Source: Arenicola marina
Taxonomy: Eukaryota; Annelida; Polychaeta; Arenicolidae
DNA: 64,000 bases
NCBI GenBank assembly: GCA_964019135.1
Contig: OZ025263.1
Coordinates: 21,119,123-21,183,122 of the forward strand
Direction: 5' to 3'
Below the pieces are notes generated by a model that saw only the letters and a list, made by a program, of their open reading frames with translations, had not been told where the DNA came from and made no database searches. Shown piece by piece: positions 1-64,000 of the stretch; position 1 is the stretch's first letter, and each line of letters starts with the position of its first letter. Both the position numbers and the translations under genes were made by a program.

Positions 1-280
1 CCGAGGAGGCCGTATCCGCCTTTCAAATTCGTTGCGGACCTTGCGTATAAAGGGGCTGCAGGTGAGTGGGATGGTGAGGGGGTCGGGTTTCCGTCCTTGT
101 ACATTGTATCAGGGTTAGTTTTTAGTCTGTGAGAGTGGGCGGAATCGGGGTAGATTATGTGTTTATATCTCTTCGTCCCTGGGCGGGATGGGGTAAGTGG
201 GTAGGTGGAAAACAGGGGGAGTTTCCGGGAGGTTCTTTGCCCTTTGGTTTGCGTAAGGGGGGGGGGGGCGGTGTGGCACT

Positions 281-700
281 CTCTGCCTTCGACTCACTCC
301 GCTAGGGCTCCATTATATCTCGGTTGTCTGTTGCCTAAGTCTTCAATGCATTTTCACACTCGCTCGCCAGGGCGGCGCTGCGCAAATTGATAGGGAAAAT
401 GCGTCGCGCATTTCTACAAATTAGTGCTGGGACCCAGCCTAAGCCTAATAACACCTGAAATCAGGTGATGAAAAGAAACAGTTCTGTAACAATCATAACT
501 TTTTCGAAAGGGTACAAGATGTTTTTTGCTGTATTAAATGCACAAAGCTCGTTCTTTTTATGTTTTATTCTTGAAAACTACATTGTTTCAAAAAAATTTC
601 AGCTGATTTGACCGTTTTTTAAGAATTTTGAAATTTGCCCCCGACCGACAGCAGCGGTGAAAGCTAGCTTGCGTAGCGCCACCGAGCGGGTAGCTTGGCG
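281..700 (+). repeat. Dispersed repeat family A, copy 1
   Basis: About 420 bp, starting at CTCTGCCTTCGACTCACTCC and ending near GCGTAGCGCCACCG. Related copies lie at 5985-6335, 20490-20910, 26281-26465 and 43888-44095. Internal landmarks are GCCAGGGCGGCGCTGCGCA and TTCTACAAATTAGTGCTGGG. No coding capacity or clear terminal inverted repeat is visible. Sequence left of the element is a G run; three of the other four copies also abut G- or C-rich low-complexity DNA. Family identity is unknown. Confidence 0.85.
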
Positions 701-2550
701 GGGTGGAGGCAGGTAGAAGGGATGAGGGCTTTCTCTGTGCACCTATAATTAAGCAATTAACAGGCATGCCGGCAAAGCATGGTGTCCCGTTAGCAATAAT
801 CCATGTGAAATCTCCATTACTCTAATTACATTCATTAAAGGTCGCTTACCATCAGTACGTTTGTATCCGATGACAACTTACGTTCTGGTGCAATGCATGG
901 GCGAGGCTGAATTCAGATTAAAAAAACATTATGCCTCGTTTAAAACCCTATACTTGCTAGATTATTGTTTTGCAAATACAAACACAAATATCCCGTAGTC
1001 ATTATATCTTCGAAATGCTCTGGGAAGGCATATAGTTACAACGAACAGCTGTAACTGTGTTGGTGGATCCAGCTGTGACGGAAGGTAGGAGAGATAACAG
1101 CTGAATACCCCACACTGGTGGATCCAGCTGTGCACCGTAGGGGGGAGGGTTAACGACTAAACGTTCTGTTAAGGTTCTGTCTCTGCCTTCGATCACCACG
1201 TTTTGTGACGGCCAGGCCGCTCCACCTGTCGACTTCGAGACTACCTTGAATACCCCCCCTCCCCCCCCCCCCCCTCCCCCGTCACCAAAACCACGTGGGT
1301 GTCAGCTATCCAGCGACCATTAGCAATCTGGGATGGTGTCTCTGATCGCGCACGTCACGCTGTTAGAGGGGAGTTGAGTCCGTGATGAATGCCATTCACG
1401 GCAAAGGAATTCACGGCAGGGAACCTCAGAAGAGACGGAAATAGGCTGTGAGACGTCTGAACTGGTTAATATGATAGGAAAGTTAAGATGTAAGTAAATC
1501 TGATGGATACTGATGCTGCTAGATTATCACTTTGGGAACGACCTTTCCTTTTGTCCATCCACCGTGGTGCATAGAATATTGCATAGGGGTGTACATTTAA
1601 ATCTAATCGCGATTCGTTTCGGCCGACTGACAACGAGAACAAACTTAAGACAACTCGCTCCCATCAATGTCGAGCAGCGCGGCATTTTGTCGGAGCAAGT
1701 GACGTATATTGTGACCCTTCATGTGGAGCCGTCTTGCGTTATAACTGGAAGTTATCTCGCGGAGGGAATATTCACAGTAGAGGTAGCCTGCAGGTGAAAC
1801 GGGTGAGGCGAGAGACGAGGGCCGCGATTTGCGGATGAATTGCGGCACTTTCGAGTCGCGCATAGTATATTAGTGTTTCATGGAAAAAAGGATCCAAACA
1901 TAATGATATATCTCCGACAACGATTGTCTATGTAAAAAAACTATGCCTGACAGTCCTCTCCAAATTGTATTGTGAACTACAGACAGGACGGAAAATTCTG
2001 TAATTTAGAGGAGAGATACTTGGGTATTATATAAATCGGTGAGGCAGCGTTAGAGGCCAGGCTGGCGGTTTCCTTTAAAGGATGTCGCCATATTTGCCCT
2101 TGTTGACCCAGGCGCTTAAGTGCTGCTCATGCGTCAACCCTCTAAGGCGCAATAATAGAAAGGTCGTAAGACATGTTTGAAGAGATCGCCTGTCGCGAAA
2201 GCCCTGCTTTTCTTGGAGCAGACCTCTTTATTGGCCGGGGCTGGCGCTAGCTAATCAGAGAGCGAGATCGAAATCGGAAGTGATGAAAAGGGTGTTGTTT
2301 TCCCAACTTGCCCAATTATAAAATCAGACGGATACAATGTTTGACTTTTGCTTAGCCGAAAGATAGACCGAGGCCCCGGTCTATCTTTACACCCATTTCC
2401 ACTCGCCCTTGGACAGGCATGATGAACCCATATCCAACCGCATGTGGTTCTAATTCAAGTAAACATTAGACCGGCGGGGCCGAACAACTTTGGCAGCGAG
2501 ACTTGAGTGACTTAATAACCAAGCGCTTTGAAACAACATCAGACTGTAGA

Positions 2551-2640
2551 AATCCCGGCTAGCTCAGTCGCCAAAAAAACGGACTTACGATCGAACGTTT
2601 GTACGTTCAACTCTCGATGCAGGCAAGGTTTTGATGTTAC
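2551..2640 (+). repeat. tRNA-Lys-like segment (pseudogene or SINE head)
   Basis: CCCGGCTAGCTCAGTCG matches the 5' part and A box of eukaryotic tRNA-Lys, and GTTCAACTC further on resembles a B box. The D loop, anticodon arm and acceptor stem have decayed, so no functional tRNA is claimed. A second copy lies at 8135-8220 in the duplicate block. Confidence 0.5.
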
Positions 2641-2723
2641 TTGCATTTATTAATGGCAACAGCCCCTATTTGGTTCTCCCCTCGATCGTCACTTTGTAAC
2701 AAACAAGCAATCTGTCAGTCTAA

Positions 2724-2942
2724 AATTAATATGGGGGGGGGGGGTACTCCCTCTGAGTCGCGAATCTCAAACATTTAAGGAGAGCAATATCGATTCTCTA
2801 AGATTAGGACATTTTAAAGCCGGGCGCGAAAAAAACGACTTGGTGATATCGCGAATATCGAGGAATTCGCAGACCGCTATAACGGATCGCAGTAAATAGG
2901 CAAAAGGGTCTTTGCGTTAAACCAGGAATTGTACGGATAACG
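2724..2942 (+). repeat. Dispersed repeat family B, copy 1 (right end missing)
   Basis: It starts at a G run followed by TACTCCCTCTGAGTCGCGAA and includes GATATCGCGAATATCGAGGA and GGGTCTTTGCGTT. Other copies are at 8308-8545 (+), 25386-25590 (-) and 57170-57390 (+). This copy stops at 2942 where LINE sequence begins. No coding capacity is seen. Confidence 0.85.
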
Positions 2943-4310
2943 TGCAAGAGTAAAGGTTGCCAACGTGTGTCTTTAGATGAAAATTTCCCTAATGTGTGTC
3001 TTATGTTGTATGCAGATGACCTGATACAGTGCTCGGATCTTGTAGGACGACTCCAGCGTCAGTTGGATGAACTTAATAACTATTGTAAAATTGCAAGAAT
3101 GAATGTTAACTTTGATAAAGAAACTAAAATAATTGTGTTTAGGAATGGCGGTGTCATACGTAATGATGGAAAGTGGTTCTTTAATGGTACAATAATTGAA
3201 ACTGTAACATATTACAAGTATTTGAGTCTGATTTTTAGCTCCAGATTGAAGTGGACAAAGGGAGTAGAAACCCTGTTTCTTCATGCCCAAAAAGCGGTTA
3301 TTATAATTAAACAAATCGTATATAAATGTGATGGGGTTTCTCCAAAGATGGCATTTAGCCTGTTTGACAACATGGTCCTGCCAATACTCACGTATGCAGC
3401 TGAAGTTTGGGGGTATAAATATTATGACAATATCAAAAGAGTACAAATAAAATACTGCAAATGTATCCTTGGTGTATCTAGCAGTACAAGTAATGTCGCT
3501 GTCTTAGGAGAATGCGGACGTAAACCGCTGTATATTCACCATTTTGTAAATTGTGTTAAATATTGGTTGAAACTCACTCGTACGGACAACAGTAGACTCC
3601 CAAAGTCTGTTTATAACATGCTTCTTTGTCAAGACGAACATGGCAAGCGTAAGTGGGTAGCAGAAGTGAGGCTGCTATTGTCTAGATATGGATTTGGTGA
3701 GGCATTTATATATCAGGGAGTTAATAATATAGATTTATTTATGAGTGCCTTTTCACAACGCCTATCAGATTGTGCAAACCAAGAATGGGTCAGTAGTATT
3801 AAGGAAAATTTAAAGCTAAGGTCATACTCAGCTTATAAGACACTGTTAGAATCTGAAAACTACCTATATGTTATTACTATTAGAAAATATTTGGTTGCCT
3901 TAAGTAAATATAGATGTTCAGATCATGACTTAGCAATTGAAGTTGGAAAACGCACAGGAATCCCAGTACACCTAAGAATTTATCATTTTTGTTCACTTAA
4001 TGAAGTAGAAGTTGTGGAAGACGAATTTCATTTGATCTGTGAATGCCCAAAATACCAGGAGCTTAGAAGTCGATACCTTCCTAATGTTAACGCGACGAAG
4101 TCATATTTCGTAAATCTAATGAAAACAAAAAAGCAAGATACTCTCCATAAATTAAGTTGTTATATATATCATGCTCTAATTCTGCGACGAACGATGTTAA
4201 CTTTGCGTGACTGATGTAAATATTTAACTCGTTATTGTTCTTTTTGTTTTTTACCTTGGGCCTGAGGCCATTTAGTTATAAATAAACTAAACCATTAAAG
4301 CCATTGGAAA
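2943..4310 (+). pseudogene. 5'-truncated non-LTR retrotransposon: end of reverse transcriptase plus C-terminal domain
   Basis: An open frame at 2967-4214 (about 415 residues, no ATG at its left edge) starts just before the reverse transcriptase catalytic box, read as MLYADDL. It continues through the thumb region (LFDNMVLPILTYAAEVWGY, then GECGRKPLYI) and ends with a cysteine/histidine cluster, HLICECPKYQELR, typical of LINE C-termini. Endonuclease and the first RT blocks are missing, so it cannot be an active element. The tail after the stop has the AT-rich look of a LINE 3' end (ATAAATAAAC near 4280). The left edge coincides exactly with the end of the large direct repeat, so the truncation may be a duplication breakpoint and not a normal 5' truncation. 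The unbroken frame suggests it is younger than the copy next to it. Clade assignment is not attempted beyond a Jockey/RTE-like general type. Confidence 0.9.
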
Positions 4311-4560
4311 CGCTCATTTTCAAGTTTTACTGACATCTGTGCGATATTTAACTTTATCAGATTTCACATTTGGTAGCCTAGGCTATTGCGTTACATTATC
4401 AAATAACAGGAGAGGATGCGGACCAGAGACCAACCCGAAATGACATGAAGAAATGTTTTAATGTACAGTTAGCACGCTAAAATGCTGCATGTTACAAATG
4501 ATTCGTAGTTATCGTACGCCATAGTTAAATGAACTTATAGAGATGAAAAAGAGCGCTTGT

Positions 4561-5310
4561 AACGTGGCAGCTCTAGGAGAATGCGGCCGCAGATTGCCAC
4601 AAGTGAAATATCATTTAAAGTATATTCAAATATTGGTTACAATTCTGCAGTAAGTCACAGCAGACAATTAGCTCGAAAAAGAGATGTGTTACTAGAACTG
4701 GATATGTTTTTTCTTATCATGCTCACAAGGGAAAAGTTTCGTAGTCTCATTTCAACAGAACATGTAGAGATGCTGAGAAGTTGTTAATATGTTAAAATGT
4801 CTGCCGATGCATGCATAAATCAGCATCATATATATATATATGTAAGTCGTTAACAAATTTGTACTATGGGCCCTTGGTCCGTTGAAGTGCAATACGTGTT
4901 ATATTATATGGCTGGTAGAAGAAACTGGCTGACAGAAGTAAAACATGTTTTATCAGTGTATGGATTCGGCGATGCAAGGCATTCACAAGGAGTTGTAGAT
5001 GATTAGGAACTTGCGTTTATGTCCAAAGAGAGCCTTGAAGATTATGACCAACATTGGCATAGCGATGTTACTAGTTTAACTAAGCTAAGAATATTTATGC
5101 AACTGAAAGCATGTTATGGCATGTTATCAGAGTACCTTAACCATATATCCAGTAGTAACCAGCGAATAGCTATGGCACGAATTCGATGCTACAGCCATAC
5201 ACTAAGTATAGAAACCGGACGTTGGTTAAGTATACCACGAGACAGAATCTGTCAAGTAAGTAACCAAGGGAATATAGAAACCGATGAGCACTCTGATTAA
5301 ATGTAAATAA
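4561..5310 (+). pseudogene. Decayed second copy of a related LINE C-terminal region
   Basis: Several pieces in different frames align with the neighbouring element. GGAGAATGCGGCCGCA near 4576 parallels its GECGRKP region. The stretch at 4898-5010 parallels its KWVAEVRLLLSRYGFGEA region. The frame at 5019-5300 (SLEDYDQHWHSDVTSLTKLR ... ARIRCYSHTLSIETGRW) parallels its RLSDCANQEW ... RCSDHDLAIEVGKRTG region. Stops and frameshifts break it throughout. The divergence is large enough that this looks like a separate subfamily and not a recent duplicate. Confidence 0.75.
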
Positions 5311-5984
5311 AGTATATATTATAGCATATTTTGGACTGCAATGTTATTGCGGGGAGGGACATTTTTAAACTACTAAATAGTAAATATGTAAGTATTCTTT
5401 GGGATATTAGTTATTATATATTTTTGGCTGAGCAAAAGAGAAGTAAAATGTTCTTAGATATTTAAGACACACCATACCGTGTTAACATAATTGCAACAGT
5501 AAGTTGTAAGGGATAGAAGCCTTAAATCACCATTTGTTTGAATTGTTTTACATAGGGCTATATTTATGGACCGTTCTGACGAATCAAAACATATATATAT
5601 ATTGGATCTGAAGAGCAATGAAAGTGTGTCCAGCAAAGGCTAACGGTATGGTTAATCCCATTTCAACAGCGTGCTTTTTGTTGGCTGGCTTTTATGTCCG
5701 AGGAGGCCGTATCCGCCTTTCAAATTCGTTGCGGACCTTGCGTATAAAGGGGCTGCAGGTGAGTGGGATGGTGAGGGGGTCGGGTTTCCGTCCTTGTACA
5801 TTGTATCAGGGTTAGTTTTTTGTCTCTGAGAGTGGGCGGAATCGGGGTAGGTTATGTGTTTATATCTCTTCGTCCCTGGGCGGGATGGGGTAAGTGGGTG
5901 AGTGGAAAGCAGGGGGAGTTTCCGGGAGGTTCTTTGCCCTTTGGTTTGCGTAAGGGGGGGGGGGGGGGTGGGGGGGGGGGGTGG

Positions 5985-6335
5985 CACTCTGCCTTCGACT
6001 CACTCCGCTAGGGCTCCATTATATCTCGGTTGTCTGTTGCCTACGTCTTCAATGCATTTTCACACTCGCTCGCCAGGGCGGCGCTGCGCAAATTGATAGG
6101 GAAAATGCGTCGCGCAGTTCTGTAACAATTATAACTTTTTCGAAAGGGTACAAGATGTTTTTTGCTGTAATTAATGCACAAAGCTCGTTCTTTTTATGTT
6201 TTATTCTTGAGAACTACATTGTTTCAAACAAATTACAGCTGATTTGACCGTTTTTCAAGGATTTTGAAATTTGCCCCCGACCGACAGCAGCGATGAAAGC
6301 TAGCTTGCGTAGCGCCACCGCGCGGGTAGCTTGGC
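5985..6335 (+). repeat. Dispersed repeat family A, copy 2
   Basis: Same landmarks as copy 1, but the ~65-base stretch from TTCTACAAATTAG to the start of the next shared block is absent. It is preceded by a very G-rich run at 5956-5982. Confidence 0.85.
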
Positions 6336-8134
6336 GGGGTGGAGGCAGGTAGAAGGGATGAGGGCTTTCTCTGTGCACCTATAATTAAGCAATTAACAGG
6401 CATGCCGGCAAAGCATGGTGTCGCGTTAGCAATAATCCATGTGAAATCTCCATTACTCTAATTACATTCATTAAAGGTCGCTTACCATCAGTACGTTTGT
6501 ATCCGATGACAACTTACGTTCTGGTGCAATGCATGGGCGAGGCTGAATTCAGATTAAAAAAACATTATGCCTCGTTTAAAACCCTATACTTGCTAGATTA
6601 TTGTTTTGCAAATACAAACACAAATATCCCGTAGTCATTATATCTTCGAAATGCTCTGGGAAGGCATATAGTTACAACGAACAGCTGTAACTGTGTTGGT
6701 GGATCCAGCTGTGACGGAAGGTAGGAGGGATAACAGCTGAAGACCCCACACTGGTGGATCCAGCTGTGCACCGTAGGGGGGAGGGTTAACGACTAAACGT
6801 TCTGTTAAGGTTCTGTCTCTGCCTTCGATCAGCACGTTTTGTGACGGCCAGGCCGCTCCACCTGTCGACTTCGAGACTGCCTTGAATACCCCCCTCCCCC
6901 CCCCTCTCCCCCGTCACCCGAACCACGTGGGTGTCAGCTATCCAGCGACCATTAGCACCCTGGGATGGTGTCTCTGATCGCGCACGTCACGCTGTTAGAG
7001 GGGAGTTGAGTCCGTGATGAATGCCATTCACGGCAAAGGAATTCACGGCAGGGAACCTCAGAAGAGACGGAAATAGGCTGTGAGACGTCTGAACTGGTTA
7101 ATATGATAGGAAAGTTAAGATGTAAGTAAATCTGATGGATACTGATGCTGCTAGATTATCACTTTGGGAACAACCTTTCCTTTTGTCCATCCACCGTGGT
7201 GCATAGAATATTGCATAGGGGTGTACATTTAAATCTAATCGCGATTCGTTTCGGCCGACTGACAACGAGAACAAACTTAAGACAACTCGCTCCCATCAAT
7301 GTCGAGCAGCGCGGCATTTTGTCGGAGCAAGTGACGTATATTGTGACCCTTCATGTGGCGCCGTCTTGCGTTATAACTGGAAGTTATCTCGCGGAGGGAA
7401 TACCTCACAGTAGAGGTAGCCTGCAGGTGAAACGGGTGAGGCGAGAGACGAGGGCCGCGATTTGCGGATGAATTGCGGCACTTTCGAGTCGCGCATAGTA
7501 TATTAGTGTTTCATGGAAAAAAGGATCCAAACATAATGATATATCTCCGACAACGATTGTCTATGTAAAAAAACTATGCCTGACAGTCCTCTCCAAATTG
7601 TATTGTGAACTACAGACAGGGCGGAAAATTCTGTAATTTAGAGGAGAGATACTTGGGTATTATATACATCGGCGAGGCAGCGTTAGAGGCCAGACTGGCG
7701 GTTTCCTTTAAAGGATGTCGCCATATTTGCCCTTGTTGACCCAGGCGCTTAAGTGCTTTGAAGAGATCGCCTGTCGCGAAAACCCTGCTTTTCGGGGAGC
7801 AGACCTCTTTATTGGCCGGGGCTGGCGCTAGCTAATCAGAGAGCGAGATCGAAATCGGAAGTGATGAAAAGGGTGTTGTTTTCCCAACTTGCCCAATTAT
7901 AAAATCAGACGGATACAATGTTTGACTTTTGCTTAGCCGAAAGATAGACCGAGGCCCCGGTCTATCTTTACACCCATTTCCACTCGCCCTTGGACAGGCA
8001 TGATGAACCCATATACAACCGCATGTGGTTCTAATTCAAGTAAACATTAGACCGGCGGGGCCGAACAACTTTGGCAGCGAGACTTGAGTGACTTAATAAC
8101 CAAGCGCTTTGAAACAACACCAGACTGTAGAAAT

Positions 8135-8220
8135 CCCGGCTAGCTCAGTCGCTAAAACAACGGATTTACGATCGAACGTTTGTACGTTCAACTCTCGATG
8201 CAGGCAAGGTTTTGATGTTA
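8135..8220 (+). repeat. tRNA-Lys-like segment, second copy
   Basis: Matches 2551-2640 with few changes and sits at the same place in the second large repeat. A box CGGCTAGCTCAGTCG is kept. Not a functional tRNA. Confidence 0.5.
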
Positions 8221-8307
8221 CTTGCATTTATTAATGGCAACAGCCCCTATTTGGTTCTCCCCTCGATCGTCACTTTGTAACAAACAAGCAATCTGTCAGT
8301 CTAAGAT

Positions 8308-8545
8308 TAATATGGGGGGGGGGGTACTCCCTCTGAGTCGCGAATCTCAAACATTTAAGGAGAGCAATATCGAATCTCTAAGATTAGGACATTTTAAAGC
8401 CGGGCGCGAAAAAAACGACTTGGTGATATCGCGAATATCGAGGAATTCGCAGACCGCTATAACGGATCGCAGTAAATAGGCAAAAGGGTCTTCGCGTTGA
8501 ACCAGGAATTGTACGGATAACGATCCCTAAAAATGGCAACAGCTG
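8308..8545 (+). repeat. Dispersed repeat family B, copy 2
   Basis: Begins with a G run and TACTCCCTCTGAGTCGCGAA; runs through GATATCGCGAATATCGAGGA to ATCCCTAAAAATGGCAAC. It is the most complete + strand copy and shows how far copy 1 is truncated. Confidence 0.85.
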
Positions 8546-9870
8546 ATCGCGAATCTCCAAGAATTCATGGATGTCAATCGCAGAGATCAGAAAAGGTAGC
8601 GCCCCCCCCCCCCCCCCGCCCCTGCCCCCAGATTAGTTCAAGCGGCCCCGGCGGCTCGCCTGCTTACATTTTATTGCAATAGTGACTTTAACAATCAGGA
8701 ATAGAATGTTCCTTTGCCAACACTGGAGATCCAAATGGTACCCACGAGAAGCCGCCTTTACATCAGCGTTGGCAGCCCTCCGATTATCGCCCTGCAATCT
8801 GTGTGTTTAACAAGGTACCCAAAACATGTGCTGTATGCGGACGGCGATTCCCTAACTTCATTTGCAAGTCATGAAATTAGATATTTACCTTTCGCGTCTG
8901 GATCAGTTACTCACAAAAGGTTCTACCAACGATAGAAACGAAGCAATAAGAAATTTCCCATGATGACTGCTCAATGAATGTATTTTAATTCCCCACCCCG
9001 TGCAGTTGACGTCTAATACGATACTATATCTGGAACGTCTTTCGACTTAGTGAAAGATCGAGCAGACTACCGCTGCGCATGGCATATCGTGATTAGTTGG
9101 TAAGCCATCTGCTATTAATAATCGGACTGACAAGCCTTCGGGTCAATGTCATATGGTCTGTCGGGCAGCAATCAGTTTTTGGGATGTACATTAATATGAT
9201 TAATAAAGATGCCACACCTGCGGTCAGCGTGACAGCGTGGCTGCCACTGTGATCGTAGCCTGGGACCCTGCTTCTACTCACGCATTCAGTTCAGCCTACT
9301 TCGTTGGGGCAACGGTACCCGCTTAATTAATGCGCTTGATATTAATCAATGCCAACCAAAGGACTTGGTAACGTCTGCCCAGTGAGGTCATGTGACCTCT
9401 TTTATGACACCGGGGGTCCAGTGAGTGCAGCGGCAAGAGTAAACAGACACGAATGGATATGTAGGAAGTATCATGAAATGGTTTACGGTGCTGGTTGTGG
9501 TAGTTTTGGCATGGGGAGTAGGGGGAGGGGGGTTGGGGATCTGCCGACGGCGTGTGTGCGTGTTGTGTAGGGGTGGGTGTGGGGGGGGGGGGGTAAGAGT
9601 GGGAGGGTGGGAGAGGGACGTTAATAATCTTTTTTGTGGCGGAAATGTGAGTATTCAGAACCCCCAAACCCCAGCGGCCATGGGCAGCAGTAAACGTCAC
9701 ATCATAAAGGATGGGGTGAGGGACAGAAGCAGTGTGACGCCTGAACTTCAATCCAGCCTCATGAGTGTTTGACAGGATGTTTTTTCTCATTGCCGTTAGC
9801 CCGATGTTACCCGATAAACACCAACCGAGTATCGATCGCGCACATTCGCACCCCTACCTCCTTTTCCTGT
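8546..9870. other. No gene recognised
   Basis: Unique-looking sequence with a poly-C run near 8600-8617 and GT/G-rich stretches at 9500-9610. Short ORFs show no similarity I recognise. Confidence 0.6.
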
Positions 9871-12800
9871 TCAATAGGGGGCAGGTAGCACTCACTCAAC
9901 ATCCCCTTCAACAGGGGGCAGGTAGCACTCACTCAACATCCCTTCAACAGGGGGCAGGTAGCACTCACTCAACATCCCCTTCAACAGGGGGCAGGTAGCA
10001 CTCACTCAACATCCCCTTCAACAGGGGGCAGGTAGCACTCACTCAACATCCCCTTCAATAGGGGGCAGGTAGCACTCACTCAACATCCCCTTCAACAGGG
10101 GGCAGGTAGCACTCACTCAACATCCCCTTCAATAGGGGGCAGGTAGCACTCACTCAACATCCCCTTCAACAGGGGGCAGGTAGCACTCACTCAACATCCC
10201 TTCAACAGGGGGCAGGTAGCACTCACTCAACATCCCTTCAAAAGGGGCAGGTAGCACTCACTCAACATCCCCTTCAACAGGGGGCAGGTAGCACTCACTC
10301 AACATCCCCTTCAACAGGGGGCAGGTAGCACTCACTCAACATCCCTTCAACAGGGGGCAGGTAGCACTCACTCAACATCCCCTTCAACAGGGGGCAGGTA
10401 GCACTCACTCAACATCCCCTTCAATAGGGGGCAGGTAGCACTCACTCAACATCCCCTTCAACAGGGGGCAGGTAGCACTCACTCAACATCCCTTCAACAG
10501 GGGGCAGGTAGCACTCACTCAACATCCCTTCAAAAGGGGCAGGTAGCACTCACTCAACATCCCCTTCAACAGGGGGCAGGTAGCACTCACTCAACATCCC
10601 CTTCAACAGGGGGCAGGTAGCACTCACTCAACATCCCCTTCAACAGGGGGCAGGTAGCACTCACTCAACATCCCTTCAACAGGGGGCAGGTAGCACTCAC
10701 TCAACATCCCCTTCAACAGGGGGCAGGTAGCACTCACTCAACATCCCCTTCAACAGGGGGCAGGTAGCACTCACTCAACATCCCCTTCAATAGGGGGCAG
10801 GTAGCACTCACTCAACATCCCCTTCAACAGGGGGCAGGTAGCACTCACTCAACATCCCCTTCAACAGGGGGCAGGTAGCACTCACTCAACATCCCCTTTA
10901 ACAGGGGGCAGGTAGCACTCACTCAACATCCCCTTCAACAGGGGGCAGGTAGCACTCACTCAACATCCCCTTCAACAGGGGGCAGGTAGCACTCACTCAA
11001 CATCCCCTTCAACATGGGGCAGGTAGCACTCACTCAACATCCCCTTCAACAGGGGGCAGGTAGCACTCACTCAACATCCCCTTCAACAGGGGGCAGGTAG
11101 CACTCACTCAACATCCCCTTCAACAGGGGGCAGGTAGCACTCACTCAACATCCCCTTCAACAGGGGGCAGGTAGCACTCACTCAACATCCCCTTCAACAG
11201 GGGGCAGGTAGCACTCACTCAACATCCCCTTTAACAGGGGGCAGGTAGCACTCACTCAACATCCCCTTCAACAGGGGGCAGGTAGCACTCACTCAACATC
11301 CCCTTCAACAGGGGGCAGGTAGCACTCACTCAACATCCCCTTCAACAGGGGGCAGGTAGCACTCACTCAACATCCCCTTCAACAGGGGGCAGGTAGCACT
11401 CACTCAACATCCCCTTCAACAGGGGGCAGGTAGCACTCACTCAACATCCCCTTCAACAGGGGGCAGGTAGCACTCACTCAACATCCCCTTCAACAGGGGG
11501 CAGGTAGCACTCACTCAACATCCCCTTCAACATGGGGCAGGTAGCACTCACTCAACATCCCCTTCAACATGGGGCAGGTAGCTCTCACTCAACATCCCCT
11601 TCAACAGGGGGCAGGTAGCACTCACTCAACATCCCCTTCAACAGGGGGCAGGTAGCACTCACTCAACATCCCCTTCAACAGGGGGCAGGTAGCACTCACT
11701 CAACATCCCCTTCAACAGGGGGCAGGTAGCACTCACTCAACATCCCCTTCAATAGGGGGCAGGTAGCACTCACTCAACATCCCCTTCAACAGGGGCAGGT
11801 AGCACTCACTCAACATCCCCTTCAACAGGGGGCAGGTAGCACTCACTCAACATCCCCTTCAACAGGGGGCAGGTAGCACTCACTCAACATCCCCTTCAAC
11901 AGGGGGCAGGTAGCACTCACTCAACATCCCCTTCAACAGGGGGCAGGTAGCACTCACTCAACATCCCCTTCAACAGGGGGCAGGTAGCACTCACTCAACA
12001 TCCCCTTCAACAGGGGGCAGGTAGCACTCACTCAACATCCCCTTCAACATGGGGCAGGTAGCACTCACTCAACATCCCCTTCAACATGGGGCAGGTAGCT
12101 CTCACTCAACATCCCCTTCAACAGGGGGCAGGTAGCACTCACTCAACATCCCCTTCAACAGGGGGCAGGTAGCACTCACTCAACATCCCCTTCAACAGGG
12201 GGCAGGTAGCACTCACTCAACATCCCCTTCAACAGGGGGCAGGTAGCACTCACTCAACATCCCCTTTAACAGGGGGCAGGTAGCACTCACTCAACATCCC
12301 TTCAACAGGGGGCAGGTAGCACTCACTCAACATCCCCTTCAACAGGGGGCAGGTAGCACTCACTCAACATCCCCTTCAATAGGGGGCAGGTAGCACTCAC
12401 TCAACATCCCCTTCAACAGGGGCAGGTAGCACTCACTCAACATCCCCTTCAACAGGGGGCAGGTAGCACTCACTCAACATCCCCTTTAACAGGGGGCAGG
12501 TAGCACTCACTCAACATCCCCTTCAACATGGGGCAGGTAGCACTCACTCAACATCCCCTTCAACATGGGGCAGGTAGCACTCACTCAACATCCCCTTCAA
12601 CATGGGGCAGGTAGCACTCACTCAACATCCCCTTCAACAGGGGGCAGGTAGCACTCACTCAACATCCCCTTTAACATGGGGCAGGTAGCACTCACTCAAC
12701 ATCCCCTTCAACAGGGGGCAGGTAGCACTCACTCAACATCCCCTTCAAAATGGGGCAGGTAGCACTCACTCAACATCCCTTCAACAGGGGGCAGGTAGCA

Positions 12801-13000
12801 CTCACTCAACATCCCCTTCAACAGGGGGCAGGTAGCACTCACTCAACATCCCCTTCAACAGGGGGCAGGTATCACTCACTCAACATCCCCTTCAACAGGG
12901 GGCAGGTAGCACTCACTCAACATCCCCTTCAACAGGGGGCAGGTAGCACTCACTCAACATCCCCTTCAACAGGGGGCAGGTAGCACTCACTCAACATCCC
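9871..13000 (+). repeat. 37-bp minisatellite, about 85 units
   Basis: Unit core CAACAGGGGGCAGGTAGCAC followed by TCACTCAACATCCCCTT. Most units are 37 bp. Recurrent variants are a 36-bp form lacking one C, AATAGGGGG for AACAGGGGG, AACATGGGG, and TTTAACAGGG. Runs of the same variant next to each other (AACATGGGG near 12520-12610) point to local duplication of blocks of units. The 37-bp period is not a multiple of three and no long frame runs through. No protein is implied. Confidence 0.98.
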
Positions 13001-15235
13001 CAAACGAACACCCCCCACCCCCCCCCCCTCGCACTCGGCCCCCTCCGACCCTCACCCTTCTCCCGGTCCTTCCCACAGAAAGTAACATTCCCGGGTACAT
13101 CACCTGATCACCTATGTGCGTGAGACTCGGCACCGGGAAACCATAGCGACTTGGCCACCTGGCGCCCTTTTAACGAGATATGTGAATAAAATCCGTGCCC
13201 TCCTCCCATATGGCTGTTTCACATTGACGGTTAACACAGCGGTCCGTTGGGCCGGTCATTAACGCCACCCGGAGGGCGGTGTCCACTTACCACGGGAGTG
13301 CTTTAGCAAAAGAGAAGAATAAGAGTGGTTCTTTATGCCATCTTGCCGCCTTTTGCTAAAGATCGCAAATCCAAGAGGCCCTGTACCTACCAACACTTCT
13401 GTACTTTCCTTTAGAATCCGGGAATTGTGGGTTTGGTCGGCCAAGAGAGGCCGGGCGGGGCGGGGCGGGGCAGGGTAAGGGGGAGGGGGCAATCGCCAAC
13501 AGGACTTGGTAAGGGGTGGAGTGGGGGAGGCAAACGCCAACAGGACTATTTCATATTCTTTACGAGATATGTTGTCATGGTAACGACGCACCCCCCCCCC
13601 AGTTACCGTCACCATGGTATCGTGGGTCCCAACCTGCTCACTTTGAACGTGTCCAACCCCTTGCAACTATATCCACTGAAATACTAATGATTTTATTTGA
13701 GAGTGGAGACGAGGTGGGTGGATTGATACAGTTCGGGAATCGTTTCCAACGAATTACAATCCCTCCTTTCCAATATCCCTCAGGGGGCACTATTTTACCG
13801 ACATGCCGAATGACTCAAGGGGGAAACCATTAAGCACTAGTGTATAGCCACTAATGCAGTAGGTGGGTTCGGCATTGACATGAATCTCGGTGGCTAATGT
13901 AGGGCGGAGACTGTCGTACTTCATAGCAAAACATAAAGTACTCGCATGAGACTCTCAGATAAGGTGATCAAAAGTCCTAAAAAAGACTGTGAACTCTCCA
14001 GTGTTCCTTGAAACATGGTGCTCTTGCGCCCCAGGCTGCATCACGTGTCCTGGGGGGGGGGGGGGGTTGTTATCTCGAATGACAAACAACATCCCCTCCT
14101 TTAACGGCCGTTTAAAATGGCAACGTGTCCAGTATATTGTTTACTCCAGTCAAAATAAGATTGCCCTTTCCCGTGTCCATTACATTTCCCATTTAATTGT
14201 AATTTTATCGTTTGTTCCATTGTCTAGGTGCTGCATGCTGAAGGTTATTGGAATATCGCCGTCGATATTCTGTTGCAGATCTCAGCGGTGGGTAAATATA
14301 ATATATAAGAACACATGTGAGATCTGACTGACGAATGAATCAGACGCCTCGGGCTGGGTGTGGAGGTGAGAGGGGTAGAGGAGTGAGGGGGTGTGGGGCG
14401 GTTTTGTCAAGCGTCAATACTGGCTTTACTAATGCTCTAATTAAGTACTACTGTAACAATGAAAAAATTCCATTAAAATTTCACAGCGGTTTTTAAAAGG
14501 TTGAATGGGACGCACCCTACCCACTCTACCGTTTCACGACGCTAACCACCGCTGCCCCCCCCCCCCTCCCAAAGCCCCGGCGCTCCACCCCCACCCCCGC
14601 CCCCGCCCCGCGGCGCTCCCCCATCAACCCCCTTCGCCACCTTCCCCAACGAATCGCCAGGAACAGTAGCCCAGCAGCGAAACCATCATGCCGTACCGGG
14701 TTGGGATCTTAGGATGTGCCCTGCCATGCTTGTGAGGCGTGGCCCGATAAACCCGCTGATCCCTCCTTGATCCCTCTTGTTGCCCTAATTAAGCAGTCGG
14801 TTGTGTTAATTAATACCCAATTAACGAGCTGTATTTATGCTCATCCAATTGTGTTTTCGACCGGAAAATCTGTAATTAATGCGCAGCCGTCGTTTGTCAG
14901 CGTAAACACCGGTACAAGTAAGTCGGTTATTGTTCTGTTAATAACAATGAAATTATTAATAATAATGCTCAATAATAATGCAAAAAAATGACATATACAT
15001 CTGTGCAACAGGGAAAGGCCACAGTTTCACATAATGTCCGTACTTCATATGCAGGTTCGTGCGTTTCTGTTTTTGACCTGGTTTAGCTGCTTTCACCCAG
15101 GCAGGCCGTGTGGGCTATACGAGATTATTCATATTAAAAGAAAAAGTATGCATTTGCAATGATTTATGTGCTAGATAAGCTGATCATAATCTGACAGCTC
15201 AAAGAAATTCCTTTCATAGAACTTGTTTGCGTTGC
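13001..15235. other. No gene recognised; G/C-rich patches
   Basis: Contains C runs at 13012-13028, 13590 and 14548-14570, and a G-rich stretch at 13445-13530 in which a GCCAACAGGACT phrase is repeated. A CTCF-like core is at 13154-13165 on the minus strand. AT-rich sequence follows from 14760. ORFs are short and unconvincing. Confidence 0.6.
13154..13165 (-). promoter_or_regulatory. CTCF-like core motif (candidate)
   Basis: Minus strand GCGCCAGGTGGC fits 10 of 12 positions of CCASYAGRKGGC. Motif match only; binding is not shown. Confidence 0.25.
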
Positions 15236-15345
15236 ATGGACATGAAATCTTTATCCTGCGACGACACAGACATGACCACAGCGGGGCTCGAAACATCGAC
15301 CCACGTGCCGTTAGGCTCTCATGTGACCAGAGCACTCTTGGTTGT
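15236..15345 (-). mobile_element. SINE fragment (same family as 33037-33268)
   Basis: On the minus strand it reads from the tRNA-like head (AGAGTGCTCTGGTCACATGAG) through the B-box region (ATGTTTCGAGCCCCGCTGTG) to GCAGGATAAAGATTTCATG. It lacks the right half and tail found in the copies at 33037-33268 and 63708-63960. Confidence 0.8.
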
Positions 15346-16300
15346 CTTTCCCACATATAATTCTTGTAGCGTAAAGTAATGCATTAATAATTAAAATAAT
15401 GCCCTTAGCCACCTAACTATAACTTACTCCTTCCACAGGAGTATGAACTGTTGTGCTACGTAAATATCAGTGTCATTTACCATTCTTCGTCAGCGGCAGC
15501 ATACAGACTAGAGCTCTACTATCCACCGCATGCCAGCTAGGATGGCAAAGCTCATGGCATAAAATATATCATGACATCTCAACAGATGGACAGATGGTGG
15601 AAACATGATTCAATGCCATTCCGTCTCATTTAATATGATAGCTCGCTCCAAAATAAATATATACATAAATAAATTAGCAATCATCACCATTAAACTCCTA
15701 AGCATCTCACTTGTTTTATGCCCATAACGCTGGGTTTGGTTGCACTGATTTATGTCTAATGGATATGTGGCTTCCCCGAAAGGAACCGAGGTGTGTTCCA
15801 TGTTCACATGGTTCTGACGTGGGCGACTGATAACCTCCACATACACCAAGGGTCATCCACAGACAGCTGGGCCTTGATGAAAAACAACTGCGGCTTTGAT
15901 TACTTCACGAAAATGAGGATAAGCCACATTCTTGAAAGGTCATGCGAAAGGGGAAGTTTAAACATCCGGGGATTCACCATATTTTGCCTTCACCAAGTGT
16001 TTGTGCCACACTTTCTCTATCATACTGCCGCATGTGGAGTACTTATCTGAAGATATTTATTCTGTAACGGTGATGATTCATGTTTTGTTTTCCATATGCG
16101 TGAAATTCGGTGAATGCTAGATGTTGTAAAAACGAAAGAAACATTGATCCCTTGCGCAGGCAGCATGACAGGGGACCGCTAGTGGGACCGCTAGCACAGT
16201 GGCGCCACCATGGGAATCCGAAAAACGTCCTTTCTCGAGTTCAACATTTCTTTATCGAAGCCTCTATTTGATCTTTTATCAATCTTTGTTTTTGTATCGG
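15346..16300. other. No gene recognised
   Basis: AT-rich unique sequence. Short ORFs on both strands have no recognisable similarity. Confidence 0.6.
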
Positions 16301-16475
16301 GGAGCCTCCTTGCTCAGTTGGTAAGACAATTGAACTGCAGTTCAACAAGTCGTGGGTTCGAACCCTGGTACCTCCATCGGGCACTAGATTCACCAACCTC
16401 CCTTCATCGTCCTGGACGGTTTATGGACCGAATTCGGCACATAAAGCGGCTTAAAGCAGCAGTATTAATTTGTTG
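16301..16475 (+). mobile_element. tRNA-derived SINE or tRNA pseudogene
   Basis: TTGCTCAGTTGGTAAGACAA is a good A box/D arm and GGGTTCGAACCC a perfect B-box core. The palindrome TTGAACTGCAGTTCAA sits where the anticodon arm should be, giving a six-base loop containing GCA in place of a normal seven-base loop, and the acceptor stem does not close fully. The sequence then runs on for about 100 bp to ATAAAGCGGCTTAAAGCAGC, as in a SINE body. I therefore do not call a functional tRNA-Cys. Confidence 0.6.
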
Positions 16476-16756
16476 CTATTATATCTATTCTCCTGTGTGA
16501 CACTGTTTTACGCTGTCTAACATGTAGCCGTGGTTGACTCAGCCAACCGCTCTATATATCCGTAGGCGACTTACTCTATTCGGAGTAAGTCATACTTACT
16601 TTTGGGTATGGGCAACTAATCTATCCAGCAGTCATGGGTAAGTTACCGTTCGGAGCAATCTACTTACCATATTACTTTTATACGAACTTGCTGATCGTAT
16701 CTTAATAAACAACCCTGTCTGTTGCGTATCACATCTATCTTAACTAACAGACTGTA

Positions 16757-16980
16757 TCTAAACATGTAGCGTGGCTAGGTTACTTACCCTATCTACTATG
16801 TACCCGTGGCTAGGTCACTTACCCTATCTACTATGTAGCCATGGCTAGGTCACTTACCCTATCTACTATGTAGCCGTGGCTAGGTCACTTACCCTGTCCA
16901 CTGTGTAGCCATGGCTAGGTCACTTACCCTATCCACTATGTAGTCGCGGCTAAGTTACTTACCCTATCAACTATATAGTG
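16757..16980 (-). repeat. 35-bp splice-donor minisatellite, distal part (6-7 units)
   Basis: Units carry TAGATAGGGTAAGTGACC on the minus strand, the same as in the main array at 18513-19151. The two parts are separated by a LINE fragment and lie in the inferred intron 1 of the receptor-like gene whose first exon is at 19152-19499. Diverged relatives may extend left to about 16510. Confidence 0.95.
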
Positions 16981-16984
16981 CTCA

Positions 16985-18512
16985 CGTTTCATCTTTGGAG
17001 GTAATAATTCTCGGCAGCCAGTCTGCTCTTAAAGACTTAATATATGCTTCAATACCTGTCATATTGATACAGCCTTGTTCAACCGAAGCAATCACGAGCG
17101 AACGTCTCAGTCTATCTCTTTTTCCCCGTTTGAAATTGTAAAAAAGTTTAGTCAGCTGTTTCATCGCTTCAGCTGAGATTAGCGCAAAACTAGCGATAAA
17201 CGTAATTTTTTTTTTAAATTTAAAAGGCCAGTGTTTTTAAAATTGTTATTTTCCCGAAAAGCGTCAGGTTTCGTTTTTTCCAACTAGCTAGCATGCTTTC
17301 TATGGATTTAACTTGTTTTCCCCATTTCATGCAGTAACATTCGTCCTTGTTGTGTCCGATATACACACCAAGAGCTCGTATAGGCTCGTTTGTGAAGCAT
17401 ATATCGTATTAAAACCGTAAGTCTGATCAATGTTTAGCACAGGTCATGCGAACTTTGAGAACAACTGGATTTCCTGAATGGCTTCATTGATAGAATCCAT
17501 ATCGTTAAGAAACAGCTTTGTATCATCTGCATATTGCGAGATTTTAATTACTCTGATGTTCCTTTTTGTCTTAATTGTGTAACCAGTTATGTTAACGTTT
17601 TGTCTTATTTGATTAGCCATTATTTCAGCCACTAAAATGAAGAGCCACGCCGATAACGGGCACCCTTGTTTGACACCTCGACCGAGAGAGACCTCTGCTG
17701 ATAGATGACCGTTGTTTTTAATACATGCATACGGTTCTGTATAGAGCGTTTTTACAAACTGAATAAATTTATCCCCGAAATTAATAACATTTATGCTTTC
17801 AAATAAAAAGTTCCACTTCACAGTGTCAAATGCTTTCTTAAAATCTAGAAATAGCAAAGCGACAGGGTAATTTTTTTGGTTAGCGTGCGTGATCACATCT
17901 TTAACCAGACGTATATTTTGACCAATAAAGCGTTTTTTTAATAAAACCCGTTTGATCATTATTGATGATCCTGCTTATTGGTTCTCGCATTCTATTAGTG
18001 AGACAGAAGGTAAGAATCTTATAATCAACGTTACACAAGCTGATTGGTCTATAATTTGCTACATCCTCCCAACTACCGTTTTTGAATATAAGTGACACTA
18101 TTGATTATCTTTGAGATCTTGATAATATACCGTCTTCTATACATTCGTTTAAAACATCTACGAGAAAAGGTATAATATGTGTCCCTAGACACTTGTAAAA
18201 TTCCGCCGTTAGCCCATCATTGCCTGGGGATTTGTTTTTCTTTAGATTGTTATTGCATCCAGACATTCTGCTTTGGAAATTTCTGTGCTCAGATTAATTC
18301 GTCATCGTTAACTTTCTTCTTTATATTAGTTTTGCTCAAGTAGCGTATAACTTCATGATTATCTTTTGCTTTTGAAGTATACAGATTTTCGTAAAAGCGG
18401 CGCGATTCTGCAAGTATTTCCATATCTGACTGTACCCTGCCATCTGCGGTTTGGAGGTTGTTTATAACATTAAGGGTTTGTCTTCACTCTTCAACTTTCA
18501 AGAAATACGAGG
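16985..18512 (-). pseudogene. Tx1/L1-type LINE fragment: reverse transcriptase and C-terminal part
   Basis: Minus-strand reading, broken by stops and frameshifts, gives the RT blocks in order: KSPGNDGLTAEFYK (about 18190-18235), NYRPISLCNVDYKIL (18050), NDQTGFIKK, LFLDFKKAFDTVKWNF (17830), GRGVKQGCPLSAWLF (17670), and the catalytic box QYADDTKLFL (17530). Downstream come RALGVYIGHNKDECYCMKWG (about 17310-17380) and the C-terminal GKRDRLRRSLVIASVEQG (17100), ending in a stop next to the minisatellite. This order and spelling match the L1/Tx1 group. The endonuclease and N-terminus are absent. Both edges meet minisatellite units, and the fragment is in the same orientation as the receptor-like gene. 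Confidence 0.93.
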
Positions 18513-19151
18513 TATACTTACCCTGTCTACTATGTAGCCATGGCTAGGTCACTTACCCTATCTACTATGTAGCCATGGCTAGGTCACTTACCCTATCTAC
18601 TATGTAGCCATGGCTAGGTCACTTACCCTATCTACTATGTAGCCGTGGCTAGGTCACTTACCCTATCTACTATGTTTTCGTGGCCAGTTTACTTACCATA
18701 TCTACTATGTTTTCGTGGCTACGCTACTTACCCTATGTACTATGTAGCCGTGGCTAGGTCACTTACCCTATCTACTATGTTTTCGTGGCTTGGTTACTTA
18801 CCATATCTACTATGTTTTCGTGGCTACGTTACTTACCCTATCTACTATGTAGCCGTGGCTAGGTCACTTACCCTATCTACTATGTTTTCGTGGCTATGTT
18901 ACTTACCATATCTACTATGTTTTCGTGGCTACGCTACTTACCCTATGTACTATGTAGCCGTGGCTAGGTCACTTACCCTATCTACTATGTTTTCGTGGCT
19001 TGGTTACTTACCATATCTACTATGTTTTCGTGGCTACGTTACTTATCCTATGTACTATGTAGCCGTGGCTAGGTCACTTACCCTGTCTACTATGTTTTCG
19101 TGGCTTGGTTACTTACCATATCTACTATGTTTTCGTGGCTACGTTACTTAC
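18513..19151 (-). repeat. 35-bp minisatellite built from a splice donor, main part (about 19 units)
   Basis: On the minus strand each unit includes CATAGTAGATAGGGTAAGTG or a variant (GATATGGTAAGTAAC). Each therefore has a near-consensus 5' splice site, GGGTAAGT or ATGGTAAGT. The first unit is the real exon 1/intron 1 boundary: the exon ends ...TACATAGTAGATAGG and the intron begins GTAAGTAACG. Two unit types alternate (TAGCCGTGG and TTTTCGTGG on the plus strand), giving a higher-order pattern. The plus-strand frame 18645-19181 is a 105-bp (3 x 35) reading artefact. Confidence 0.95.
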
Positions 19152-19499
19152 CCTATCTACTATGTAGCCGTGAGTGACTAATCGATACCCGACCAAAATA
19201 TCAGAGTCGTTGTTAACAATCTCCGAGAGAAAGTCGAATCCTCGGCTCAAGTCAGTCCTCCCGAAATCCGAGTATATACTCATGACATGTAACTCCTTCC
19301 GGTCGTCGTTGGGGGTGGGGGCAGCCGTCGTGGTGAGTGGATCCTGATCGCCCCACTGATCCCGACTGGACGTGTCGGGAGCCAGGGTCTCGAGTCCTGG
19401 TGATCCGGAACAAGCCACGCCTCCGATGGCCACAGCTGTACATAAGCATGCTGACACCAGGAGCCGCGTGGCTCCCGATGGCCGTCTGTTTAGATCCAT
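19152..19499 (-). CDS. First coding exon of a GABA-B-like class C receptor gene (copy 1)
   Basis: ATG at 19499 opens a 116-codon exon; the frame can be extended to 19514 only with a non-ATG start. Residues 1-12 are basic, 13-29 hydrophobic (LLVSACLCTAVAIGGVA), which fits a signal peptide. Residues about 35-68 are a Pro/Thr/Asp-rich linker. From residue about 70 the sequence LHVMSIYSDFG ... FDFLSEIVNNDSDILVGYRL follows the first strand and helix of periplasmic-binding-type (ANF receptor) domains; the N-x-x-DIL-x-x-Y pattern recalls GABA-B receptors. It ends in phase 0 at Asp-Arg, followed by the strong donor GTAAGT (19146-19151). The paralogous exon at 42592-42921 ends at the matching place, supporting this boundary. 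The intron opens directly into the donor-site minisatellite. Known for the family: extracellular ligand binding. Inferred here: an expressed receptor or a first-exon remnant; later exons were not found. Confidence 0.6.
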
Positions 19500-20489
19500 G
19501 GTAAAGCAGATCAAAGCCCTGCACTAAGTGTTATGCCGGCGTCTCACTTTCCGTTGGAAATGTTATTAAAAAAATATGGGTGGAAATGAAAAAGAAAAGT
19601 GTCTTGTGAAATATTAAATATCATCCAAAAACGTGTTCCGTTGTTCCTTCGTGGACTATAATTATTGTACTCTATTCGGTCCCTTGTTCACGTGTCTGGC
19701 AATGGGATTCGCGATCGGTTTTTTGATTCTGCTGGCGTTGAAGTTTTAGACATCAGCGATCAGCCCGTTGTAGCCTTTGGTGAGCAGACACCCAGCTATG
19801 ACAACAAAGTAAACTGTGAGATCCGGGAACAAACGTTCCATCCGCGCGCCACCCATCCTCGTGTGGTTGTCGCTCGGGTGTGCAGGGTTTTCCGAGAACA
19901 GAGCGCCATCTCGCCGTGCAATTAGGCCTCGAGCACACAGCCACTGGCCCCAGGGCCATCACCCCCGCGTACCACCCTCTCAGGGGATCCTCCCCACACC
20001 GACTGCACCGCGAGCCCACACCCTCACCCTCACCTCACCCCCTCCGCCACGCCACCAAGTCATAATCACTTTTCTCTTCCCGCCCGCCAGGACGAACAAA
20101 GCCACCCAGAGCCATGACACCACGAGCAGTGAGTACCTTCCTGCCTCACCCCGCTCGCTCTCTCACTTTCACCCCCCACCCCCTCCCACCCCCCGACACC
20201 GCTCGCTCCGTTTCGCCTCTCACCCCCTCCTCCACCCCACCCCCCATCCGTCGTCCTCTTCTCACTTTTTTTCTCTTTTCTCCCCGTCTCGTTTTGCCCC
20301 CACCCCGCAACAAGCCCATAGCAACCCCGCCCTCTCAACTCCCCTGAGAACACGTCTTCCGCAGGCAGCTGCCGGTCAACCCCATCCTCCCTGTCACCCT
20401 TACGCAATACACTGGCCACACCCCACCCACTCAAGACCCATCGTCCCCATCTACTCCACCCTCATCCCCCTGTGTCACCCATCGAGCCA
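19500..20489. other. Upstream flank of receptor-like exon, becoming C-rich
   Basis: 19500-19990 is unique sequence and would hold the promoter and 5' UTR if the gene is real; no convincing TATA or initiator can be assigned. 19990-20490 is strongly C-rich low-complexity DNA, ending at family A. The equivalent interval upstream of the second exon (42922-43887) has the same order: unique, C-rich, family A. Confidence 0.6.
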
Positions 20490-20910
20490 CTCTCTGCCTT
20501 CGATTCACTCCGCTAGGGCTCCATTATATCACTGTTGTCGCCTATGTCCTAAATGCATTTTCACACTCGCTCGCCAGGGCGGCGCTGCGCACATTGATAG
20601 GAAAAATGCGTCGCGCATTTCTACAAATTAGCGCTGGGACCCAGCCTAAGCCTAATAACGCCTGAAATCAGGTGATGAAAAAAAAGAGTTCTGTCACAAT
20701 TATAACTTTTTCGAAAGGGTACAAGATGTGTTTTGCTGTAGTAAATACGCAAAGCTCGTTATTTTTATGTTTGATTGTTGAAAACTATAATGTTGCAGAA
20801 AATGACAGCTGATTTGACCGTTTTTCAAGAATCTTGAACTTTGCCCCCGGCCGACAGCAGCGGTAAAAGCGGAGCTTGCGTAGCGCCACCGCGCGGGGAG
20901 CTTGCCATCG
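20490..20910 (+). repeat. Dispersed repeat family A, copy 3
   Basis: Nearly full-length copy from ACTCTCTGCCTTCGATTCAC to GCGTAGCGCCACCGCGCGG. It shares diagnostic spellings with the copy at 43888 (GTCCTAAATGC, GCGCACATTGATAGGAAAAA, AGAGTTCTGTCAC) that differ in the copies at 281 and 5985. Confidence 0.88.
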
Positions 20911-20927
20911 AGCGGCAACGGCATTGC

Positions 20928-21020
20928 CCCCCCCCCCCACCCCCGTACATACACCACCGCCGGCGCCATCACCACCACCACCACCTCCACCACCACCGGC
21001 GCCACCAGCGTCACCACCAG
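20928..21020 (+). repeat. C run and CCA/CCG simple repeat
   Basis: A C run at 20928-20944 is followed by irregular CAC/CCA/CCG triplets (ATCACCACCACCACCACCTC), which produce His- or Pro-rich ORFs. An AT-rich stretch at 21063-21093 follows. Confidence 0.9.
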
Positions 21021-21174
21021 GGCCACAGGAGGCGAGTTCATCAGACTATAAACCGGAAGTGCGCTTTATATATATATAATTATATATATATAATCCACAA
21101 CGACCACGAGTAAGGAAAACCTTTACCCGACAGCCGTCACGTGACACGCCCGACCAGAGCCTGGCTTAGCAAGG

Positions 21175-22835
21175 GTAGGGGGAGGGGGGTGAGGAGGGGG
21201 AGGAGGTGGAGGACGATGGTTGGACAAGGTGGGGGGGGGAGGAGGTGGAGGACGGGGGTTGGACAAGAAGGGGGTGAGGAGGTGGAGGACCGGGTTGGGC
21301 AAGGAGGGGGGGAGGAGGTGGAGGACGGGGGTTGGACAAGAAGGGGGTGAGGAGGTGGAGGACGGGGTTGGGCAAGGAGGGGGGGATGAGGTGGAGGACG
21401 GGGGTTGGACAAGGAGGGGGGGGAGGAGGTGAAGGACGGGGGTTGGACAAAGAGGGGGTGAGGAGGTGGAGGACGGGGGTTGGACAAGGAGGGGGTGAGG
21501 AGGTGGAGGACGGGGGTTGGACAAGGAGGGGGTGAGGAGGTGGAGGACGGGGGTTGGACAAGGAGGGGGTGAGGAGGTGGAGGACGGGGTTGGGCAAGGA
21601 GGGTGGGGGAGGAGGTGCAGGACGGGGTTGGGCAAGGAGAGGGGGAGGAGGTGGAGGACGGGGGTTGGATAAGGATGAGAGAGAGGAGGGGGGGGGGACG
21701 GGGGTTGGACAAGTAGAAGGGGGAGGAGGTGTAGGAAGGGGGTTGGATAAGGATGAGAGAGAGGATGTGGAGGACGGGGGTTGGACAAAGAGAAGGGGGG
21801 GAGGTGGAGGACGGGGGTTGGATAAGGAGGGGGTGAGGAGGTGGAGGAAGGGGGTTGGATAAGGAGGAGGGGGAGGAGGTGTAGGAAGGGGGTTGGATAA
21901 GGATGAGAAAGAGGATGTGGAGGACGGGGGTTGTACGAGGAGGAGGGGGAGGAGGTGGATGACGGGGGTTGGACAAGGAGGAGGGGGAGAAGGTGGAGGA
22001 CGGGGGTTGGACAAGGAGGAGGGGGAGGAGGTGGAGGACGGGGGTTGGACAAGGAGAAGGGGGAGGAGGTGGAGGACGGGGGTTGGATAAGGATGAGAGA
22101 GAGGAGGGGGGGGGGACGGGGGTTGGACAAGAAGAAGGGGGAGGAGGTGTAGGAAGGGGGTTGGATAAGGATGAGAGAGAGGATGTGGAGGACGGGGGTT
22201 GGACAAGGAGGAGGGGGGAGGTGGAGGACGGGGGTTGGATAAGGAGGGGGTGAGGAGGTGGAGGACGGGGTTGGATAAGGAGGAGGGGGAGGAGGTGTAG
22301 GAAGGGGGTTGGATAAGGATGAGAAAGAGGATGTGGAGGACGGGGGTTGGACAAGGAGGAGGGGGAGGAGGTGGATGACGGGGGTTGGATAAGGAGGAGG
22401 GGGTGGAGGTGGAGGACGGGGGTTGGACAAGGAGGAGGGGGAGGAGGTGGAGGACGGGGGTTGGACAAGGAGGAGGGGGAGGAGGTGGATGACGGGGGTT
22501 GGACAAGGAGGAGGGGGAGGAGGTGGATGACGGGGGTTGGACAAGGAGGAGGGGGAGGAGGTGGATGACGGGGGTTGGACAAGGAGGAGGGGGAGGAGGT
22601 GGATGACGGGGGTTGTACAAGGAGGAGGGGGAGGAGGTGGATGACGGGGGTTGGACAAGGAGGAGGGGGAGGAGGTGGATGACGGGGGTTGGACAAGGAG
22701 GAGGGGCAGGAGGTGGAGGACGGGGGTTGGGCAAAGTGGAGGGGGAGGAGATGGAGGACGAGGGTTGGACAAGGAGGAAGGGGAGGAGGTGGAGGGCGGG
22801 GTTGGACAAGGAGGAAGGGGAGGAGGTTCTAGGTT
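21175..22835 (+). repeat. 38-bp G-rich minisatellite, about 43 units
   Basis: Unit carries GGAGGTGGAGGACGGGGGTT and GGACAAGGAGGAGGGGGA; the period is mostly 38 bp. Variants include GGATAAGGATGAGAGAGAGG. The G-rich plus strand has many closely spaced runs of three or more G. The minus strand gives Pro/Ser-rich frames of over 500 residues in all three phases, showing absence of stop codons and not coding. Confidence 0.97.
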
Positions 22836-23201
22836 GGAGAGTTGGACAGGATGGCCATCGTGTGCTGTTTTACCGGCTACGAGTCCCCCCTAACCCTGCT
22901 GTGCTCTGCGGGTGGCGTGGTGTTAGCTGGTGCAGGACACCATGGCCGCTCCGACAGTCACTCACTTCCCCTGCAGCCTTTCAGGAAAGCTATATATATA
23001 TACCGCTTGAGACGCAACTTGAGACACAATGGCCTTGGGATATCACCTGATCCACCCATTCTCCAGGGGGCGCCGTCTTTACGATATCCGACCGTATTTA
23101 GTTCGGTGTCTTTCGCAATATATAAATACTTTACATTGTGAAGGTGATCATCAGACGCCAAATGACTAAGTCATAGAAATAGGATAAATAGTTTTAGAAA
23201 T
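22836..23201. other. No gene recognised
   Basis: Short unique segment with a TATATATATA run near 22992. Confidence 0.6.
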
Positions 23202-23331
23202 CACACAGCGGTGTGTCCTTTCTCCGCTAGAGGGTGGGCACACAGCGGTGTGTCCTTTCTCCGCTAGAGGGTGTCCTTTCTCCGCTAGAGGGTGGGCACA
23301 CAGCGGTGTGTCCTTTCTCCGCTAGAGGGCG
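23202..23331 (+). repeat. Short minisatellite with four CCGCTAGAGGG motifs
   Basis: About 37-bp units, CACACAGCGGTGTGTCCTTT then CTCCGCTAGAGGGTGGG, partly truncated. CACAC/GTGTG forms a small inverted repeat. The four CCGCTAGAGGG cores start at 23224, 23261, 23282 and 23319 and resemble the CTCF core. Confidence 0.9.
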
Positions 23332-23659
23332 GGGAATACCTTTTACGATCCCCGCGATTAATATCCATCGATTAGTATTTTTATTTTGTTTATTTAAGCT
23401 TTATTTCTTTAAAGGGGTTGCAATACGTACACAAGTACACATAAATGTTCATCTGTAACTTTGCGTTGGCGAAAGGCTAGTCCAGAATTCATAATCTAAT
23501 ATAGATATTGACAAAAAATACGAATAATCGAACCGTTTGCTCGCGATAATGTACTGCTGAATTTTTAATAATAATATGAATAATATACAATTTGGCTTAA
23601 ATCGCGGCTACCGTACATGAGGACATTGGTCACGATTTGCAGTTCTTTCCTTAATGCGG

Positions 23660-25385
23660 GATTTATGTTAATGGGGGGGGGGGATGGTAGTTTCATCAGA
23701 TTCACATGACGAGAGCAATAACTCGACATAATTGTTTTCTAATATCCGTGAAATTGGGGCGTAGGAGCAAAGAGTGCATTTCCTCTTCAATTTTGCCATG
23801 CAAAGCGGACAGGTGCTTTGTTCAATAAAACCATATATTTTCCTATGAGCATTTAGCCTACTCAAACCCATCCTCATACGTGCGGGAACAAAAGCGCCCT
23901 CATTAGGCTGGATTTCATGAAGGTTGTTTCGCCTGTAGCGCTTGGTATCCTTCAGCTCACGTTTGAAAACCTTGATGGGTGAAGATGTTTTTTATTTCGG
24001 TTGATAAGGAGTTCCAATGGTACGGAGCATGCCAGAAGAAGGATTGCTTATCAAACGTTTTACGAGTGCTTGGGATAGCTAGGTTGTGGGAATTTCGAAG
24101 TGGATATCGTGAAATATGACCTACAAATGGAGCCAGGAGAGTTTTGATGTTGGTGGGAGCAGGATCGTGAGTTATCTTATACAGATGACAGAGGGCAAAA
24201 TACCGTCGCCGCAGGGCAAGGGGCTCGACACTATTTTCGCGTAACAACTTGTCATGTGAAGTATGTCTTTACTTGTCAGCATTTGTCACACTCAGCAAAG
24301 ACTGGCGCTGAACCTGTTCGATCGCACCAGTCTGCTCCAAAGTAAGGTTACCACAATAGACACTGCTGGAATACTCTAAACGCGGTCGAATGTACGATTT
24401 ATAAATTAGCAGCTGGACTCTCCTGTTGAGGGTGCGAGAAACCTTCCTTAACATATTAACAGATCTAGATGCATTTGTGGTTACCTCCCGTACGTGCTTA
24501 TCCCAAGACATTGTTTCAGTCAACCATAAACCCAGATGACAGTGCTCTCATGTACGTTCAATAACAGTCATTAAAGGTGGTTCTGGTTTATGTAACTTCT
24601 TACTAACTACCATAAACTGTGTCTCCTTAGCACTAAATTGAATACGCCATTGGGCAGCCCAATTTCCAATCTGTTGCAGGTCGTTATTGACTGCTTGAAC
24701 GTCTTCCGGGGTTTCAAGGGTCTTTAACAATGTGCTGTCGTCTGCGTAAAGAAAGGAGTCAGATCGAAGGTCATCCACAAGGTCATTGGCATATACCAGG
24801 TACGGGAGGGGTCCCAGGACGGATCCTTGAGGCACTCCTGCGTCTAACGGACACCAGTTAGAATGTTGCTCATTAATTACAACTCACTGGTGACGCCCGG
24901 GAAGGTAATTTTCAGTCCATTTTAATAAATTTCCCGATATACCGTAGCTTTCTAGTTTGTACGTTCCATAACTTTTGCAATACATGGCAGGAGGGAGATC
25001 AGGCGGTAATTTTCTTTAAGGTTTCGAGTGCCCATTTTTATGTACCGGTACGATATTAGCGTATTTCCATGAGGTAGGAAAGTTTCCACTTTTCATTGAC
25101 ATATGGAAAAGTTCAGAGAATGGGTTAGCCTTAACCTGTACAGTTGCTTTTACCATTCGGTTACTGATGCCGTGAAGGTCGCTTGCCTTATTAACAAGGA
25201 GCTGTTTAAGGATGCGATATACGTCAACAGGCGTAGACATGGCGTTAATCATAGGGTGCGACGTGTTGTACTGAACAGGAGGCAGTGCAAAGCCCGGTGG
25301 AGGGTCACCGAGAGCAGAGCTTGCAACAAAAAACTCATTCTCTACAATTGCCTTGGACTAAGAAGTAGCGTAAGCTATGTTATTT
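23660..25385 (-). pseudogene. CR1/Jockey-like LINE, frameshifted and 5'-truncated
   Basis: Minus-strand fragments in different frames give, in order: ENEFFVASSALGDPPPGF (about 25330), KASDLHGISNRMVKATVQV, ANIVPVHKNGHSKP (25030), PQGSVLGPLPYLVYANDL (24820), the catalytic FLYADDSTLLKTL (24740), then WDKHVREVTTNASRSVNMLR, IYKSYIRPRLEYSSSVYC, RRRYFALCHLYKI (24210), FWHAPYHWNSL (24030) and a C-terminal MGLSRLNAHRKIYGFIEQS followed by CPLC (23830). This is the standard block order of CR1/Jockey-type LINEs. The endonuclease is missing and several frameshifts make it inactive. Its upstream edge abuts family B at 25386. Confidence 0.92.
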
Positions 25386-25590
25386 CTGGTTCAACGCGAA
25401 GACCCTTTTCCCATTTACCGCTATCGCTTATAGCAATCTGCGAATTCCTCGATATTCGCGATATCCCATTCAATGTGGGTTTCTTCGCGCCCAGTCTTGA
25501 GCAGTCCTCATCTTGGAGGTTCGATAATATTATCCCTAATTCTTGGGGATTCGTGATTCAAAGGGGATACCCCCCCACCCCCCGGCTGGT
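25386..25590 (-). repeat. Dispersed repeat family B, copy 3 (inverted)
   Basis: Plus strand reads GGTTCAACGCGAAGACCCTT ... CGAATTCCTCGATATTCGCG ... GATTCGTGATTCAAAGGGGA then a C run, the reverse complement of the family. As in copy 1, it is cut just after GCGTTGAACCAG and followed immediately by LINE sequence. Confidence 0.85.
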
Positions 25591-26044
25591 ACGGGTCTTC
25601 ACACAGAGGGGCCGTATTTTAACCTATGTGTCTTGCAAAACCCTTGGAGATTTACCTTATACCGGTAAGTGTGATAGGAAGTTAAGTTTCCACGGGCACA
25701 TAAGTGGCAGACATGCATACTTTTTGTATCTATCACTTTTTCGAGATACAAAACAAGCGCGATCTGGTGGGGGAAAATGACAACAATTTCGGATGAAAAC
25801 TGCGATTTGACGCATTACCAATAAGCCTTAATTGAGCCTTGGTACAGACAGAGACGTGCCCGCACTGTCCCAGTGACGATGTGCCCCGTACCTCTGTAGC
25901 GGGGACGCATTAACGTGGTGGGAATGCCTTTATGGAATGGAAATAGGTAAACTTGCTATTTTTCGCACTCCCTTTGAGAAGGCAAATTGCCATTGGCTAG
26001 AATAATGGTGGCCGTTTGTGATTGGCTGAGAATGGGGGAGTGGG

Positions 26045-26255
26045 GGGTGGGGGGGGGCAAAGGGTACTTCCGTTCCTCGGGAATGGGGTTTTCATTTCAC
26101 CGTAAACTGGGATTGAGGCAAATACTTCTTCGTGAACTGAGAATGGGGTATTAACCGACCGTTGTGATAAAGGATTTTCATTAGTCGTGAACTGGGAATT
26201 CTAATACTAAGTAACCGTAAGTCAGGCAATCGCCAATTTATATCATGTATAAGGC
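26045..26255 (-). repeat. Dispersed repeat family C, copy 1 (inverted)
   Basis: Reverse complement reads AAATTGGCGATTGCCTGA ... GGTCGGTTAATACCCCATTC ... CAGTTCACGAAGAAGTA ... CGGTGAAATGAAAACCCCAT ... then a C run. Copies in the other orientation are at 32041-32345 and 42240-42545. Confidence 0.8.
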
Positions 26256-26280
26256 GGCAAATGCGCCTGTTGTGAGGCTG

Positions 26281-26465
26281 GTCTGGTGGCATTCTCTGCC
26301 ACCGACTCACTCCGCTAGGGCTCCATTACATCTCTGTTGTCGCCTACTGCCTCAAGGTATTCGCACTCTTGTTCGCCAGGGCGGCGCTGCGCAAATTGAT
26401 AGGACAAATGCGCCGCGCATTTCTACAAATTAGTACCGGGGACCCAGCCTAAGCCTAATAACACA
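26281..26465 (+). repeat. Dispersed repeat family A, copy 4 (left half)
   Basis: ATTCTCTGCCACCGACTCAC through GCCAGGGCGGCGCTGCGCAA to AGCCTAAGCCTAATAACAC, then unrelated sequence. More diverged than the other copies. Confidence 0.85.
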
Positions 26466-27394
26466 CCCCTTTCAAGAATTTCTGCACACGCCCCTGTGAT
26501 GGGACTCGATTGACTTAAAATCCCTCGATAATATTCGGTAATAATTATCCACACTATCACAGTAATTATTCTTCGTTTCTTTGTTTGTAACATTTACCTT
26601 GCAATCCCGCTTGCTGGAAACTTACGGTCATCGCCACAAATAAGTTATTGCAATTTTTTCTTGCGAAGTAAGTTACGATCATCACAGCCAATGTTAGAAA
26701 GGTGTTTCACGCTTTTATGAAGGAAAACCTGCTGCTTTAAACTCTTCTATATCAGATCTGCCCCCGGTCGTAAAAAAATCATTGGATCCCCCGGTCGCAA
26801 TTTCGTTCAGCCCCCTCCCCCATCCCGGTCGCAGGTTTGGACCACCCGCCATTTTCAAGCTCCTGGATCCCCCTGCGCAGTGATCAATGTGTGTGGTGAT
26901 CCCGGCGCCCACCCCCCATATCATGTCATAGGACAGGATATGTCAGACCCGTGCTCGCAGAAATCCCATATCGCTCTCCAACCAATGCCCTATCCATACC
27001 GGCTTGCGTGTGACACAATGTCTTCGGCCGGTAAATGACCTCCGTATCATGCTTTGGCTATTCAATATCAGGCACGACATGTAATCATGAGGGTCGATGT
27101 ATCGCCGGATATCGCATGTGTTAGGGGATGACTTCATCTATGCCTGTCGATCATGTCTGTTCAGTGCACTAGTTGTGGATATAGTGGGCGTCAATGATGG
27201 TAAATAGTGAAGCATTTGTCGCGTGTGACCGATAGAAGGTCGGCACATAAGGCATATACCGTAGACAAATGGCCCATTATCGCCCGAACTTAAGTTTCTG
27301 ATGTGTGTAATGGGAGAGCGGGAGGGATTGCCTATCCCACTAACTACTACCGGTGATCCTAAGAGACGGATTTAATGGAGGATAAAGGACTGTC
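26466..27394. other. No gene recognised
   Basis: Unique-looking sequence. A phrase of the type CCCCGGTCGCA/TTTCGTT recurs at 26758-26850. No coding similarity. Confidence 0.6.
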
Positions 27395-30300
27395 ATCGGG
27401 ATGGGGTGCAGGGGGCATGGGAGGGGGTGCGGTGCAGGGGGCAGGCTGGAGGGGGGGTGTGGTGCCGGGCAGGTTGGGGGTGTGTGGTGAAGGGGGCAGG
27501 CTGGGGTGTGTGGTGAAGGGGGCAGGCTTGGGGTGTGGTGCAGGGGGCAGTTTGGGTGTGTGTGGTGCAGGGGGCAGGCTGGGGTGTGTGGTGAAGGGGG
27601 CAGGCTGGGGTGTGTGGTGAAGGGGGCAGGCTTGGGGTGTGGTGCAGGGGGCAGTTTGGGTGTGTGTGGTGCAGGGGGCAGGCTGGGGTGTGTGTGCGGT
27701 GCAGGGGGCAGGCTGGGGTGTGTGCGCGGTGCAGGGGGAAGGCTGGGGAGGGGGCTGGTGAAGGGGACAGGCTGGGGTGTGTGGTGAAGGGGGCAGGCTG
27801 GGGTGTGTGTGGAGCAGGGGGAAGGCTGGGGAGGGGGCTGGTGAAGGGGACAGGCTGGGGTGTGTGTGCGGTGCAGGGGGAAGGCTGGGGAGGGGGCTGG
27901 TGAAGGGGACAGGCTGGGGTGTGTGTGCGGTGCAGGGGGAAGGCTGGGGAGGGGGCTGGTGAAGGGGACAGGCTGGGGTGTGTGTGCGGTGCAGGGGGAA
28001 GGCTCGGGAGGGGGCTGGTGAGGAATGGAATGTTGGTGTTTTAGGCCACTTTTGTGCACATACAGGCTAAATTGGGCCAAGGAACCTCCCGAGACGATGA
28101 AGGATGAAGGAATGAAACACGCCCCAGATTAGGTGCCCGAGCCCGGATTCGAACCCAGGACCTATTGATCTGCGGTCTAGTGCGCTAACCACTACACCAG
28201 GGAGGCCCCCGGGGGGCTGGTGAAGGGGACAGGCTGGGGTGTGTGGTGCAGGGGGAAGGCTGGGGAGGGGGCTGGTGAAGGGGACAGGCTGGGGTGTGTG
28301 TGGGGTGCAGGGGGAAGGCTTGGGAGGGGGCTGGTGAAGGGGACAGGCTGGGGTGTGTGTGCGGTGCAGGGGGAAGGCTCGGGAGGGGGCTGGTGAAGGG
28401 GACAGGCTGGGGTGTGTGTGGGGTGCAGGGGGAAGGCTCGGGAGGGGGCTGGTGAAGGGGTCAGGCTGGGGTGTGTGGTGCAGGGGGAAGGCTGGGGAGG
28501 GGGCTGGTGAAGGGGACAGGCTGGGGTGTGTGTGCGGTGCAGGGGGAAGGCTTGGGAGGGGGCTGGTGAAGGGGACAGGCTGGGGTGTGTGTGTGTGGTG
28601 AAGGGGGTAATCTTGGGAATGGTGTGGTGAAGGGGGCAGGCTGGGGGTGTGTGGTGCAAGGGGCAGGTTGGGTGTGTGTGGTGCAGGAGACAGGCTGGGG
28701 GGTGTGGTGAAGGGGGCAGGCTGGGGTGTGTGTGCGGTGCAGGGGGAAGGCTGGGGAGGGGGCTGGTGAAGGAGACAGGCTGGGGTGTGTGGTGCAGGGG
28801 GCAGGTTGGGTTTGTGTGGTGCAGGGGGCAGGCTGGGGTGTGTGGTGCAGGGGGCAGGCTGGGGGTGTGTGGTGCAGGGGGCGGGCTGGGGGTGTGTGGT
28901 GAAATGGGTAGGCTTGGGAATGGTGTGGTGAAGGGGGCAGGCTGGGGGTGTGTGGTGCAGGAGACAGACTGGGGGGTGTGGTGAAAGGGGCAGGCTGGGG
29001 TGTGTGTGCGGTGCAGGGGGAAGGCTGGGGAGGGGGCTGGTGAAGGGGACAGGCTGGGGTGTGTGGTGCAGGAGGCAGATTGGGTGTGTGTGGTGCAGGG
29101 GGCAGGTCGGGGTGTGTGGTGCAGGGGGCAGGCTGAGGGTGTGTGGTGCAGGGGGCGGGCTGGGGGTGTGTGGTGCAAGGAGCAGGCTGAGGGTGTGGTG
29201 CAGGGGGCAGGCTGGGGAGGGGTGTGGTGCAGGGGGAAGGCTGTGCAGGGGCAGGCTGGGGGGAGACAGTGTGGTGCAGGGGGAAGGCTGGGGTGTGTGT
29301 GTGGTGCAGGGGGAAGGCTGGGGTGTGTGTGTGGTGCAGGGGGAAGGCTGGGGTGTGTGTGTGGTGCAGGGGGAAGGCTGGGGTGTGTGTGTGGTGCAGG
29401 GGGCAGGCTGGGGTGTGTGTGTGGTGCAGGGGGAAGGCTGGGGAGGGGGCTGGTGAAGGGGACAGGCTGGGGTGTGTGGTGCAGGAGGCAGATTGGGTGT
29501 GTGTGGTGCAGGGGGCAGGTCGGGGTGTGTGGTGCAGGGGGCAGGCTGAGGGTGTGTGGTGCAGGGGGCGGGCTGGGGGTGTGTGGTGCAAGGGGCAGGC
29601 TGAGGGTGTGGCGCAGGGGGCAGGCTGGGGGTGTGTGGTGCAGGGGGTAGGCTGGGGGTGTGTGGTGCAGGGGGCAAGCTGAAGGGTGTGGTGCAGGGGA
29701 CAGGCTGGGTGTGTGTGGTGCAGAGGGCAGGCTGGGGGGGGGGGGTGGTGTGGTGCAGGGGGAAGGCTGGGTGTGTGTGTGTGGTGCAGGGGGCAGGCTG
29801 GTGGGTGTGTTGCAGGGGGCAGGCTGGGGAGGGGTGTGGTGCAGGGTGAAGGCTGTGCAGGGGCAGGTTGGGGGGAGACAGTGTGGTGCAGGGGGATAGC
29901 TGGGGTGTGTGTGTGGTGCAGGGGGAAGGCTGGGGGGTGTGTGTGGTGCAGGGGGAAGGCTGGGGTGTGTGTGTGGTGCAGAGGGAAGGCTGGGGTGTGT
30001 GTGTGGTGCAGGGGGCAGGCTGGGGTTTGTGTGTGGTGCAGGGGGAAGGCTGGGGTGTGTGTGTGGTGCAGGGGGAAGGCTGGGGTGTGTGTGTGGTGCA
30101 GGGAGAAGGCTGGGGTGTGTGTGTGGGGCAGGGGGAAGGCTTTGGTGTGTGTGTGGTGCAGGGGGAAGGCTGGGGTGTGTGTGTGGTGCAGGGGGAAGGC
30201 TGGGGTGTGTGTGTGGTGCAGGGGGAAGGCTGGAGTGTGGGTGTGGTGCAGGGGGAAGGCTGGGGTGTGTGTGTGGTGCAGGGGGAAGGCTGGGGTGTGT

Positions 30301-31440
30301 GTGTGGTGCAGGGGCAGGCTGGGGGGAGACAATGTGGTGCAGGGTGCAGGCTGAAGGGAGACAGTGTGGTGCAGGGGGCAGGCTGGGGGGAGACAGTGTG
30401 GTGCAGGGGGCAGGCTGGGGAGGAGACAGTGTGGTGCAGGGGGCAGACTTCGGCGGAGACAGTGTGGTGCAGGGGGCAGGCTGGGGGTGTGGTGAAGGGG
30501 GCAGGCTGGGGGTGTGTGTGCGGTGGAGGGGGAAGGCTGGGGTGTGTGTGTGGTGCAGGGGGAAGGCTGGGGTGTGTGTGTGGTGCAGGGGGAAGGCTGG
30601 GGTGTGTGTGTGGTGCAGGGGGAAGGCTGGGGTGTGTGTGTGGTGCAGGGGGAAGGCTGGGGTGTGTGTGTGGTGCAGGGGGAAGGCTGGGGTGTGTGTG
30701 TGGTGCAGGGGGAAGGCTGGGGTGTGTGTGTGGTGCAGGGGGAAGGCTGGGGTGTGTGTGTGGTGCAGGGGGAAGGCTGGGGTGTGTGTGTGGTGCAGGG
30801 GGAAGGATGGGGTGTGTGTGCGGTGCAGGGGGAAGGCTGGGGTGTGTGTGTGGTGCAGGGGGAAGGCTGGAGTGTGTGTGTGGTGCAGGGGGAAGGCTGG
30901 GGTGTGTGTGTGGTGCAGGGGGAAGGCTGGGGTGTGTGTGTGGTGCAGGGGGAAGGCTGGGGTGTGTGTGTGGTGCAGGGGGAAGGCTGGGGTGTGTGTG
31001 TGGTGCAGGGGGAAGGCTGGGGTGTGTGTGTGGTGCAGGGGGAAGGCTGGGGTGTGTGTGTGGTGCAGGGGGAAGGCTGGGGTGTGGGTGTGGTGCAGGG
31101 GGAAGGCTGGGGTGTGTGTGTGGTGCAGGGGGAAGGCTGGGGTGTGTGTGTGGTGCAGGGGCAGGCTGGGGGGAGACAGTGTGGTGCAGGGGGCAGGCTG
31201 GGGGGAGACAGTGTGGTGCAGGGGGCAGGCTGGGGGGAGACAGTGTGGTGCAGGGGGCAGGCTGGGGAGGAGACAGTGTGGTGCAGGGGGCAGACTTCGG
31301 CGGAGACAGTGTGGTGCAGGGGGCAGGCTGGGGGTGTGGTGAAGGGGGCAGGCTGGGGGTGTGTGTGCGGTGCAGGGGGAAGGCTGGGGTGTGTGTGTGG
31401 TGCAGGGGGAAGGCTGGGAGGCAGGCGTGTGGCATAGGGG
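27395..31440 (+). repeat. 30-bp GT/G-rich minisatellite, about 4 kb
   Basis: The homogeneous core at 30521-31160 repeats GGTGCAGGGGGAAGGCTGGG plus GTGTGTGTGT with an exact 30-bp period. The left half is made of longer mixed units (for example GGGAGGGGGCTGGTGAAGGG). Two near-identical blocks (29270-30520 and 30520-31400) each end in the same AGACAGTGTGGTGCAGGGGG and GACTTCGGCGGAGACAGTG phrases, so a higher-order duplication occurred. Because 30 is divisible by three and the unit lacks stops, all six frames are open over much of the array; the longest frames exceed 1,100 residues. A SINE interrupts it at 28022-28211. Confidence 0.98.
28022..28211 (-). mobile_element. tRNA-derived SINE inserted in the minisatellite
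   Basis: Minus strand begins GGCCTCCCTGGTGTAGTGGTTAGCGC (A box), continues to CCTGGGTTCGAATCCGGG (B box) and has a body ending GCCTAAAACACCAACATTCC. GGGGGCTGGTGA occurs on both sides (28010-28021 and 28212-28223), consistent with a 12-bp target-site duplication, though the host array itself repeats this phrase. A relative lies at 39375-39512. Confidence 0.85.
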
Positions 31441-32040
31441 GGTCAGGGGGAGAGGGTTTGCAGTCGGGATGGGGTGTGATGCAGGGAGCGGGCTGGCGGG
31501 GGAGTCGAATGTATGAGGGGGATCGGAAGGGGGAGGGCCGGGGAGGGGGGAGGGGCGAGGCGGAGAGGGTTTGCAGTCAGGATGGGCTGTGGTGCAGATG
31601 GCAGTCCGGGGAGAGACGGAAGCGGAAGTAGACACATTACACGTTTGACAGCCAGCCTTTGGCGCAGAACACCCTTGAGATGTCCAGAAAGAATAACGAG
31701 TTCCTGTTTACATGCACAAGGACCACCTGAACGCGAACATCCGCTGGAGTTCACCAGAACTCCAATCATAAGCCCCCTGCCCCCTCTCGCCCTCCCCCCC
31801 TCCCCCTCGCCATGTACTTACCGCGAGGCCGGTTTGTTATGTGGCTATCTAAGCCCCGCTGACTTTGCTCTTTCCGCCATCCAGTGGTGCATAGATTGAG
31901 GCAGATATGGTTTGTATCTTGATCTAAATGTAACTTGACGAAGACTTCAAGGAGGATCTTTTGCTCTTGCATTTGCCTTTTTACCTTTACACTCGAATAA
32001 CATGCAGCATAGGCTATTCATCTTTCAGTTCATTCGTATA
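31441..32040. other. No gene recognised
   Basis: The left 200 bp is G-rich low complexity in which GGAGAGGGTTTGCAGTC occurs twice (near 31448 and 31563). The rest is unique sequence without a convincing ORF. Confidence 0.6.
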
Positions 32041-32345
32041 GAATGTGCTGGGGGGCATGGGGGGGTCGTGTTCCCAGATCACGAAGAATAAATTTCTTTA
32101 TGTATGTATTAAAACGAGCACTCCCCGCATACAATGGGAAAGTGGATACATGCACTAAATTGTCGATTTCCTGATTCAAAGCTATTTAATTGTGAAAAGG
32201 TCGGTCGGACAATATCTCATTCCCAGTGCACGAAGAATTACTTTCGTCAATCACAATTCACGGTGAAATCAAAAAACCCATTCCCGAGGAACGAAAATAC
32301 CCCGTGTCTCGCCCGCCCGCCCCCCCCCCCCCCCCCCCCAACGCC
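32041..32345 (+). repeat. Dispersed repeat family C, copy 2
   Basis: Starts with a G-rich run, then GTTCCCAGATCACGAAGAA; contains CATTCCCAGTGCACGAAGAA and ends in a C run (32317-32339). The internal phrase TTCCCAGNNCACGAAGAAT is present twice. No coding capacity. Confidence 0.8.
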
Positions 32346-33023
32346 CCCCACCACCTAGAGTCGTTTTCTCTCGAGACGATGGAAGGGGTCGACAAGTTAG
32401 GTTCATGAGGTTAGCGTTGGAGAACATGATTAATCAGATTATTTATGGTAAGAACATTATTTTGGACAGCACTAGATCTATGATTTGACTACGTTACGGC
32501 GACGGCATGCCTGATTATGTGTGTGGTTAGGGGACGGCGTATTGTCGGATTGCGCTTCAACCAGCCTCGTGTTGCTTTGCATTTGTTGGTGATTTTGATT
32601 GTATGTTCGGGTTATCTTAGTAATATGGTTCTTTCTATTGCATCTGTTGTTCCACGCCTTGCATAAATAAAACAAATCTGAGAGGACTTTCACTGCTTGT
32701 GTATATCAGTGTGCAATGTGTTTTATCTCTGGTTTCTGCTAATTATCATGCTTATTGCTGTTCTTATTGTTTGTGGATTTCCCCTGGGCACGTGTGCAAG
32801 AAAGATAAGTATACAATGCGTAGGCATGAGGATATGCAACATTTTATGGCCTATAATTTCATCCTTCAATTATATTTATGCCCTTGTTTACACTGACGAA
32901 TTTCTTACTAGAAGATGGCTGGCACATGTAGCTCACCAAGGCGAAAAAGCAACGTTCTAGACATCATTATGAATTTAAATATATAATCTAAAACTGGCAT
33001 CGCCGGTTTTGTTTAAGGTGTTC
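32346..33023. other. No gene recognised
   Basis: AT-rich unique sequence; the ORFs at 32697-32960 have no recognisable similarity. Confidence 0.6.
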
Positions 33024-33036
33024 CAAAACCTATTTG

Positions 33037-33268
33037 CTAGAGCGCTCGCATTCAGTGCTCTGGTCACCTGAGAGCCTAACGACACTTGAATCGGTGGTTC
33101 GAGCCCCGCTGTGGCCATGTCTGTGTGGTCGCAGGATAAAGATCCCATGTCTTCCTTCGTAAAGAGTAGGGGGTTACCACCGGAGACATGGCTCCACTCT
33201 CTCCCTTCTCCCATTGACGCGATATGACCAAAAGTGGTTAAAGCGTCCTGAATAACCAACCAACCAAT
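33037..33268 (+). mobile_element. tRNA-derived SINE with perfect 13-bp target-site duplication
   Basis: The head reads CTAGAGCGCTCGCATTCAG (5' part of the A box missing), with GGTGGTTCGAGCCCCGCTG as B box. The body has GTGTGGTCGCAGGATAAAG and ACATGGCTCCACTCTCTCC. The tail is GTCCTGAATAACCAACCAAC. CAAAACCTATTTG occurs at 33024-33036 and 33269-33281, a perfect duplication of the target. Relatives: 63708-63960 (+), 57645-57872 (-), 15236-15345 (-). Confidence 0.93.
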
Positions 33269-33281
33269 CAAAACCTATTTG

Positions 33282-34004
33282 AAATGCTTGATAATGTTAG
33301 TTGACTTTATGTGGGGTTAGCAATTTCCAAGAACCGTGTACAATTAGGGAGCCAGGACGGGTCGTAAGAGTGATTGATATATATACTAACACTGACAGCT
33401 GGAGAGGGCTTTAATTATATTATCACATCCTTCTGTGATGCATGTCAGACACCATATTAATTGTACTCCTCATTTCTGGGAGCTCTTTTTTCAAGTATTG
33501 AGCCACAAAGCTACAGCTGGGTGCTCCTTCGGTTATGGCGTACTGTGGACCTTAAATAACCTCCAAGACATGGTCCCGTTTCCCGTTGATGTGGTCTACG
33601 TATAGCGCCATGTCTGGGAAAGTTCCTTCCTTGCGCCTTACTCGCCACCATTGTGACTGATACATAGGATTGTGATAACAGAGGCTGTGGGTATCCGTCC
33701 AGTTTTGCGGATACCCTGTCGTGCCACGGTGAGTTCAACACAGTTCCATGGCTGCGGCCATCAGTGGCGGTTATCACGAACGCAGTTAGCCGAGTACGGA
33801 GCGTAGTCGACTAAAGTTACCATGTAAATGATGGGAGATTTTACCCGACGTAGCCGGCTAGACTATGTAGGTGACAGAGGCCACATACCACTTTATCGGC
33901 ACTGATTAGGACAAAACGTTACACGCTGACGACGAAAGAGGATTCTGCCTCGGGTAGCCTCCATTTTTCTGCTGGTTTCCATGCCGTGCACCCAGAGAGC
34001 ATGC
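33282..34004. other. No gene recognised
   Basis: Unique sequence; short ORFs only. Confidence 0.6.
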
Positions 34005-34140
34005 CAACGTTGGCTTAACGTTAGATGAACGCTAGCAGCTACGTTAAGTTAACGTTAGATGAACGTTAGCAGTTACGTTAAATTAACGTTAGATCGACGT
34101 TATATGTTAACGTTATTGTAACGTAATTTTGCTTACTGAT
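34005..34140 (+). repeat. AACGTT-rich tandem region
   Basis: About 30-bp imperfect units of the form TTAACGTTAGATGAACGTTAGCAG repeat four times; the palindrome AACGTT recurs throughout. Similar AACGTT-rich tracts lie at 35165-35440, 38036-38368, 60340-60640 and 61930-62060. Confidence 0.8.
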
Positions 34141-34274
34141 CAAACGTTCAATGATCGTCGGCATTTTAACGATAAACGTAAACCATTTTTAAACAAATAG
34201 CAAACGCTAGCGATTGGCAAAAGTCGGCCTGCCTGCAACTCTACACCCTGTGTCACTATATTTCCCGTATGGCC

Positions 34275-34412
34275 CCAAGGTGGTCACCATTGGCAGCAGT
34301 GTGGTAGTTGAAATCATAGGACTCCGAAAGTCCATGCCCGCCAGGTCGGGAATTGAACCCTGGTCACGAGAGGGCACGCACGATAACCACGGCGCCACCG
34401 AAGCCGGATTTA
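34275..34412 (-). mobile_element. tRNA-derived SINE-like element, third type
   Basis: Minus strand starts GGCTTCGGTGGCGCCGTGGTTATCGTGC (A-box-like), then GACCAGGGTTCAATTCCCGA (B box), followed by CATGGACTTTCGGAGTCC, and ends near CTGCTGCCAATGGTGACC. Its head differs from both other SINE types in the window. Confidence 0.65.
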
Positions 34413-34724
34413 TATTAGACTTCCTCAAATATCAATTCCTCAAATAAATATAAAGGCAAACTTAATTTTATGTGACTTATAACCCCCACACTTGTGTTCG
34501 AAAAACTTTATTATTCAAATGAGTCTTACTTTATTTGGCCTTTATTTTTCGATATTTTTAAAATTTCGATCACGTTTCGGCTGTTACCTTTTTTTTGGTA
34601 AACTTTTTTCAGTGTACCTTGTGTAGCGGGCCTGTGGTGCGCCCTGTTCTTTAGTTGGGTTTTTAAAACACAACTCGGCGGCGGTGATAATATTTGACAG
34701 ACTTTATTTCCCCAGGCGGGTAAA

Positions 34725-34797
34725 CCTGCAACACAGGGATTAGAAAACGAGTTGAAAGCCGGCGTGCTGCCGGCGCCCATCGAGTCAAATAGAAAAG
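34725..34797 (+). repeat. 73-bp direct repeat, first copy
   Basis: CCTGCAACACAGGGATTAG ... GAGTCAAATAGAAAAG, identical to 34935-35007 as far as I can see. GCCGGCGTGCTGCCGGC forms a short hairpin inside. Confidence 0.92.
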
Positions 34798-34934
34798 TTC
34801 TCTGTAACTTATCAAGTTACTATTTAAACCAATTACAGCATATAAGTTACTAGATACATTACGCGGAATATCTACAAATCACATTAGTACATTGCGTTAG
34901 TATGAAAATAGCGAGGAATGATAAAATGAAACAT

Positions 34935-35007
34935 ACCTGCAACACAGGGATTAGAAAACGAGTTGAAAGCCGGCGTGCTGCCGGCGCCCATCGAGTCAAA
35001 TAGAAAA
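34935..35007 (+). repeat. 73-bp direct repeat, second copy
   Basis: Identical to 34725-34797, 210 bp downstream. Confidence 0.92.
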
Positions 35008-35164
35008 GTGACGGGCAACCCACAAATATCCCATGATCCCCTTGGCGTAATGAGAGTGAGCCAATGAAATGCGCGTTGCTATGATGGTCACGAAAACAAA
35101 AAATGAACCAATGGTATGCGATCATTAAACTACAGTACAAATTTACCATCACATAAAATAGATC

Positions 35165-35440
35165 CCGCCACACTTGCAAACGTTTATTTCTGAACGTTTT
35201 TTGAAAGTTAATTCTCCGTTTCACTTGCAAACGTTTATTTGTAAAATCAACTTTAATTTAACGTAGTGAAGAGGCTGAAAACCATATATCAACCATGCAA
35301 ACCACAATCTAACGTTAACTTAAAGTTGATATTTTGTCATCATGTAACCGTTTCTTGTAAACGTTAAGTTAACGTAGCGGGAACGTTGTCAGTTAACCCG
35401 GCAACCATATATCAACCATGCAAACCACAATCTACGTTAG
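35165..35440 (+). repeat. AACGTT-rich region with short direct repeats
   Basis: CACTTGCAAACGTTTATTT occurs at about 35171 and 35222, and CCATATATCAACCATGCAAA at about 35282 and 35403, between AACGTTAA phrases. Confidence 0.8.
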
Positions 35441-37662
35441 CATGCTATATGGGTAACGCTGCAGCACTACAATCTTCCAAACCCAGCTGCTAGTTCACGC
35501 TGGTAAGCAGGGCGAGCGGCAGATCAACGGGTCAGGGGTTCGCAAACCGTCAATCTATTCTGATTATTAATAATAAGTAATTATAAACATTAAGATGAAC
35601 TACAATTCAATGCGTGCAACTATAGACCCTTCTTAATGATATCTCATGAATAATCCAGAACGAGGCTACTATGGCAGCGGTCCTACTGCATGCGGCGCTA
35701 TAACATGGCGACTGGCACTAACCTCTCGGGTGTTTCGCATAATCCGTCGGTTACACAGAGCGATCGTGACTTTTTATCGTTCTTGGCTATATATTTACAT
35801 TTGTTGAAGAATATGTCACAAAGTGTAGTAAATCGTCAGGACATAACCACACCAGCAAAGGCTAGTTCAACGTTTAAAGTTCAAAGTTTATATCCATAAC
35901 ATGAGAGGCAAGTTTGTTTCTTTATAAAACTGCCATGAAAGCCAGAAGTCCTGGCGTATTCCAAAACTTCCCAAGGTACGCTTCAGTACACGAGCCTGGC
36001 ATTTGAAAAAGTACACTGAGGCTGATGACAACAGCATGATCCAGAAGCTTGTAATGGAACATCTAAAATCTGGGTGTCATTCCACGGATCGTCTAGCTAA
36101 TAAATAAATCGGGTTGAGACGATAAAGTGCACTTGATCAATTAATATTCGAATTAAAAATATTGCTATTGCAATAATAATAATGCTTCGTGTTACATTAT
36201 AATTGCATTAATTATTATCGTTTAAGCAGTGGATGCCGGTTGTGGGCATAAATTTGGGAAGTCTTTGCAACCTGAAGTGCTGGGCTGACGGTTCGAGCCA
36301 CATGGTAATTAGAAAAGCCTGTAATATAAGATTATCATACCATTGTCAAAGTCCAAAACGCCCAATGACGATTTATTTTCGCATCAAGTTTGACTGAGGT
36401 TCTTGTATTTCTTTCCGGGGAATTGCTTTCATTTGCACCTGTGCCACATTACTTCTATCACTTGAGGCTTCCCTTGGACAGCTTCAGTGGTATATGTGTC
36501 GGATGTGTATGTATGTGGGTCCTACAATGTCATGATAAACACACCTAATCATGTTGATATCTTTTTTTACAGCAGGATGGCTTTTTCTAGCTCCCATATG
36601 TTATATAGTGGGTAAGAATATATGCGGACGATATAAACCACAGTAATGTTCACTCTATTATGCACCCAAACTTGACGTGAGTCTAGAGGGAACGGCACCA
36701 AGTCTTTCTTAAAGCGCTCCAATTAAAATCGTCTTTGGTAAATTGCTCCCAGCACATCAGTGCTAGTTGAAATCTGTCAGAAAGAGGAATAGTAAATACA
36801 TGCACAATTACATGTATTAACATATCCCCACCACAGTACTCAATGGGGTAACCCCCCAAGAAAGAGATGGACCCAGAGAGGTGACTGTATGGAGGTGGAG
36901 ACTGCCCCATTAATTTGAGATAAGGCCAACTGACACATAGGACACACCATTAAATTATGTGTTTCTCATTTAGTTTTAACTACTTTAAATAATCAAATAA
37001 TGATAACTTCTTCATTCAGCTCTTTTCAAGCTACTGAGTTGTTGTTGTTGAGTCAATCCATGCGTCATACCTCACTGTTTAGTGTCAAGGGTAAAAAAAT
37101 AAATCTATCACACAAAGCCAAGAAACAAAATTGTGACTATCATTGGCCTTGGGCAAGGCGGGATCTGGAAGGGTCATCTGGTTTCAATGTCATCTTCACT
37201 AGACCATGCAATATCCAGATAGGATACCGGTAGGCCTTGCCAAGCGACGACGTGTTACTGTTAGTGACTGTCCAATGTAGGGTCAGTGTTGTAGTCCAAG
37301 TAAACTTTAGGCGATACATTCGACTATTCTCTTCAAATAACAGTGGCAATAAGTGAACGAATACCTAAAAATTAGGCCCGCCATCACTTCGGATTATTAC
37401 CATCCATTCTTGGCGTATTTTTTTGTCCTTGATTAATTGGTGGAAGCTGTTTTCAGCTGCCATTAACACAGTAGGGAACACATCAGTGCGCCATGTTGCC
37501 ACCGACGCTTCCCGTTGCTGCGCGGACAGCCTCGTTCTGGTGCCGCATGCATACATTTTGAGAAGGGCCTATAAGGGTTTCTTCATTTGCCAGAACAGAG
37601 AAGGTGGTAAGATTGCCTAAAGGTCACCCATAGACGTGACCTATATGTAAGATCGTGTCGTC
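35441..37662. other. No gene recognised
   Basis: Unique AT-rich sequence of about 2.2 kb. None of the 60-77 residue ORFs resembles a known domain. Confidence 0.6.
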
Positions 37663-38030
37663 TATAGTCGGCGCGTTTAATATCTGCCACCTCGCTTTCG
37701 TAAATATTTCTGTCCGTGCATCATTTGCACGATTTATGTATTTAATTGCTCCATTACACGAGACCCTTGTGATGTTAACTTACTTGAAAGTGTATCTTGT
37801 TTAATAACAGCACAAAATGATATTCTATAGCATAAAGTATAGCAGACGAAAGTGTGTTGAGAGTCGCCTTTTTTATGACGTCGTAAGGTGAAGGTCATAT
37901 TACTGCGTTTTCATTGGTTAAAAGAAGTAAGCCCGCGGAAGAGTCTAATATCAGGTACTAGAAAAGGGGGCAGAGCATTATGTGCCCATGCAAAGTTTCT
38001 ATACTGACAGTAATTTTAGCGTCTCAAAGC
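37663..38030 (+). repeat. Dispersed repeat family D, copy 1
   Basis: Runs from TATAGTCGGCGCGTTTAATA to TTTAGCGTCTCAAAGC. The reverse complement of 61036-61411 matches it along its whole length with small differences, including CATTATGTGCCCATGCAAAG and AAGGTGAAGGTCATATTACTG. Confidence 0.9.
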
Positions 38031-38035
38031 GAATC

Positions 38036-38368
38036 CCGGCAAACAGGGAACATTCCCGTAACATTCGCTAGAGGTTCTTATTTGATTGCTTACGGAACAT
38101 TAGTGAGTAACGTTCGGAGAACGTTCCTTGAATGTTCCGGAGAGAGAAAAAAGTGATATATATGTCATTGATAAATAATACATATATAGATCAGTTACAG
38201 CGTTACCAAGTGTTGGCCACTTCTTCGCAATAATCGTCCCAATTTAAGCTAGGTCTGTCGTAACATTCGCTATAGGTTCTTATCTGGTTGCTTACGAAAC
38301 ATTCGTAAGTAACGTTCGCGAAACGTTCTCCGAATGTTCCGGGGAGAGAAAAAAGTGATATATGTCGT
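38036..38368 (+). repeat. Two ~110-bp direct repeats containing AACGTTC
   Basis: GTAACATTCGCTAGAGGTTC to GAGAAAAAAGTGATATAT at about 38058-38162 recurs at about 38261-38363 with substitutions. Both contain AACGTTC palindromic phrases. Confidence 0.85.
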
Positions 38369-39374
38369 TGCTTTTTTTCATGGCAAACCCGCTCGGTTTA
38401 GTTTCTTTTCCCGGCAAACCCGCCCTACGAAAACACATTTTCAGGGCTCCCCCCCCCTCCTTGTTCGGTCTTTTTCAAAATATCCTATCTATTGGGGTGT
38501 CCCCGCCACCACCATATTTGTATAATAGTGCCCCCCACCCCCCCCCCCTTTCCCCTTCTCCCGGTCGCGAAGCCCCTTTGCGAACTTTTTAGAGCAGATG
38601 TACGAGCTTTTATTGAGCATACGTGACCGTTCACACGCCACCAAGGATAGCCTGGTTCCTCGGCTACAACTCGCTTAGAAAGGAGTACGAGTGGCGGTAC
38701 CAGCTTTTCTATATTGTCTGCTAACAAAATGGCTCAATGAAACGACGCATCAATGGCTGGTGACATCTACACTGAATAAAGGTATGTAGATTTGAAAAAC
38801 CAAAATAAATCCTGAAAGTCGGGTCTTTTTATTGCAGAAGCAAGCACTTGAGCGGAACGCGGAGCAAAAGCTCGTGACGTGGACGCCGCGATCGGTGACA
38901 CACTTCGATATGCCCCGCATTGGTGAAAGTCGAGGTGGGTTGAAAACTTGATGCCCTTCGTATACATTTCCTTCAATTATCGAATCAAATTGCTAAAGAT
39001 TTAAATGAGTCTCTTGATGAGACTATGTGAATGTTCTATTGATCCTTACGAAGCCATAGGAGCGGAATGTGATTATATTTGAACAAATTGCAGTATACTT
39101 GGCCTGAGATAGTTTTAGCACTGTTTTCCTGTTTCAGTCGCAGCCGGAGAATGCCATGGCATAAATGGATGACATGCATGGACGTCGGTTTCTACAGACG
39201 TTTTATAGCGTGTAATTAGTTTTGATGAATTAATGTGTCTATTGTTAATAAACATGTTTACTGTAATATCATTTATCTGTTATTCCATAAAACATCAGAA
39301 AAACAATCGCGGAACGTTCCCTGATAATGTTCTATGCTAACATTTGGAAGACGTCAAGAAACCTTTCCTTTTTT
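38369..39374. other. No gene recognised
   Basis: C runs near 38448 and 38532-38549; otherwise unique. Confidence 0.6.
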
Positions 39375-39512
39375 TGAAATGAATTGGTGTTTTATGCCGC
39401 TTTTGTGCACAAAACGAATGATGAATGGATGAAACTTGCCTCAGATAGGTGTCCAGGATCCGAACCCGGGCCCTGTTAATCGCTCCCTATATGGACTGAC
39501 CAGGCGAGGACA
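39375..39512 (-). mobile_element. tRNA-derived SINE, relative of 28022-28211
   Basis: Minus strand: CTCGCCTGGTCAGTCC (degenerate head), GGCCCGGGTTCGGATCCTGG (B box), then GTTTCATCCATTCATCATTC and GCATAAAACACCAATTCATT, matching the body and tail of the copy at 28022-28211. Confidence 0.75.
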
Positions 39513-40940
39513 ATGGTGCTCCTTTTGTAAACATCGATGATTCGCCTCCAAATACAACGCTTCCAACAGTCTCATCAAACGGAACACATGCATTATGGAG
39601 AGATAGATGTCGTAACTATATTATGATTTTATAATTAGGAATGCCTAGACCAAGGCAAACAAAAAATTCACACCCACTCGATTCTTCACGCACAAACCGC
39701 GCAGCCGGCCGGTTCCCAACACTCAAACGATGACTACAATGAGTGTGCGTCACGCAGTTGCAGCAAGGCACCAGCCTGATGCGCACTCGTTCTGAGAGCA
39801 CGTGTTTTTTTGTTCGTCCCCAAAGGACCTAAACCGGATGTAGAACCCGCGAGACCTGTACAGCCCCGTTGTTTCCTGGTAGCTAGTGTTCTCCCAGTAA
39901 GACGCTGCGGACTAAGAACAGGAGGTCATTATTTTCTCAGAGCGGGTTATTACTACGGGTCATTAGTTCCGTCACAATGATCAGCCACACAGGAAAAATA
40001 ATGATGTTACGTGTGTCATGTGTTGTGCCATATTTAGACAGATGTTACAACGTGCAATGCGCCATAATAACCCATGAACAATTATGGATTCCCAGGGGGA
40101 AAAATACTTCTAAAAAGCAGCCAATTAACAGGCATACGCAAAATATATGGGCTGCTATGTAACATGCGAAATTGTTAGAATCGAAGTAAGTATACTTGTC
40201 CCCCCATAAACGCTTATTACAAAGACAGCACCACTATCACATTTGGTTGTTTTCGCTGGAACCAGATCTAAGTTTGCCACCGTCTGTTTTTTTTGGGTTT
40301 CGTATGTGTCGGTTTGGCATTTGACGCACCTGTGCCATTTTTCTCTTCCACCTGCAGGGCACGAGGCGCTTACGATTTTCTAAGATTCACGTTTTTGTCT
40401 AACAAAGATGCATTCCTAAAGAAAGGTCTTGACGAATTTAGCTGCATATATCAGCATTGTCCTTCCTGGTCACCCCATGGCCTAGTATGTAGCGATTAAT
40501 ACTCTACGGAACCAAAGCCTTGAGACAAAACATCAAATTTTTCATATGGTGCAGGGCAAATTTATGAGAACATTAGGCCATTGGCCCCTGGTTGTAAAGA
40601 AAAATACGCACCCAGACATACCCGGAAGCCTACCAACTGCAGATTAATTGCCTGTCGTTTCCAAGGGACGCCAGATAATGTACATCGCAGATACAGACTA
40701 TCACAGGCTATCACATCAACAACGATCCCTATAAATGTATCAAGAAATGGATTGCCAAAAAATCCGGACAATCGTAATTGATGTATATTTCAGTAACTGG
40801 ACCAGCAAGAGAGCAAGAGAGGGACAATAAAATCCACTGGTGACCTCACTCTATTGTTCTCTCGCGAAATTATTATGTCGGTGTGTTCGGTTTGTCTGTG
40901 AGTCTGTTTGTCTGTTTGTCTTGTCGCACCATATCTGTGG
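39513..40940. other. No gene recognised
   Basis: Unique sequence with short ORFs; a GTCTGTTTGTCT-type simple repeat at 40898-40922. Confidence 0.6.
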
Positions 40941-41420
40941 AATGCCTTAAGATATCGACTTCAAAATTCACAAAATGATGCGAAATGGCAATCGTCAGGT
41001 TCGTAGATGGGCCATGTATGTCAAAGGTCAAGGTCACAGGAATTTTCGAAATTCGCCTAACCATTAAAAGATAGGACCAAAAAAACGGAAAAATCGCTAG
41101 AAACGTTCGCAGTCTCCATTTAATCACACTGCAAATTACTTCACGTATTGGGCCCATTAGTACCTTCCATAGCGTTATTCCTTTATGCAAATCGCCCAAA
41201 TAGTTTTCCCGCTAAAAGATCCCAAATTTTAACATGGGACCCTACGGGAGCATTTTGGCGGGAAAATGGCCTCCCCAATTTCTCCATGAAGGGGACATGT
41301 GAGACTAACGACACCTTGCGTGAGACATGACATTAGTTTTTGGGAGCAAAGAACTATATTGATCTTGGTCACGCTTTCAAGGTCAAGGTCACAACAAGGT
41401 CAAGGTCACGAATCCTGTTT
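40941..41420 (+). repeat. Probable dispersed repeat with TCAAGGTCA motifs
   Basis: TCAAGGTCA occurs at 41028-41036, 41377-41385, 41383-41391 and 41400-41408. The surrounding sequence (GGTCACAGGAATTTTCG ... TAGGACCAAAAAAACGGAAAAATCG) has the look of a dispersed noncoding repeat, but I see no second copy in this window. Confidence 0.45.
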
Positions 41421-42239
41421 TTCTTTGTAGCTCCGTTAATATTAGCTCTAGAGATCCGCGGTTTGTCTAAAAGTATTCTTCTGAGAGAGGCACAAAGGAA
41501 ATATGGTCTCAGATTTCACCTCACATTTATAGTTTCGAGCTATTGAATGGTTAAATTTGACCCGAATTAAAATGGAGAAAAATCGCTGTGCCTACATGAA
41601 TGCAGATAGACTTCCTGTATGTCGTGGAATAGGTATCAATATTACTGACATCATGTGTGCCAAATACCATTCAAATCTGACCAGTGCTTTGCACGCAAAA
41701 AACCAAAAAAATTAACATGGCCGATCCCATTATAAAGCTTCGATACGCCAAATGACTCACGGCGCGCTGACATTTCGGCCTATACTCTGTCAGTAATGCA
41801 TTACATTCGGCACTCGCTATATATATCCCAGTTGCACTTATCCCTAGATTTTCGTCTCCCTTCTCAAGCTACGCTTGACGTTCTCGTTGTTCTGTGTTGT
41901 AGTGTGTTCGAGTCATAAGGACGTGGATTTTACATAAGCTAATGACCTCGGAAAACGACATTACCGGATAACAATGTGTCCTCCGAACGAAATATCTATT
42001 GGTTTATTAACCAAGTTTTTTCTTTGATACTTCAGGCAAGGAAGAACCTTTCATAGGCCTATATGGCAACCCAATCAGGCCACACTATTTTGACAGGGGA
42101 CAGTGGAGAGTGGGTCTTTATTCATTATTAATTACTTTTTGCATTTTAAACTACGCTTCACAAATGATATAATTATATGCGCAGTGCCAAGTAAACTTGC
42201 GTAGCGATGAGTGGGATATTTGAATAAGGGCCCTGGCGC
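41421..42239. other. No gene recognised
   Basis: AT-rich unique sequence. Confidence 0.6.
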
Positions 42240-42545
42240 GTAATAGGTGGGGTGGGCAAGCCGGCGTCCTGTTCCCGAATCACGAAAAGTATATTTCTTT
42301 ATTCCCAGATCAGTATAAAGTAACTGAAAAACTTTTTTCGCATACAATGGAAGGGCGGGTACATGGTCTAAATTGGCGATTTCCCAATTCAAGTTAATTT
42401 AATAGTTCACGATTGAGGAAATATGATGAAGGTTACGACGGTCGGCTAATTTTTTTTCATTCCCAGTTCACAAAGAATTATTCTTTTCATTCCCAGTTTA
42501 GGATGAAATACAAATTGCCCCCCCCCCCCCCCCCTGCCCACCTCC
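42240..42545 (+). repeat. Dispersed repeat family C, copy 3
   Basis: Left edge AGGTGGGGTGGGCAAG and right edge CCCCCTGCCCACCTCCCCT are approximately inverted repeats of each other. Inside, TTCCCAGTTCACAAAGAATT, TTCCCAGATCAGTATAAAG and TTCCCAGTTTAGGATGAAAT repeat one theme. A C run of about 17 lies at 42518-42534. Confidence 0.82.
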
Positions 42546-42591
42546 CCTACTATGGCGCTAGAGAAAACGTCTTCACGGTCCGATTACTAAC

Positions 42592-42921
42592 CGGGTCGAT
42601 GCTGTAGTGATGCGGGACCATCTTGTAGTCGGCCAGGAGATCCGTGCGATTGTCAATCAGCTCCGTCATGAAGTCCACCAGAAGGTCAAAGTGCAGTTCT
42701 CCGAAAGGTCCCGAGTAGATGTTAATGATGTTCAAATCCTGCGGCCAGTCCGGATCACGGGAGCCTCCTGGAGCCGCGGACGGTGGCTGCGAGGGTGGGG
42801 TCGTCAAGGGGTCTGATCCAGGCCCCTCGCTGGTGACGCCATTTCCGATAGCGGGAGATTGTGTCGCCCATAGCAACAGCGCCACCAGGATGGAGACTTC
42901 CGGCCTGCTCCGGATCATCAT
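42592..42921 (-). CDS. First coding exon of a GABA-B-like class C receptor gene (copy 2)
   Basis: ATG at 42921 (a second ATG follows at once) opens a 110-codon exon. Residues 9-20 (VSILVALLLWAT) form a signal-peptide core, with likely cleavage near residue 25. Residues about 30-60 are Pro/Ser/Gly-rich; DPLTT is shared with copy 1. From residue about 63 the sequence LNIINIYSGPFG ... VDFMTELIDNRTDLLADYKM fits the start of the periplasmic-binding-type ligand domain of GABA-B-like receptors. The last 38 residues match copy 1 at 13 positions, with many conservative changes and no gap. The exon ends in phase 0 at Asp-Pro before the donor GTTAGT (42586-42591). Family C lies just inside the intron (42240-42545). 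Later exons were not found. The alternative is another ANF-receptor-type protein. Confidence 0.62.
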
Positions 42922-43389
42922 GACGCATGCGCCTCAATTGTTATAATACAGGATTTCTTCCGCAATTAAAATGACAAAACGGAGTAAACAGTGCTAATAT
43001 TTTGTCCGTTATTCATCAGGGTAAATAAGTAAACAAAGAAACAGTTCGGTTTTGATCGTTTCTGAGTGTGACCAGTTAGTGTGCAGCCGTTATGCATTCC
43101 AAGACGTCCTTCACCGGCGTCGTGGACCCATTAAACCTCTGCCTTCCATCGCTACCGACTGTCTTATCCTCCTCGACTGCGCTTTCCACAGCTGTTCATA
43201 CGCCAGGTGGCGCCACCAATCGCCGGCCCCAGACTAAATCGGTTCGCAGTGCGAAAAAGTCTTTCTGACCCATTAATGGCGGCAGGCTGGGTGTGTCCCT
43301 TGCAGCGTCACGCCTTCTTTACCGTCACACCCCGCCACCGATACTGCCCTCCACCTCTGCAACTGTCCACCCATGCACCCCTCCACCCC
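42922..43389. other. Upstream flank of second receptor-like exon
   Basis: Unique sequence that would hold the promoter. It includes a CTCF-like core, ACGCCAGGTGGC, at 43200-43211 (10 of 12 consensus positions). No TATA box can be assigned with confidence. Confidence 0.45.
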
Positions 43390-43803
43390 GCCCTGACTGG
43401 TGACCCCATCTCTCCGCCCCTCGGCCCTCCGTCCATCCATCCCTCAGCCCTCCATCCATCCATTCCTCCGCCGTTCTAACCCTCCATCCCCCCCCCTCCC
43501 TCCCTCGCCCCCGCCCATCCCTCCGCTCTTCTCTCCTTCCGCCCCTCCGCCTATCCGCCCCCACGTCCCTCCGCCCCTCCGCCCCTCCGCCCCACGTCAC
43601 TCCGCCCCTCCGCCCCTCCGCCCCTCCGCCCCACGTCACTCCGCCCCTCCGCCCCCACGTCCCTCCGCCCCTCCGCCCCTCCGCCCCTCCGCCCCACGTC
43701 ACTCCGCCCCTCCGCCCCCACGTCCCTCCGCCCCGCCGCCCCTCCGCCCCTCCGCCCCACGTCCCTCCGCCTCTCCGCCCCTCTGCTCCTCCGCCCTCCC
43801 CGC
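43390..43803 (+). repeat. C-rich minisatellite (CCCCTCCG / CCACGTCACTCCG)
   Basis: Irregular 9-bp CCCCTCCGC units punctuated by CCCCACGTCACTCCGCC and CCCCCACGTCCCTCCG. It yields Pro-rich and Gly/Arg-rich frames with no coding meaning. Confidence 0.95.
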
Positions 43804-43887
43804 CATATATTTATTGGCCGGGGTGCTGCCAAATCACGGCAACTTGACAGCCACTCGTACAAAACTACATATGGGGGGACCCACCCA

Positions 43888-44095
43888 CTCTCTGCCTTCA
43901 AATCACTCCGCTAGGTCTCCATTATATCTCTGTTGTCGCCTACGTCCTAAATGCATTTTCACACTCGCGAGCCAGGGCGGCGCTGCGCACATTGATAGGA
44001 AAAATGCGTCGCGTATTTCTACAAATTAGTGCTGGGAGCCAGCCTAGGCCTAATAACGCATGAAATCAGGTGATGAAAAGAAAGAGTTCTGTCAC
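43888..44095 (+). repeat. Dispersed repeat family A, copy 5 (left half)
   Basis: ACTCTCTGCCTTCAAATCAC to AGAGTTCTGTCACTTTTTG. It shares subfamily spellings with copy 3 at 20490 and, like it, lies about 1 kb upstream of a receptor-like first exon. Confidence 0.88.
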
Positions 44096-45059
44096 TTTTT
44101 GTTATAACTTTTTTGTGCTATATAACAAGCAAGTCAGTTCTGCCCAGTTATCGCCCCATATTATTGTTCACACGCTGGGTTCTGCGAAATGAAATCAGTT
44201 CTTAAGTTTTTCCCCGCGACTATCAGGTCCAGCCTTTCAGGTCCAGCCTGTTAGATTTGCCATGATTTAGCTGGGGATGAATCAGCTTGCTCAGTGGTAC
44301 CACACAAAGGTTACCTGTAATTTTATTTTGGCGAGCTGTAAAAGGCAAAACATGTTGAACTTCTTTCTCCCTGGCTCTTTCTCATTGGCTCTTTCTCTCT
44401 CAACTGACTCTTTCTCCTTGGCTACATCCAGTTGATGGCTTCAAAAGTCCGTTGGAAGACTATATATTACATAGCATCTAGATATCGTACAGAAGGTTAT
44501 ATCAACTTCTGACGATTCTGCGCACAAAAAGCTTCATCTATATCCGTTGCTGGTGTTGCTTGATGGTCGTAAAATGGGCCTTAAATGGATAAACAGATCA
44601 CATTTTTTTGCAGCTTTGATTTCGACTAAACGTTGTTTGCCCAAAACAGAGGACCTAAAAATGCAGCTCTCGCCAATTAAATGCTGCTGCATGCGCCAGA
44701 TGGCGCGTGTTCTCCAACCCGTGGTTAGACGTGATTCTGTTAACTTATTGTTATAATGTTTTCTCTCCGCCCTTATTTATTAAGCCTTGCAAACCCAAAC
44801 GCCGGCGATGCCTAATGGAGACAAGAAGTCGTCATCAACTTCATAAAACGTACTGAACGTAATCGCAGTAGTATTCATATTAGTGACCTGTTGTGACATG
44901 ACGTACTCTGTCTAAGAGAGATGAAGGGGGGGTTTCCACCCGAAGCTGACGATGAGAGAGGATGGGGGTAGGGGGTGGGTTGGGGGTGGGGAAGGGGGGC
45001 TTCTAAGCTGACGAGCGGTGTCGCTCAAAATACTGGTTCCATAAAGCGACGGCCGGCAA
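44096..45059. other. No gene recognised
   Basis: Unique. A GGCTCTTTCTC-type phrase repeats at 44372-44425; a CTCF-like core GCGCCAGATGGC is at 44693-44704; G-rich at 44926-44999. Confidence 0.6.
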
Positions 45060-45325
45060 TTGAAACGTCAACATTTATTAAAGGATTTCGACGTTGATCA
45101 TGATGAGATTAAGGAGAATAATGACCACAATACCAATAATGATACTAGCAGCATCAATAACAATAATTATGATGTTTACAATAATATTATATTGACGACA
45201 ATAAACGACAATAACGATAATAACGACAATAACGACCATAACGATATTGAGGACAATAACGACCATAACGATATTGAGGACAATAACGACCCTAGCGATA
45301 TTAACGATAATCATGATATGACGTA
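45060..45325 (+). repeat. AT-rich tandem repeat (ATAACGAC / GATATTGAGGAC)
   Basis: Short ATAACGACA units grade into a 27-bp unit ATAACGATATTGAGGACA repeated about three times. The plus frame gives an Asn/Asp-rich 88-residue ORF that reflects the triplet-like composition. Confidence 0.9.
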
Positions 45326-45654
45326 GTGTTTGGCACCACAGACCGAGACCTTCACTTCAGAGGCGGCACGCGATTGGCCACTGAAGTCCTGAAGCCAGTG
45401 TTTTTCATCTCACATACGTCATTTCTGATTAGACTTGCCCTTGTAAGCATTGGCGGCGCATTGCCTTTCAAAGGGTTGCCGCCTGTACGACTGTTCGTAT
45501 CAAAGCGGGTCACCTTTCACAGGTAAACGGTTACATGGGGATAACGTGTGACAAGAAGGACGCTCGAGGTATGTCCGTCGGCTAGTTTTCATCAGATGGT
45601 ATTCTGTTACTATGTGTTAGGTTGTTATCCGGCGGCGTCTAATGGGTGTACCTC

Positions 45655-48600
45655 CAACCCCCCCCCCCCCCCATCCCTTCCCTTATCTCCTCCGATCCCT
45701 CCTTTTATCCCCTCTTCACCCCCTCCCATCCCTCTGTTTATCCCCTCCGATCTCTCCCTTTATCCCTTCCCCCACCGATCCCTTCCCTTATCCCCTCACC
45801 CCCACTCTGATCCCTACTTTTATCCCTCCCCCCTCCGATCCATCCCTTTATACGTCCCACGACAATCCGACCCTCCCCCTTTGTCCCCCCCCCCTCCCCT
45901 GCGATCTTTCTATTTATCCCTTCCTCCCTCCGATCCCTTCCTTTATCCCCTCTCCCTTCCGATTTCTCCCTTTATCCCCTCTCCCTTCCGATGCCTCCCT
46001 TTATCCCCTCCCCCTCCAATCCCTCTCTTTATCTCCTCCCCCTCCGATCCCTCCCTTTACCCCCCCCCCCCGCTCGCTCCACTTTATCCTTTACACCCCG
46101 ATCCCTTTCTTTATCCCCTCCCCCCCATTTATCCCCTCCCCCAATCCCTTCCTTTATCCCCTCCGATCCCTCCCTCTATCCCTCCCTCCTATCCGATCCC
46201 TTACTTTTATCCCATCCCCCTCCGATCCTCCCTTATCCCCTCTCCCCCATCCCTTCCTTTATCTCCTCCGATCTCTCTCTTTATCCCCTCCCCCTCTCCG
46301 TTCCCTTCCTTTATCCTCTTGATCCCTTCCTTTATCCCCTCCAATCCCTCCCTTTATCCCCTCCCCCTCTCCGTTCTCTCGCTTTATCCCCTTGATCCCT
46401 TCCTTTATCCCCTCCGATCCCTCCCTTTATTCCCTCCCCCTCTCCGTTCCCTCCCTTCATTTCCTAGATCCCTTCCTTTATTCCCACCAATCTCTCCCTT
46501 TATTCCCCCGATTCCTCCCTTTATTCTTTCCGACCTTTCCCTTTTTCTTTCCTTTCCCTCCTCCCACCATCCGATCTCTCCCTTTATCCCCCCATCCGAC
46601 CCTTCCCTTTCTCTTCGCCCCCCTCCGATCCCTCCCTGTATCATTCCCCCACTATCCGATCCCTTCCTTTTATCCCTCTTCCGATCCCTTCCTTTTATCC
46701 CTCTTCCGATCCCTGCATTTATCCCATCCTCCCGATCTCTTCCTTTATCCCCCCTCCGATCCCTCCCTTTATCCTCTCCAATGCATCCCTTTATCCCCTC
46801 CCCCCTCCGATCCCTCGCTTTATCCCCTCCCCCTCCACCCGATCTCTCCCTTTATCCAATCCCTTCCTTAATCCCCGCCCAAATCCGATCCCTCCCTCCA
46901 TCCTTTCGGATCCCTTCCTTTATCCCTCTCCCATCCGATCCCTCCTCAACCATCCGATCCCTCCCTTTATCCCTCCCCCCCATCGGATCCCTCCCTTTAT
47001 CCCTCCCCCCCCATCGGATCCCTCCCTTTATCCCCTCCTCTCTCCGATCCCTTCCTTAATCCCCGCCAAATCCGATCCCTCCCTCCATCCATTCGGATCC
47101 CTTCCTTTATTCCCTCCGATCCCTCCCTTTATCCCTCCCTCCATCCGTTTATCCCCTGCCCCCTCCGATCCCTCCCTTTATCCCTCCCCAACCATCCGAT
47201 CCCTCCCTTGATCCCTCCCCCCTCCGATCCTCCATTTATCCCCTCTCCCTTCCGATCCCTCGCTTCATCCCCTCCCACCACCATCCGATCCCTCCCTTTA
47301 TCCAATGCCTTTTCCGATCCCTCCCTTTATCCCTTCCGATCCTTCCTTTTTCCCTTCCGATCCCTTCCTTTATCCTCCCCTCCGATCCCTCTCTTGATCC
47401 CTCCCTTTATTCCTCCTTTCACAATCCGATCCCTCCCTTTATCTCCTCCCTCCTCAGATCCCTCTCTTTATCCCCTCCCATCCCTCCCTTTATCTCCTCC
47501 CCCCTCAGATCGCTCCCTTTATCCCCCCTCCGAACTCTCACTTTGTCCGACCCCCCCCCCCCTATGCTCCCTTCCTTTTTTCCCATCCGATCTGTCCCTT
47601 TCTCCCCTCGATCCCTCCTTTTATCCCCACCGATCCCTCCCCTTATCCCCTCGCCCCCACTCTGATCCCTACTTTTATCCCTCCCCCCTCCGATCCATCC
47701 CTTTATCCGTCCCCCGACCATCCGATCCCTCCCTTTGCCCCCCCCCCACTGCGATCTCTCCTTTTATCCCCTCCTCCCTCCGATGCCTCCCTTTATCCCC
47801 TCCCCCTCCGATCCCTCCCTTTATCTCCCCCCCCCATCGGATCCCTCCCTTTATCCCCTCCCCTCTCCGATCCCTTCCTTAATCCCCGCCAAATCCGATC
47901 TCTTCCTCCATCCTTTCGGATCCCTTCCTTTATTCCCTCCGGTCCCTCCCTTTATCCCTCTCCCATCCGATCCCTCCTTTTATCCCTCCCCAACCATCCG
48001 ATCCCTCCCTTTATCCCTGCCCTCTCCGATCCTCCATTTATCCCCTCTCCCTTCCGACCCCTCGCTTCATCCCATCCCACCACCATTCGATCCCTCCCTT
48101 GATCCAATCCCTTTTCCGATCCCTCCCTTTATCCCTTCCGATCCCTTCCTTTATCCTTCCCCGATCCCTCGCTTTATCCCCTCCGATCCCTCTCTTTATT
48201 CAACCGATTCCTCCCTTTATCCCATCCGACCTTTCCCTCTCTCATCCCCCCCTCCGATCCCTCCCTTTATCCTCTTCCTCCTCCGATCCCTCCCTTTACC
48301 CCCCCCCCGCCATTCGATCCCTCCCTTTATCTCCTCCCCCCTTCGATCCCTACCTTTATCCTCTCCGACCCCCCCCCCCTTTATCCCCCCCCCCTGCGAT
48401 CCCTCCCTTTATCCCCTCCCCTCTGCAATCCCTCCTTTATCCTCTCCAATCCCTCCCCTTATCCCCTCCCATCCCTCCCTTTACCCCCACTCCGAACCCT
48501 CGCTTTGCCCCCCCCCCCCCTTTGCTTCCATCTGTCCCTTTCTCCCCGCGATCCCTCCCTTTATCCCCACCGATCCCTCCCTGTATCTCTTCCCCCTTCA

Positions 48601-50500
48601 CCCGATCCTTCCCTTTATCCCCCCATCCGACCCTTCCCTTCCCCCCCCCCTCCGACCCCTCCCTTTATCCCCTCCCCCTACGATTCCTCCCTTTATCTCC
48701 TCCCTACTCCTATCCCTCGATTTGTTCTCTCCCCGCCCCCTCCGATCCCTTCCTTTATCTCCTCCGATCTTTCCCTTTTTCCCCCCGATTCCTCGCTTTA
48801 TCCCCTCCGATCCCTCCCCTTATCCCTTCCCCCACCACCCGAGCCTTCACTTTATCGCCCCATCCGACCCCTCTCTTTCTCTTATTCCCCCTTCTTCCGA
48901 TCCCTCCCTTTATCCCCTCCCCCCTGCGATCGGATGGGATAAAGGGAGGAATCGGTTGAATAAAAAGAGGGATCGGAGGGGATAAAGCGAGGGATTGGGG
49001 GAGGATAAAGGAAGGGATCGGAAGGGATAAAAGGAGGGATCGGAAAAGGGATTGGATCAAGGGAGGGATCGGTTGGTGGTGGGATGGGATGAAGCGAGGG
49101 ATCGGAAGAGAGGGGGAATAAATGGAGGATCGGAGAGGGGATGGATAAAGGGAGGGATCGGATGGTTGGGGAGGGATAAAAGGAGATTCCTACCTTTATC
49201 CTCTTCGATCCCTCCCCTTCTCCCCTCGCCCCAACTCTGATCCCTACTTTATCCCTCCCCCCCTCCGATCCCTCCCTTTATCCTTTCCGATCCCTCCTTT
49301 TATCCCCTCCTCCCTCCGATGCCTCCTTTTATCCCCTCCCCCTCCGATACCTCTTTTTATCCCCCCCCCCATCCAATCCCGCCCTTTATCCCCCCCCCCT
49401 CGGATCCTCTCTTTATCCCCTCTCCCTCCGACCCCTCCATTTATCCCACCCCCCATCCGATCTCTCCCCTCGCCCCCATTCTGATCCCCACTTTTATCCC
49501 TCCCCCCTCCGATTCTCCTTTTATCCCCTCCCCCCCCTCCCGATCCTCCCTGTATCCCCTGCCCCCTCCGATTCCTCCCTTTATCCCTGCCCCCATCCGA
49601 TCCCTCCCTTTATCCCTGCCCCCCCTCCGATCCATTCCTTTATCCCCTCCCCCCCCCCCTCCGATCCTCCCTTTATTCCCTCCCTCCTCCGATCCTCCCT
49701 TTATCCCATCCCCCTCCGATCTCTCCCTTTATCCCTGCCCCCATCCGATCCCTCCCTTTATCCCATCCCCCTCCGATCTCTCCCTTTATCCCTGCCCCCA
49801 TCCGATCCCTCCCTTCATCCCCTCGATCCCTTCCTTCATTCCCTCCTCTCTCTCTCTTTATTCCCCCGATTCCTCCCTTTATTTTTTCCGACCCTTCCCT
49901 CCCCCCCCCCCGATCCCTCCCTTTATCCCTCCTTCGATCCCTCCCTTTATCATTCCCCCACTATCCGATCCCTCCCTTTATCATTCCCCCACTATCCGAT
50001 CCCTCCCTTTATCATTCCCCCACTATCCGATCCCTCCCTTTATACTCCCCCCACCATCCGATCCCTCCCTTTATCCCCCCTCCGATCCCTCCCTTTATAC
50101 TCCCCCCACCATCCGATCCCTCCCTTTATCCCCCTTCCGATCCCTCCCTTTATCCCCTCCCCCCGATCTCTCCCTTTATCTCCTCCAATCCATCTCTTTA
50201 TCCCCTTTCCCTTCCAATCCCTCCCTTTATCCCTCTTCCGATCCCTCGCTTTATTCCCTGCCACCACCATCCGATTCCTCTCTTTATCCAATCCCCCCTC
50301 TGATCCCTTCCCTTAACCCCTCCGATCGCTCCCTTTATCCCTCCTCCCCATGCGATGCCTCTCTTTGTCCCCTCCCCCCTCCGATCCCTCCCAGTATCCC
50401 CCACCACCATCTGATCCCTCCCTTTACCCCCCCCCTCCTATCCCTCCCCTTATCCCCGCCCCCGATCCCTCCCTTTATCCTTCCCCCTCATTCAATGCAA
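45655..50500 (+). repeat. 4.85-kb pyrimidine-rich array (GATCCCTCCCTTTATCCC)
   Basis: Degenerate units of about 20-30 bp built on CCGATCCCTCCCTTTATCCC plus variable C/T runs. Blocks recur as larger units: the stretch at about 45775-45880 recurs at 47635-47750; AATCCCCGCC(C)AAATCCGATC occurs near 46873, 47061 and 47881; the stretch at about 47180-47345 resembles 47985-48140. The plus strand is almost pure pyrimidine apart from the GAT and TTTA words. Pro/Ser/Leu-rich frames of up to 503 residues arise from the composition. One block (48939-49190) is inverted. Confidence 0.97.
48939..49190 (-). repeat. Inverted block within the pyrimidine array
   Basis: Here the plus strand turns purine-rich (GGGATAAAGGGAGGAATCGG). 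Its reverse complement matches 47972-48236 closely, including GATTCCTCCCTTTATCCCAT, GATCCAATCCCTTTTCCGAT and CCCACCACCA. The two form an inverted repeat with arms of about 250 bp and about 700 bp between them. Confidence 0.93.
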
Positions 50501-52189
50501 TAGGCGCATCCCTGCAAGTAACGCCACCGGATGCAGACTCGGTGCATGTTGATTAGCTGGGCGCTGTGGACACCAGACGCCCTCCGCTAGGTGGGGGGCT
50601 TAGTATATCGTTAGTCTCACTCACCAGAGGGCGACACCAGCGGCGACCGCAGATGCGTCGCGTCAGATGTCTCCGAACGGTCGCGCTGGCGTGACGTGGC
50701 TTGCCCTTCCAAGAACCGAGCATCCCCGCTTCGTGCATGCCACAAAGCGACAGAAGAACATCATCAGGAGACCCACCTGCTGCCTGCGCCCTGACAACTG
50801 ACGCCATGTGAACTTAACCCTTGACAACTGGAGCCCAGACAGAGAAGCACCCCCCCCCCCTCCCTCATCTGCACAACAGCGGGGCTTCTCAAAGAAAAAA
50901 TACCCGAGCGAGGGGATTGCCCCCTATACAGTCTGACCCCTCTCCTCCTATACACTCCCATACACTCCCACCCTACTACTGAGGGCAAGAACCTCGCCTC
51001 CTCGCCTCACTGTGCAGCTCACATCAATTTGTCTTGCGCTTCGATAAAGCCAGGAATAACAAAATCATTGAGGAGAAAGCAATAGCAAACACAACTCAAT
51101 GATATATAATCATATACAACTATACACGTTAATTCGTGTTAATGCTGTCGTTATGGCCAGTATGATGGCACCAATACTTCTGTTAGTCTACATACACCGT
51201 TGGCACCCCATAGGCGCTATCAAAGCCATGGCAATTTAGTTTTGGGAGGATTGTTTTGAAGAAAACCTGGGGTTGGTTGTTACATCGCATCATGTCCCTG
51301 AGCCCAGACAGCTGCGTGGGTATATGTCCCATGTACCGCTTAGTTATAGGAACCGGCGATGGCGAGGAGGGGGATGGTGCCGGGGGGAGGGGGGGGGGGG
51401 GCGACGGCAGTCGTATTTTCCGAGGAGAAAGGGTGGGTGGAGGGGCAGTGGGCCTGGGCGAGGGGAGACAGGCAGACGGTAGCATTTGTCGAGTCGTTAT
51501 CCTTGGACCCGTCTCGATAATAATACCACGTGACCCATTACCCTGTCAGTGCCATAACCAGTAAATCCATTTGCGCACGGCTCTGTTAGCGGGTGATCGC
51601 CGTCTCCTGGGTACCACTCCTAGTCCGCCAGGAGAGACAGTCACCCAACCCGTGCCTGTATGTCCCAGTGAACCACTGACGCAATATCATAATAGCTGAC
51701 GAGTCACTCACATTTAAAGTTCAGCAATCGATTTTTTCGAAGCTAACTACAAGATGCCTCATCTGAGGTCAACAAAAACCTTTCTGGTGCTTAATATATT
51801 ATACAATTGATTTATTTTAAGCAATTGCCGATAGCGTAAAACATGTGAACGGCCACCAAGAAACGTTCTCATTGCACCAGTGGGCAAGGCCTACGCAACG
51901 CAAGGCGCAGTCGTCGATCAGTTCACACGGGCCCCAGGCAATATCCTGGACAATTATCCTCTCCTATTGCCATCCGCTCACGCATCCGGTTGTCATTGAA
52001 TGAAGGCATCGCTGGGCTGACTGTCAAGAGTGGAGAGAGTGGCGATGCCGGTCGTCTGGGGCGTGAGCGGTAGCGATAGCGTTAACTGGCTAAGGTTTCT
52101 CCCAGGCTGTGTCTGAATCTAAATGAGTAGCTGCCCTATTCTTTATCTTGATTAATTATTCATCTCCGTTGCTGTACGGACTTATATGT
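50501..52189. other. No gene recognised; two CTCF-like cores
   Basis: CCGCTAGGTGGG at 50583-50594 and TCACCAGAGGGC at 50621-50632 (10 and 11 of 12 consensus positions). C run near 50850, G run near 51388. No convincing coding region. Confidence 0.5.
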
Positions 52190-52880
52190 GTTTAATTGTT
52201 AACACGTATATGTGTTTACCATATATATGTTTAACATAGACAGTGTGTTTAACATAGATATATGTTAAGTTAACATAGATATGTGTTTAGCACAGATATG
52301 TGTTTAACATAAATATGTGTTTAGCATAGATATGTTTAACATAGATATGTGTTTAACATAGATATGTGTTTAAAATAGATATGTGTTTAACATAGATATG
52401 TGTTCAACATATATATGTGTTTAACATAGATATGTGTTCAACATATATATGTGTTTAACATAGATATGTGTTCAACATATATATGTGTTTAACATAGATA
52501 TGTGTTCAACATATATATGTGTTAAATAGATACGTGTTTAACATAGATATGTGTTTAACATAGATCCGTGTTAACATAGATATATGTTTAACATAGATGT
52601 GTTAAATAGCTACGTGTTTAACATAAATATATTTGTATTTAACATTCGTATATGTTTAGCATATGTTTGTATTTAACATTCGTATATGTTTAGCATATGT
52701 TTGTATTTAACATTTGTATGTGTTTAGCATTGTTTATATGTAACATTTGTATGTGTTTAGCATTGTTTGTAATTTAACATTTGTATGTGTTTAGCATTGT
52801 TTGTATTTAACATTTGTATGAGTTTAGCATTGTTTGTATTTAACATTTGTATGTGTTTAGCATGTGTATGTGTATGGACT
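52190..52880 (+). repeat. AT-rich minisatellite (GTGTTTAACATAGATAT)
   Basis: About 17-bp units GTGTTTAACATAGATAT at 52190-52620 change to about 33-bp units containing TGTATTTAACATTTGTATGT and TTTAGCATTG at 52620-52880. Rich in TA steps. Confidence 0.95.
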
Positions 52881-53324
52881 GCTAGCTTTTGGATGCCCGC
52901 CGGATAACGTTTTACTACATTATAATACACTTTGAAGTGAAGTGACGGATCCAGGGCATATGTCTTGCGATCCGGCCCCCCACGCATATTTTCAGAACAT
53001 GGAATCTTGTTTTAATACAAATTATCACCACCAATATAGAAGCACCGATATAAAAACAGCCTTTTGTGGACCACCCCAAGCACACTCTACAATAACCAAG
53101 GCACTACCTACTATGCCACGGATTGCCCCTCCCCTGACGTCAGCTTGGACCGATTTGACGCTAGCCATCTGGTCTTCCAGTTGCACGCTTGATCACGTGA
53201 TACCGATCAGTGCGGCGCGCACATTGACATAATTTCCGGTCCATTATAATAATTATTACTATTGGGTTTCTAGAACATATTAACAATAACATGAACACCC
53301 AGTATGGCAAATACCCTTTTTGCG

Positions 53325-53590
53325 TCACGTGGGTGGTTGACGGGAATCAATCTTTTACATGTCACGTGGGTTCGTGACGGGAACCAGCCTTGTGCATGTT
53401 ACGTGGGTGGGTGACAGGAACTAGCCTTGTGCATGTCACGTGGGAGGGTGACAGGAACTAGCCTTGTGCATCTCACGTGGGGGGTTAACGGGAACCAGAA
53501 TGGTGCATGTTACGTGCGTGGGTGACGGGAACCAGCCTTGTGCATGTCACTTGGGTGGGTGACGGAAATCAGCCTGGTGCATGTGCTAGA
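53325..53590 (+). repeat. 37-bp minisatellite (ACGTGGGTGGGTGACGGGAA)
   Basis: Seven units of ACGTGGGTGGGTGACGGGAA followed by CCAGCCTTGTGCATGTC, with substitutions. Confidence 0.93.
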
Positions 53591-54082
53591 TCCAATTGCT
53601 TGGCTCTTCCGCCTCATCACCAGTGAATTTATGCACTCCAACATTGGTTCACTGTCCATATTAGAGCGCACAAAATGAACTATTGTAATAGTCGTCACGG
53701 GAGATATATAGAAACAAATTTCAGAACTGTATTAATAAATCTTCCGAAACGAAACATATTAATTCGAAGGCGTGTCATCAATGTCGTTTTACTTAAGTCC
53801 ATTCACCAATTGTCAAACCATAAAAGCGAAAAAGTATTTACAGAGTGTTATTGCCCAATCACGCCTAAGAGGAAAATGACATCAAAGCGAAGAATAAATC
53901 GGCAAAGAAACAGTAATGGAAAACATTTCTCCGTAAAGAGGTGAATATGCATATACATAGGGGATATACATTTTTGTAATAAGGTTTAAAATATCGATCA
54001 ATATTGAAAACAACAAAGTTTTGTTGATCAAATTAATGTTCTAGCAAATCGATGCAACTTTGAAGACCCATAACTTAAAGCA
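53591..54082. other. No gene recognised
   Basis: AT-rich unique sequence; the 89-residue ORF at 53675-53944 has no recognisable similarity. Confidence 0.55.
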
Positions 54083-54463
54083 ATATATTCTGTAATTTGT
54101 TGCATTACCAACCTCTTCCCCATGTCAAATTTATATATTCTATATTCTTGAATTTAAATCCTGAAAGCCTGTGGGCTATCCGGAGAGAAGCAATTTGGTC
54201 ACTGGAGCAGAAGTTGGTGGCCGGCTTTATATTCCTGCGCGCCTGTTCGCTGTTCGGTATTTTGTGTGTGATGTCGACCGCGGCTCGCTATATATCACGT
54301 CCGCGCGCGATATAAATAAACCGCGCAGTTTTATGTTGACATTGTTGTTTTACAGACTCTCAGAGATACAAAACATTTATACATCATAATTTTGAAATAC
54401 TTTCAGTCTTGATTCTAAAATGTAAAAATCTAACATAGCACATGTAAGTAGGTTCCTTTAACT
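54083..54463 (+). repeat. Dispersed repeat family E, left arm
   Basis: Matches the reverse complement of 59413-59769 along its length: ATATTCTGTAATTTG, GCATTACCAACCTCTTC, GGCCGGCTTTATATTCCTG, GCTGTTCGGTATTTTGTGTG, CTTGATTCTAAAATGTAAA, AAGTAGGTTCCTTTAAC. Contains GCGATATAAATAAAC, TATA-like in a GC-rich setting. Confidence 0.9.
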
Positions 54464-54639
54464 ATTAATATCAGCCCAAATCTAAGTCATGTCGCCTTTT
54501 TCAATTGACTGATTTAACCTGATTCAAAAGTGTTCTTTGAAAAGAGTGCGCAAAATGACTTGTAAACTAGCAGAATGTCATGCTCTTTGTATGAATAGAG
54601 AACTAGTTTTGCTCCACTATGGTAGATTTTGGGAGGTGG

Positions 54640-57180
54640 AGACATACAACATGTCTGAGTAGACGGGGACGGGGGTAACCCCTCTGGGTCGGGAGGTGGA
54701 GACATACAACATGTCTGAGTAGACGGGGAGGGGGGTAACCCCTCTGGGTCGGGAGGTGGAGACATACTACATGTCTGAGTAGACGGGGAGGGGGGTAACC
54801 CCTCTGGGTCGGGAGGTGGAGACATACTACATGTCTGAGTAGACGGGGAGGGGGGTAACCCCTCTGAGTCGGGAGGTGGAGACATACTACATGTCTGAGT
54901 AGACGGGGAGGGGGGTAACCCCTCTGGGTCGGGAGGTGGAGACATACTACATGTCTGAGTAGACGGGGAGGGGGGTAACCCCTCTGAGTCGGGAGGTGGA
55001 GACATACACCATGTCTGAGTAGACGGGGAGGGGGGTAACCCCTCTGGGTCGGGAGGTGGAGACATACTACATGTCTGAGTAGACGGGGAGGGGGGTAACC
55101 CTTCTGGGTCGGGAGGTGGAGACATACTACATGTCTGAGTAGACGGGGAGGGGGGGGGGGTAACCCCTCTGGGTCGGGAAGTGGAGACATGCAACATGTC
55201 TGAGTAGACGGGGAGGGGGGTAACCCCTCTGGGTCGGGAGGTGGAGACATACAACATGTCTGAGCAGACGGGGAGGGGGGTAACCCCTCTGGGTCGGGAG
55301 GTGGAGACATACTACATGTCTGAGTAGACGGGGAGGGGGGTAACCCCTCTGGGTCGGGAGGTGGAGACATACTACATGTCTGAGTAGACGGGGAGGGGGG
55401 TAATCTCTCTGAGTCGGGAGGTGGAGACATACTACATGTCTGAGTAGACGGGGAGGGGGGTAACCCCTCTGGGTCGGGAGGTGGAGACATACAACATGTC
55501 TGAGTAGACGGGGAGGGGGAGGGGGGTAACCCCTCTGGGTCGGGAGGTGGAGACATACTACATGTCTGAGTAGACGGGGAGGGGGGTAACCCCTCTGGGT
55601 CGGGAGGTGGAGACATACAACATGTCTGAGTAGACGGGGAGGGGGGTAACCCCTCTGGGTCGGGAGGTGGAGACATACTACATGTCTGAGTAGACGGGGA
55701 GGGGGGTAACCCCTCTGGGTCGGGAGGTGGAGACATACTACATGTCTGAGTAGACGGGGAGGGGGGTAACCCCTCTGGGTCGGGAGGTGGAGACATACTA
55801 CATGTCTGAGTAGACGAAGAGGGGGGTAACCCCTCTGGGTCGGGAGGTGGAGACATACTACATGTCTGAGTTGACGGGGAGGGGGGTAACCCCTCTGGGT
55901 CGGGAGGTGGAGACATACAACATGTCTGAGTAGACGGGGAGGGGGGTAACCCCTCTGGGTCGGGAGGTGGAGACATACAACATGTCTGAGTAGACGGGGA
56001 GGGGGGTAACCCCTCTGGGTCGGGAGGTGGAGACATACAACATGTCTGAGTAGACGGGGAGGGGGGTAACCCCTCTGGGTCGGGAGGTGGAGACATACAA
56101 CATGTCTGAGTAGACGGGGAGGGGGAGGGGGGTAACCCCTCTGAGTCGGGAGGTGGAGACATACTACATGTCTGAGTAGACGGGGAGGGGGGTAACCCCT
56201 CTGGGTCGGGAGGTGGAGACATACTACATGTCTGAGTAGACGGGGAGGGGGGTAACCCCTCTGGATCGGGAGGTGGAGACATACAACATGTCTGAGTAGA
56301 CGGGGAGGGGGAGGGGGGTAACCCCTCTGAGTCGGGAGGTGGAGACATACTACATGTCTGAGTAGACGGGGAGGGGGGTAACCCCTCTGGGTCGGGAGGT
56401 GGAGACATACTACATGTCTGAGTAGACGGGTAGGGGGGTAACCCCTCTGGGTCGGGAGGTGGAGACATACTACATGTCTGAGTAGACGAGGAGGGGGGTA
56501 ACCCCTCTGGGTCGGGAGGTGGAGACATACAACATGTCTGAGTAGACGGGGAGGGGGGGGGGGTAACCCCTCTGAGTCGGGAGGTGGAGACATACTACAT
56601 GTCTGAGTAGACGGGGAGGGGGGTAACCCCTCTGGGTCGGGAGGTGGAGACATACAACATGTCTGAGTAGACGGGGAGGGGGTAACCCCTCTGGGTCGGG
56701 AGGTGGAGACATACAACATGTCTGAGTAGACGGGGAGTGGGGTAACCCCTCTGGGTCGGGAGGTGGAGACATACAACATGTCTGAGTAGACGGGGAGGGG
56801 GGGGGGTAACCCCTCTGAGTCGGGAGGTGGAGACATACTACATGTCTGAGTAGACGGGGAGGGGGGTAACCCCTCTGGGTCGGGAGGTGGAGACATACTA
56901 CATGTCTGAGTAGACGGGGAGGGGGGTAACCCCTCTGGGTCGGGAGGTGGAGACATACTACATATCTGAGTAGACGGGGAGGGGGGTAACCCCTCTGGGT
57001 CGGGAAGTGGAGACATACTACATGTCTGAGTAGACGGGGAGGGGGGTAACCCCTCTGGGTCGGGAGGTGGAGACATACTACATGTCTGAGTAGACGGGGA
57101 GGGGGGTAACCCCTCTGGGTCGGGAGGTGGAGACATACTACATGTCTGAGTAGACGGGGAGGGGGGTAACCCCTCTGGGT
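54640..57180 (+). repeat. 60-bp minisatellite, about 42 units
   Basis: Exact 60-bp period. Unit parts: GGAGACATACTACATGTCTG, AGTAGACGGGGAGGGGGGTA, ACCCCTCTGGGTCGGGAGGT. TACTAC and TACAAC alternate between units, and a few units have extra GGGGGA. Each unit holds two inverted repeats, AGACAT...ATGTCT and GAGGGG...CCCCTC. The last unit passes without a break into family B at its GGGTAACCCCTCTGGGTCGC edge. Pro-rich minus-strand frames of up to 688 residues occur in all three phases. Confidence 0.98.
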
Positions 57181-57390
57181 CGCGAGTCCCCACGCATTAG
57201 GGAGGGCAACATGGAGTCTCCGAGATGAGAACATTATAAAGCTGAGCGTGACAAAAAACGCCTTAATGATGATATCGCGAATATCATGGAATTCGCAGAC
57301 TGCTATAAGCGAAGGCAGTAAATTGGCAAATGTTCTTCGCGTTGAACCATGAACTGTACAGATATCGACCCCCAAAAATTGCCAATTGCG
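57170..57390 (+). repeat. Dispersed repeat family B, copy 4
   Basis: CTCTGGGTCGCGAGTCCCC, GATATCGCGAATATCATGGA, TTCTTCGCGTTGAACCATGA, ATCGACCCCCAAAAATTGCC. Its left edge is the seed-like terminal unit of the 60-bp minisatellite. Confidence 0.85.
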
Positions 57391-57644
57391 GCCATGTGAC
57401 ATAACAATCAAACTCTGCTCGTATTAAATTTTTACCCCGCCCCCACCCGCACTCGCGCCGTTTTTCCCAACGGCCATGATATTCCACCTCATCCTCTCCC
57501 CATTCAATCGATGCCGCCTTAAACTTCTTGGGAACCACATTCATTTTAGCAGACTACCATTTAAGCGCGCCCACATTTAACAACACCCAAACACCCCTCC
57601 CGACCACCACAATACATTGTACACATGATCACTACGCGGTAAAT

Positions 57645-57872
57645 TAGGTTGGCTGGTTGGTTGTATATTTAGGCGCTTTAACCACTTTTGGTCATATTGC
57701 GTCAAAGGGAGAAGGAAGAGAGAGTGGAGTCATGTCAACGGAGGTAACCCCCTATTCTTTGCGAAGATAGACATGGGATCTTTATCCTATGACCGCACAG
57801 ACATGACCACAGCGGGGCGCGAATCACCGATCCACGTTCCGTTAGGCCCTCAGGTGGCCAGATCGAGCGAAT
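57645..57872 (-). mobile_element. SINE, inverted relative of 33037-33268
   Basis: Minus strand: TCTGGCCACCTGAGGGCCTA, GTGATTCGCGCCCCGCTGTG (B-box region), GTGCGGTCATAGGATAAAGA, GACCAAAAGTGGTTAAAGCG, and a tail rich in CCAACCAACCAGCC. The tRNA head is partly missing. Confidence 0.88.
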
Positions 57873-59412
57873 TTGAGTTTGGAAGTGCAGCCGTTTACTA
57901 TATCCGTGCTTACAAGGAAAATCACCACTATCACGGCAGTTTACTGCATATTTTTCCCGGAACAAAACCGACTGATGGATAGCTCTCAGGCGTAAAACCT
58001 AAAGTAGGACAACCTTCATTTTTTATTATTTATACGAAACACTGCAATATTTCTCTGGTATCTAGGTTCCATAAGTGGCATCCGTAGAAAGTAGTGGTGT
58101 GTAACCTAATAAGTGAGTTGTACACCCCGTCATTGCCTAGCACAGCGTCCGGCGCGTCAGGTCGTAAGACGCCTGCAGTATGACGTCGCCAGAGACGTTC
58201 GGGCTCATAATGTGCCCGCGACGTATGTCGCTTTCCACTGTTTTGACAAGCTTAATATTGAAATAAAACTCTACCTTATTAGCACTAAACTTGATTAGTT
58301 TACATTTCAAAGGGTAAGGGAAGATCATATTCTTTAGTAAACCGTTGCAATAGTTCGTCGAATATAAACATCTTTGGTGGCTAGTTGTCTAGCACTCAGC
58401 GTTCTTCGAGTCTGTGACACGCTTCAAACCGCGTTTCTCCCGCAGTCGTGTTTACGACATGCCGGGGCCTCTTCTAAAGTTTTTCCGTTTTTTGTACCAT
58501 GAAAACTGCACCGCGAGCTTGCTCTTAATGGCTGTACCGGCTGTAAGGACTACCTCACGTCAGTGAAGGGCAGGGGCTTGATTGGTCGTCCCCTGAGCAG
58601 GTGACAAGACCCGTGGATGGTGCCAGAACAAGCAGAATTTTTTAAAAATACTTCCCACGTGCATGATAATTGGCCAAATGTTATCACGTCATGAAAATCA
58701 CTGTGGTAACGTGGATGTGCGTACGTGACTCTCTCCGGGAAGCACGTCGACCTATGAATAACGCTCAGATGTAAAACCTAAAGTACGACCTCAAAAAATT
58801 TACAGAACTTTTCTTACCCCCCAATTAGGTTCTGAGAAGCGATGGGAGGCGCTTTACAATTTGAGATAGATTGGCTCATATTCATGGCCGGTCCCCTTTC
58901 ATATGCGAGAGGGTCGTCACCATGCAATTAGTTCGCCTCGAGCGGTGACAGGGAAGATATTGTAGCCATAGTAACTGGCTGATAGGACGTAACATACAAG
59001 CTTGCCTCTGCGACACATTGACTATCAATTTCTTCGTCATCCTCGACCCTCCCCTCATTATCACTGCTCCTTCAACGACGCAGCCACGACCGTCGTGGCC
59101 AAAACAATAACCAGTCTACCCATCTCTTTCTGTTACCACAATGCATCCATTCTCATCGCCGAAGACGACCCACCCACCTACTTAACTACTGCAATTGGCA
59201 TTAAACAACGTTCACGCCCCCCCCCCCCCCACCCAACCACCACAGTACATTGTACCTTGCGGCTCTCCTTGGTACAGTATTTATTGCCCAGACATTCGGT
59301 GGGTCTCATTCGTTTTCATTATTGGCGCCCAGGGATCGATTTGCCACCATCGGATTGAATGATAAACCAGCTGTTGCCTAACTACGGTTGCCAGGCAACA
59401 TTCTACAGCAGT
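57873..59412. other. No gene recognised
   Basis: About 1.5 kb of unique-looking sequence inside the family E inverted pair. C run at 59217-59230. A phrase of the type CGTAAAACCTAAAGTAGGAC occurs near 57991 and again, diverged, near 58769. Confidence 0.55.
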
Positions 59413-59769
59413 CGTTAAAGCAACCTACTTATATGAGCCATCTTAGATTTTTTATATTTTAGAATCAAGACTAAACGTATCTCAAAATTATGATGCATAT
59501 CTCGTTGAGTCTGTAAAACAACTATTTCAACATAAAACTGCGCTGATTATTTTATCGTGCGGACGTCCTAGCGAGTCGCGGTCGACATCACACAGAATAC
59601 CGAACAGCGAACAGGCGCACAGGGATATAAAGCCGGTCACCAACTTGTGCTCCGGTGAACACATTTACTTCTCTCCGGATACCACACAGCATTCAGGATT
59701 TAAGTTCAAGACAGCATATACTTATTTTACATGGAGAAGAAGTTGGTAATACAAAAAAAAACAGAATAT
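59413..59769 (-). repeat. Dispersed repeat family E, right arm (inverted)
   Basis: Reverse complement of 54083-54463 with moderate divergence. Confidence 0.9.
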
Positions 59770-59879
59770 ACTATTTTAAAGCCCTATGCTGACTTGGTTA
59801 GCCATGGTAAATAACACATGTCCTTTGTTGTCAAATAACCACGATAAAGCCGTTGATACGTTGTCCAATATATAAACAC

Positions 59880-60040
59880 GTCAGCTTTATGTATTATATG
59901 TGCCAGGTCATAGGCATATATGTACTTAATGTGTTATGTGCCATATGTATTATGTGTTGTGCTATTGACCTCATATATTGTGTGTTGTGTTATAGGCTCA
60001 TGTATTATGTGTTGTGTTATAGCCTCATGTATTATGTGAC
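59880..60040 (+). repeat. TATTATGTGTTGTG simple tandem repeat
   Basis: Imperfect 20-35 bp units such as CATGTATTATGTGTTGTGTT, giving a hydrophobic Cys/Tyr-rich ORF by composition only. Confidence 0.8.
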
Positions 60041-60339
60041 TTGCATCATTATATTACTTCCTTGGAGCTAAGTTCGTTTTGCCTTTAGTGATTAAATCAA
60101 CAACAAAAAAGCCTTTAATGGAAAGTCCCTCCTTGTCCGACAGGGGGCAGGTCAACACGCCCGGGGCAAATCCCTAGCGAACTAAGGCAGCTTTGGCTGG
60201 GGCTGGAGTAGCACCACAGGTAGAGATGACCCCCCCCCCCCCACTCCATTCCCCTTCCTTCCACGGCGACGTACCGCTGACAAAAGCTCACACGCCACCT
60301 GACAACACGATGGGGGTGAGCCTTAGATAACATGCGAAC

Positions 60340-60640
60340 ATTCATCTAACGTTAAATTATCATTTGCAGTAGCGCTAATGCAACGTTTTTGACAAACATT
60401 AATACAACGTTCTTTGGCGCATTGATTTAACGTTTTATGAATGTTTACTATTCAACGTTAACAGCTAACCGTTATCTAACCATGGTTAAGCGTTATATCA
60501 ATGCCATTTTATTATAGTTCACCTTTCAACGTTAACTGCTAACCGTTATCTAACCATGGTTGGATCGCTATAGCAGTAACGTTGTAATAATATTCACCTT
60601 TTAACGTTAAATGCTAACCATTATCCGGCCATGGTTGAAT
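60340..60640 (+). repeat. AACGTT-rich ~74-bp tandem repeat
   Basis: AACGTTAACNGCTAACCGTT followed by ATCTAACCATGGTT begins at about 60455, 60529 and 60603. The left part has looser AACGTT phrases. Confidence 0.85.
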
Positions 60641-61035
60641 AGTTATACTACTATAGTCGGCACGGAAACTATTTGCCGCCTCGTTTTCTAATTTGACACG
60701 AAATGTTTAATTGACAAGCGTAAAATCAGTTTATATTTGTCAACTTGAACCAAAGACCCAACATAATTTGGCGTACTCACAGTCCTATTGTCAAAAGAAT
60801 TCACATTATGACAACATTATGAGTTTCAAGCAAACGAAGCAGACAAGTTTCGCTATGGCCGTCGCTCTGTTTACCTTGTCATCTGTCATGTCTGTGGGCG
60901 ATAGTATTGCTGGTATTTTGGGCAGGAGGGTTAGCTTGTGTCAATGTCAAGCCGTAACTTGAATCAAGCTTACATGCGTTTATAGGTCCTATCATATATA
61001 TGAACATTGAAGGTACAAACTCATTCCTTTTGCAA
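60641..61035. other. No gene recognised
   Basis: Unique sequence; the 83-residue ORF at 60711-60962 has no recognisable similarity. Confidence 0.55.
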
Positions 61036-61411
61036 TGCTTTTGCTTTGAGACGCTAAAATTAGTTAGTATAGAAACTTTGCATGGGCACATAATGCTCTG
61101 TCCCCTTTTCTAGTGCCTGATATTAGACTCTTCCGTGGGCTTACTTCTTTTAACCATTGAAAACGCAGTAATATGACCTTCACCTTACGACGTCATAAAA
61201 AGCCGGCTGTCAAAACACTTTCGTCTGCTATACTTTATGCTCTAGACTATCGTGTTGTGCTGTTATTAAACAAGATACACTTTCAAGTAAGTTAAAATCA
61301 CAAGGGTCTCGTGTAATGGCGCAAATAAATGCATACATCGTGGCTGCAAATGGTGCACGGACAAAAATATTTACAAAAGCGAGGCGGCAGATATTAAACG
61401 CGCCGACTATA
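61036..61411 (-). repeat. Dispersed repeat family D, copy 2 (inverted)
   Basis: Reverse complement of 37663-38030, including GGTGAAGGTCATATTACTG and GGCGCGTTTAATATCTGCC. Confidence 0.9.
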
Positions 61412-61929
61412 ATATTGTATTAACGGTTTATGTAAATGTATTAATGTTGTATTAACCTCTTTCACCATGTTAACCTTTATCAAATCGTACGCCACTGGTC
61501 GGTGGACAAAAAAAGAAACCTTTTATTAACTTAATACAGCAGAAATAATCAGTTTTCGCGCTCCGTTCTACGTGCTCTTTTGTAACTTTCCATCAACTGT
61601 TTGCCAAAAAGAGTGCAAATTTACCACTGATGTTCACAATGCCGGACAATACCTAGTAGACAACCATGTTTGAAAAGGTCAGCAGCAAATTCAGAATGCA
61701 TGGTCAATGGTGACAAAAGACGCACATGATATACAGTGCATTTACATATATTATGCACAACATTTCACACATTACTCACTACACTTATCATCTCCATAAT
61801 GTTTCCCTTCCAATAGAATATTTTGTCAATTGTTTGCTCCAACCTTGGTTTGTTCTTAAGCTATATTCTGACTTTAAACGAACAGTCTCGATGCAACATT
61901 TGCATGCGAGCAGAGAATTAATGTTGTCA
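61412..61929. other. No gene recognised
   Basis: AT-rich unique sequence. Confidence 0.6.
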
Positions 61930-62060
61930 TAACGCTCTCGATATAAACGTTAATATGAGAAACTGCTATTTAATGTTACGGTACCGCTCTCGATGCTACC
62001 GTTAATGTGCAAAATTGTTATCTAATGTTGCGGTAACGTTAGCATGCTAACGTAAACTTT
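61930..62060 (+). repeat. Two ~55-bp repeats with CGCTCTCGAT
   Basis: CGCTCTCGATATAAACGTTA and CGCTCTCGATGCTACCGTTA each lead to TTTAATGTTACGGTA-type sequence. Confidence 0.75.
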
Positions 62061-62359
62061 TAAAAAAATAGCAAAATTGAGTGCACCCACTCCACTCACC
62101 CCATCCTCCAAGCCACCCCACCCCACCCACAGTGCAGTTGGATCAAAATTTAACATAGATATTAGTACAATGCAGTGAAGAATAATGACGTTTTTTTTTT
62201 GTTGTCTAAGAGTCGTTTTTCATTTTTGCGCAAAGGTAATGTCAAATTTTACGTGGATAGAAAAATGTTGGCCTCCAATCGACCAGGTCGAGGGTTGTCA
62301 GATATCTGTGTTTGTGACAGGGTTTGTGTCTGGCTGGGAGCTCGCGTATCCCAAGCCGT

Positions 62360-62540
62360 AACCCCCAATATCATAACGCGTCCGGTCATACCGCAAAGCC
62401 TCATAACGCGTCCGCTCATACCACGTAGCATCATATCTTGCATTTGCCACGCATCGTCAATATGCGCCCCTTGCTGCCACGAAACCTCATAATGCACCCA
62501 GTTATGCTACACAGTCCGTTCATCCCATAAAGCCTCATAA
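62360..62540 (+). repeat. Degenerate ~32-bp tandem repeat (CCTCATAACGCGTCCG)
   Basis: CATAACGCGTCCGGTCATAC, CATAACGCGTCCGCTCATAC, then diverged CCTCATAATGCACCCAGTTA and GCCTCATAAAGTC. Confidence 0.75.
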
Positions 62541-63140
62541 AGTCATCAAGAATGTGTCACTTGGCATACAAGAAAGTAGCATTCATAATTAACAAAGTTA
62601 TTGCAATTGCTTCAGGATGTTTCAACATGGTTCCTGAATCCAGACTTGCGTGATTTGTTGATTGTTGAATTGCAACATCAACGTTAATGTTCAATAATCG
62701 ACATGCGAAAAAAAGTATGATTAAAATCACGAAATGAAACATTAACATCCAGAAATAGAACATTAATGCCAAGAAATCAATCAAAATTTAAAATTAAGGA
62801 AAGAAGAAATTAAATCAACAATTTCCCAAAATTCGCACTAACTCTATTATTGCCCGTGTAGACCTTATTTTAGCGCATTATGACGATCTCCATCGCGAAG
62901 CTATTAAATACGGGTGCACGTTAATATACGACTGTAAAATTATTGAACAAACATTTACAATTTGCGACCCATCGGGGAGGATTTCATTATGATCGTGTAA
63001 TAACATAAACAGTGAGGACATGCCACATTCAGGGCAAACCAATCTGGCTCTCGCACCATTGTTATAGGCATAGGTTTTCTGTCGGTGGCACGTGCTCCTT
63101 AAATACAGGTCACTGGGTCTGGTAGGCTGCTCCACAGCAC

Positions 63141-63155
63141 ACCGCTAGGTGGCGC
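63141..63155 (+). promoter_or_regulatory. CTCF-like core motif (candidate)
   Basis: ACCGCTAGGTGGCGC; 11 of 12 positions fit CCASYAGRKGGC. This is a motif match only; binding is not shown. Confidence 0.3.
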
Positions 63156-63246
63156 GCTTACCTATATCATACTTCAGTCACACTGTCACACTCACGCTGG
63201 TACTGGAGGCAAACTGTCGCACTGAACAGTGACGGACATGATTAAC

Positions 63247-63320
63247 GGGGGGGGGGGGGGGGCTTGACCGCGAATCCCCCCTCCTAAGCTAGCAATTTAA
63301 TAAGTACCCCCCCCCCCCCT
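63247..63320. repeat. Poly-G / poly-C pair, possible family B remnant
   Basis: A G run of about 17 and a C run of about 14 lie roughly 50 bp apart, with CGCGAATCCCCCCTCC between them and AAGTACCCCCC at the right (the reverse complement of family B's GGGGGGTACT edge). Confidence 0.6.
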
Positions 63321-63707
63321 CGGGAAGATACCGTGTACATTGAAATCATCTGTTAGAAAGGTTGAAAGATTTAAATTTTTATGTTTGCCTATTATAATAA
63401 CACTCACAAAAGTAAAATTACCCCAGGATATTAGTGAATAATAAATTACTTAATAACGACGCTAACCTAAGGACTCAGAGTAGACCAGTTAACAGTTAAC
63501 AGTTAACAGGTCTTTAGCCGTGCTTGGTACTCTGGAGTATAGATGACGGATTCTCCGTAATTTTCACCAGGAATCTATTAGCCAATCGCAGCCAATCATC
63601 GACATGGGTAATATAAACATTGTCAATAAATTATATGCAAAAACAAGTTAAAAGGGTTTAATGTTTCAGACTATTCGTTCACATATCCATTGAACTTTAG
63701 TAGAGGG
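63321..63707. other. No gene recognised
   Basis: AT-rich; a short AACAGTTAACAGTTAACAG tandem at 63490. Confidence 0.6.
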
Positions 63708-63960
63708 GCCGGCCCGATAGCACAGTGGGTTAGAGCGCTCGCCTTGAGTGCTCTGGTCACCTGAGAGCTTAATGGAACGTGGATCGGTGGTTCGCGCCCT
63801 TCTGTGGCCATGTCTGTGTGGTCGCAGGATAAAGATCCTATGTCTTTCTTCGCAAAGAGTAGGGTGTTACCACCGGGGACATGGCTCCACTCTCACTTCC
63901 TTCTCCCATGGACGTGATATGACCAAAGGTGGTTAAAGCGTCCTGAATTGTCAACCAAGC
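63708..63960 (+). mobile_element. SINE with the most complete tRNA-like head
   Basis: GGCCCGATAGCACAGTGGGTTAGAGCGC is a full A-box region and GGTGGTTCGCGCCC the B box. Body and tail as in 33037-33268: GTGTGGTCGCAGGATAAAGA, GACATGGCTCCACTCTCAC, GTCCTGAATTGTCAACCAAG. Confidence 0.92.
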
Positions 63961-64000
63961 CTTTCGTAGATTGGTAAACACAAACCGAGTTGTGCCGGTG

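Follow-up and report, generated by a model that had tools for sequence, protein, structure and literature searches.

Minisatellites that run across exon/intron boundaries are called mirages, a name reportedly given to them in the paper on the amphioxus Adh3 gene. In the accessible portions of the literature, amphioxus mirages are described from Adh3, the globin genes BflGb6 and BflGb9, PGBD5 and troponin C, with length or somatic instability reported (PMC3087553, PMC3902484) and with RT-PCR results that suggest regular splicing (PMC3087553).

Here, we describe an array of 35-bp units at the end of a coding exon (exon A) within a stretch of 64,000 nucleotides of annelid DNA, which is referred to below as the window. 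The array is a further case of the mirage type, a kind already known from amphioxus. As in the amphioxus cases, so far as the partial source texts describe them, tandem repeats extend across the boundary (placed here by homology, with 21 exonic nucleotides and the start of the intron in each unit); many, but not all, units keep the AG/GT signal (here, GT in 24 of 25); and donor and acceptor types both occur with the true boundary adjoining the exon, the units found here being 32-149 bp long. The original prediction had tentatively pointed to an amphioxus precedent for exon-intron-boundary minisatellites, and the mirages supply it (PMC3087553, PMC3902484, in their accessible text). Taken as a whole, it is very likely that the array is a splice-junction minisatellite of the mirage kind at a donor of an annelid GABA-B-type receptor gene and that such seeding is recurrent here.

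Table 1. Positions of the array, the first coding exons and their donors (window coordinates)
Feature	Position	Strand	Remarks
Proximal array	18515..19172	-	19 donor sites; first unit takes in last 21 nt of exon A
RVT_1 retroelement fragment	17456..17914	-	Pfam RVT_1, 63 bits against cut-off of 29.6; interruption about 16980-18514
Distal block of array	16764..16978	-	6 units, GTAAGT intact in 6/6
Exon A, first coding exon	19152..19499	-	116 codons, Met at 19499, open frame; signal-peptide-like N-terminus by eye
Exon A 5' splice site	19146..19151	-	AGG/GTAAGT, phase 0, homology-supported
Exon B, related first coding exon	42592..42921	-	110 codons, probable alternative first exon
Exon B donor	42586..42591	-	CCG/GTTAGT, phase 0, without junction copies
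Exon C	75415-75131, outside window (L008:1131-1415)	-	donor CCT/GTGAGT, phase 0

Host gene and the end of exon A

The array had been predicted to lie in a receptor-like gene. By homology to human sequences, the host gene encodes a GABA-B-type (class C) receptor and has three first coding exons that are probably alternatives to one another. Receptor exons recognized with human GABA-B receptor sequences lie in order on the minus strand, 9 to 38 kb past the low end of the window, and a profile of these sequences gives seven ORFs that exceed the inclusion threshold, the best domain at E 1.4e-23, again ordered and on the minus strand. Exons of the ligand-binding lobe are followed in order by exons of the class C seven-helix region in an exon model that is incomplete: one exon is missing after exon 6 and ahead of exon 7, and the exons as joined do not form an uninterrupted frame. 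A likely GC donor, CAAAG/GCGAGT, belongs to exon 11 (window coordinate -36875, outside the window in L006). Exons A and B by themselves did not suffice to identify the receptor, and the identity came via the flanking DNA: neither exon has a Pfam family, a relevant PDB match or a match in the protein collection, and two PDB matches at E 0.99 and 1.6 were to unrelated proteins.

Pfam searches of the minus strand at 1-9851, 13000-19151, 22900-27400 and 31450-42592, in three frames each, returned only reverse transcriptases above the cut-off. Reverse-transcriptase fragments of retroelements were seen at 22900-27400 (minus strand) of the window. Elsewhere in the window, very large tandem arrays occupy 9870-13001, 21191-22827, 27398-31418, 45664-50489 and 54631-57186, and a long direct duplication relates 1-2900 to about 5650-8530, with translated pieces about 85 to 100% identical.

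Exon A is, on the same homology, the predicted start of the ligand-binding lobe. Its frame is open from the Met codon and is followed directly by GTAAGT, in agreement with the exon end originally proposed. Exons A, B and C each begin with Met, and each has the homologous codon at its end and a donor in phase 0. Exon A is aligned with exon B by blastp at E 1.9e-11 over its length and is also related to exon C. Exon 2 opens CTACAG/GAG, likewise in phase 0, and was found once in 324 kb. Because the three related exons share a codon end and the phase of exon 2 matches, the boundary is well supported, and the first unit of the array probably does contain the real boundary, as had been claimed. A single gene probably uses exons A, B and C as alternative first exons, with alternative N-termini as the result. 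For exon B, this is a likelier reading than the separate paralogue that was first suggested, since one set of downstream exons was detected in 324 kb. When the genome was searched with exon A and exon B as queries, only A and B came back at E values up to 1; exon C was missed, and the searches are therefore insensitive to some relatives.

Exon A could conceivably be dead or unused, in which case the array would be harmless and would present no splice choice. Two other first exons are present, and the similarity to the receptor is weaker for A than for B (the score of human GBR1 is reached by 13 of 1000 shuffles for exon A and by 0 of 1000 for exon B). However, the 116 codons of exon A are open, with a Met start and an intact donor, and align along their length with exon B; furthermore, four more donors, in exons common to all forms, also bear junction copies. 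A dead exon A is thus unlikely.

A mitochondrial contig of 15,942 bp carries the gene order nad3-nad2-cox1-cox2-atp8-cox3-nad6-cob-atp6 (genes named by eye), which we take to be the annelid order. At COX1 positions judged by eye, ATA corresponds to Met, AAA to Lys and AGA to Ser; an ARAGORN search of the mitochondrial piece yielded no tRNA. Amphioxus was rejected as the host on this gene order, provided that the contig comes from the same animal.

The array and its decoy donors

A 35-bp unit (minus strand) that joins the final 21 nt of the exon to the first part of the intron makes up the array at the end of exon A. In the proximal block, 19 donor-like sites run from 19151 to 18521 in exact 35-bp steps, and six further sites (16962 to 16787) lie past the retroelement fragment. 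About 19 units with six or seven more beyond a LINE fragment had been noted at first; 19 and six were found, on either side of an RVT_1 fragment. TRF assigns the proximal block to 18510-19165 with a period of 35 and 18.7 copies, or, with a higher score, to 18515-19172 as a 105-bp repeat of 6.3 copies, and gives 6.2 copies for the distal block (16764-16978). The units adjoining the exon are ordered A-B-C (unit types, not exons) five times, forming a 105-bp higher-order repeat, and the distal units are simple. This higher-order structure, seen in one assembly, suggests turnover. Beyond the interruption, the array restarts in the same phase of the 35-bp unit. GTAAGT is intact in 24 of the 25 units; the earlier statement that every unit keeps its donor holds for these and fails for the unit at 19046, which has ATAAGT. 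The minus strand of the window contains 35 GTAAGT in total, 24 of them between 16700 and 19200, and the AGG/GTAAGTAA of the first donor is found again in other units.

Units 1 and 10 are identical over all 35 bp, and the exon tail is embedded in a homogenized block, which would fit the capture of a dispersed satellite whose pre-existing unit became the exon end. However, the unit core is found nowhere else in the genome: with at most one mismatch, the 20-mer ACATAGTAGATAGGGTAAGT matches 22 places, all within the array (867,369,267 bases searched), and its reversed control matches 0 places in the same search. Exons B and C, moreover, have the homologous codon at their ends and no array beside it. 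Capture of a satellite is therefore extremely unlikely.

For the preferred reading, a minisatellite born at the splice junction, the last 21 nt of exon A together with about 14 nt of the intron would have been duplicated in tandem, with the extra copies lying inside the intron. Unequal exchange or slippage may then have expanded the array until it held about 25 units, with a higher-order amplification of 105 bp adjoining exon A, and a later retroelement insertion would have split the array. Such an array would be tolerated because it leaves the exon undamaged and splicing presumably takes place at the exon-proximal donor.

Use of this donor (19151) is presumed because the amphioxus RT-PCR results suggest regular splicing (PMC3087553, in its accessible text). 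The first donor itself is no better than many of the decoys. In local RNA folding it ranks first of 19 when nine unpaired nucleotides are considered (0.28) and is not first with six (0.30 versus up to 0.71). Intron read-in was expected to meet a stop after eight codons, and each of the 18 decoys in the proximal block would indeed run, eight codons into the intron, into one and the same TAG (codon 125). The accompanying claim that other donors shift the frame does not hold for six of these 18 (donors 4, 7, 10, 13, 16 and 19), which add multiples of 105 nt and stay in phase 0.

That each decoy of the proximal block runs into a TAG would also suit a functional decoy ladder, acting by poison splicing in some tissues (with a truncated or unstable transcript) or as a U1 snRNP sponge. 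Retention of the signals points in the same direction: across four arrays, 64 of 65 decoys still carry their signal dinucleotides, and the donor window of the exon A array ranks lowest in variability among 35 (rank p 0.029; binomial 0.04, allele counts). However, in the other three arrays minority counts give rank p values of 0.039, 0.125 and 0.47 (Fisher for all four arrays 0.014) and allele counts give 0.41, 0.23 and 0.63, and the signal of selection on decoys is suggestive at best since the units of an array are not independent. Homogenization within arrays accounts for the retention equally well, and of the three first exons A alone has a junction array, exons B and C doing without a ladder. 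We regard a functional ladder as quite improbable.

Junction copies and array edges at other exon ends

Junctions were scored as positive when a 40-mer centred on the junction recurred with at least 28 matches within 1.5 kb; shuffled local sequence gave 0 positives in 400. In the receptor gene, five of 14 donors and none of 11 acceptors were positive, with shared exonic tails of 21, 17, 16, 85 and 32 nt at the donors of exons A, 2, 7, 8 and 12, respectively. The boundaries in the myosin and SDR-like genes were predicted from homology and sequence. Two loci, picked for exon density, were examined among 77 myosin-head matches. At the first (L034; C7:32806801-32814600, minus strand), an unconventional-looking myosin gene, two of seven donors were positive, with seven copies at about 37 bp and ten at 32 bp. 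At the second (L033), junction copies were found at none of nine donors, counting as negative two donors with a single copy at 838 bp that corresponds to a neighbouring duplicated exon; some donors at both loci were picked by a weight table and had low scores. None of the 15 placeable acceptors of the two myosin loci was positive, and one more was not placeable.

In the SDR-like tandem genes (three exons of each examined), none of six donors was positive, the exon 3 donors having been tested 1 nt off the likely junction, and one of four acceptors was positive, that of exon 3 in the second tandem copy. There (L027:319-1020, plus strand), the intron end and the head of exon 3 are repeated ten times upstream in 70-bp steps; the exon 3 acceptor of the first tandem copy (L025:3114, plus strand) showed no junction copies. 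The totals for the four loci are seven of 36 donors and one of 30 placeable acceptors (the 31st not being placeable). A donor-only rule, drawn from five of 14 donors against none of 11 acceptors (Fisher P 0.046), was dropped because of the SDR-like acceptor case. Given that similar repeats are present at several other exon ends, junction minisatellites look like a recurring habit of this genome and not a one-off.

Arrays might nevertheless start at exon ends by chance where arrays are dense, with selection keeping the copies that fall in introns and donors not promoting them; such a coincidence would compete with the seeding of arrays by donors and is compatible with the mirage label for the exon A array. 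TRF assigns 42.9% of the 324 kb around the window, and 30.2% of the window itself, to arrays; local copies were found at 30% of random gene positions and, within introns, at 37% of positions lying 60-400 nt away from a boundary. Coverage alone therefore gives no enrichment at donors. For the receptor gene, the share of positions occupied by copies is 36% at 0-20 nt past donors and 5% before acceptors. Array edges were assessed by counting the arrays whose upstream edge falls among the final 90 nt of an exon and comparing the count with random placement from which exon-damaging placements were rejected; the two-copy repeat of exon 8 enters the junction test and not this TRF-based edge test. For the four loci, a small sample partly reached by following the first case, six donor edges were observed versus 1.22 expected (P 0.0008, about five times as many). 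Acceptor edges showed no excess (1 versus 1.18 expected, P 0.70). Without the array of the window, five donor edges remain versus 1.23 (P 0.005), and in the receptor gene three versus 0.3 (P 0.004). Outside the receptor gene, the figure is not significant (2 versus 0.9, P 0.23), which is in keeping with coincidence, as are the high coverage and the copies at random positions. However, random placement yields 1.2 donor edges where six are seen, or five without the window's array, and with a 45-nt limit on the exon tail 0 of 4000 simulations reach six. Coincidence is thus possible but rather doubtful.

The other reading makes donors the seeding points of minisatellites in this annelid genome, with arrays arising at, or being anchored to, exon 3' ends by preference; we hold this to be a real, still tentative possibility. 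If true, many introns would begin with a ladder of near-identical decoys from which the spliceosome keeps the exon-proximal donor, and mirages would be a general outcome of splice donors, independently evolved in genomes rich in minisatellites, rather than a peculiarity of amphioxus.

Comparison with described systems

Among the matches listed in a search that covered few subscription journals, and in the accessible parts of those sources, there was no report of annelid exon-boundary minisatellites; the nearest concern earthworms (PMC12783039, PMC12130307). The earthworm metallothionein genes (PMC12783039) are likewise annelid and contain large intronic minisatellites with exon copies that are absent from the transcript. 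They differ, as far as the accessible text of that report goes, in that the units average about 180 bp and that junction-spanning repeats are not described.

Copies of splice signals are also involved in intron gain via tandem AG/GT duplication (Rogers; Zhuo; Gao and Lynch, cited in the accessible part of PMC3087553). Unlike in that process, the copies here are situated in an existing intron beside an existing exon, and no new intron is seen. Decoy arrays bear on whether junction duplications feed intron gain, and exons with their last codons in a homogenizing array can change through exchange with intronic copies. Up to 25 near-identical donors in series constitute a natural experiment on site choice by the spliceosome.

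With respect to the amphioxus mirages, as described in the accessible text, the present case differs in its annelid host, all described cases being cephalochordate, which is not a defining structural feature, and in that five donors of one gene are affected and an excess of donor edges was tested. A structure known in the searched portion of the literature from amphioxus only is thereby placed in a distant phylum, at a density that allows statistics.
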